The notes under the pieces are model-generated. The model was not told the DNA's origin. It made no database searches and saw only the letters and a program-made list of their open reading frames with translations. Of a stretch of 39,170 nucleotides of DNA, positions 1-39,170 are shown piece by piece; position 1 is the stretch's first letter, and each line of letters begins with the position of its first letter. A program made the position numbers and the translations under genes. The stretch lies in the NCBI GenBank assembly GCA_028821475.1, contig JAPPGB010000051.1, positions 1 to 39,170 on the forward strand. Reading direction: 5' to 3'. The stretch comes from Spirochaetaceae bacterium. GTDB lineage: Bacteria > Spirochaetota > Spirochaetia > SZUA-6 > Bin103.

Positions 1-47
1 GTGCAGGTGTGCGGCAGCGCGTGGCTGCGGCCGGAGGGCAACGGCGC

Positions 48-1409
48 ATGAGCGGGGCACGCGGAGTACGGCGCCAGCGCGCGTTCCTGGTCGGCCTGCA
101 GGTGAGCGCGGGCGGCGCGCCCGCGGACGAGCGCAGCGGCAGCACCGCCCCGGCCAGCCTGGTGGAGCGGGCGCCGGAGTGGGACGTGCAGCAGTGTCTC
201 GACGAACTGGCGCGGCTGGCGGACAGTGCCGGACTGCACGTGGCCGGGCGCGCCTGGCAGCGCCGCCGGCAGCCCGATCCGCGCACCTATGTCGGTGCCG
301 GCAAGATCGCGGACGTCGCGGCCGCGGCGCACGAGGCCGGCGCCGACGTGGTGCTGTTCGACGAAGAGCTGTCGCCGTCACAGCTCCGCAACGTGGAGCG
401 GATCCTCGGCGACGACCTGTTGGCGATCGACCGCACGGCGCTGATCCTGGACGTGTTCGCCCGCCACGCCCGCAGCCGTGAAGGCAAGCTGCAGGTCGAG
501 CTGGCGCAGTTGGAGTACCGGTTGCCGCGCCTGACCCGGCTGTGGACGCACCTCGCCCGGCAGGCCGGCGGGCGCGCCGGCGGGGGCGTCGGGTTGCGCG
601 GCCCCGGCGAGACGCAGATCGAGGCGGATCGGCGACAGATTCGCCGCCGGCTTGCAACGCTGCGTGCGCGCATCGATCAGCTCTCGCGGCAGCGGCGCCA
701 CGGCCGCGCGCAGCGCCACCGCGCCGGCGGCACCATGGTGGCGCTGGTCGGCTACACGAACGCGGGCAAGAGCAGCCTGATGAACCGGCTCACGGGTGCC
801 GGCGTATACGCCGCGGACCGGCTGTTTGCGACCCTCGACCCCACCACGCGGCGGGTGGATCTGGGTGCCGGACGGCAGGCGCTGCTGACCGACACGGTCG
901 GCTTCATCCAGAAGCTGCCGCACCAGTTGGTGGCCGCGTTCCGGGCCACGCTGGAGGAGGTGACGGAGGCCGACCTGCTGGCGCTGGTGGCCGATGCGAG
1001 CGACCCGCGCCACCTGCAGCAGCAGCGGGCGGTGGTGGACGTGCTGGCGCAGATCGGCGCCGGCGACATTCCCCGCATGTCGATCCTGAACAAGATCGAC
1101 CTGGTCGATCGCGGCTCGCCGTTGCGGCTCGGCCTGGAGGGGGCGGTGGCGGTCAGCGCGGTTACCGGCGAGGGGATCGGCGACCTGTGTGCGGCGCTGC
1201 GCGGGCGCCTTGCGGAAGGCCACGTGCGGGTTGCGTTCGACGTTCCGTACAGCAGGTCGGCGCTGCTGGGCGTGGTGCGGGCGGCGGGGCACATCGAGCG
1301 CCAGGAGGCGAGGGCGGACGGCTACCGGGTGCGCGCCGTGGTGCCGCGCCACCTGGCCGCCGCACTGCGCGGGGGCGATGCGGCGGCATTGGGCTGGCGC
1401 GGGGGATAG
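48..1409 (+). CDS. hflX: GTPase HflX
   Basis: Ribosome-associated GTPase of the HflX family (453 aa), which acts on stalled or stress-damaged 50S/70S ribosomes. The N-terminal HflX domain carries the glycine-rich linker GVGLRGPGETQIEADRR (about 180-196), followed by the G domain: G1 GYTNAGKSS (235-243), G2 region FATLDPTTR, G3 DTVGFIQKLP and G4 NKID. I chose the ATG at 48 because GGAGGG lies about 10 nt upstream. An in-frame GTG at 9 would only add a basic leader, and the upstream sequence is cut by the window edge. The response-regulator gene begins 2 nt after the stop, so the two are probably co-transcribed. Length and motif order are normal for the family. Confidence 0.95.
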   Translation: MSGARGVRRQRAFLVGLQVSAGGAPADERSGSTAPASLVERAPEWDVQQCLDELARLADSAGLHVAGRAWQRRRQPDPRTYVGAGKIADVAAAAHEAGADVVLFDEELSPSQLRNVERILGDDLLAIDRTALILDVFARHARSREGKLQVELAQLEYRLPRLTRLWTHLARQAGGRAGGGVGLRGPGETQIEADRRQIRRRLATLRARIDQLSRQRRHGRAQRHRAGGTMVALVGYTNAGKSSLMNRLTGAGVYAADRLFATLDPTTRRVDLGAGRQALLTDTVGFIQKLPHQLVAAFRATLEEVTEADLLALVADASDPRHLQQQRAVVDVLAQIGAGDIPRMSILNKIDLVDRGSPLRLGLEGAVAVSAVTGEGIGDLCAALRGRLAEGHVRVAFDVPYSRSALLGVVRAAGHIERQEARADGYRVRAVVPRHLAAALRGGDAAALGWRGG

Positions 1410-1411
1410 GC

Positions 1412-2122
1412 ATGAACGAAGAACGTATTGTCCTGATCGAAGACGACTCGGCGGTGGCCAAGGGACTGAGCTTCGCCCTGGAGCAGGAGGGCTACGTGGT
1501 GCTGTGCGGGGGCGATGGCGCCACCGGCTACGAGCTGGTCGCAGAGCAGGGCCCGCACTTGATCATTCTCGACATCCGGCTGCCCGACACCAGTGGCTTC
1601 GACCTGTGCCGCCGGCTCCGCCAGGAGGGGTTCCGGCAACCGATTCTGATGCTGACCGCGCGTGACGAAGAGGTGGACAAGGTGCTAGGGTTCGAGTTGG
1701 GCGCGGACGACTACGTGGTAAAGCCGTACCGGTTGCGGGAGCTGCTGTCACGGATCCGCGCGCTGTTGCGCCGCGCCTACGGCGAGCTGGCGCAGCGCAG
1801 CAGCAACGAGAAGATCGTGTTCGACGACGTGACCATTGACCTGGAGTTGCTGCAGGTGTTCCGGGCCGGCGAGATCGTGTATCTGACCCCGACCGAGTTT
1901 CGGCTGCTGCGCTACCTCATCTCCCATCCCGACCGCCCGGTTACCCGCGACCAGATTCTGGAAGCAGTGTGGGGCTATCATGCCGAGGTGGGCTACGATC
2001 GCACCGTTGACGTGCACATGCGCCATCTGCGCGAGAAGCTGGAGCGCGATCCCACCCATCCCCGGCGTCTCGTCACCGTGCGCGGCCACGGCTACAAGTT
2101 CTCGAGCCGGCCGCCGCAGTAG
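1412..2122 (+). CDS. OmpR/PhoB-family response regulator
   Basis: DNA-binding response regulator of 236 aa. The receiver domain (about 5-120) has the acidic pair D11/D12, phospho-acceptor D54 in IILDIRLPDTSG, the switch Thr in LMLTARDEE and the conserved Lys in VVKPYRL. The C-terminal winged-helix domain (about 140-235) has the OmpR-type TPTEFRLLRYL, the DVHMRHLREKL recognition region and the end motif TVRGHGYKF. It starts 2 nt after hflX and is followed 88 nt later by a histidine kinase, which is its likely partner. PhoB/PhoP-like regulators share this layout, and sequence alone does not reveal the stimulus or regulon. In-frame open sequence upstream of the ATG lies in hflX in another frame and is not coding. 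Confidence 0.93.
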   Translation: MNEERIVLIEDDSAVAKGLSFALEQEGYVVLCGGDGATGYELVAEQGPHLIILDIRLPDTSGFDLCRRLRQEGFRQPILMLTARDEEVDKVLGFELGADDYVVKPYRLRELLSRIRALLRRAYGELAQRSSNEKIVFDDVTIDLELLQVFRAGEIVYLTPTEFRLLRYLISHPDRPVTRDQILEAVWGYHAEVGYDRTVDVHMRHLREKLERDPTHPRRLVTVRGHGYKFSSRPPQ

Positions 2123-2210
2123 CGGGGGCACGGCGAACTGCCGGGGCCGAACTGGCCGGCGGCCGGTGCGGGCCGGTATCATGTAGTGCAGCCATGGTAG
2201 GAGCGATCTG

Positions 2211-4025
2211 ATGGCGGCCGCCGGCGGCTTGCCGTTCCTTTCCATTCGTGCGCGCCTGGTGCTGAGCTTCATCCTCATCGCCATGGTGGCGATCGGCATC
2301 GTGGGCGGCTTCTCCGGCGCGTTGCTGAAGCACTTCGTGGAGCGGCGCGAGGCCGCCTACCTGCAGTCCAATGCCTCCACGGTGGCGCGCCAGGCGCGCC
2401 CCCTGATGGTGCCGGTGGTGCGGCCGCTGTCCTTGCTGGAACTGGCCCAGACGTCGGCATTCATGAGCGACTCGCGCATCCGGATCATGGACCGCGCACA
2501 CCGGGTGTTGGCCGACTCCGGGCCGCAGGACGGGTCCGATCACGAGTGGGTGCGGGTGGTGGCGACGTTTCCTTCCGGCAATTCGATGGTGCGGCAGATG
2601 TTCTGGATCCGGGTATCGGCCGACCCCGCCCGGCGCGCCAGCCAGTTACGCTCGCTGCCGGCGCTGCAGGGGCTCGCCGATACCCAGATCATGGTGGTGC
2701 GACGGCGCAGCGGGCTGTGGGGCAGCCTGATCGAGTTCCGTGAGTATGACGGGCCGCTGGCACAACCGGTTGCCACCACCGGCAGCGCAGTGCCCGACGA
2801 CCCGATGCGCATCACCCACCTCGAACCGATCGGCGACCCCGCCAGCCCGATCGGCTACGTGGAGATCGCGCGCAGCCCCGACGTCCACAACGAGGCGCTG
2901 GAGACGATCATCGGGCCGTTCATCATAGCGGCCCTGGCCGCCACCGTGCTCGCTGCCCTGCTCGGGCTGGTATTCGGACGGCGCCTGACCGCGCCGATCG
3001 AGGGTCTTACCGCCTCTGCAATGCGCATGGGGACGGGCGACCTGGCGGCGCGCGCGCCCACTACCGGGAGCGGCGAGATCGGCGAGTTGGGCCGGCAGTT
3101 CAACGCCATGGCGGGCAAGCTGGAATCGACGGTGCGCGATCTGCGCCAGGAGCGCGACGTGTTGCGCCGCTTCGTGGCCGATGCTTCGCACGAACTGCGC
3201 ACGCCGGTGACCGCCCTGAAGACCTTCAACGAACTGTTGCTGCGCGGCGCAAGGCAGGATGCGGGGCACGGCGGCGCACCCCACGCGGATGGCCCGCCCA
3301 CGGACGCGGCTCGGGCGGCGCTGGACAACGGACGCGGGCCGGGGGCCGAAGCCGCGCCGGCGGCACCGGTGACGGTCGGCGAAGGGGTGGCGGCAGGCGA
3401 CCGGAAGGAACGCGGCCGCGGCATCGACGCTCCGACGCGCATCGAGTTTCTGCACGACAGCCGCCACCAGATCGAGCGCATGGAGTGGATCGTGGAGAAT
3501 CTGCTCAACCTGTCGCGGCTGGAGGCGGGCGCATTCAGCAACCACGCGATGCGGGTGACGCTCGGCGAACTGGTGCGCGGCGCCGAGCGGCGCTTTGCGC
3601 GCCATGCCGCGCGAGCGGGTGTTGCGATTTCGGTCGACCTGGCGCCCGCCGACGGTGACCTGGAACTGCACCTGGCGGGCATGGAGATCGCGGTGGACAA
3701 CGTCATGCAGAACGCCATCCTCTACGGGGCCGGCGGCCGCGAAGTCGTCATCAGCGGCGCCGACGACCACGGCTGGGCGACAATCCGCATCAGCGACCGC
3801 GGGCCGGGCATCGCGGCCACCGACCTGCCGCACGTATTCGAGCGCTTCTACCGCGGCAAGCCGACGGCCGATGCGGGGGCAGCCGCCAAGGGAAGCGGCC
3901 TTGGCCTGGCGATCGCGCGCGCGGTGGTAATGGCGAACGGCGGCACCATTGCCGCGGCCAACAACATCGACGGGCCCGGCGCGAGCTTCTCGTTGCGTCT
4001 GCCGCTACGCCGCATCAGCGGCTGA
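2211..4025 (+). CDS. Membrane sensor histidine kinase
   Basis: Inner-membrane sensor kinase of 604 aa, probably phosphorylating the preceding regulator. Order: TM helix about 18-40, periplasmic sensor region about 41-235, TM helix about 236-257 (FIIAALAATVLAALLGLVFG), HAMP about 258-310, HisKA H-box ADASHELRTPVTALK with H327, then the ATPase domain with N-box DNVMQNAILYG (about 496), G1 DRGPGIA (about 530), F-box FERFY and G2 GSGLGLAIA (about 562). Start ATG 2211 has TAGGAG a suitable distance upstream. Odd: about 65 residues rich in Ala, Gly, Pro and Arg (345-410) separate the two helices expected to pack as the DHp hairpin; normal kinases have only a short turn there. The catalytic motifs are all intact, so it is probably active. 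Confidence 0.92.
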   Translation: MAAAGGLPFLSIRARLVLSFILIAMVAIGIVGGFSGALLKHFVERREAAYLQSNASTVARQARPLMVPVVRPLSLLELAQTSAFMSDSRIRIMDRAHRVLADSGPQDGSDHEWVRVVATFPSGNSMVRQMFWIRVSADPARRASQLRSLPALQGLADTQIMVVRRRSGLWGSLIEFREYDGPLAQPVATTGSAVPDDPMRITHLEPIGDPASPIGYVEIARSPDVHNEALETIIGPFIIAALAATVLAALLGLVFGRRLTAPIEGLTASAMRMGTGDLAARAPTTGSGEIGELGRQFNAMAGKLESTVRDLRQERDVLRRFVADASHELRTPVTALKTFNELLLRGARQDAGHGGAPHADGPPTDAARAALDNGRGPGAEAAPAAPVTVGEGVAAGDRKERGRGIDAPTRIEFLHDSRHQIERMEWIVENLLNLSRLEAGAFSNHAMRVTLGELVRGAERRFARHAARAGVAISVDLAPADGDLELHLAGMEIAVDNVMQNAILYGAGGREVVISGADDHGWATIRISDRGPGIAATDLPHVFERFYRGKPTADAGAAAKGSGLGLAIARAVVMANGGTIAAANNIDGPGASFSLRLPLRRISG

Positions 4026-4058
4026 CCGGCGCAGGCGCTCCAGCGATCGGGGCTGCCG

Positions 4059-5531
4059 CTAGGGCAGCAGGGTAGTTCCCATCAGGTAGCGGTCGCACTC
4101 ACGGGCGGCGCCGCGGCCCTCCATGATCGCCCAGACCACCAGGCTGGCACCGCGCCGTACGTCGCCGGCCGCGAATACGCCGGGCAGGTTGGTCGAGAAC
4201 TTGCCGTATTCCGCCTTGGCGTTGCTGCGCTCGTCCCGCTCCAGGCGGAATTGGTCGAGGAGGGTGTCCTCGGGGCCCAGGAACCCCATCGAAAGCAGGA
4301 CAAGCCCGGTGGGAACGGCGCGCGCGCTGCCGCTGACCGGCTGCGGACGTCCCTCCCGCCAGTCGACGTCGACCAGGCGGGTATGCGTCACGCCGTTGCC
4401 GCCACCACTCGGGGCGTGGGAGGTGAATCGCTCCGCGGTCACGCTGTAGCCGCGCGGATCGGCGCCGTGCACCGCGGCCACCTCTTCCTGTCCGTAGTCG
4501 GGCAGCGAGGTGCGCCCGAACTGCGGCCAGGGCAGACTGGCCGGGAACTCGGGGACGATCTCGATCTGGGTCAGGGAACGGCACCCCTGGCGCATGGCGG
4601 TGCCGACGCAGTCGGTGCCGGTGTCGCCGCCGCCGATCACCAGGACATCCTTGCCGGCGGCGTCGATCGGCGGTCGCCCGCGGGCGCCGTCGAGCAGCCA
4701 GCGCGTGTTGGCGGTGAGATACTCCATCGCCTGGTGGACGCCGTCCAGCTCACGCCCCGGAATCGGCAGGTCACGCGGCTTGGTGGCCCCGCAGCACAGC
4801 ACGACCGCGTCGAATTGCTCGCGCAGGTCGGGCCCGGACAGGTCGCGACCGACTTCGATACCGGTGCGGAACTCGACGCCGGCGCGCCGCATCAGGTCGA
4901 CGCGCCGGTCCACCAGGGGCTTCTCCAGCTTCATGTTGGGGATGCCGTACATCAGCAGGCCGCCGATGCGGTCGGCGCGCTCGTACACCGTGACCAAGTG
5001 GCCGGCCCCGTTGAGCTGATCGGCGCACGCCAACCCCGCGGGGCCGGAGCCGACCACCGCTACCCGCTTGCCGGTGCGCACGGCCGGCGGCGCCGCCTCC
5101 ACCCAGCCGGATTCGAAGCCGCGTTCGATGATCGCCCACTCGGTGTTCTTGATGGTCACGGCCGGCTCGATGATGGCCAGCACGCACGCCGACTCGCACG
5201 GCGCCGGGCACACCTTGCCGGTGAACTCGGGGAAGTTGTTGGTCTTGTGCAGCCGGTCGAGCGCGTCGCGCCACAGCCCGCGATACACCAGGTCGTTCCA
5301 CTCCGGGATCAGGTTGTTGAGCGGGCAGCCGACCGTCTGGCGGGTGTCGGCGCGGCCGTCGCCGGTGTGGCAGAACGGGGTGCCGCAGTCCATGCACCGC
5401 GATGCCTGCGCACGCAGTTGTTCGTCGCCCGCGTGGCCGTGGAAGTCGCCCCAGTCACCGACGCGCGCGGACGGATCCCGGTCGGGCGGCAGGCTGCGTT
5501 CGATTTCCTTGAATCCGGTTGGCTTCCCCAT
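4059..5531 (-). CDS. gltD: Glutamate synthase small (beta) subunit
   Basis: NADPH-oxidising subunit of glutamate synthase (490 aa). It passes electrons from NADPH through FAD and 4Fe-4S clusters to GltB, which makes glutamate from glutamine and 2-oxoglutarate. Visible motifs: cysteine cluster CMDCGTPFC (C46, C49, C54), [13 protein letters not shown], second cluster CPAPCESAC (C108, C112, C116), FAD site [13 protein letters not shown] (about 160-171) and NADPH site [11 protein letters not shown] (about 298-308). It starts 109 nt downstream of gltB on the same strand, the usual two-gene order. A short 6-bp inverted repeat (4052-4068) overlaps its stop, and the kinase gene converges on it with only 33 nt between. 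Full length, no defects seen. Confidence 0.96.
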
Positions 5532-5610
5532 GATCTGTCGGTAACGGATTCGACTAGCGCCCCAAAACCGCCGCCTGCCGGCGCCGCTTTTGGCCCATCC
5601 CGTCCGTTCG

Positions 5611-5640
5611 ACTAGGAGGCTGTCGCAATTCGACAGCCTC

Positions 5641-5645
<5 letters not shown>
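5611..5645. repeat. Perfect 15-bp inverted repeat in the gltB-gltD gap
   Basis: Two perfectly complementary 15-base arms (5611-5625 and 5631-5645) flank a 5-base spacer, CAATT. One arm contains the gltB stop codon (5641-5643). In the gltB-gltD transcript it would form a very stable hairpin, but no T-run follows on the minus strand, so it is not a standard terminator. It could be a partial terminator, an RNA-stabilising element, or a relic of a small mobile element. Seen directly; function unknown. Confidence 0.85.
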
Positions 5646-10302
<4,657 letters not shown>

Positions 10303-10797
10303 TTCAGCGCTCCGGCCGAGCGGTACGGAAAACCTCCAAACGGGTAAGCAAATATACAAAGACCGCGAGCGTAGGGAACGACGCTTTACGTGGCTTCCGG
10401 CAAGCGCTGCGCGTGGTGCACGGCAAGCGCGCGAGCCGAGCAAGCTGCGCCGCCGAGCACGTACCATAGTGGAATACGGCAATATGGTCAATCCCAGACG
10501 CCAGCGTCCACCGGCTTCCAGCGACGGGGTCGCAATTGCTTGCGTCCACCCGCCGTGCGCGGACGGGCCGGGGCGGCAAGAGGCGGGCGCCCGGTTCCCG
10601 GTGCATCGCCCGCTGAAGCCCACTGGCCAGCTGAGCCGGATGGTGTCACTACCCAGGCTGTACGCGTATGATGTCTGCCATCGTACCAACGCTCCCCCGT
10701 CGATTGGGTGCGGTTTGGCGCTCGCGTCTTGGGGGCGTTGGGGTTTGTGCCGCCAATTCGGAACGGCGGACAACGGGATCGAGACATGGGAGGGCAG
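10303..10797. other. Divergent intergenic region, about 495 nt
   Basis: Region between gltB (leftward) and the 117-aa gene (rightward). It contains the gltB promoter candidate described separately and an AT-richer patch near 10340-10360. Open frames on both strands cross it, but none shows a ribosome binding site or recognisable protein. No RNA gene or riboswitch recognised. Confidence 0.6.
10463..10491 (-). promoter_or_regulatory. Candidate sigma70 promoter for gltBD
   Basis: On the minus strand: -35 TTGACC, 17-nt spacer, -10 TATGGT. It lies about 160 nt upstream of the gltB ATG, in a locally AT-richer patch, and points toward gltB. Spacing is ideal and the boxes are near consensus. Inference from sequence only. 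Confidence 0.5.
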
Positions 10798-11151
10798 ATG
10801 TACTACTTCCCGAATTCAGCACATAAGACGGAGACCACCGAAGCCGGGCCCCCACGGTGGCGGCCTGACAAGGAGCCTTGCCCGAGAATGTCGCCGCGGG
10901 AGAGGGCGACGCTGTTGCAGGATTCGATCGCAAGAGACCCCGCTTCACCGACATCGCAGCGGTTCGCCGTTCGGCGCCACGCACGGGGGCTTGAGTTCTT
11001 CACTGCTCGAATGACCAGGGAGGTATGCGGTGACGTCGAGTTCCACGGTTATCCGACTTCGTACATTCCAGCACAGGTTCTAAGACGATTCCGAGACCAG
11101 GGAAGGATTACCGCCGCGGAATATCGCAGGGCGGTGAAGCGGCTCGGCTGA
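10798..11151 (+). CDS. Hypothetical protein, partner of the pseudo-ImmA gene
   Basis: Small protein of 117 aa that I do not recognise. I chose the ATG at 10798 because GGGAGG lies just upstream; an in-frame ATG at 10786 would add four residues. The chain is basic and hydrophilic, without signal peptide or membrane helix. Its N-terminal third is Pro/Lys-rich and probably disordered. The rest looks helical, ending in an Arg-rich segment ([20 protein letters not shown]). Only 2 nt separate its stop from the next ATG (11154), so translation of the two is very likely coupled. A toxin, antitoxin or DNA-binding partner are all possible, but nothing in the sequence decides among them. Confidence 0.7.
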
Positions 11152-11153
11152 AG

Positions 11154-12641
11154 ATGTTGATTGGAAACCGCAACGACTTGGCGTTGGAGGTTCTCCCGCT
11201 CTCGCCCACCTGGGAGCGTCGCTATCTCCCCGAACGGACAGCATGGGCGCAACTGGCGATCTGGGTGAGCGGTACGAACCTGTGTGAGAACATTCTGGAC
11301 GGAGCGCACTCCATTCGAGCGGACATCAACGTCCCGCTTGCTCCCCTGGTGGATTGGCTGGTGCGATCCTGGACGTTCATCGAGTTCGAGGAAAGGCCCG
11401 GGTGCTTTCCGCCGCGCAACTCGGTGCGCGACACTCTTCGCGACTGGGGAGACACCGCGCCGCCGGCCGGAATTACGGAAGATCGGTGGTTTGACGCCCG
11501 CGAGCTGTGGTGGACGCGACACTTCTTGTCCGCCGGGGCGGATGGCGCCCGGTTACCGAACATATCCCTCGTCCGTAGCGGCGATCGGTTGGTCATCGAG
11601 TGGGGGCCGGCCAATTTCCCAGGCGATCATGCCCCTCGGTTCCTTTCGGAGAGCGGTCAGGAGATTCTTGAGTGGTACGCTGGAGAGGAGGTCCTCGCCG
11701 AGTTCGCCAGGTTCGTAGCCGAGTGGCTTCGGCGTGAGGATCTGGTAGGCCTGTATCCGTGGGTGCACCTGAGTGACCCGCTTCGCGAGCGGGAGTCTCG
11801 CTTCGACGAGAAACTGCACGCCTACACCGGGATCGACCCGCGCGTGCTGTACGAGTGGACGGATACGAACACGGAAGCCGGCCTCCGCGAAGGCCTCGGC
11901 CTTCCAGCAGATGGCGAGGATGCTGGTGGCAGCGTCATCACCCAAGTGCTGCGGGACCTGCCACCGGGCTTTTCCGAACCGTTGCGTAGCCAGGTGTGGC
12001 GACTGGATCGGGAGACCGGCAGGGAGACGAACTTCGCCGACGGGTTGCGAGCGACTGCACGCGATGCAGCGGCGAGCGGCGATCGTGCGGAGTCGTCGGG
12101 GCACCACGCCGCCAGCGTGGTTCGACATCATCTCGGTCTGGATGGAAAGCCGATCGAAGACGTCGAGGAGCGACTCAGGGAACTGGGCGCCGAGGTGATC
12201 GACTCTGGAGTGGAGTGCCTCCGGGAGAGGATGTTGGTTGGCTTCCGACAGGGGCTCGGCGCAGTCGTCGTGATCAACCGGACACCGCGTACCGAGGCGC
12301 CGTGGGGGCGCCGATTCGAGTCGGCCCGCGCCCTGGGCCACCTGCTGATGGATTCCTTTCGCGAAGACACTCTCGGAGCCGCCTCCAGCACCTTCGCGCA
12401 GCCTTGGACGAGACGGCGTTCAGGGGCGTTCGCGGCAGAGTTGCTGTTACCGGAGCAAGCGCTGCTTGAAGAGGCCGGACACCTCGACTCGGCTGCTCAG
12501 TGGGGAATTTTCGCGCGCATCATGAAGCGGTACGGCGTGGGCGCGAGAACCGCCGCCTTTCAGCTCTGGAATCACAGGCTGCTCTCAAGTTACCAAGTCC
12601 GCGACGAGCTGATCGATTGTTTCTCCGGCGTCGAAAGGTAG
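11154..12641 (+). CDS. ImmA/IrrE-like protein with a degenerate active site
   Basis: Protein of 495 aa. Its C-terminal ~150 residues resemble the ImmA/IrrE (DUF955) metallopeptidase domain: a VVVINRTPR strand, then RRFESARALGHLLMDSF, then a GAFAAELLLPEQAL helix like the family's FAAxLLMP segment. Normal members have HExxH; here it reads R392-A393-L394-G395-H396, so the first zinc His and the catalytic Glu are both replaced, and the third ligand normally just before FAA is also absent. It is therefore probably not a protease. The N-terminal ~330 residues are unrecognised, with many Trp and acidic residues and no membrane segment. It is 2 nt downstream of the 117-aa gene and convergent with the glycosylase gene. 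ImmA proteins often work with toxins or phage repressors; here that is inference. Confidence 0.65.
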   Translation: MLIGNRNDLALEVLPLSPTWERRYLPERTAWAQLAIWVSGTNLCENILDGAHSIRADINVPLAPLVDWLVRSWTFIEFEERPGCFPPRNSVRDTLRDWGDTAPPAGITEDRWFDARELWWTRHFLSAGADGARLPNISLVRSGDRLVIEWGPANFPGDHAPRFLSESGQEILEWYAGEEVLAEFARFVAEWLRREDLVGLYPWVHLSDPLRERESRFDEKLHAYTGIDPRVLYEWTDTNTEAGLREGLGLPADGEDAGGSVITQVLRDLPPGFSEPLRSQVWRLDRETGRETNFADGLRATARDAAASGDRAESSGHHAASVVRHHLGLDGKPIEDVEERLRELGAEVIDSGVECLRERMLVGFRQGLGAVVVINRTPRTEAPWGRRFESARALGHLLMDSFREDTLGAASSTFAQPWTRRRSGAFAAELLLPEQALLEEAGHLDSAAQWGIFARIMKRYGVGARTAAFQLWNHRLLSSYQVRDELIDCFSGVER

Positions 12642-12729
12642 ACGCTCGGCCGAGTCGTCGCCCCGCCGCCGCGCATTCGAACCGTCTCGCCGAATTCCAG
12701 TGGCGGCACGACGACAAGCGTGAGCGTTC

Positions 12730-13479
12730 TCAGAGCGCATCCAACGACCAGATGCCGGCGGCGATAAGCGCGTTGGTGACCGCCTGCGGCCAGCCGCGGT
12801 TGGCCGCCGGGCTGGCCGGTGAGGGGTGCAGAATCCGTACGGTGCGCGGGCGCTCATGGTCCGCCAGCGGACGTAGCGCGCGCTCGGCGGCGCGCATGGC
12901 GAATGCGCCGACCGCGACCAGCCAGCGCGGGGCCAGGTGCTCGACCGCGGCCAGCAGGTGGCGGTCGCAGCGCGTCAGGAGGGGCGTGCGTTCGGCGGCC
13001 GGCAGCTTGTCCGGGGTGCGGTTGCGGCCGGATGCCTCGACGAACATCAGCGGACAGTAGTTGACCACGAAGTGGTCGCGGAAGAACGCCGCCGGCGTGC
13101 CGAAGCGGTCCCGGAACAGTCCCCACAGGCGGGCGCCGCTGATCTCGCTGCGCGGGCACGCGAAGCCCTGGATGCGGCGCCGGGGGTGCTCGCGGGCCGG
13201 CGCCCGCACCGCGCAGTCGATGCCGAGCCAGTCGCGCGCCGCCCGCACCTCGCCGAACGGCACGCCGGTCTGCGCCATGCCGAACGGGCCCGGGTTCATG
13301 CCCAGGAACAGGACGCGGGCGCGGCGCGGGGCATGCGCTTCGACGTAGGCGCGGAATCCGCACCAGGCATAGTCGAGCGGGTCGTACACGGTGTGCACGG
13401 GTGCGGCGAACCGCAGCGCGGCCAGGCTGCGGTGCAGCTCACGTGCCGCCGCGAGCAGCGGTTCAGGGTGGCGGTCCAT
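12730..13479 (-). CDS. SMUG1-type uracil-DNA glycosylase
   Basis: Base-excision repair enzyme (249 aa) that removes uracil and related oxidised pyrimidines from DNA. The family signature is clear: motif 1 GMNPGPFGMAQTGVPFGE (60-77), the N-Y-C-P segment HFVVNYCPLMF (136-146) and motif 2 HPSPASPAANRGW (218-230), as in single-strand-selective monofunctional uracil-DNA glycosylase. ATG 13479 gives the normal family length; an in-frame ATG at 13506 would add nine residues, and neither has a strong ribosome binding site. It is divergent from the DUF1015 gene across a 146-nt gap in which I saw no convincing promoter, and convergent with the pseudo-ImmA gene (88 nt gap). SMUG1 is mainly known from animals and occurs in a limited set of bacteria. 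Confidence 0.92.
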   Translation of the reverse strand: MDRHPEPLLAAARELHRSLAALRFAAPVHTVYDPLDYAWCGFRAYVEAHAPRRARVLFLGMNPGPFGMAQTGVPFGEVRAARDWLGIDCAVRAPAREHPRRRIQGFACPRSEISGARLWGLFRDRFGTPAAFFRDHFVVNYCPLMFVEASGRNRTPDKLPAAERTPLLTRCDRHLLAAVEHLAPRWLVAVGAFAMRAAERALRPLADHERPRTVRILHPSPASPAANRGWPQAVTNALIAAGIWSLDAL

Positions 13480-13625
13480 CACAACGCTGCGGGCAACATA
13501 GCGCATTGCTGCGCCGGTGCGCACCGTGCGAGCTTCGACGGCATCGACTATACGCAACCACGGCAGCAGTATGGTCCGCTGCTGCCCGTCTTGCCGGTCC
13601 GGCGGCGTCCGCGGCACGATGCGGC

Positions 13626-15095
<1,470 letters not shown>

Positions 15096-15148
15096 CCGGT
15101 CTCGAAACACATACATTAGTGGACAGACAGAGGAACCGATTCAACAAC

Positions 15149-16582
15149 ATGAGAGCGCAACGAACGGTCGCGGCCGCCGGCTTGGCGGTGTTGGCGGCGC
15201 TGGCGATGTTGACCGGGTGTGTCGGCGTCTCCGACGTAGTCCAGACGGCCGAATTCATGGAGCACTACCGCGCCGGCGAGTTCGCGGCAGCGAGCACTCT
15301 GCTCGGCGGTCCGACCGGGCTCGACTACCAGGCGGACAACCTGCTCACCTCGCTGCACGCCGGCAGCGCGCTGCGCAACGAGCAGCGCCACGACGCCGCG
15401 CGGGTGGCGCTCGACCGCGCCGAGGGGCAGTTGCTGTGGAAGTCGGACGAGGTCGCATCCGTCGACGACGTGCTCGGCGTCGGACTGAGCCTCATTGCCA
15501 GCGACCTGGCGCTGTCCTACCACGGCACCATCTACGAGGGCGTCCTGGTCAACACCTACAAGGCGCTCGGCGCGCTGGCGGCCGGCGACGCGGACCGCGC
15601 GCGCGTGGAATTCAATCGTGCCGCGCAGCGGCAGGACAACGCGGTCGACCAGCTCGCGGTCAAGGTGAGCGCGCTGACCGCCAGCGAAGACGAGGAAGCG
15701 CGCCAGCGGCACCGGGAGGAAATCGACGAGGCGGCGGCGGAGGTGATGGATCCGGACGGTCCGGTCGCCCGGCGGCTGGCCGCGGTCGAGTCGCTCGGCG
15801 AGTACCGGGGCCTGCGCAACCCGTTCACCGACTGGCTGCACGGGGTGTTCCGGCTGGCCACCGGCGAGGCCAACCGCGCCTCCAACCTGTTGCGCGACGC
15901 GGTGGCGGTGGACGGGCGCCGCAACCGCCATGCGCTCGCCGACTTCGCGGCGGCCGAACGCATCGCGCAGGGCGGCAGGACGGAGAGCGACCGGGTGTGG
16001 GTGATCCACGAGGATGGCCTTGGGCCGCGCCTGGAGGAGTTCCGGTTCGACGTCTTTGTGCCCACCGAGCACGGCCTGATCGCCGTCGGCACGGCGCTGC
16101 CCACCCTGTATGCGGGTACGCCCGCGTACGGCAGCCTGACCATCCGTGCCAACGGACGCACCACCGAGACCGAGCCGCTGCTGCACCTGGACCGCTACGT
16201 GGCGACCGAGTTCCGTGCCGGCTACGACGGGGTGGTGTTCAAGGCGGTGGTGGCGGCCGTCATCCGGGTGCTGGTACAGGTGGAGCTGCAGAAGGGCTCC
16301 GACAGCGGAGGCATCTTCGGCGCGCTGGCGCAGGTCGTGGTGCCGGCGGCGGCCACCATCGTCACGCAGGCCGACACGCGCATGTGGCGCGCGTTGCCGC
16401 ACACCATCGGAATAGCGAGTCTGCCGCGGCCCGCCGATGATATACTACGTATAGGAGCAGCGGATGCGTCCGCGATTGGCGAGGTGAGGCTGCCGCCGGG
16501 GCGATTCGTCGTCGTGACGGTAACCACCACGCGTCCGGGGGCACCGCCGGCTCTGAACACCTTTGCCCTGCCGGGAGGTTGA
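15149..16582 (+). CDS. COG3014-like lipoprotein
   Basis: Exported lipoprotein of 477 aa. The signal peptide ends in lipobox LTGC (C24). The N-terminal half is helical and repeat-like (YRAGEFAAASTLL, AGDADRARVEFNRAA), resembling tetratricopeptide-type packing. A middle motif, RGLRNPFTDWLHGVFRL, and the C-terminal beta-rich part match what I remember of the COG3014 family, which is often found beside lpoB. ATG 15149 is the first codon giving a proper signal peptide; AGGA lies about 14 nt upstream, rather far. The TGA overlaps the ribosome binding region of the LpoB-like gene, so the genes form an operon. Probably an outer-membrane envelope factor; the exact role is unknown. Confidence 0.8.
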   Translation: MRAQRTVAAAGLAVLAALAMLTGCVGVSDVVQTAEFMEHYRAGEFAAASTLLGGPTGLDYQADNLLTSLHAGSALRNEQRHDAARVALDRAEGQLLWKSDEVASVDDVLGVGLSLIASDLALSYHGTIYEGVLVNTYKALGALAAGDADRARVEFNRAAQRQDNAVDQLAVKVSALTASEDEEARQRHREEIDEAAAEVMDPDGPVARRLAAVESLGEYRGLRNPFTDWLHGVFRLATGEANRASNLLRDAVAVDGRRNRHALADFAAAERIAQGGRTESDRVWVIHEDGLGPRLEEFRFDVFVPTEHGLIAVGTALPTLYAGTPAYGSLTIRANGRTTETEPLLHLDRYVATEFRAGYDGVVFKAVVAAVIRVLVQVELQKGSDSGGIFGALAQVVVPAAATIVTQADTRMWRALPHTIGIASLPRPADDILRIGAADASAIGEVRLPPGRFVVVTVTTTRPGAPPALNTFALPGG

Positions 16583-16587
16583 ATGTC

Positions 16588-17211
16588 ATGAAGATCCATC
16601 TGTTCGCGCTCGCCGTCGCCGCCGCCGTACTGGCCGGCTGCGCCACCGGCCCGCAATACCTGACCGGTCCGGGCACCGAACGGCCCGACCCGCGCGGCGA
16701 GACCGTGCTGGGCCTCGACTACCGCGACTTCGAGTACGCCGCCGAGCAGGCGGTGGATTCGTTCCTGTCGAGCCCGCTGTCACGCAAGCCGGGCAGCACC
16801 GCGCCATGGGTGATGGCGATCAGCCGCATGGTCAACGACACCGCGCTCAACATCGACACCGACCAGCTGGTCAAGAAGATCCGCGTCGACCTGCTCGACA
16901 GCGGTCGGGTGATCGTGACCACCGCCGTCGGGCTCGAGGGGCCGGAAGATCCGCTCGCCGCCAAGACGCGTGAACTGCAGGAATCCGAGCTGTTCAACCA
17001 GGAAACCGTGGCCCAGGACGGCACCATGGTAGCCCCGGAGCTGAGCCTGTCCGGCAAGATCATCGGGCGCACCAACCGGGTGGGCGACAAGCAGCAGGTG
17101 GACTACTACTTCCAGCTCACCGCCACCAACATCGAGACCGGACTCGCCTACTGGGAATTCGAAGAGGTGATCGCCAAGATCGGCGACAACCAGCGGTTCT
17201 CGTGGGAGTAA
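16588..17211 (+). CDS. lpoB: LpoB-like penicillin-binding protein activator
   Basis: Outer-membrane lipoprotein of 207 aa resembling LpoB/YcfM (COG3417), which in enterobacteria spans the periplasm to stimulate PBP1b. Signal peptide with lipobox LAGC (C18), then a short Pro-rich linker (GPGTERPDPRGE) and the folded domain with DYRDFEYAAEQAV, a segment on binding and controlling partner steps (PWVMAISRMVNDTALNIDTD) and the C-terminal strand YWEFEEVIAK. The linker is much shorter than in E. coli. Start ATG 16588 has GGGAGG 9 nt upstream, inside the end of the preceding gene. That the target is a class A PBP is inference from family. Confidence 0.85.
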   Translation: MKIHLFALAVAAAVLAGCATGPQYLTGPGTERPDPRGETVLGLDYRDFEYAAEQAVDSFLSSPLSRKPGSTAPWVMAISRMVNDTALNIDTDQLVKKIRVDLLDSGRVIVTTAVGLEGPEDPLAAKTRELQESELFNQETVAQDGTMVAPELSLSGKIIGRTNRVGDKQQVDYYFQLTATNIETGLAYWEFEEVIAKIGDNQRFSWE

Positions 17212-17219
17212 GGCATAGC

Positions 17220-18581
17220 GTGACGTCGAACAAAGGGATCATGCTGGCGGCTGTGGCGGTCTCGATCATCTTGTTGGGTGTCGCTCCTCCGGCATTGTCG
17301 CAGGACGTCGCGGCCGGGACCGATTCCTGCTTCGATGGTCTTCCAAGTGCCAGGGTAGACGAGCTGCTGGATCGGTGGGAACGCCAGGATCCGCTGGGTC
17401 AAGCTCTCACCGGGCGAGACGACATCACGGTTGTTCGTGGGTCAGCCCTGGTTGGAAAGAGCGCGCATGAGAAAGACTGGGGCAAGTCGCGTTCTGTCGC
17501 TTATGTTCGAGCGTATCTGGATGCTATGGGAGAATTCGTCGAGAAGAGACGAAGCGCAATCAGATCCGATACTGTCCGCCACTACCTGGAGGACGACCAT
17601 GGAGTCATCGAAGAGAGCAACCCGGAGTCGTACCTTGACCGGATCGGGACGAAGTATGCCGCGCTCCTCGAAAAGAAACTTGACAATGCACTCACGGAAG
17701 AGGGTCTGAGCCACAGCGAGATTGAGCAACTGACCGCACCCCGGAAGGTGATTCGGTTTCGCGACTCCGTTACTCGCAGGTCGACGGTCGAAGCCAGCGG
17801 GACTGCCTCCGGATTAGTCCCTGTCAAGACGGTCGAAGTCGTGAGTTGTGATGGTGACACGGCGATCGGTGTAGTATTGGCATCCTCCCGAAGGATGGTT
17901 CTTCTGGCCGCCCAAGTCGCCAGTGGAGAGCCTATTTCTCCCGATCCTGAACGTGCTGGTAAGACAGTCGCTGAACAGTTGAATTCACTTGCTGACGTTG
18001 ATCTGGTAACCGAATTCGGGATCCGTCGCTGGTGGGACGATCAGGGGTATCCGGTAATCATCTCATTTGGACAGTGGGGATGGTACTCGGCGAACCTGAA
18101 TAACAGACAGAAGGATCGTGCGTATAGATTCGCGAAGGAGCAAGCTGAGATGCAGGCGAAGGCATACCTGAGCGAGTTCATCAACCTGGGGACACTATTC
18201 ACAAGCGAGAGCGAGACCGGGAGCGTTGCGGAGGAAGCGACGATTCGCCATAGCAGCGGGATAGGCGAAGACGTCGACGTGGAGAATATGATTGACCGGC
18301 TGCTTCGTACGGCACAGACTGAGTCTCGGGTAGCTCTCACCGGTTTGAGCACCCTCCGAACATGGGATGCTACCCATCCGCTCGCGAAAGATCAGGAGTT
18401 GGTGGGCACGGTAGTTTACTGGTCCCCGGCGTTGGAAGACAGCGCTCGCAAGGGCCTCGGTCTGAGTACGAAGCATGCTCCGCCGGAACAGACGGACGAA
18501 CAGAAGGCTGAACCGACTGCGAGCCGCGTCGAAGGCGGTACGACGGAGAGCAAGGTGCAGACGGATGCCGCTGACTTTTAG
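17220..18581 (+). CDS. Secreted protein of the lpoB operon, unknown function
   Basis: Exported protein of 453 aa with a signal peptide (hydrophobic core MLAAVAVSIILLGV, cleavage near ALSQ). The mature chain has a helical N-terminal half with an unusually lower-GC codon mix, then a conserved-looking segment, QGYPVIISFGQWGWYS, followed by a helix with EQAEMQAKAYLSEFIN, and late VGTVVYWSP. This resembles uncharacterised secreted families found next to lpoB/csgG-like genes (I tentatively think of DUF6844). Start GTG 17220 follows TAAGG; an in-frame GTG at 17202 would overlap the LpoB-like gene. The tail is Glu/Thr-rich and disordered. The CsgG-like gene follows after 24 nt. No enzyme motif seen. 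Confidence 0.7.
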   Translation: MTSNKGIMLAAVAVSIILLGVAPPALSQDVAAGTDSCFDGLPSARVDELLDRWERQDPLGQALTGRDDITVVRGSALVGKSAHEKDWGKSRSVAYVRAYLDAMGEFVEKRRSAIRSDTVRHYLEDDHGVIEESNPESYLDRIGTKYAALLEKKLDNALTEEGLSHSEIEQLTAPRKVIRFRDSVTRRSTVEASGTASGLVPVKTVEVVSCDGDTAIGVVLASSRRMVLLAAQVASGEPISPDPERAGKTVAEQLNSLADVDLVTEFGIRRWWDDQGYPVIISFGQWGWYSANLNNRQKDRAYRFAKEQAEMQAKAYLSEFINLGTLFTSESETGSVAEEATIRHSSGIGEDVDVENMIDRLLRTAQTESRVALTGLSTLRTWDATHPLAKDQELVGTVVYWSPALEDSARKGLGLSTKHAPPEQTDEQKAEPTASRVEGGTTESKVQTDAADF

Positions 18582-18605
18582 CCATTGGACGAGCGGAGGG
18601 ACGAC

Positions 18606-20054
18606 ATGAGTAGGACACGTTGTTACGCAGGGTCGGGATCATGGAGCAGAATTGCCGTGGTACTGTTCATCCTGGTTGCTGGTTTCGTGGATGCGCAAGT
18701 GTCGGCAGAATTTCACGAAACACGCGGGACGGGCGCCAGTGAGCGGGAGGCGATCGAGGATGCGCTGCAGAATGCCGCGTTCCAGCTCTGTGGCGTCACC
18801 ATACGGTCGGAGACCTCGTCCTCGGTTTCCGTTGCCGTCGATGATGATGGGATGAAGTTGGTCGAACACGTCAATGATCGCATTCGCGTTGCCACCGGGA
18901 AGGAGGATTGCCGGTTCAGCGGTTACGAGCGAGTCAGCGTCACTCGGGAAGGCGACGGCGTGCGCGCCCATCTCCGGGTTCAGTACTCGACCTATCGCGT
19001 GCCTGGTCCGCCGGTAGAGCGGCGTCGTCTTGCAGTGCTGGACTTCGCGATGGATGAGGTGCATCTGTATGGCACCGGCGCCGCTCGCGAGCAGCGTAGC
19101 GGCGGACGCGTGATACGGAGTGGCGTGGATGTCGACTACGATCTCACCCGGAATCTTCAGGAGCGATTCCGAGCAAAGATCGAGGAGTTGCTGACCCAGG
19201 GACGGCGCTTCGGCGTGCTGGATCGCCGCTCCCCGGATATCTACGAACAGGAAAAGAAGCTTCTGGAATCCGCCGATGTTGATCCGAGCGAAGGGGCACG
19301 CTTGGGCAACGTCCTGGGTGTTGACTACATGCTATACGGAACGGTCGATCGTATAGAGGTCACGGAGGAGCGCAAGACGATCGCTCTTACTGGCGAGAGT
19401 ACATCGAAGGTGCAAGCGACCGTCCGGGTCCGGTTCTCGGTTCTCGCGGTGGCGACGCGCCAAGTGAAGTGGTCATCGTCGCTGGAGTTGCAACATGAGT
19501 TGTCCGACGAAATCCGCACGGAGCAGGCTGCGGAACGTTTGCTCGATGAACTTGCGCTGCACATCGTGGACGAGTTGACGGAGAATATCTTTCCCCCGGT
19601 GGTGACGCAGGTCACGGGATGGGGAAGTTTCGTAGTGAACCGGGGTGGTAACACCGTCCGTGAGGACGATCTATTCGAAGTCTTCGCTATAGGCGACAGG
19701 CTAGTAGATCCCGATACGGGCGAGAGTCTGGGGCGCCTTGAAACCACTGCCGGCATTGCTCGCATCACCTCCGTCAAGCCGAAGTTCTCGCTCGCGGAGA
19801 TGATCACCGATCACGACGGCATCGCGCGAGGCATGATCCTGCGCCGTTTCCACGACTTCCTGGGTAGGGAGGCCGGATCGGACTCCAAGACTCATCAACA
19901 ACGCGGAGATGAAGAGCGCAACTACCGCCGCATCGACACCGACGGAGACGGTGATGGCTTGCCCGACTACCTGAATCGCGACGCCAACACCGGCGACAGC
20001 GACGGCGACGGGCTGCCCGACTACCTGAACCGCGACAACCTCCGCCGCCGGTAG
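18606..20054 (+). CDS. CsgG-like exported protein with Asp/Gly-rich tail
   Basis: Exported protein of 482 aa. Signal peptide (IAVVLFILVAGFVDA, about 17-31) without a lipobox Cys. Residues ~33-135 resemble the LPP20/FlgT-like N-terminal module (GTGASEREAIEDALQNAAFQL). Residues ~139-420 resemble CsgG/HfaB: RRLAVLDFAM, RFRAKIEELLTQGRRFGVLDR, GNVLGVDYMLYGTVD and VRVRFSVLAVATRQVKW. Classical CsgG is lipidated and forms a secretion channel; this one lacks the lipidation Cys and may be periplasmic. The last ~40 residues contain two near-identical DGDGLPDYLNRD repeats, like thrombospondin type 3 calcium loops. Start ATG 18606 has GGAGGG upstream. It is the last gene of the operon; the GNAT remnant begins at the next base. 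Confidence 0.8.
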   Translation: MSRTRCYAGSGSWSRIAVVLFILVAGFVDAQVSAEFHETRGTGASEREAIEDALQNAAFQLCGVTIRSETSSSVSVAVDDDGMKLVEHVNDRIRVATGKEDCRFSGYERVSVTREGDGVRAHLRVQYSTYRVPGPPVERRRLAVLDFAMDEVHLYGTGAAREQRSGGRVIRSGVDVDYDLTRNLQERFRAKIEELLTQGRRFGVLDRRSPDIYEQEKKLLESADVDPSEGARLGNVLGVDYMLYGTVDRIEVTEERKTIALTGESTSKVQATVRVRFSVLAVATRQVKWSSSLELQHELSDEIRTEQAAERLLDELALHIVDELTENIFPPVVTQVTGWGSFVVNRGGNTVREDDLFEVFAIGDRLVDPDTGESLGRLETTAGIARITSVKPKFSLAEMITDHDGIARGMILRRFHDFLGREAGSDSKTHQQRGDEERNYRRIDTDGDGDGLPDYLNRDANTGDSDGDGLPDYLNRDNLRRR

Positions 20055-20462
20055 GTGGGCGACTACACCGTCGCCGCGCACCGCGAGCGCGGGAAACCGG
20101 CACCGGCGGTGCGCCAGCTCCATCACGGCGAGGGATGGTGGCCACTGCGGAGTATCGCACAGATCGATGCCTTCCTGGCGGGTTCTCCAGCGGTGGGCGC
20201 ATGGCACCGCGGTGAACTGGTCGGGTTCGCGCGTGCCGTCATCGACACCCATCTGCGTGCCTACATTGAGGACGCGGTAGTGGATCGCGCCCACCGCCGA
20301 CGCGGGGTGACGACCAAGATGCCGGATCGGCTCATGGTCGAGTTGGGCTCTACACACCTCGTCTGACTGTTCAGTGCAGCCGAACTGGTACCGCTCTACC
20401 GGCGGCGCGGATTCCGCCCGACACGACAGGTCGTCATACACTCCCACGCTCAGCAGGGTTGA
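20055..20462 (+). pseudogene. GNAT acetyltransferase with in-frame stop (module copy 1)
   Basis: The frame from GTG 20055 encodes a typical small GNAT N-acetyltransferase: VRQLHHGEGWWPLRS, GAWHRGELVGFARAVID, then YIEDAVVDRAHRRRGV at the acetyl-CoA site. TGA at 20364-20366 stops it after 103 residues, but the same frame continues with LFSAAELVPLYRRRGF and ends at 20462, where GNAT proteins normally end. A single-base change would make such a TGA, so this is most likely a recent pseudogene. The sequence after the stop is still family-like. A degraded homologue lies at 22644-22971. It is not certain that the GTG, one base after the CsgG-like stop, is the original start. Confidence 0.8.
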
Positions 20463-20647
20463 CCGGAGAGCTGAGTGACGGCGGCACTATGGAGATACGA
20501 AAGCCAGGACGAAGCGGGAGGCCATCATTACTGCGAATGCAGGACTTCAACTGCCGGGTCCGGATGGCGACCCTGGTGCGCCATCTCGGTACCTGTGACA
20601 AACGCATCTCTGCTGCGGAGCTAGAGGAGCTGCGTGAGACGCAGTGA
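20459..20647 (+). pseudogene. vapB antitoxin remnant (module copy 1)
   Basis: Decayed relative of the intact vapB at 23068-23271. The last part, DFNCRVRMATLVRHLGTC and the following ISAAELEELRET, matches the intact DFNRRARMAALVRHLGTC almost residue for residue. The upstream part aligns only at DNA level: one base lost and a compensating base gained near 20498-20535 put the middle out of frame, and the ribbon-helix-helix start has small deletions. It begins inside the end of the GNAT remnant and overlaps the vapC stub by the same GTGA arrangement used in the intact pair. Not expected to make a functional antitoxin. Confidence 0.8.
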
Positions 20648-20685
20648 CAGTGGCAGACACTTCAGCGTGGAGATCCACAACCTAA
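20644..20685 (+). pseudogene. vapC toxin stub (module copy 1)
   Basis: GTG 20644 begins VTVADTSAW, the PIN-domain N-terminus (compare MTLVDTSAW of the intact toxin at 23268), but a TAA at 20683-20685 follows and no PIN homology is visible beyond. The toxin gene has been lost after its first dozen codons. Identified by comparison with the intact copy. Confidence 0.75.
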
Positions 20686-20778
20686 GGGACGAAGTGCTCC
20701 GCTGACCGCATGTGCTTGAAGCATCGACTTCGCTTGAAGGGGACTTAACTCTAACGAGTCAGTAATCAATGCGATCCC

Positions 20779-20807
20779 TTGAGATCCGCGGTCCCGCTGT
20801 GTATAGT
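20779..20807 (+). promoter_or_regulatory. Candidate sigma70 promoter for the 20859 lipoprotein
   Basis: TTGAGA, 17-nt spacer, TATAGT. A start near 20814 would give a 45-nt leader containing the AGAGGG ribosome binding site. The surrounding ~170 nt between the vapC stub and this gene hold nothing else I recognise. Confidence 0.55.
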
Positions 20808-20858
20808 CATAGTCCAGCCAAAGGGCTATGTCCGCAATCCATCAGTTAGAGGGTGCAC

Positions 20859-21560
20859 ATGTTCCAATCGTTCCGAATGATCGCTCACGCCAGATCAGCC
20901 GTAGTCATAGCCGCTGTTCTTGCTTTAGCTTCCTGTAAAACCATGGTGGCGACTGACCTTTACACTAGCGATCTCATCAGCGCAACCGAAGGAGAGCAAT
21001 TGACCGCTCCTATGGTGATCAGTATCGAGTTGCCTTCCGAGTCGAAATGCAAGGAGTTCGCCTCCGACATCGCTGACGCCATCAGATCAGAGATGGAGAC
21101 AGCGACACACATCGGATGCCGTACAGAGGCATTTAACAATTTCGCGGACTATAGAGTCCAATCTGAGATTGTTACGTATGACGGGTCTGCTCGACTGCTT
21201 GGCAGGCCGCTTGCGATTGGTGTGACGTCCGTCGGCGATGATTTCATCGTGACCTACCTTATTAATCCCGAAGGGATCAAAGCGGTCTGGAACGGCTTGC
21301 CGGAAGAGTTGACCAGATTCGAAACTTTCGATCCTGATTTGTACCTTAGCGCCGTTCTTACAAATGATCTCCGCGAGCCAGTAGAAGTCGTCACCGATGA
21401 TGTCTTTGTCGATGGTGTGCCCGTACAGGGTACGGCACGGCGTCTTCTACTCCGCCGAGACCAAGTCGTGATTCAGATGTCCAATGTGACGAACACCGCA
21501 TTCGGTTCCACCGATAACGTCGCGCATGTCGTGACTTTCAGAATAGCCGAAGTTGAGTAG
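20859..21560 (+). CDS. Lipoprotein of unknown function
   Basis: Exported lipoprotein of 233 aa. The signal peptide ends in lipobox LASC (C26). The mature part is acidic and beta-rich, with VISIELPSESKCKEF near the start and VVTDDVFVDGVPVQG and VAHVVTFRIAEVE at the end; there are few helices and no catalytic motif I can recognise. I chose ATG 20859 because AGAGGG lies 5 nt before it; a GTG at 20853 would overlap that site. Base composition is clearly less GC-rich than the housekeeping genes, and it sits between the two copies of the GNAT-vapBC module, so it may be acquired. It resembles small DUF7424-type lipoproteins, but this is a weak impression. It has its own promoter candidate. Confidence 0.75.
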   Translation: MFQSFRMIAHARSAVVIAAVLALASCKTMVATDLYTSDLISATEGEQLTAPMVISIELPSESKCKEFASDIADAIRSEMETATHIGCRTEAFNNFADYRVQSEIVTYDGSARLLGRPLAIGVTSVGDDFIVTYLINPEGIKAVWNGLPEELTRFETFDPDLYLSAVLTNDLREPVEVVTDDVFVDGVPVQGTARRLLLRRDQVVIQMSNVTNTAFGSTDNVAHVVTFRIAEVE

Positions 21561-22067
21561 AATTGGATTGAAATAGCAATATCACAGAAGCCGATAGAAA
21601 TATGAACTATACGGTGGTCGGAATGAGCAGTATCCTTGGGGCTGGGCTGGGAGGCGGTCCTGGTGTCGTTGCCTCGGCACTACTTCCCGTTGCAGCAGAT
21701 CCGGGGAAGCGACGGTCGGGATCAATTACCACGTCGAGCTATGCAAGGACCGGCCCCACGACAGCGTGCGCCATCGCCCAGTACCCGCGACCCTCCCAAC
21801 AAGATCAGGCTGCTGTAAGACGAGCGTACCGTGGCGAGCTACTACGACAACGTGCGCATCGCCGAGTATCAGCTTGACCGCACACTATCGCACGACATCG
21901 CGCCGCAGGACAGTCTCATCATCCTATTCTCTTTTCTCACTGGTAGAACGAACACATAGAGAGGACTTACAAGTGTAATCCTCTTCCGTTCGCGTGCGGA
22001 CGCCCATTTCTGTGAGAAAGCGAATGCACTTCCCAGATCTATGTCGAAATATCGAAATAAAACGTGT
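21561..22067 (+). pseudogene. Non-coding stretch with a broken reading frame
   Basis: About 500 nt without an intact gene. Within 21636-21959 one frame is open except for TAA at 21816-21818. After the stop it reads ASYYDNVRIAEYQLDRTLSH, which looks protein-like. Between about 21720 and 21790 a different frame reads INYHVELCKDRPHDSV, also protein-like. This suggests a frameshifted, stop-containing relic of a real gene, possibly with a beta-sandwich (DNVRI-type) domain. I cannot name a family. The last part (21960-22067) is AT-richer and leads into the promoter of the next gene. Confidence 0.3.
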
Positions 22068-22096
22068 TTGACGAGAAGTGAAGGGTGTGATACAAT
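22068..22096 (+). promoter_or_regulatory. Candidate sigma70 promoter for the 22111 gene
   Basis: TTGACG, 17-nt spacer, TACAAT, in AT-richer DNA. The predicted start (about 22103) is only about 8 nt before the ATG at 22111, so the leader would be too short for a normal ribosome binding site, and none is visible. Confidence 0.6.
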
Positions 22097-22110
22097 GGCT
22101 GCCACTATAG

Positions 22111-22467
22111 ATGGAACAGAAGAAGAAGGGTTGCTTGGGCCGCGTTATCAAGCTCTTCGCAATTGCTGTATCTGTGATCGTAGTGCTGGTGATAATAGCG
22201 TATTTTCTCGCCGATGATACGACCGGTAGTGGGGAACTGGACTGCGATACACTGATGCCGCGTATAGTGAAGCTCTCCGAGGAAAACGAAGGCCCATTTG
22301 CAGCGAAGATATTGAAGGTGTCCGAAGTCGAGGAAGTTAGCAGGTCGGAGACATTGCTTCTCTGCCGTGGAAGTGCAAAGTGGAGTCGTGGTGAGGATAG
22401 CTACGTTGAATTCCATTGGGAAAAAGACAGCGATGGAGACGCGTTCATAGGCTATAAGCGTAGCTGA
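22111..22467 (+). CDS. Small single-pass membrane protein, unknown
   Basis: Protein of 118 aa: a short Lys-rich cytoplasmic start (MEQKKKGCLGR), one strong TM helix (about 15-33, IAVSVIVVLVIIAYFL) and an ~80-residue acidic domain presumably outside the membrane, with two Cys (in ELDCDT and LLLCRGS) that could form a disulphide. The end is hydrophilic (FHWEKDSDGDAFIGYKRS). By the positive-inside rule the N-terminus is cytoplasmic. No homologue recognised. The start lacks a ribosome binding site, in line with a very short leader from the promoter just upstream. Low-GC codon use and position between module copies suggest an acquired gene. An uncleaved signal anchor is the likeliest reading. Confidence 0.7.
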   Translation: MEQKKKGCLGRVIKLFAIAVSVIVVLVIIAYFLADDTTGSGELDCDTLMPRIVKLSEENEGPFAAKILKVSEVEEVSRSETLLLCRGSAKWSRGEDSYVEFHWEKDSDGDAFIGYKRS

Positions 22468-22520
22468 CGCCGCCGGTGGTCTGGGACAGCCGAGTGGCGA
22501 AGGGGTAGGTCCTGATAGGT

Positions 22521-22540
22521 CCGGAAAATCGTGTTTTCGG
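22521..22540 (+). terminator. Weak terminator-like hairpin
   Basis: Arms CCGGAAAA and TTTTCGG (one bulged G) around a 5-nt loop, followed by TTTGCATCTT. It lies about 55 nt after the small membrane protein's stop. The T tract is poor, so function is uncertain. The rest of 22468-22643 shows nothing recognisable. Confidence 0.3.
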
Positions 22541-22643
22541 TTTGCATCTTGAAAGATCGATGGGTTCTTCGACAGTCCAGCGACGACCTTTGAACAGGAT
22601 TTCCGATCTGTGCACTGCGTGCGATACCGGCGCAATCGGAGGC

Positions 22644-22971
22644 CGGCTCTACAAGGATGAGGGTTGGTAGCCGCGCGGAGGACCGCTGCCATCGGTGCAG
22701 TGTTTGCAGCAGCTCCGGAGGTAGGCGCTATGTACAATGTACAGGGAGCTTGGTGGGTTCGCCCGTACGGTCATAAACAAGGGTCTGTGGGCGATCGTGC
22801 GGTCGAAAACCAGAAGGCTCTCAACCGCCGGTGCGGTGTGGACCATCGGGAACCGGAGTGGGGACGCGGATGTTCGTCGACCGGGTTCGGCGCTGCTGTA
22901 GTGGCTGCTCAGTTCCGCCGAGTTGGCGCCGCTCGAAACGGTTCGGTCGTCGTCCGACACGGCAGGTCGGG
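22644..22971 (+). pseudogene. Degraded GNAT acetyltransferase (module copy 2)
   Basis: No intact frame, but pieces in different frames match the GNAT remnant at 20055-20462 in the same order: RLYKDEGW then a TAG (compare QLHHGEGWW); VFAAAPEVGAMY (compare AFLAGSPAVGAW); ELGGFARTVI (compare ELVGFARAVI); and LLSSAELAPL (compare LFSAAELVPL). The ends share the base string CCGACACG-CAGGTCG apart from one substitution. Frameshifts and stops show it is long dead. It precedes the intact vapB, as copy 1 precedes its vapB remnant. Assigned purely by comparing the two segments by eye. Confidence 0.65.
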
Positions 22972-23032
22972 AGGCACCGTGACTAACTCTGCGGCGAATC
23001 GGACAACCTGACGATTCCAGAGCGCGAGAGCG

Positions 23033-23061
23033 TTGACGAGTGCTCCAGATCGGGTCATTGT
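23033..23061 (+). promoter_or_regulatory. Possible promoter for vapBC
   Basis: TTGACG, 17-nt spacer, CATTGT (weak -10, 3 of 6). The start would fall at or next to the vapB ATG (23068), implying a nearly leaderless message; alternatively GTGGAAA just before the ATG is a weak ribosome binding site served by a promoter further up. Confidence 0.3.
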
Positions 23062-23067
23062 GGAAAC

Positions 23068-23271
23068 ATGAAGACGTCGATTGACATTCCGGAATCGATG
23101 CTGAATGAAGCAATGGAGATTACCGGAGCGAGGACGACGCGGGAAGCTATCGTTACCGCGGTTGCAGACTTCAACCGCCGGGCCCGGATGGCCGCGTTGG
23201 TGCGTCATCTCGGTACTTGTGACGACCTCATCTCCCCCGCCGAGCTTGCGAAGTTGCGCGAGACGCCGTGA
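23068..23271 (+). CDS. vapB: VapB-type antitoxin
   Basis: Antitoxin of 67 aa from the ribbon-helix-helix VapB family. The N-terminal strand and helices (MKTSIDIPESMLNEA, then GARTTREAIVTAV) should dimerise, bind the operon's own promoter and repress it; the C-terminal part (RHLGTCDDLISPAELAKLRE) should wrap the VapC active site. It overlaps vapC by 4 nt (GTGA), the usual coupling. A decayed homologue lies at 20459-20647, so the pair belongs to a duplicated or repeatedly acquired module. Start ATG 23068 matches the family N-terminus exactly. Confidence 0.88.
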   Translation: MKTSIDIPESMLNEAMEITGARTTREAIVTAVADFNRRARMAALVRHLGTCDDLISPAELAKLRETP

Positions 23272-23651
23272 CGCTCGTAGATACGTCGGCGTGGGTTCAC
23301 AGCCTGAGGTGGGACGGAGATCGTGAGGTGCGTGAACGAGTGGCCGCACTGCTGGCCGCGGGAAGCGCTGCCTGGTGTCCTCTCGTCCGGGCGGAGTTGT
23401 GGAATGGGGATCGCGGCGGTCGTGAACGGAAGATCCTGCGCGACATGGAGCGCGACCTCGTGGAGCTTCCTCTCACCTCGGATGTCTGGGATGCGGCGTA
23501 CGAACTCGCGCGTACGGCACGGGCACGTGGCATCACCGTGCCGACGACCGACATCGTGGTGCAGGCGTGTGCGAACCAGTACGGCACCGGGCTCCTGCAT
23601 GCCGACGGGCATTTTGGCCATCTTGGCAGGCTCGCGGAGGAGGATTGCTGA
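23268..23651 (+). CDS. vapC: VapC-type PIN-domain toxin
   Basis: PIN-domain ribonuclease of 127 aa, the toxin of a type II system. The acidic residues that bind metal are all present: D5 (LVDTSAW), E43 (VRAELWNG), D95 (PTTDIVVQA) and D113 (HADGHF), so it should be active; VapC enzymes typically cleave tRNA or rRNA. Starts with GTG overlapping the vapB stop. The stub at 20644 shares its first residues. It ends 24 nt before the convergent permease gene. The cellular target cannot be read from sequence. Confidence 0.9.
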   Translation: MTLVDTSAWVHSLRWDGDREVRERVAALLAAGSAAWCPLVRAELWNGDRGGRERKILRDMERDLVELPLTSDVWDAAYELARTARARGITVPTTDIVVQACANQYGTGLLHADGHFGHLGRLAEEDC

Positions 23652-23675
23652 CGCCGCGCGGTGTGGCGGCGCCGG

Positions 23676-24824
23676 TCAGCGGTCGGCGGTGGGGTCGCCG
23701 GCGTCGCGCAGGCCGTCGCCGACGAAGTTGAAGCACAGCACGGTCACGATCACGAACAGCGCCGGGATCAGCAGCCAGGGGGTCAGCGACACGCTGCGGA
23801 TGTTCTGCGCCTGCTGCAGCAGCACGCCCCAGCTCACCACCGGCGCGCGCAGGCCGATGCCGAGGAAGCTGAGCGCGGTCTCGCCGAGGATCATGCCGGG
23901 GATGGCCAGGGTGAGATGCACGATCAGGAAGCTCATGAAACCGGGCAGCAGGTGGCGCACGATGGTGCTCATCTCGGTGGCGCCGGCGATCCTGGCGGCC
24001 AGCACGTAGTCTTCCACGCGCAGTTGCAGCAGCTTGCCGCGCACCACGCGCGCCAAGCCGGTCCAGCCGACAATCGACAGGATGATCGTGATCATGAAGT
24101 AGGTGGCGATCGGATCCCACTCGGCGGGCACCGCCGTGGCCAGCGCCATCCACACCGGCAGCGTGGGCAGCGCGCTGAGAAACTCGATCAGCCGCTGGAT
24201 CAGCGTGTCGAGCGGGCCGCCGAAGTAGCCGGACAGGCCGCCGAGCAGGCAGCCGATCACGAAGCTGATCGCCACCCCCAGCAGGCCGATGGTCAGGGAG
24301 ATGCGCGCGCCGGCGAGGGTGCGCGAGAACATGTCGCGGCCGAGCCGGTCGGTGCCGAACAGGAACAGCGTGCCGGGGGCTTCCACGCCAACGAAACGCA
24401 GGTCGGCCCGAAACAGCCCGAGCAGCCGGTACGGGTCGCCGCGCACCAGGAAGCGGATCGGATAGGTGGTGCGGCCATCCTCCACGTAGGTCTTGCGGTA
24501 GGTCTTCGGGTCGCGCGTGGTCTCCAGCCCGTAGACGAACGGGCGCTGCAGCCGGCCGTCGTGGAACAGCCGGATGCGTTGCGGGGAGGCCAGTGCGAAG
24601 TCCGGGAACCGGGTCAGCGTGTCGTGGGTGGCGAAGAAGCCGGCGAACAGCGAGCCGACCACGTAGAACAACAGCAGCACGCTGCCGCCGATCATCGCCA
24701 GCTTGTGGCGGAAGAACCTGCGCCGCATCAACGTCCAGCTCGACGCGGCCCAGTAGCGCTCCTGGTCGCGCGCGCGTCTGTCGCGTTGCCGCGCGGCAAG
24801 GAAACGCGTGGACTGGGAACTCAT
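23676..24824 (-). CDS. Peptide/oligosaccharide ABC permease, OppC type
   Basis: Inner-membrane permease of 382 aa, second permease of an Opp/Dpp-like importer. A Lys/Arg-rich cytoplasmic N-terminus leads to a first TM helix (MIGGSVLLLFYVVGSLFAGFF), a long periplasmic segment of ~110 residues, and then the BPD transport core with TDRLGRDMFSRTLAGARISL and the EAA-like loop AARIAGATEMSTIVRHLLPG, which contacts the ATPase. Ends GDGLRDAGDPTADR, typical of OppC. Start ATG 24824 overlaps the upstream permease stop (ATGA). The long first periplasmic loop marks the longer OppC subgroup. No ATPase gene follows; the convergent vapC comes next. Confidence 0.93.
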   Translation of the reverse strand: MSSQSTRFLAARQRDRRARDQERYWAASSWTLMRRRFFRHKLAMIGGSVLLLFYVVGSLFAGFFATHDTLTRFPDFALASPQRIRLFHDGRLQRPFVYGLETTRDPKTYRKTYVEDGRTTYPIRFLVRGDPYRLLGLFRADLRFVGVEAPGTLFLFGTDRLGRDMFSRTLAGARISLTIGLLGVAISFVIGCLLGGLSGYFGGPLDTLIQRLIEFLSALPTLPVWMALATAVPAEWDPIATYFMITIILSIVGWTGLARVVRGKLLQLRVEDYVLAARIAGATEMSTIVRHLLPGFMSFLIVHLTLAIPGMILGETALSFLGIGLRAPVVSWGVLLQQAQNIRSVSLTPWLLIPALFVIVTVLCFNFVGDGLRDAGDPTADR

Positions 24825-25819
24825 GCCACCGCCTCGCGCTCGAACCGGATGCGCGGGTCGACCACCACCAGCAGCAGGTCGGAGATCAGGACCCCGATCA
24901 CGCCGAGCGCGCTGACCACCATTATCAGGCTGCCGGCCAGGTACATGTCCTGCGCCTGCAACGCCCCCAGCAGCAGCGGCCCGACCGTGGGCAGTCCCAC
25001 GACGATGGCGGTGAGCGTTTCGCCCGACACGAGGGTGGGCAGCACCCCGCCGATGGTGCTGACCATCGGATTGATGGCGATGCGCAACGGGTACTTGAAC
25101 AGCAGCCGGCCTTCTTCCAGCCCCTTGGCGCGGCCGGTCAGCACGTACTGCTTGCGCAGTTCGTCGAGCAGCGCGGCGCGCATCACCCGGATCAGGCCGG
25201 CGGTGCCGGCGGTACCGATCACCACCAGCGGAATCGGCAGGTGCTTGAGGAAGTCGACAAGCTTGGCGAAGTTCCACGGCTGGAACTCGAACTCCGGCGA
25301 GAACAGGCCGCCGACGCTCCAGCCGAAGTACTTGAAGAACACGAACATCAGGATCAGTGCGAGCAGGAAGTTGGGCGTCGCCAGGCCGATGAAGCCGAAC
25401 ACGGTGAAGGCGTAGTCGGTAAACGAGTATTGATGGGTGGCGGAGTAGATGCCGATCGGGATCGCGATCGCGTAGGTGAGCACCAGCGTGAGCATCGTGA
25501 TCAGCACCGTGAGCAACAGCCGCTGGCCGATCAGTTGCGTTACCGGCTGGTTGTAGGCCAGCGAGTCGCCCATGTCACCGCGCAGCAGGTTGCTCATCCA
25601 CAGGCCGTACCGGCCGAGAAACGGCAGGTTGAGCCCGTAGCGTTCCTCCAGGCTCCTGATCTCCTCCAGGTCGACCTGCACGCCCAGGTTGCGCAGTTGC
25701 TGAATCAGGTTGTCGACGAAGTTGCCGGGCGGCAATTCGATCAGCACGAAGCTGAAGAAGGAGAGCGCCGCCAGGAGGATCACCATGTACAGGATCCTCC
25801 TGGCGATGTAGCTCAGCAT
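24821..25819 (-). CDS. Peptide/oligosaccharide ABC permease, OppB type
   Basis: Inner-membrane permease of 332 aa with the OppB pattern: N-terminal helix YIARRILYMVILLAALSFF, periplasmic loop with ERYGLNLPFLGRYGLW and GDMGDSLAYNQPV, five more helices, and the EAA-like loop around LTGRAKGLEEGRLLFKYPLR. Ends with VVVDPRIRFE, as usual for OppB. It lies 51 nt downstream of the binding-protein gene and overlaps the OppC gene by 4 nt. The gap holds a weak inverted repeat (25820-25850). Substrate not determinable; the family moves peptides, nickel or sugars. Confidence 0.93.
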   Translation of the reverse strand: MLSYIARRILYMVILLAALSFFSFVLIELPPGNFVDNLIQQLRNLGVQVDLEEIRSLEERYGLNLPFLGRYGLWMSNLLRGDMGDSLAYNQPVTQLIGQRLLLTVLITMLTLVLTYAIAIPIGIYSATHQYSFTDYAFTVFGFIGLATPNFLLALILMFVFFKYFGWSVGGLFSPEFEFQPWNFAKLVDFLKHLPIPLVVIGTAGTAGLIRVMRAALLDELRKQYVLTGRAKGLEEGRLLFKYPLRIAINPMVSTIGGVLPTLVSGETLTAIVVGLPTVGPLLLGALQAQDMYLAGSLIMVVSALGVIGVLISDLLLVVVDPRIRFEREAVA

Positions 25820-25870
25820 GGCGCCGTGGGCTGCGTCACGTGCCGGCGCCGGGCGACGCGGGGCTCCTGC

Positions 25871-27844
25871 CTACTGCCGGATGAACAGCTTGTCGGCGGA
25901 GGTAAGCAGGTCGCCCGGCCACACCGCCTCCGGCTTGTAGAAGGTCGGGTAGTTGGCGAGATGGTTCTTGTAGATGCCGAGGTTGGGCGTGACCCCCACC
26001 GATCCGATCAGGAACACCTGCTCGGCGTGCAGGTCGAACACCTTCTGGAACGCTTCGACGTACTCCGGCGACCCGTAGTCGCTGCTGCCCCAGGCGAGCA
26101 CCGCTTCGTCCAGCTCCTTGACCAGGTCGGGCGGTTCCTCGCCAGGCACCTTGCCGTCGGCGAAGTCGTCCAGGGTCTTGGCGCCGCTCTCCAGGTCGCG
26201 CATGGCGCGGATCCAGATGCCCCACTTGACGGCGTAGAAGCGGGAGTCGTACTCGGTGGCCTTGGCCGCGTCGGTGTATTCCCGGAACTCGGCCGAGCTG
26301 ATGGTGCCGGTATGGATGTTGTCGGTGCCGGCATTGTGGCGATCCCACAGGTCGCCACGGAACCGCACCTCGGTCTTCAGGCCAACCTCCTCGAAGTGCT
26401 CCTTGTACAGCTCCAGAACCGGCACGCCGGCCTCGTTGTTGTGCTCCAGGATCTGCAGGAACGCCTCGCCGTCGGGCCTGGTGCGGAACCCGTCGGCGTC
26501 GCGCTCGGTCAGGCCGAGCTCGTCGAGCAGGGCGGACGCCTGATCGGGGTCGTGCTCGGCCCAGGCCTGCTCCCACTCCGGCCTGGCCCACGGGCTGGTG
26601 GACACGATGGTGGCCGAGCGCGGCACGCCGACGCCGAAGAACACCAACTCGTTGATCTCGTCGCGGTTGATGGCCAGCGACAGGGCGCGCCGGAAACGCA
26701 CGTCGCGGTACATGCCGCGCGTGAACTCGTCCTCGTGGAACAGGTTGGGAATCAGCACGCTATGTCCCACCACCGGTGCCGCAATCTGCACTACCCGGTA
26801 CTCGCCGGATGCCTCGTTTTCCTTGTACAGGGTGAAGTTGTCGAACCGGGTGCCGAGCACCGCGAAGTCTGCCTCGCCGGCGATGATCTTGAGGTGGTAG
26901 GTCTCGGCGTCGACGATCTGCGCCTGGATGTGGTCCACGTAAGGGAGCTGGTTGCCGGCCGGGTCCACCTTCCAGTAGTAGGGGTTGCGCACGTAGCGCT
27001 TGCCGGTGTTGGTGCGCTCGGTGAGGATCCAGGGGTGGTGGGTGGGCTGCTCAAGGTCCTGCTGCGGGGCCCAGAAGAAGTGGTGGTTGAACGCCTCGTC
27101 CCAGGTGTCGAAGCCCTCTTCCTTGGCCAGCGCGCCGGCGTCGGGGTTGTGGTTGATGTGCCACTTCTTGAGGTAGTGGAACGGGTGGAAGGCCTGCCAG
27201 CCGCCGCCGGGCGGGCTGGCGTGCTTGGCGAGCAGCGCGTGGTAGGGCTCGTCGGTCTCGAACCGTACGGTGAGGTCGTCCACCTTGATCGCCCGCTTGA
27301 TCTGCGGGATCCAGTTCCAGGTGGTGACCTTGTCGTTCCAGTGCGCATCCTCGTACATGAACACGTAGTCGTCCGCGGTCATCGGGTGGCCGTCCGACCA
27401 GCGCGTGCCCTCGCGCAGGTAGAGGGTGAGACTCATGGCGTCGTTGGACATCTCCGCCCGCTTGACCAGCAGCGGCTCCAGCTCGTTGGTATCGGGATTG
27501 GCGCGGATCACGTAGCCGCCGATCTCGGTCTCGTAGCCGAGGTCGGCCCACGGGTTGATGCTGGTGTGGAACACGGTAAGCGTGCCGCCGTAGGTGCCGA
27601 TCTCGTCGCCGGCGGCGAAGTACACCACCGGCGGTTCCAGCGGCAGGCGTTCGTCGACCGGCGGCAGCTCGCCGTCCGCCACCATGGCGGCCAGCATCGG
27701 CGCCTCATTGTAGGCGCCCATCGACATGTCGGACGCCGGCTCTGCCGCGGCGGTTTCGTCGCCGGCGGCGCCCGCGGCCATGATGGTCAGTGCGGGCGCC
27801 AACAGCAACGCGCACGCAAACGGCAACGATCGGATCAAGGGCAT
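25871..27844 (-). CDS. ABC transporter substrate-binding protein, family 5
   Basis: Periplasmic solute-binding protein of 657 aa, the first gene of this importer. Signal peptide (SLPFACALLLAPALTIMAA, about 6-24) followed by an Ala/Glu-rich linker. The family-5 core shows GGTLTVFHTSINPWADLGY, TLYLREGTRWSDGHPMTADD and later RFRRALSLAINRDEINELVF, all diagnostic of SBP_bac_5. It is ~100 residues longer than E. coli OppA/DppA and Trp/His-rich in the middle, as in the long bacterial subfamily. ATG 27844 has a textbook AAGGAGA 5 nt upstream. Ligand unknown. Promoter candidate at 27956-27984. Confidence 0.93.
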   Translation of the reverse strand: MPLIRSLPFACALLLAPALTIMAAGAAGDETAAAEPASDMSMGAYNEAPMLAAMVADGELPPVDERLPLEPPVVYFAAGDEIGTYGGTLTVFHTSINPWADLGYETEIGGYVIRANPDTNELEPLLVKRAEMSNDAMSLTLYLREGTRWSDGHPMTADDYVFMYEDAHWNDKVTTWNWIPQIKRAIKVDDLTVRFETDEPYHALLAKHASPPGGGWQAFHPFHYLKKWHINHNPDAGALAKEEGFDTWDEAFNHHFFWAPQQDLEQPTHHPWILTERTNTGKRYVRNPYYWKVDPAGNQLPYVDHIQAQIVDAETYHLKIIAGEADFAVLGTRFDNFTLYKENEASGEYRVVQIAAPVVGHSVLIPNLFHEDEFTRGMYRDVRFRRALSLAINRDEINELVFFGVGVPRSATIVSTSPWARPEWEQAWAEHDPDQASALLDELGLTERDADGFRTRPDGEAFLQILEHNNEAGVPVLELYKEHFEEVGLKTEVRFRGDLWDRHNAGTDNIHTGTISSAEFREYTDAAKATEYDSRFYAVKWGIWIRAMRDLESGAKTLDDFADGKVPGEEPPDLVKELDEAVLAWGSSDYGSPEYVEAFQKVFDLHAEQVFLIGSVGVTPNLGIYKNHLANYPTFYKPEAVWPGDLLTSADKLFIRQ

Positions 27845-27955
27845 GGTGATCTCCTTTGGTCGGACTGGACTGAACCAGCAACCGGCCATGCATCTCGGCA
27901 GCTACCTTGCGGACCGCGCTTCGGTACCGCAGCTTCGGCTACCGGGCAGGTGCGA

Positions 27956-27984
27956 ATTGTAGCACCCGTCGCACCTGCCGGCAA
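27956..27984 (-). promoter_or_regulatory. Candidate sigma70 promoter for the binding-protein operon
   Basis: On the minus strand: TTGCCG, 17-nt spacer, TACAAT. It points to the binding-protein gene and would give a ~105-nt leader with AAGGAGA before the ATG. Nothing else recognisable in 27845-28037. Confidence 0.5.
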
Positions 27985-28037
27985 CGTCGGCGGGGCGGGC
28001 CGGTGGCGGGCCGGCAGGGGCAGGCTACGCGCGAGCG

Positions 28038-28613
28038 CTATCGGTCGAATGCGGACTTGGCGGATGGGAGATCGAACTGATCCGGTTTCCAGTCGCCGAT
28101 CCACTCGGCGGTCTCGCCGGAGTCGTCGCCCCAGGGATCGGTACCGGTCTCCACGAATTCGGCCATCCGATAGTGCCCGCCGATGCCGCCGCAGTCCTCG
28201 ATTGGGGCAGCGAGGCTGCCAGCCACCAGACGTCTCTCGAATCGTTCGCGGCTCGGTACCCGTTGCCGCAGCTTCACGTGGTGGACCCAGTCGTCTCCGT
28301 AATCGTACACGTAGCGGCAGGCGGTCCCCACGCGCTTGAAGTGCGTTGTCAGCGGTACCCTCCACGCATCCGGACGGTCGCCGGAGTCCCACATTCCCAT
28401 GTCGTCATCCGGCACGCTGGCCAACAACCGCTGGGTGCGGCGGCTGCGGGCGGCCGTGCGGAAGTCCCACAGGTGGTCCCCGTTCCACTCGAAGCTGTCC
28501 CGTATCGCCAGGTGCAGGTCGCCGAAGGTACCAGTGGCGTCGAGCAGAAAACGGCGCGAGATAGGTGGGTCGGTATCGACGAGAGAGACTTCAAACTCGA
28601 AGTAGATTGGCAT
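28038..28613 (-). CDS. pRiA4b ORF-3-like protein
   Basis: Cytoplasmic protein of 191 aa resembling the plasmid pRiA4b ORF-3 family (PF07929): FEVSLVDTDPPISRRFLL, a TFGDLHLAIRDSFEWNGDHLW core, YDYGDDWVHHVKL and the EDCGG signature of the family. The family is common in bacteria, archaea and plasmids, and its molecular function is not known. Its ATG at 28613 lies 9 nt after the MtaB stop, so it may be translated from the same message. Some members were first annotated as recombinase-like, without proof. Short, complete, no signal peptide. Confidence 0.85.
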   Translation of the reverse strand: MPIYFEFEVSLVDTDPPISRRFLLDATGTFGDLHLAIRDSFEWNGDHLWDFRTAARSRRTQRLLASVPDDDMGMWDSGDRPDAWRVPLTTHFKRVGTACRYVYDYGDDWVHHVKLRQRVPSRERFERRLVAGSLAAPIEDCGGIGGHYRMAEFVETGTDPWGDDSGETAEWIGDWKPDQFDLPSAKSAFDR

Positions 28614-28622
28614 CGCTGCAGC

Positions 28623-30086
28623 CTACCTGCAAACCCGGCGCTCGTCCGGTGCCGCCCCGGGACGCGGCGGCACCGGCCACGCGTCGTCCGGGCGGGCGGC
28701 GAGGCGGTCGTCGGGGAGGCGCCCGGTGACGGTGACCGGGTACCATTCGCCGGGTTGGGGCCGGCGACCGGTGGCCGGGAAGCGAATGCGCAGGTAGGAC
28801 TCGCCGTAGCCGGTGGCGAGGGCGCCGTCGACCTGCTCGACCAGGACCTGCTGGCGGTGGCCGGTGAGGCGCTGAGCCATCCGGCGCCGGCCGGCGGCGG
28901 CCAGCGCGCGGACCGCGGCGCTGCGCTCGGCCTTGACCGGTTCCGGCACCGCGCCCGTCAGGCGCGCGGCGCGGGTCCCCGCGCGCGGCGAGTAGCGGAA
29001 GGTGTGGATGTGCCCGAAGTCGACCGCCTCACACACCTCCATGGTATGGGCGAAGTCGCCGGCGGTTTCGCCGGGGAAGCCGACCATGACGTCGGTGGTG
29101 AAGTGGGCCGGCACGCCGCGCCGCCGCCAGACGGTACGGATGCGGTCGACGAGGTCGAGGTAGCCGTCCACGTCGTACTCGCGGCGCATGCGCAGCAGGA
29201 TGCGGTCGGAGCCGCTCTGCAGGCACAGGTGCAGGTGCGGACACAGGCGCTCATGGCCGGTCAACTCGACGAAACGGTGGTCGAGCGGGTCGGGCTCCAG
29301 CGAGGAGACGCGCACCCGGTAGTCGCCGGGGAGGTCGAGCATCTGCTCGAGCAGGCGGCTGAAGCTCCACTCGTCCCAGCGGTAGCGACCGATGTTGACG
29401 CCGGTGAGCACCAGCTCGCGGTGGCCTTCGTCGAGCAGGCGGCGTGCCTCGTCGAGGATGTCGGGAGCGGGCCGGCTGCGTGCCCGCCCGCGCACCGCGG
29501 GGATGATGCAGAAGGTGCAGAAGTTGTCGCAGCCGTCCTGGATCTTGATGGTGGCGCGGGTGTGCAGCGGCTGCGCGCCGGGCCGGTAGCCGAACGGGTC
29601 CGCCGGCAGCGCCGCCGCGTCGGCCACCTCGCCCGCCAGGTGGGCCGCCACCAAGTCGAAGATTGCGCTCTTGCGGTCGTTGTCCACGGCGTAGTCGACG
29701 CCCGGCAGGTCGCATGCCACTCCGCCCTGCGCGGTCACGTAGCAGCCGGTGGCCACCACCAGGGGCCGCGCGGCGTGCCGGTCGCGGGCGTGCGGTGAGG
29801 CGGTCGTCGCGGTGTGCGGCGCCGCCCCCGCGTGCCGCGGCGACCTCGTGCGCGCGCCGGAACTCCCGCCTGAGCGCCCGCCGCGGCGGACGGCTCGGTA
29901 CAGCGCGTGGCGCGACTTGCGGTCGGCCTGGCCGGTGACCGTGCAGGTGTTGACCACCACCACGTCGGCCGGCTCGGCGGCATCCACGACCCGGTACCCG
30001 GCCGCGGCGAAGCGCGCCGCCAGTGCATCGCTCTCGGCGATGTTGAGCCGGCAGCCGAGGTTGGTAAAGGCGATGGCGGGAGCCAT
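28623..30086 (-). CDS. mtaB: tRNA methylthiotransferase MtaB
   Basis: Radical-SAM enzyme (487 aa) that adds a methylthio group to t6A37 of ANN-decoding tRNAs, giving ms2t6A. The UPF0004 domain supplies cluster cysteines C12 (NLGCRLN), C48 (VVNTCTVTG) and C115 (ATGCYVT). The radical-SAM motif is C186-x3-C190-x2-C193 (DGCDNFCTFC), followed by LTGVNIGRY and LHLCLQSGSD; a TRAM-like end follows. Assigned to MtaB rather than MiaB by NLGCRLN and the LTGVNIG motif. A Gly/Ser/Arg/His-rich insertion (about 67-107) lies between the second and third cysteines and is not usual. ATG 30086 matches the family start; 31 nt separate it from the aminotransferase gene. Confidence 0.9.
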   Translation of the reverse strand: MAPAIAFTNLGCRLNIAESDALAARFAAAGYRVVDAAEPADVVVVNTCTVTGQADRKSRHALYRAVRRGGRSGGSSGARTRSPRHAGAAPHTATTASPHARDRHAARPLVVATGCYVTAQGGVACDLPGVDYAVDNDRKSAIFDLVAAHLAGEVADAAALPADPFGYRPGAQPLHTRATIKIQDGCDNFCTFCIIPAVRGRARSRPAPDILDEARRLLDEGHRELVLTGVNIGRYRWDEWSFSRLLEQMLDLPGDYRVRVSSLEPDPLDHRFVELTGHERLCPHLHLCLQSGSDRILLRMRREYDVDGYLDLVDRIRTVWRRRGVPAHFTTDVMVGFPGETAGDFAHTMEVCEAVDFGHIHTFRYSPRAGTRAARLTGAVPEPVKAERSAAVRALAAAGRRRMAQRLTGHRQQVLVEQVDGALATGYGESYLRIRFPATGRRPQPGEWYPVTVTGRLPDDRLAARPDDAWPVPPRPGAAPDERRVCR

Positions 30087-30117
30087 GACGCGCGGCGGCG
30101 GGGTCAGAGCGCCGCGG

Positions 30118-31365
30118 TCAGGCGCTGCGGCCGGCCAGTGCCGGCTCACGGCCCTCCTGCACGTAGTGGCCGAAGAAGTGGCCGATTCTGGCGGTCACGT
30201 CAGCGAGCTGGTCGGCGTGCGGCAGAAACACCATGCGGAAGTGGTCGGGGCGGATCCAGTTGAATGCCGTGCCCTGCACCACGAGCACCTTCTCCTGCTC
30301 CAGGAGGTCGAGCACCATGCGCTCGTCGTCCACCACTCCGAAGCGGCGGGCGTCGATCTTCGGAAACAGGTAGAACGCGCCCTGCGGCCTGGTGCAGGAG
30401 ATGCCGGGAATGGCGTTGATCGCCTCGTACAGCGTATCGCGCTGCACTGCCAGGCGGCCGCCCGGCGCGGTGAGCTGATTGATGCTCTGAACGCCGTCGA
30501 GCGACGTCCGGATGGCGAGTTGCGCCGGCATGTTGGCGCACAGCCGCATCGCCGACAGGATACCGAGGCCCTCGATGTAGCCGCGCGCCCGGTGCTTGGC
30601 GCCGCTGAGCATCAGCCAGCCGGAGCGGAAGCCGGGAATGCGGTAGGTCTTGGAGAGCCCGTTGAAGGTGCCGATGAGAATGTCGTCGGCGAGCGTTGCC
30701 AGCGGCGTGTGCCGTACGCCGTCGTAGAGGATCTTGTCGTAGATCTCGTCGGCAAACAGGACGAGCTGGTGCTCGCGGGCGAGCGCCACGATGCGCTCCA
30801 GGCAGTCGCGCGGATATACCGCCCCGGTCGGATTGTTGGGGTTGATCACCACGATCGCCCTGGTGCGGGAGTTGATCTTGGCGGCGATGTCGGCGATGTC
30901 CGGGGTCCAGTCGGACTCCTCGTCGCACAGGTAGTGTACCGGGCGGCCGCCGGCCAGGTTCGCCGCCGCGGTCCACAACGGGTAGTCGGGTGTGGGAATG
31001 AGCACCTCGTCGCCGTCGTTGAGCAGCCCCTGCAGGGACATGGTGATCAGCTCGCTGACCCCGTTGCCAAGATAGATATCTTCGATCTGCACGCGCGGTA
31101 CGCCGAGGCACTGGTAGTGCTGCATGATCGCTTGGCGCGCACACAACAGTCCCTGCGAGTCGCCGTAGCCCTGCCCCTCGGCGATGTTCATCACCACGTC
31201 GCGCAGGATTTCCTCGGGCGCCTCGAAGCCCCACTTGGCCGGATCCCCGATGTTCAGCTTCGCGACGCGGAACCCCTCATCCTCCAGGCGCCGCGCCGCG
31301 GCCAGCACGGGACCGCGAATGTCGTAGCACACGTGTTCGAGCTTGTCGGACTTCCTGATCTGCAT
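30118..31365 (-). CDS. AlaA-like PLP-dependent aminotransferase
   Basis: Class I/II aminotransferase of 415 aa, close to AlaA/YfbQ, which makes alanine from pyruvate and glutamate. Shown by: LNIGDPAKWGFEAPEEILRD near the N-terminus (AlaA-type), INPNNPTGAVYP, FADEIYDKILYDG and the PLP lysine K239 in FNGLSKTYRIPGFRSGW; arginine near the C-terminus in HFRMVFLP should bind the alpha-carboxylate. ATG 31365 has AAGGAT 7 nt upstream. It probably starts the operon with mtaB. With gltBD in the window this would use glutamate as amino donor, but the exact substrate is inferred. Confidence 0.92.
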   Translation of the reverse strand: MQIRKSDKLEHVCYDIRGPVLAAARRLEDEGFRVAKLNIGDPAKWGFEAPEEILRDVVMNIAEGQGYGDSQGLLCARQAIMQHYQCLGVPRVQIEDIYLGNGVSELITMSLQGLLNDGDEVLIPTPDYPLWTAAANLAGGRPVHYLCDEESDWTPDIADIAAKINSRTRAIVVINPNNPTGAVYPRDCLERIVALAREHQLVLFADEIYDKILYDGVRHTPLATLADDILIGTFNGLSKTYRIPGFRSGWLMLSGAKHRARGYIEGLGILSAMRLCANMPAQLAIRTSLDGVQSINQLTAPGGRLAVQRDTLYEAINAIPGISCTRPQGAFYLFPKIDARRFGVVDDERMVLDLLEQEKVLVVQGTAFNWIRPDHFRMVFLPHADQLADVTARIGHFFGHYVQEGREPALAGRSA

Positions 31366-31417
31366 AGTTCGGATCCTTATCCCGGTGCGAGAAGGGCAAA
31401 TGATACCGCTTTGCGCC

Positions 31418-31431
31418 CCGTCGGGGCTACC
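31418..31431. repeat. 14-bp direct repeat, hicBA left boundary
   Basis: CCGTCGGGGCTACC, identical to 32033-32046. The two copies flank the hicBA pair about 615 bp apart. The remaining 31366-31492 gap shows nothing else convincing. Confidence 0.75.
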
Positions 31432-31492
31432 AATCCGGAGTCTGGTGCGACAGTTAACCAGTCGCCCAGTCGGCCCTCCCGGCGTCGAGGTA

Positions 31493-31714
31493 TCAGCGTT
31501 GCGCGAGGAACTCTTCTACGGTCAAGCCGGCTTTCGCGATCAAGCTGCGCAGCGTTCCGCGTGCAACCTGCCGATGGTTCGGTATCGACAGCGTGGCAAT
31601 GTGACCCGGCTTGGTCATGATGATGTGGCTACCGCGTTGTCGTGCCACCTGCCAACCGAGCGATCGAAACGTTCGTACCACCTCGCGCGGAGTGAGGAGG
31701 GGAACGGTCGCCAT
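31493..31714 (-). CDS. hicA: HicA-type mRNA interferase toxin
   Basis: Toxin of 73 aa, YcfA/HicA family with a double-stranded-RNA-binding-like fold. Catalytic H30 is in the signature RQRGSHIIM, and the downstream HRQVARGTLRSLIAKAGL and end VEEFLAQR are characteristic. HicA cleaves mRNA on ribosomes or free. ATG 31714 overlaps the hicB stop by one base (TGATG), with antitoxin first. No defects, so the system should be active. Confidence 0.92.
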   Translation of the reverse strand: MATVPLLTPREVVRTFRSLGWQVARQRGSHIIMTKPGHIATLSIPNHRQVARGTLRSLIAKAGLTVEEFLAQR

Positions 31715-31920
31715 CAGACATGCACTTCAACGTGCCGGGTCTCTACCGTCAGAGGTAGCCCTTGCTCCGCACGCACCGCGAGGCATTCCTTGATCGCCTC
31801 CCGCACGTTCGCCTGCGCCTCTTCCTCCGTAGTCCCCTGGCTGACACAACCGGGGATCGCCGGACACTCGGCGACGTAGGCGCCGTCTTCGTCCCGTGTA
31901 ATGGTAATCAGGAGCTTCAT
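31714..31920 (-). CDS. hicB: HicB-type antitoxin
   Basis: Antitoxin of 68 aa with the partial RNase H-like HicB fold: MKLLITITRDEDGAYVAECP, IPGCVSQGTTEEEAQANVRE and AIKECLAVRAEQG. It lacks a C-terminal DNA-binding domain, so it is a short HicB; autoregulation would need another factor or HicA binding. Start ATG 31920 matches the family N-terminus. GAGG about 12 nt upstream is a weak ribosome binding site. The hicBA pair sits between the aminotransferase and GH117 genes, on the same strand as both. Confidence 0.92.
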   Translation of the reverse strand: MKLLITITRDEDGAYVAECPAIPGCVSQGTTEEEAQANVREAIKECLAVRAEQGLPLTVETRHVEVHV

Positions 31921-31938
31921 GTGTGCAGCCTCGCGGAC

Positions 31939-31967
31939 ACTATACGGTGCATGGAAACGTCTGACCA
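31939..31967 (-). promoter_or_regulatory. Candidate promoter for hicBA
   Basis: On the minus strand: TGGTCA, 17-nt spacer, TATAGT, about 20 nt before the hicB ATG. Inferred start near 31932 gives a very short leader of ~12 nt. Confidence 0.45.
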
Positions 31968-32032
31968 CATAGCTCGGCTGCTCGACGATGAATTCGTCAC
32001 CGGGCGCCGACTTCAATGGTGGCGCGTCCCCG

Positions 32033-32046
32033 CCGTCGGGGCTACC
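32033..32046. repeat. 14-bp direct repeat, hicBA right boundary
   Basis: Second copy of CCGTCGGGGCTACC, one base short of the GH117 stop codon at 32048-32050. See 31418-31431. Confidence 0.75.
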
Positions 32047-32047
32047 G

Positions 32048-33205
32048 TCAGGCGCCGGCGCCGGTCAGGAAGGAGCGCTCTTCGGGGGATAGGGGAAAGG
32101 CGAGATACTGCTCCGCGGTGTACTGGCGGGCGCCCTTGAAGCCGGGCCGTTCGAGGTCGCGGCTCAGGCTGCAGTCGAAGCGCAGCAACCGCGAGCGGTA
32201 CCGCTCCTTGTAGCTCGACCGCACGAAGCAGAGGCCCCACAGGATGCCGCGACCGTCGCCGTTGTTTGCGAGCAGGTCGGGGATGTAGGGGCCGCCGGCG
32301 TGCGGAGGAATGTCGACGATTGCCTTGAGCTGGAAGTTGAGGCCGTCCGGCGCGTACTGCACGGTATTGCCCTCGTTGCCGTTGCGGATTTGCAGCGACG
32401 CGATCCCCTCCCGGTAGGGCCACAGCATGGTTTCGTGACCCGAGTTGAGCACCGGGTTGCCTTCATACTTGGTGAACGGCCCCTCCGGCGTGTCGGCGAT
32501 CGCCACCCCCTGCGCCAGGTACATCGTGTCCGGCGACTTGAAACGCACCGGGTGCCCCTTGTAGTAGAGGTGGATCCGGTTGCGGTAGATCAGCGGGTAC
32601 GGGTCGTGGATCGAGTTGCCGTCCCAACTGTCGCGCGGCCCGAGCGGTATCAGCTCCCGGTCGAGCAGCTCGAACGGCCCCTCCGGGTGGTCTGCCACCC
32701 CGACGCTGACCGGGCAGGAGTCGTTGCGGATCAGGTCGCTGTACACCTGCACGAACAGGTAGTAGCGGCCGTTCCATGGCAGCACGTCGGGCGTCGACAG
32801 CGACCGGCAGCCGAACTGTCCCGGCTTGGAACGCCGCAATGCCGGCCCCTTCTCTTCCCACGCGAACCCGTCGCGCGAGGTCGCCACGTAGATGTCGGCG
32901 AGATCCCAGTCGGTGGATGCGTGCGTGTCGTCGTCCTCGCCTGCCGCGACGATGTCGTTGCCGGTGCGGCGGCAGGTGTAATACACGTAGTACCGGTCGC
33001 CGACCTTGATCACCTTGGAGGGGTCGCGGCGCGATACGAAGCCGTCGTCCGGGAAGCCGGCAAGCTCGCTGTACCGGAACCGGCTGTAGTACTCGTTGTC
33101 ATACTCGGCGGTGCTGTCCCACAGGTCGTACTGCCGGTGCATGGCTGCACTGAGCTTGGTCCCTGTGGGCTTGTTCGCCGGCAGGCGGGCGGGAAAATAG
33201 TCCAT
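32048..33205 (-). CDS. GH117-family glycoside hydrolase
   Basis: Five-bladed beta-propeller glycosidase of 385 aa resembling GH117, which includes 3,6-anhydro-alpha-L-galactosidases acting on agar oligosaccharides and a galactofuranosidase activity. Family-type residues: Asp in SRRDPSKVIKVGDRYYVYYT (expected general base), HDPYPLIYRNRIHLYYKG, and His-Glu in NSGHETMLWPYREG (expected acid and neighbour), then NTVQYAPDGLNF. No signal peptide, so it probably acts on imported sugars. Start ATG 33205 has GGAGG 10 nt upstream. It is the last gene of the operon after the DUF4352-like lipoprotein, and a second homologue is at 37857. The substrate is inferred. Confidence 0.83.
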   Translation of the reverse strand: MDYFPARLPANKPTGTKLSAAMHRQYDLWDSTAEYDNEYYSRFRYSELAGFPDDGFVSRRDPSKVIKVGDRYYVYYTCRRTGNDIVAAGEDDDTHASTDWDLADIYVATSRDGFAWEEKGPALRRSKPGQFGCRSLSTPDVLPWNGRYYLFVQVYSDLIRNDSCPVSVGVADHPEGPFELLDRELIPLGPRDSWDGNSIHDPYPLIYRNRIHLYYKGHPVRFKSPDTMYLAQGVAIADTPEGPFTKYEGNPVLNSGHETMLWPYREGIASLQIRNGNEGNTVQYAPDGLNFQLKAIVDIPPHAGGPYIPDLLANNGDGRGILWGLCFVRSSYKERYRSRLLRFDCSLSRDLERPGFKGARQYTAEQYLAFPLSPEERSFLTGAGA

Positions 33206-33234
33206 TGGCTTATCGCCTCCGTGTGGTCCGGTGA

Positions 33235-33852
33235 TCACTCGAGCGCCCACTCGGCGAGGGTCGGGCGCGGGAACACGCGGCCCATGTAGCGGACGGTCAG
33301 CCCGGCGGCGTCCTTCGGGACCACGTACATGATCTCGCCGCGCACCTTCTCGCCCTTGTCGAGGTGGGGTGCGAGGACGAGCGCGTTCTCGCCGAAGTAC
33401 GGAGCGTAGGAGTACTGGTTGTCGGCGCCGTCGGTTACCGTGAACTGGCCGCGCAGGGCGAGTTGGTTGCCGTTGGTTCCGAGCGACCAGGCGCCGAGCG
33501 ACTCGAATTCGATATCGACGATCAGGAACGCGTCCTCGGGGTCCGCCTCCTTGGTGGCGGTTGCCTCGGTGCCCTTGTCGAAGTAGTCGTAGCTGGTGAT
33601 GGCGCTGGAACCGAGCACGGTCACCATGAAGGCATCGGTGGAGTAGGGTTCCCCGACCGCCAGGCGCGGATGGTCGGACGATTCGGCGCCATCGTCAGCC
33701 GCCGCGGCCGGGGCCGCACCGGCCGTTTCAGCCGCGGCCGCCGGCTCGCCGGAAGCGGCGGCGCCGCCGTCATCGGACTCCCCGTCGCCGCACGCCGCCA
33801 GCAAGATGACCGCCGCCAGCGCCCCTTGCAACAGCCGCAGCCGCACGGTCAT
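33235..33852 (-). CDS. DUF4352-like lipoprotein
   Basis: Exported lipoprotein of 205 aa. Signal peptide LRLLQGALAAVILLAAC with lipobox LAAC (C21), then an Ala/Gly/Glu linker (about 25-62) and a beta-sandwich with AFLIVDIEFESLG and VPKDAAGLTVRY. This pattern is that of DUF4352 proteins, small surface lipoproteins of unknown role. ATG 33852 is preceded by GAGG at proper distance, while ATG 33858 is too close to it. It lies between the binding protein and GH117 genes, so it may belong to the uptake or surface part of this system. Confidence 0.8.
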   Translation of the reverse strand: MTVRLRLLQGALAAVILLAACGDGESDDGGAAASGEPAAAAETAGAAPAAAADDGAESSDHPRLAVGEPYSTDAFMVTVLGSSAITSYDYFDKGTEATATKEADPEDAFLIVDIEFESLGAWSLGTNGNQLALRGQFTVTDGADNQYSYAPYFGENALVLAPHLDKGEKVRGEIMYVVPKDAAGLTVRYMGRVFPRPTLAEWALE

Positions 33853-33882
33853 GCCCATCCTCGTTGCATCGCGTTCACCCCA

Positions 33883-33922
33883 CGCGGCGGGTGGCCGGAA
33901 GGCATACCCGGCCACCGCCGCG
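33883..33922. repeat. Strong intercistronic hairpin after the binding-protein gene
   Basis: Two 15-bp arms (33883-33898 with one bulged G; 33908-33922) and a 9-nt loop. In the minus-strand message it comes just after the binding-protein stop (33952). No T-run follows, so it is more likely an RNA-stabilising or partial-termination element than a terminator. Confidence 0.8.
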
Positions 33923-33951
33923 ATTTTGAATGCTGAGTTGTCGGACCGGCT

Positions 33952-35694
33952 CTAGTAGCCCATCTCCTGCTTCAGATTCTGGTCGATCCAGACGCCGGCT
34001 TCAACCATACTGCTTGAGCGGTACGTCGTCGACGACTCGCCGTAGTAGTTCTTCACCCACGGCCACCAGTAGGTCAGCTCGTATTGAATGCCGATCGGCA
34101 CGTAGGCCGTTGCCTCGGCCACGATCTGCGCCAGTTGCGCCCACTTCTTGTTGCGCTCCTCCAGGTCCAGGGTCGCGCTGGTTTCCACGAACAGCGGATC
34201 GTAGTAGGTAGGATCGGTCCAGATGGCATCGTTCCACCCACCGGCGAAGTTGATCGAGTGCTTGTTGAAGGCGCCCACCTCGCGCTGGTTCTGCAGGGTC
34301 GAACGGATCACGTGGTAGTTCCTCTCGCGGCGTTCGGTCTGGTAGGCCAACTGCTCCAGCGCGTTGATCTCCAGGTCGACCCCGATGGCCTCCCAGTAGC
34401 TCTTGGCCAACTCCAGGATGGCGACGCTGGTGGAGTCCGCGGAACGCACGATGGTGTTCAGCTTGAAGCCTTCCGGGTAGCCCGCCTCGGCCAGGATCTC
34501 CTTGGCTCGATCCGGGTGGTACTCGTAGACCGCCCGAATCTCCGGCTCCATCTGGTCGGGCGGAATGTGGCCCGGGTAGCCTTCGATCATGGGGAAGATT
34601 CCCTCGGTTTGCGCCTCCAGCAGCACCGTTTCGGCGATCTGCCCGGCGTCGAGCGCCATCGACAGGGCGTGCCTGAGGCGCTGGTTGCTGAGCGGCTCGA
34701 TGTCGCTGCGCAGACCGAGCGCGTGGGTGCCGGAACTGAGGTAGCGGAACTTCTCCAGGTCGGGTGCGGTCTGGGCAAGTGACTGCTCCTCCTTCACCGG
34801 CATCCAGTAGTAGACGTCCAGCTTGGCAGTACGCAGGGCCGCCACGCGGGTGGAGTGATCCTTGATGATCACGTAGATCAGATCGTCGATGAACGGCGTC
34901 TCGTACTCCACGCCGTCGATCACGGTCGGACTGGCCCAGTAGTCGTCGTGGCGGTCGTAGCGCATGAACGATCCCTCGACGTATTCGGCGAACCGGAACG
35001 GGCCGGTGCCGGCCTGGTGCTCCCACTCACCGGCGCCCGCCTCGACCACCTCGGGAGCGTAGATGGCGTTGGGGTTGGCGGATGTCCACACCACCCACTC
35101 CAGGTCGAAGCGGCTGAGCTCCACCACCACCGTGTACTTGTCCTGGGCGACGATGTTGTCGATGGCGCCGCCGTCCCAGGTCCACGCCGTCGGCCTGGAG
35201 TTCCAGGCGCGCGCGAGCGCGAACGCCACGTCTTCGGCAACCAGCTCGCGCGGCTCGAAGCCGATGCTGTCGTTGCCCTGCCACATCACGCCCTGGCGGA
35301 GGTGGAACACGATCTTGTCCTCGTGCACCTCCCAGCTCTCGGCCAACGCACCCGTCCAGCACTGCTCCGGCGTCAGGTAGATGCCCGGATAGGTGCTCGG
35401 AAAGACGCCCGACCCGCGCGGCCCGCAGGTCTGGTAGTCGGTCATCAGCAGGTAGTCCATGATCGGACCGCTGTATATCATTGCAGGCGCCCTGCCCACG
35501 GTCGAGGTCTGGTCGGCCTGCACCGGTTCCAGGTCGGTCCGGAACGCGGTCAACGTGCCGCCGTGCCACGGGCCGTCGCCGGCTGCCGCCGCCGCTTCTT
35601 CCTCGCCGGTGGCGAACGCCGGTACGCTCACCAGCGCGATCGTTACGTACAGCAGCCATCGCACGACGGCCGCTCCTGCGAACTTCCTTCGCAT
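33952..35694 (-). CDS. ABC transporter substrate-binding protein, family 5
   Basis: Periplasmic solute-binding protein of 580 aa. Signal peptide (VVRWLLYVTIALVSVPAFA, about 10-28) then an acidic, Ala-rich linker. Family-5 features: GGTLTAFRTDLEPVQADQ, VFHLRQGVMWQGNDSIGFE, GTGPFRFAEYVEGSFMRYDR and LRHALSMALDAGQIAETVL. ATG 35694 has GGAGG 7 nt upstream. It lies in the GH117 operon, between the OppC-type permease and the DUF4352 gene. Family 5 includes binders of oligosaccharides as well as peptides; with two GH117 enzymes around, an oligosaccharide ligand is likely, but this is inference. Hairpins at 33883-33922 and 35742-35762 bracket the gene. Confidence 0.93.
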   Translation of the reverse strand: MRRKFAGAAVVRWLLYVTIALVSVPAFATGEEEAAAAAGDGPWHGGTLTAFRTDLEPVQADQTSTVGRAPAMIYSGPIMDYLLMTDYQTCGPRGSGVFPSTYPGIYLTPEQCWTGALAESWEVHEDKIVFHLRQGVMWQGNDSIGFEPRELVAEDVAFALARAWNSRPTAWTWDGGAIDNIVAQDKYTVVVELSRFDLEWVVWTSANPNAIYAPEVVEAGAGEWEHQAGTGPFRFAEYVEGSFMRYDRHDDYWASPTVIDGVEYETPFIDDLIYVIIKDHSTRVAALRTAKLDVYYWMPVKEEQSLAQTAPDLEKFRYLSSGTHALGLRSDIEPLSNQRLRHALSMALDAGQIAETVLLEAQTEGIFPMIEGYPGHIPPDQMEPEIRAVYEYHPDRAKEILAEAGYPEGFKLNTIVRSADSTSVAILELAKSYWEAIGVDLEINALEQLAYQTERRERNYHVIRSTLQNQREVGAFNKHSINFAGGWNDAIWTDPTYYDPLFVETSATLDLEERNKKWAQLAQIVAEATAYVPIGIQYELTYWWPWVKNYYGESSTTYRSSSMVEAGVWIDQNLKQEMGY

Positions 35695-35741
35695 GTAGTC
35701 CTCCTTCGTCGAGCTCCCGCTCGCGAATTGTCGTTGGTGGT

Positions 35742-35762
35742 CGGTCCACCCTTCGTGGACCG
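35742..35762. repeat. Hairpin between permease and binding-protein genes
   Basis: Perfect 8-bp arms (CGGTCCAC/GTGGACCG) with a 5-nt loop, about 48 nt before the binding-protein ATG. Without a T-run, it is probably an mRNA processing or stability element. Confidence 0.6.
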
Positions 35763-35780
35763 TCAGCAAAGATGCCATCT

Positions 35781-36785
35781 TCAGTCTCCCGCCGTCGGCG
35801 CGGCGACCGCACGTGCACGCCCCTCGCCTGCGGTCGCGGTCGTGCGGCGCGGTGCCAGGTGCGCTCGCACGCCGTAGCGGCCGCTGCCGCCGCGCAGCCG
35901 CGGATCGAGGATGTCGCGCACGGCATCCCCGAGCATGTTCACGCCGTACACGACCACGCTCAGCGCGACGCCGGGCCAGATCGCGATCCACGGTGCGGTG
36001 AGCATGTGCTCCCGGCCGGGACCGCTGAGCATGCCGCCCCAGCTCGGCGCCGGCGGCGGCACGCCGTAGCCGAGGAAGCTCAGGCTCGCCTCGGTGAGGA
36101 TGATGCCCGGCACCCGCGTGCTGAAGTTGATGATCAGGGGCGCGACGATGTGCGGCAGTATGTGCCGGACCAGAATCTGCGTGGTCCGACAGCCGGTGGC
36201 GATGGCGGCGTCCACGTAGACGTTGCTCTTGATCGACAGCACCGCGCCGCGGATGATGCGCGACCCGTTGATGCCCCAGCGCAAGCCCAGCACGATAATG
36301 ATCGTGGCCATGCCCGGACCCACCAGCGACATCACCACTACCAGCAGCACGATGCCGGGAAAACCCATGACGGCGTCCACGAAACGCTGCAGTATCAGGT
36401 CGAACTTGCGGCCGAGGTAGCCGCTCGACATGCCCAGCACCAGTTCCACGATCGACGACACCACCGAAGCGGCCAAGCCCACGATCATGGAAATGCGGGC
36501 GCCGTAGATCACGCGGCTGAGCATGTCGCGCCCAATGTGGTCGGTACCGAGCCAGAACCGCGCCGACGGCGGCGACTTGGCAAGCTCGGGGAACACTTCA
36601 TTGTAGCCGTACGGGGCGAGCAGGTCGGCGAACAGACCGGTGATCAGGAGCGCCACCGTCACCACCGCCCCCAGCGCACCGAGCGGCTTCTCGGTGAACA
36701 GGCGCCTCGCCGAGTCGACCCACAGGGACCGCCTTCGCGGCGCCTCCAGGTTGGCGACGTTCAGTTGCTCGGGGGCGCCGCTCAT
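35781..36785 (-). CDS. Oligosaccharide/peptide ABC permease, OppC type
   Basis: Inner-membrane permease of 334 aa. N-terminal cytoplasmic RRRSLWVDSARRLFTEKPL, first TM helix (LGALGAVVTVALLITGLFA), LGTDHIGRDMLSRVIYGAR, then the permease core and the EAA-like loop AAIATGCRTTQILVRHILPH. The 30-residue tail after GDAVRDILDPRLRGG is Arg/Ala/Thr-rich and unusually long. ATG 36785 overlaps the OppB gene's stop (ATGA). No ATPase gene nearby. Confidence 0.93.
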   Translation of the reverse strand: MSGAPEQLNVANLEAPRRRSLWVDSARRLFTEKPLGALGAVVTVALLITGLFADLLAPYGYNEVFPELAKSPPSARFWLGTDHIGRDMLSRVIYGARISMIVGLAASVVSSIVELVLGMSSGYLGRKFDLILQRFVDAVMGFPGIVLLVVVMSLVGPGMATIIIVLGLRWGINGSRIIRGAVLSIKSNVYVDAAIATGCRTTQILVRHILPHIVAPLIINFSTRVPGIILTEASLSFLGYGVPPPAPSWGGMLSGPGREHMLTAPWIAIWPGVALSVVVYGVNMLGDAVRDILDPRLRGGSGRYGVRAHLAPRRTTATAGEGRARAVAAPTAGD

Positions 36786-37786
36786 CGGTAGTGGATCCTT
36801 GGATCCAGCCACGCGTACACCAGGTCGACGCCGAGGTTGATCGCCATGATGCCGGCTGCGACCAGCAGCATCAGTCCGCTCACCGTGGCGTAGTCGCGCT
36901 TGGCGATGGCGTCGAGGATGAGTTGCCCCATGCCGGGCAGGCCGAATATGTTCTCGATGATGACGGTGCCGCCGATCAGCAGCGGCAGCAACAGGCCGAT
37001 TTGCGTGACGACCGGAATGAACGCGTTCTTGAGTGCGTGGCGCATCACGATGAGCCGCTCGCGCAAGCCCTTGGACCACGCCGTCCTGATGTAGTCCTGG
37101 CGCAGCACCTCCAGCATCATGGTGCGCGTCATGCGCATCGTCATGCCGGACAAGCCCATGCCCAGCACGATGGCGGGCAGAATGAACATCTGCAGGTTGC
37201 CGAGAGGGTCCTGGCCGAACCGGATCAGCATGATCGGCGGGGTGTAGCCCCACCAGATCGACGGCAGCACCACCACCAGGGTGGCGATCCAGAAGTTGGG
37301 CACCGCAATCAGGGCGAAGGCGAAGCTGCGCGCAAGGTAGTCGCCGATGGTGTCCTGGCGTAGCGCCGAGTAGATGCCGATCGGCAGCGAGATGAGCTGA
37401 CTGACCACCAGCGCCATCAGGCCCAGTTCCAGGGTCACCGGCCAGCGCGGCGCAATGCGCGCCAGCACCGGCTTCTTGGACCACAGCGAGAGGCCGAAGT
37501 CGCCCTGCAGGATGCCGCTGATCCTACCGTCGGGTTGCGGCAGGATACCCAGCCAGCGGCCATACTGGATTGGAGCGGGGACATCGAGCCCGAGCTCCTC
37601 CTCGATGAATGCCCGGGTGGCTGCGATGGCGGCCTCGCTTGTGCCACGGTTCTGCAGATCCTCGATGATGTTGTCGATCACGTCCCCGGGCATCAGGCGG
37701 ATCAGCAGAAACACCACGATCGTGGCGATGAACAACGTCGGGATCATGGACCAGAGCCGGCGGATGATATAGGCACTCAACTCCAA
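36782..37786 (-). CDS. Oligosaccharide/peptide ABC permease, OppB type
   Basis: Inner-membrane permease of 334 aa: N-terminal helix WSMIPTLFIATIVVFLLIRL, MPGDV, a loop with DFGLSLWSKKPV, the permease core and the EAA-like loop around RTAWSKGLRERLIVMRHALK; ends VDLVYAWLDPRIHYR, as in OppB. The first codon I can support is TTG 37786, with GAGG 4 nt upstream; no ATG gives a complete first helix. First gene of the operon, directly after a near-consensus promoter (37809-37837). Confidence 0.9.
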   Translation of the reverse strand: MELSAYIIRRLWSMIPTLFIATIVVFLLIRLMPGDVIDNIIEDLQNRGTSEAAIAATRAFIEEELGLDVPAPIQYGRWLGILPQPDGRISGILQGDFGLSLWSKKPVLARIAPRWPVTLELGLMALVVSQLISLPIGIYSALRQDTIGDYLARSFAFALIAVPNFWIATLVVVLPSIWWGYTPPIMLIRFGQDPLGNLQMFILPAIVLGMGLSGMTMRMTRTMMLEVLRQDYIRTAWSKGLRERLIVMRHALKNAFIPVVTQIGLLLPLLIGGTVIIENIFGLPGMGQLILDAIAKRDYATVSGLMLLVAAGIMAINLGVDLVYAWLDPRIHYR

Positions 37787-37808
37787 CGAGCCTCACACGG
37801 ACGGGTTG

Positions 37809-37837
37809 ACTATAGCCGCCCGTCTGCGGATTGTCAA
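37809..37837 (-). promoter_or_regulatory. Near-consensus sigma70 promoter for the GH117-transport operon
   Basis: On the minus strand: TTGACA (perfect), 17-nt spacer, TATAGT (5 of 6). The start near 37802 gives a ~16-nt leader before the TTG. The -35 lies inside one copy of the repeated TGTTGACAAT element. The best promoter in the window. Confidence 0.75.
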
Positions 37838-37862
37838 CAATCGGCTGTAAACATTGTCAACA
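37830..37862 (-). promoter_or_regulatory. Putative operator: repeated TGTTGACAAT
   Basis: Two identical 10-bp copies of TGTTGACAAT (minus strand), at 37830-37839 and 37853-37862, spaced 23 bp (about two helical turns). The downstream copy covers the -35 box; the upstream one contains the GH117 stop codon (37857-37859). Around the upstream copy, TGTTGAC-AAT-GTTTACA forms an imperfect palindrome, similar in type to LacI/GntR operators. A repressor acting here is inference. Confidence 0.5.
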
Positions 37863-39092
37863 GTCAGTTGTGAACACGGGATGGTCCGGCGGCGCAGGCA
37901 GGTAGGCGGCCGCGGGGAAGCGGTAGTTCCACGCCCGGAAGAAGCCCGCTCGGCGCACGCGGCGGCTCAGGTTGCACTCGAAGCGGACCAGGTGGCTGTT
38001 GGGCAGCGTGCCGGCCGGACCGTGGTGGAGGTGGGCCAGTCCCCAGGTGATGCCCTCGCCGTCGCGGGTATCGGTGAACGCGTCGGGCACGTAGGGGCCG
38101 GCCGCCACCGGCGGCGCCGACACCTTGCCGGCCACCTCGAAGTTGAGCCCGTCCGCGGCGTACTGCACCGTGTTCTTCTCCGGGCCCTCCAGACTGGTGA
38201 TGGCGACCACTCCCGCGCGGTAGGGGTAGAGGAACGTCTCGTGACCGCTGTTGGTGACCGGGTTGAGCGGGCTGCGCTCGAACGGCCCCTCGGGGCGGTC
38301 GGCGATCGCCACTCCCCACTGGCAGCCCAGGTCGTGGCGGTAGTGGCGGCCGAACGGAACGCCCTTGTAGTAGAGCCAGATGCGGCCGCCGCGCACCAGC
38401 AGGTAGGGGTCGTGCAGCTTGTGGCTGTCCCAGGCGCCGAACCGGATCACCGCGTCCGGGTCATCGCTGCCCGGCGCCAGTTCGGGCGCCGGCGCGCCGG
38501 GACGCAGCACCGGTTCCGGCCAGCGCCGCCACGGCCCGTCGGGCGAGTCGGCGTGCGCCATTCCGATCTGGTAGAGCGAGCGTTCGCGGTAAGGGCCCTG
38601 CAGCACCTGGTAGTAGAGGTAGTAGCGGCCCTTCCAGACCAGGATGTCCGGGGTCAGCACCGAGCGATCGTCGAACGCCCCGCGCGGGCCGCGCGCCACC
38701 GCCCGGCCGCGCTCCTCCCAGGCGTGGCCGTCGGCGCTGGTGGCGTACCACAGCTCGCCCAGGTCCCAGTCCCACACCGGTATGGAATCGGTGGCGCCGG
38801 CGAAGCCCGCGGGGGCCGGCGACTGGCGGCGGGTGTACCATACGTAGTAGGTGCCGCCGACCCGGATCACCTTGCTCGGATCGCGCCGGCTCACGCCGTG
38901 CTGTTTGCCGACGCCGCTCACCGGCGCGTACTTGAAGGCGGAGAAGAACTCGCTGCCCTGGTCCTTGGCGGGGCCGTATATCTCGTGCACCCGGCGGGTT
39001 GCGGCGCTCACCAGGACGCCCCGCCTGGCCGCCGCATCCGGATCATCGGCAGCCGGCGGCGGCAGTGGGTCCGGGCGCGGGTCGTGTCCCAC
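37857..39092 (-). CDS. GH117-family glycoside hydrolase, second copy
   Basis: Second GH117-like beta-propeller enzyme (411 aa from GTG 39092; the frame stays open to the window edge, so the true start may be outside). Alternative start GTG 39011 would give 384 aa, close to the other copy, and the 27 residues before it are Pro/Asp-rich. The expected residues are present: SRRDPSKVIRVGGTYYVWYT, HDPYLLVRGGRIWLYYKG, NSGHETFLYPYRAGV, NTVQYAADGLNF. It differs from the copy at 32048 in an added ~20-residue loop near PEPVLRPGAPAPELAPG. No signal peptide visible. Its TGA overlaps the putative operator of the following operon. Confidence 0.78.
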   Translation of the reverse strand: MGHDPRPDPLPPPAADDPDAAARRGVLVSAATRRVHEIYGPAKDQGSEFFSAFKYAPVSGVGKQHGVSRRDPSKVIRVGGTYYVWYTRRQSPAPAGFAGATDSIPVWDWDLGELWYATSADGHAWEERGRAVARGPRGAFDDRSVLTPDILVWKGRYYLYYQVLQGPYRERSLYQIGMAHADSPDGPWRRWPEPVLRPGAPAPELAPGSDDPDAVIRFGAWDSHKLHDPYLLVRGGRIWLYYKGVPFGRHYRHDLGCQWGVAIADRPEGPFERSPLNPVTNSGHETFLYPYRAGVVAITSLEGPEKNTVQYAADGLNFEVAGKVSAPPVAAGPYVPDAFTDTRDGEGITWGLAHLHHGPAGTLPNSHLVRFECNLSRRVRRAGFFRAWNYRFPAAAYLPAPPDHPVFTTDC

Positions 39093-39170
39093 CGCGGGCC
39101 GCGGTATGCCCGGCCGCGAGCGTTCCGTGCCGCCGGCACCCTCGGCGGCGCGCGCAGCAGCGGCCGCGGC

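Follow-up and report, generated by a model that had tools for sequence, protein, structure and literature searches.

Two genes for GH117 glycosidases enclosing the genes of an ABC importer, at the end of a 39,170-nucleotide contig of a Spirochaetaceae bacterium, raise the question of which glycan is used through this locus and how it reaches the enzymes. The window analysed here is this whole contig (C51). Its end (32048-39170) has genes on the minus strand only, in the following order:

37857..39170, minus strand: GH117 a, as C-terminal half belonging to a probable GH117-GH117 tandem (PDB phmmer 4u6d 6e-89, 4ak5 4e-84)
36782..37786, minus strand: OppB-type permease (TTG start; PF00528 2e-34; 70 bases after GH117 a)
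35781..36785, minus strand: OppC-type permease (PF00528 4e-24 and PF12911; likely start ATG 36785; 4-base overlap with OppB)
33952..35694, minus strand: family-5 solute-binding protein, SBP_bac_5 (PF00496 8e-60; likely start ATG 35694)
33235..33858, minus strand: DUF4352 lipoprotein (PF11611 5e-7; lipobox LAAC near the N-terminus, judged by eye)
32048..33205, minus strand: GH117 b, a divergent copy (PDB phmmer 4u6d 2e-103; likely start ATG 33205, GTG 33250 also possible)

With the likely starts applied, neighbouring genes either leave gaps of 29-93 bases or share 4 bases, and the stretch from GH117 a to GH117 b reads as one operon. The open reading frame (ORF) listed for OppC, reaching to 37484, is over-extended, the shorter one from ATG 36785 being likelier. 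OppB matches the NCBIfam model Opp2B at 6e-85, under the cut-off of that model, and the binding protein has a Sec-type signal (judged by eye), perhaps of a Spirochaetota kind. The frame of GH117 a is open up to the end of the contig at position 39170; since a larger protein, with GH117 a as its C-terminal half, is the likeliest case, GTG 39092 is probably internal rather than the start, and the coding sequence is probably longer than called.

The initial annotation had asked for a look upstream of 39170 for further enzymes, but the contig ends there; through a second contig, C70, two further GH117 domains, c (single-domain) and d, were found at the contig end, beside a homologue of anhydrogalactonate cycloisomerase (ACI, enolase superfamily). 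On balance, the ends of C51 and C70 appear to be pieces of one locus, for import and catabolism of anhydro-L-galactose-terminated oligosaccharides of agar- or porphyran-like origin.

All four domains belong to GH117. The best GH43 matches of b and a in the PDB are at 2e-6 and 0.01, respectively, against the GH117 matches given above; d matches 4u6b at 3e-88, and c shares 53-54% identity with b and a. The AF2 model of GH117 b (pLDDT 88, pTM 0.87) is a five-bladed propeller with a VIA Z of 49.8 to Zg3615 of Zobellia galactanivorans; nine listed GH117 entries score at least 39.8 and the best non-GH117 entry 25.6. The structure model of a C-terminal half from a relative reaches Z 41.0 against GH117. 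All four domains have the general base Asp90, the general acid His302 and Glu303 (BpGH117 numbering). The initial reading of two GH117 glycosidases, for which a place outside the family or a missing catalytic Asp or His had been named as contrary evidence, is therefore borne out by sequence, by the fold model of b and by the catalytic residues.

The closest solved structures to b are Zg3615 and Zg3597 (4u6d, 4u6b), with the pattern D90 D167 D245 K260 H302 E303 D320. These are single-domain proteins, deposited as a periplasmic protein and a lipoprotein, whereas here position 320 differs in b and a, and position 167 in d. Position 320, normally an Asp paired with the catalytic His302, is Asp in c and d, Glu in a (D90 D167 D245 K260 H302 E303 E320) and Asn in b, which also has Phe at the otherwise conserved His371. 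Nor is Asp320 constant more widely: outside the loci L020-L049, it is missing in 17 of 75 domains. The residue comparison covered domains of 300 residues or more, which leaves out, among others, the N-half fragment of L052.

BpGH117, PpGH117 and Bacteroides GH117B share the base Asp90, the acid His302 and Glu303 with the domains described here, and a partner subunit completes their +1 subsite; they differ in belonging to a Glu167 clade, in forming homodimers rather than a tandem fusion and in lying in SusC/D-type loci, according to the available text (PMC11574756, PMC5849685). In a tree with characterised GH117 enzymes, none of the own domains lies inside the agar-active clade (BpGH117, ZgAhgA, BuGH117B). 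Glu167 is missing from all four, position 167 being Asp or Gly. Midpoint rooting puts a and d on the agar-active clade's side of the root, and c and b on the opposite side. Extra GH117 domains of the related loci L128, L129 and L131 group with the agar-active clade (support 91). The tree has 108 rows, covering part of the similar Chloroflexota loci, and support is SH-aLRT only; the places of b and of the C-terminal halves of L053 and L050 are unsure because these, among others, have long branches.

Two substrate guesses, anhydrogalactose and galactofuranose, had been made from the window. Two findings favour the first: the ACI homologue beside the GH117 genes of C70, and an alpha-agarase homologue carried by the related loci L128 and L129, where a sulfatase is also present. 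No observation speaks for galactofuranose, and the substrate presumably carries 3,6-anhydro-L-galactose. In the PDB, the ACI homologue matches 2ovl (8e-111), the 3,6-anhydro-L-galactonate cycloisomerase 5xd7 (7e-99) and 5xd9 (7e-98), the next match being at 2e-59. Of the eight active-site residues that the accessible part of PMC9706016 gives for Streptomyces coelicolor SCO3480, it keeps seven in an alignment by eye, Glu307 being unplaced. The entry 2ovl, a putative racemase, is probably SCO3480 itself, since, by eye, the seven SCO3480 residues match its residue types when shifted by 2 throughout.

A possible, though improbable, alternative has the same architecture serving another sugar: sulfated galactans would yield, through GH117, another L-galactose-type sugar or a sulfated one, and the enolase-type enzyme would act on a lactone or aldonate supplied by sugar dehydrogenases. 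Several observations agree with it. The best NCBIfam match of the ACI homologue is talarate/galactarate dehydratase, at 253 bits far below the cut-off of 500, and position 167 is unlike that of agar-active GH117. The genome has 65 sulfatase matches, and the genome search found no GH16. The main reading is also weakened by the lack of an alpha-agarase homologue in this genome, in a search run without a positive control. An anhydrogalactose dehydrogenase of the known ALDH type is not linked to the locus. Among four ALDH matches in the genome, the fourth of which is partial, one is methylmalonate-semialdehyde dehydrogenase-like, one is nearest to lactaldehyde dehydrogenase (NCBIfam) and succinate-semialdehyde dehydrogenase (PDB), and one is betaine-aldehyde-like; these three full-length enzymes look suited to other substrates, none being convincing as the anhydrogalactose dehydrogenase. 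Oxidoreductases (Zn-ADH, SDR and GMC) are conserved in the relatives' loci. Against another sugar stand the two best PDB matches of the enolase-type protein, the alpha-agarase homologues of the related loci, and Zg3615, which has Asp167 and was solved with bound beta-3,6-anhydro-L-galactose.

The oxidoreductases could also have a place in anhydrogalactose catabolism. In Paraglaciecola hydrolytica and Pseudoalteromonas atlantica the cycloisomerase is followed by 5-oxidoreduction steps, according to the accessible part of the source (PMC5943477); the relatives' loci have a KduD-like SDR and a Zn-ADH, and the KduD-like SDR of L020 would be suited to that route. The same text places an anhydrogalactose dehydrogenase gene in the same cluster (PMC5943477), in contrast to the present locus. 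The SDR of the spirochaete itself has a match in 10 of 30 loci, and its identity to the relatives' SDR is low, at about 30%.

The initial annotation had described a complete uptake set between two GH117 genes. OppB, OppC, the binding protein and the lipoprotein are indeed flanked by them on one strand, and OppB, OppC and a family-5 binding protein, by which Opp/Dpp (PepT) importers are recognised, are all present; the set is incomplete in that a scan of nine proteins from 28038 to 39092 found no OppD/OppF ATPase. In related loci OppD/F is present in L128 and, by homology, in L129. Adjacency of GH117 and Opp genes by itself means little, since the genome (5.73 Mb) has at least 122 OppB-like matches (150 of 253 candidates scored); by a rough estimate, any one gene has a chance of about 1% or slightly more of an OppB-like start on its own strand at a distance of up to 500 bases.

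It is conceivable, if unlikely, that the Opp set serves for peptides or as a general importer, merely placed between GH117 genes, with the sugars entering by other systems. The abundance of OppB-like proteins and the missing adjoining ATPase fit this, as does the Opp set of the relatives' GH117 locus, which is of a different subfamily (27-36% identity). That the genes are tightly spaced on one strand and bounded by GH117 on either side speaks against it, and Chloroflexota GH117 loci keep an Opp set too. A second Opp set in the window (23676-27889) was considered as the ortholog of the relatives' importer, its OppB and OppC being 52-58% identical to theirs, and was rejected because its OppB is only 23rd of the 122 own matches to the relatives' OppB. 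We infer that the Opp set between the GH117 genes transports oligosaccharides.

Pairing of GH117 with an Opp-type importer had been considered a different uptake strategy, but GH117 beside an ABC importer has a precedent in S. coelicolor, where the importer SCO3482-3484 adjoins the GH117 gene SCO3481; that importer is presumably of the sugar type, unlike the Opp set here. In the available text on the S. coelicolor cluster SCO3471-SCO3487, SCO3482-3484 is a proposed neoagarobiose importer (PMC4848846), and the likeness extends to the GH117 enzyme DagC (SCO3481), the cycloisomerase SCO3480 and an importer of two permeases and a binding protein (PMC9706016, PMC4848846). The cluster differs in its secreted beta-agarases DagA and DagB (PMC10624881, as far as accessible) and its ALDH-type anhydrogalactose dehydrogenase SCO3486, and the accessible parts of the sources describe no tandem-fused GH117 for it (PMC9706016, PMC4848846).

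The tandem fusion is the new element. Characterised GH117 enzymes are single-domain and mostly dimers, according to the portion of the source available (PMC9728383), and among the titles listed in literature searches, one of them loose, none is on a tandem-fused GH117, which is weak as evidence of absence. Two GH117 domains lie in one ORF, in the order d-then-a, in all 30 nearest loci (L020-L049). The tandem occurs in 34 of the 35 Chloroflexota loci fetched (L052 is 5'-truncated, and the exception, L076, is a 3.9-kb contig), and two GH117 domains share an ORF in 38 of all 75 loci; the counts lean towards near relatives because these 75 are the best of 277 candidates. In the tree, own d joins the N-terminal halves (support 99) and own a the C-terminal halves (support 92). 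GH117 d is likely the N-terminal half of a tandem protein of which a is the C-terminal half, and C51 and C70 would join within this gene.

It is unlikely, though conceivable, that d and a are separate genes, or that C51 and C70 are not neighbours and the window holds just an Opp operon with an ordinary GH117 gene on each side. In favour of this, the ends have no exact end-to-end overlap of 10-200 bases, and C70 terminates in adapter-like sequence; but both ends have Ala-codon-rich frames without stops (weak evidence, as the sequence there is above 80% GC and the tail of d has no coding phase), and both the d-then-a order of the relatives and the clustering of d and a with opposite halves contradict it.

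All 30 nearest relatives have tandem halves with unlike acid dyads. The C-terminal half of L053, also from Chloroflexota, is without Lys260, His302 and Glu303, perhaps through a frameshift, which is suspected from its odd domain score and composition. In Bacteroides GH117B the partner chain gives H392 to the +1 subsite, according to the available text (PMC5849685). As GH117 sites are completed by a partner subunit, a plausible effect of the fusion is to hold an unequal pair in place. For the fusion protein of L024, the AF2 model (pLDDT 70, pTM 0.59) neither backs nor opposes such a built-in dimer, because its N-terminal helices are poor.

In the 30 nearest loci the tandem gene is accompanied by genes for ACI (22/30), OppB (24/30), OppC (25/30) and GntR (26/30). 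Eight loci are without ACI; in seven the fetched sequence stops before its expected place, L048 being the exception. GH117 b was matched in 5 of 61 neighbourhood genomes, own included, and its best match outside the own genome, in one of two same-genus genomes, is only 39% identical; the group as a whole therefore does not share the locus. Two-domain GH117 proteins also occur in Planctomycetota, Akkermansiaceae and a proteobacterium, with other domain types, so the fusion would have multiple origins. The Chloroflexota bins with tandem GH117 are presumably of sponge or coral origin, to judge by their bin names. Chloroflexota have been described from sponges as carbohydrate degraders (PMC6306507, as far as accessible).

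In the proposed mechanism, the PepT/Opp-type binding protein and permeases would take short oligosaccharides into the cytoplasm, using ATPases from elsewhere in the genome. Cytoplasmic GH117 c, the tandem d-a and possibly b would strip anhydrogalactose from non-reducing ends. An unlinked or so far unrecognised dehydrogenase would convert it to anhydrogalactonate, and the cycloisomerase would convert this to 2-keto-3-deoxygalactonate. A GntR/FCD regulator may govern the locus. The tandem d-a would be a built-in dimer, each active site needing the partner and the two diverged copies fixed as an unequal pair, in whose C-terminal site the catalytic His has Glu next to it in place of Asp. More tentatively, Chloroflexota and this bacterium may share an Opp-based system for sulfated anhydrogalactans, in which the tandem GH117 is an obligate unequal dimer with a conserved His/Glu dyad in the C-terminal site, and the two sites differ in substrate, e.g., sulfated and unsulfated ends.

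The novelty lies in a GH117 tandem fusion that is conserved, has halves that differ consistently, and occurs in a locus together with genes for Opp and the cycloisomerase. A fusion with halves unlike at the acid dyad offers a natural experiment on the need of GH117 for a partner subunit, and the locus points to anhydrogalactan use in uncultured Chloroflexota.

In the draft genome (183 contigs, 5.73 Mb), of which the window is one entire contig (C51, 39,170 bases), positions 32048-39170 of the minus strand encode, in order of transcription, a GH117 protein (a), the permeases OppB and OppC, a family-5 binding protein, a DUF4352 lipoprotein and a second GH117 protein (b). Counted from the most likely starts, successive genes are set apart by 70 bases, a 4-base overlap, 86, 93 and 29 bases, and because of this spacing the set appears arranged as in an operon. 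The lipoprotein that the initial annotation placed between the GH117 genes is present; of the uptake set that it called complete, the two permeases and the binding protein stand, and no importer ATPase was found among nine proteins scanned in and beside the locus. Beyond b lie aminotransferase, MtaB and PRiA4_ORF3 genes, seemingly unrelated to the locus, the last being:

28038-28613, minus strand: PRiA4_ORF3-like protein (PF07929, 4e-36), adjoining the MtaB-type methylthiotransferase gene

A small frame at 31714-32016 (minus strand) looks by eye like a HicB-type antitoxin.

Pfam assigns a and b to GH43 only, a above the cut-off (40 bits) and b just under it (31.5 vs 32.2). Solved GH117 enzymes are matched in a PDB sequence search by b (2e-103) and a (6e-89), GH43 matches being weak, and the AlphaFold2 model of b (pLDDT 88, pTM 0.87) matches the nine GH117 entries listed with Z of 39.8-49.8, the next entry reaching 25.6. 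The end of a second contig, C70, carries two further GH117 domains: c on the minus strand, and d on the plus strand in a frame that runs off the contig. Residues, given in BpGH117 numbering with the roles described in PMC11574756, were compared across a 170-row alignment that includes five solved references. Asp90, Asp245, Lys260, His302 and Glu303 are kept in all four domains, and these catalytic residues, with the PDB matches and the fold of b, bear out the proposal of two GH117 enzymes in the window. At position 167 the three agar-active references carry Glu; a, b and c carry Asp, and d carries Gly. The Asp that pairs with the acid His, at position 320, is kept in c and d but replaced by Glu in a and by Asn in b. 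Of the 70 columns conserved at 95% or more, b departs from 3 (including His371 to Phe) and d from 4, while c differs at a single one and a at none; b has the longest branch of the GH117 tree (2.06). We regard b as a diverging copy whose activity is uncertain; judged by the conserved columns, d too appears somewhat altered.

Inward of c and d, C70 encodes a GntR/FCD regulator, an enolase-superfamily protein and an SDR. The best PDB matches of the enolase-superfamily protein are 2ovl, a putative racemase (8e-111), and the 3,6-anhydro-alpha-L-galactonate cycloisomerase entries 5xd7 (7e-99) and 5xd9 (7e-98), followed by 2e-59. PMC9706016 lists active-site residues of SCO3480, the cycloisomerase of S. 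coelicolor; of these, Lys164, Lys166, Asp195, Glu221, Glu247, Asp270 and His297 have counterparts in an alignment read by eye, Glu307 being unplaced. On the same contig, near the GH117 genes, a stretch designated L009 holds an Eco57I-type restriction-modification methylase gene (PF07669; 944-4183, minus strand).

Relatives were compared in 75 loci, drawn from the best 80 of 277 candidate stretches encoding a relative in a named genome collection, a set that leans to near relatives. The top 30 (L020-L049) are from Chloroflexota, with 62-68% identity to a over the best segment, and in 30/30 the equivalents of d and a are fused in a single frame, 824-890 residues long, that contains two GH117 domains. 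At positions 90, 167, 245, 260, 302, 303 and 320, every N-half reads D D D K H E D and every C-half D D D K H E E. Two-domain frames occur in 34 of the 35 Chloroflexota loci (L020-L053 and L076); L052 is cut off on its 5' side, and L076, a contig of 3.9 kb, does not include the gene. The C-half of the tandem frame of L053 (9620-12337, plus strand) lacks Lys260, His302 and Glu303; its low score and odd composition suggest perhaps a frameshift or decay. Frames with two domains of other types in L068, L073, L074 and L078 bring the total to 38/75 loci, and adjacent single-domain pairs occur in several more, among them L081, L083, L085, L086 and L088. These four frames and five pairs come from Planctomycetota, Verrucomicrobiota, Kiritimatiellota and a proteobacterium. 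Position 167 of the second member is Gly in L074 and all five pairs, but not in L068, L073 or L078.

The tree places d among the N-halves (support 99) and a among the C-halves (support 92), the L050 C-half falling outside. With d running to the end of C70 and a starting at the end of C51 in the same sense, an assembly break inside one d-a gene is the simplest explanation, and from it we infer the C70-C51 joint. Both ends carry an Ala-codon-rich stretch, the proposed break site; an exact overlap of 10-200 bases between them was looked for without success, and the tail of d showed no clear codon phase. Sequence at the contig ends exceeds 80% GC, so open frames there mean little. A repeated TATACACAT...GAGCCCACG sequence at the C70 end (L009 10862-10933) resembles a left-over transposase adapter, presumably an assembly artefact.

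Neighbour genes in the 30 nearest loci, scored by tblastn at 1e-15, include the cycloisomerase homologue (22/30), OppB (24/30), OppC (25/30) and GntR (26/30); in 7 of the 8 loci without the cycloisomerase, L048 excepted, the fetched sequence ends short of its expected place. A separate c-type frame occurs in 26/30; of the others, L025, L029 and L044 begin about 2 kb or less from the fusion, and L048 has none in 8.7 kb. L020 and L024 also hold a Zn-ADH and an SDR, each with homologues in 27 other loci, and a GMC oxidoreductase with homologues in 30; in Pfam and NCBIfam runs on the L020 copies, the SDR was KduD-like by NCBIfam (304 bits vs a cut-off of 339). Stretches beyond the cycloisomerase add a binding protein and one or two extra GH117 genes, those of L128, L129 and L131 clustering with the agar-active references (support 91). 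L128 and L129 both add a sulfatase, OppD/F and an alpha-agarase homologue, L128 proteins being searched against Pfam and the PDB and L129 proteins being their homologues:

L128 7643-9433, plus strand: alpha-agarase-like protein (Chloroflexota), 596 residues, no Pfam match, no signal peptide by eye

It matches part of PDB 9m0b (1e-35, residues 19-595), and it is possibly a cytoplasmic alpha-agarase-like enzyme. Neither sulfatase nor alpha-agarase homologue was found in the part read of L131, the third long stretch; L130 stops within the binding-protein gene.

Since the window binding protein has a signal peptide by eye and the GH117 proteins none, which agrees with the initial view of both enzymes as apparently cytoplasmic, intact short oligosaccharides would enter the cell and be trimmed there. 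S. coelicolor shows a comparable link: its GH117 gene goes with SCO3482-3484, an importer with two permeases for which neoagarobiose is the proposed substrate (PMC4848846). Anhydrogalactose would be oxidised first and the product ring-opened by the cycloisomerase to 2-keto-3-deoxygalactonate. No anhydrogalactose dehydrogenase was linked to the locus, and the genome's three full-length ALDHs were set aside as resembling enzymes for other substrates. In relatives, the ADH and KduD-like SDR would fit the 5-oxidoreduction branch, known for P. hydrolytica and P. atlantica from PMC5943477. Solved GH117 dimers swap N-terminal helices, a partner His entering the +1 subsite, and the complete site requires the dimer, according to PMC11574756 and PMC5849685; one member is reported as monomeric in PMC9728383. 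Given this need for a dimer, fusing two diverged copies would fix an unequal pair. The AlphaFold2 model of one relative's fusion (pLDDT 70, pTM 0.59) is too weak to probe a built-in dimer; its C-half matches GH117 (Z 41).

The pairing of an Opp importer with GH117, which the first reading found striking, is weak evidence taken alone, because such importers are common here: at 1e-30 the genome gives at least 122 OppB-like matches, with 150 of the 253 candidates scored. The window itself holds another:

23676-27889, minus strand: second Opp-type set, with binding protein at 25871-27889 (PF00496), OppB at 24821-25819 and an OppC-like frame

A special orthology of this set to the importer of the relatives was rejected, since its OppB ranks just 23rd of 122. 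We favour, with some reserve, an anhydrogalactose substrate; a related sulfated-galactan sugar instead is a distinctly less probable reading. Genome-wide searches yielded 65 sulfatase matches (PF00884), some partial, and no GH16 in the whole 5.73 Mb, marking the genome as one strongly geared to sulfated compounds. No alpha-agarase homologue was found in it, in a search run without a positive control.

Loci joining GH117 and anhydrogalactose are known already; what is new is a variant with a tandem fusion, and that fusion, with its fixed Asp/Glu difference, is the most interesting feature of the system.
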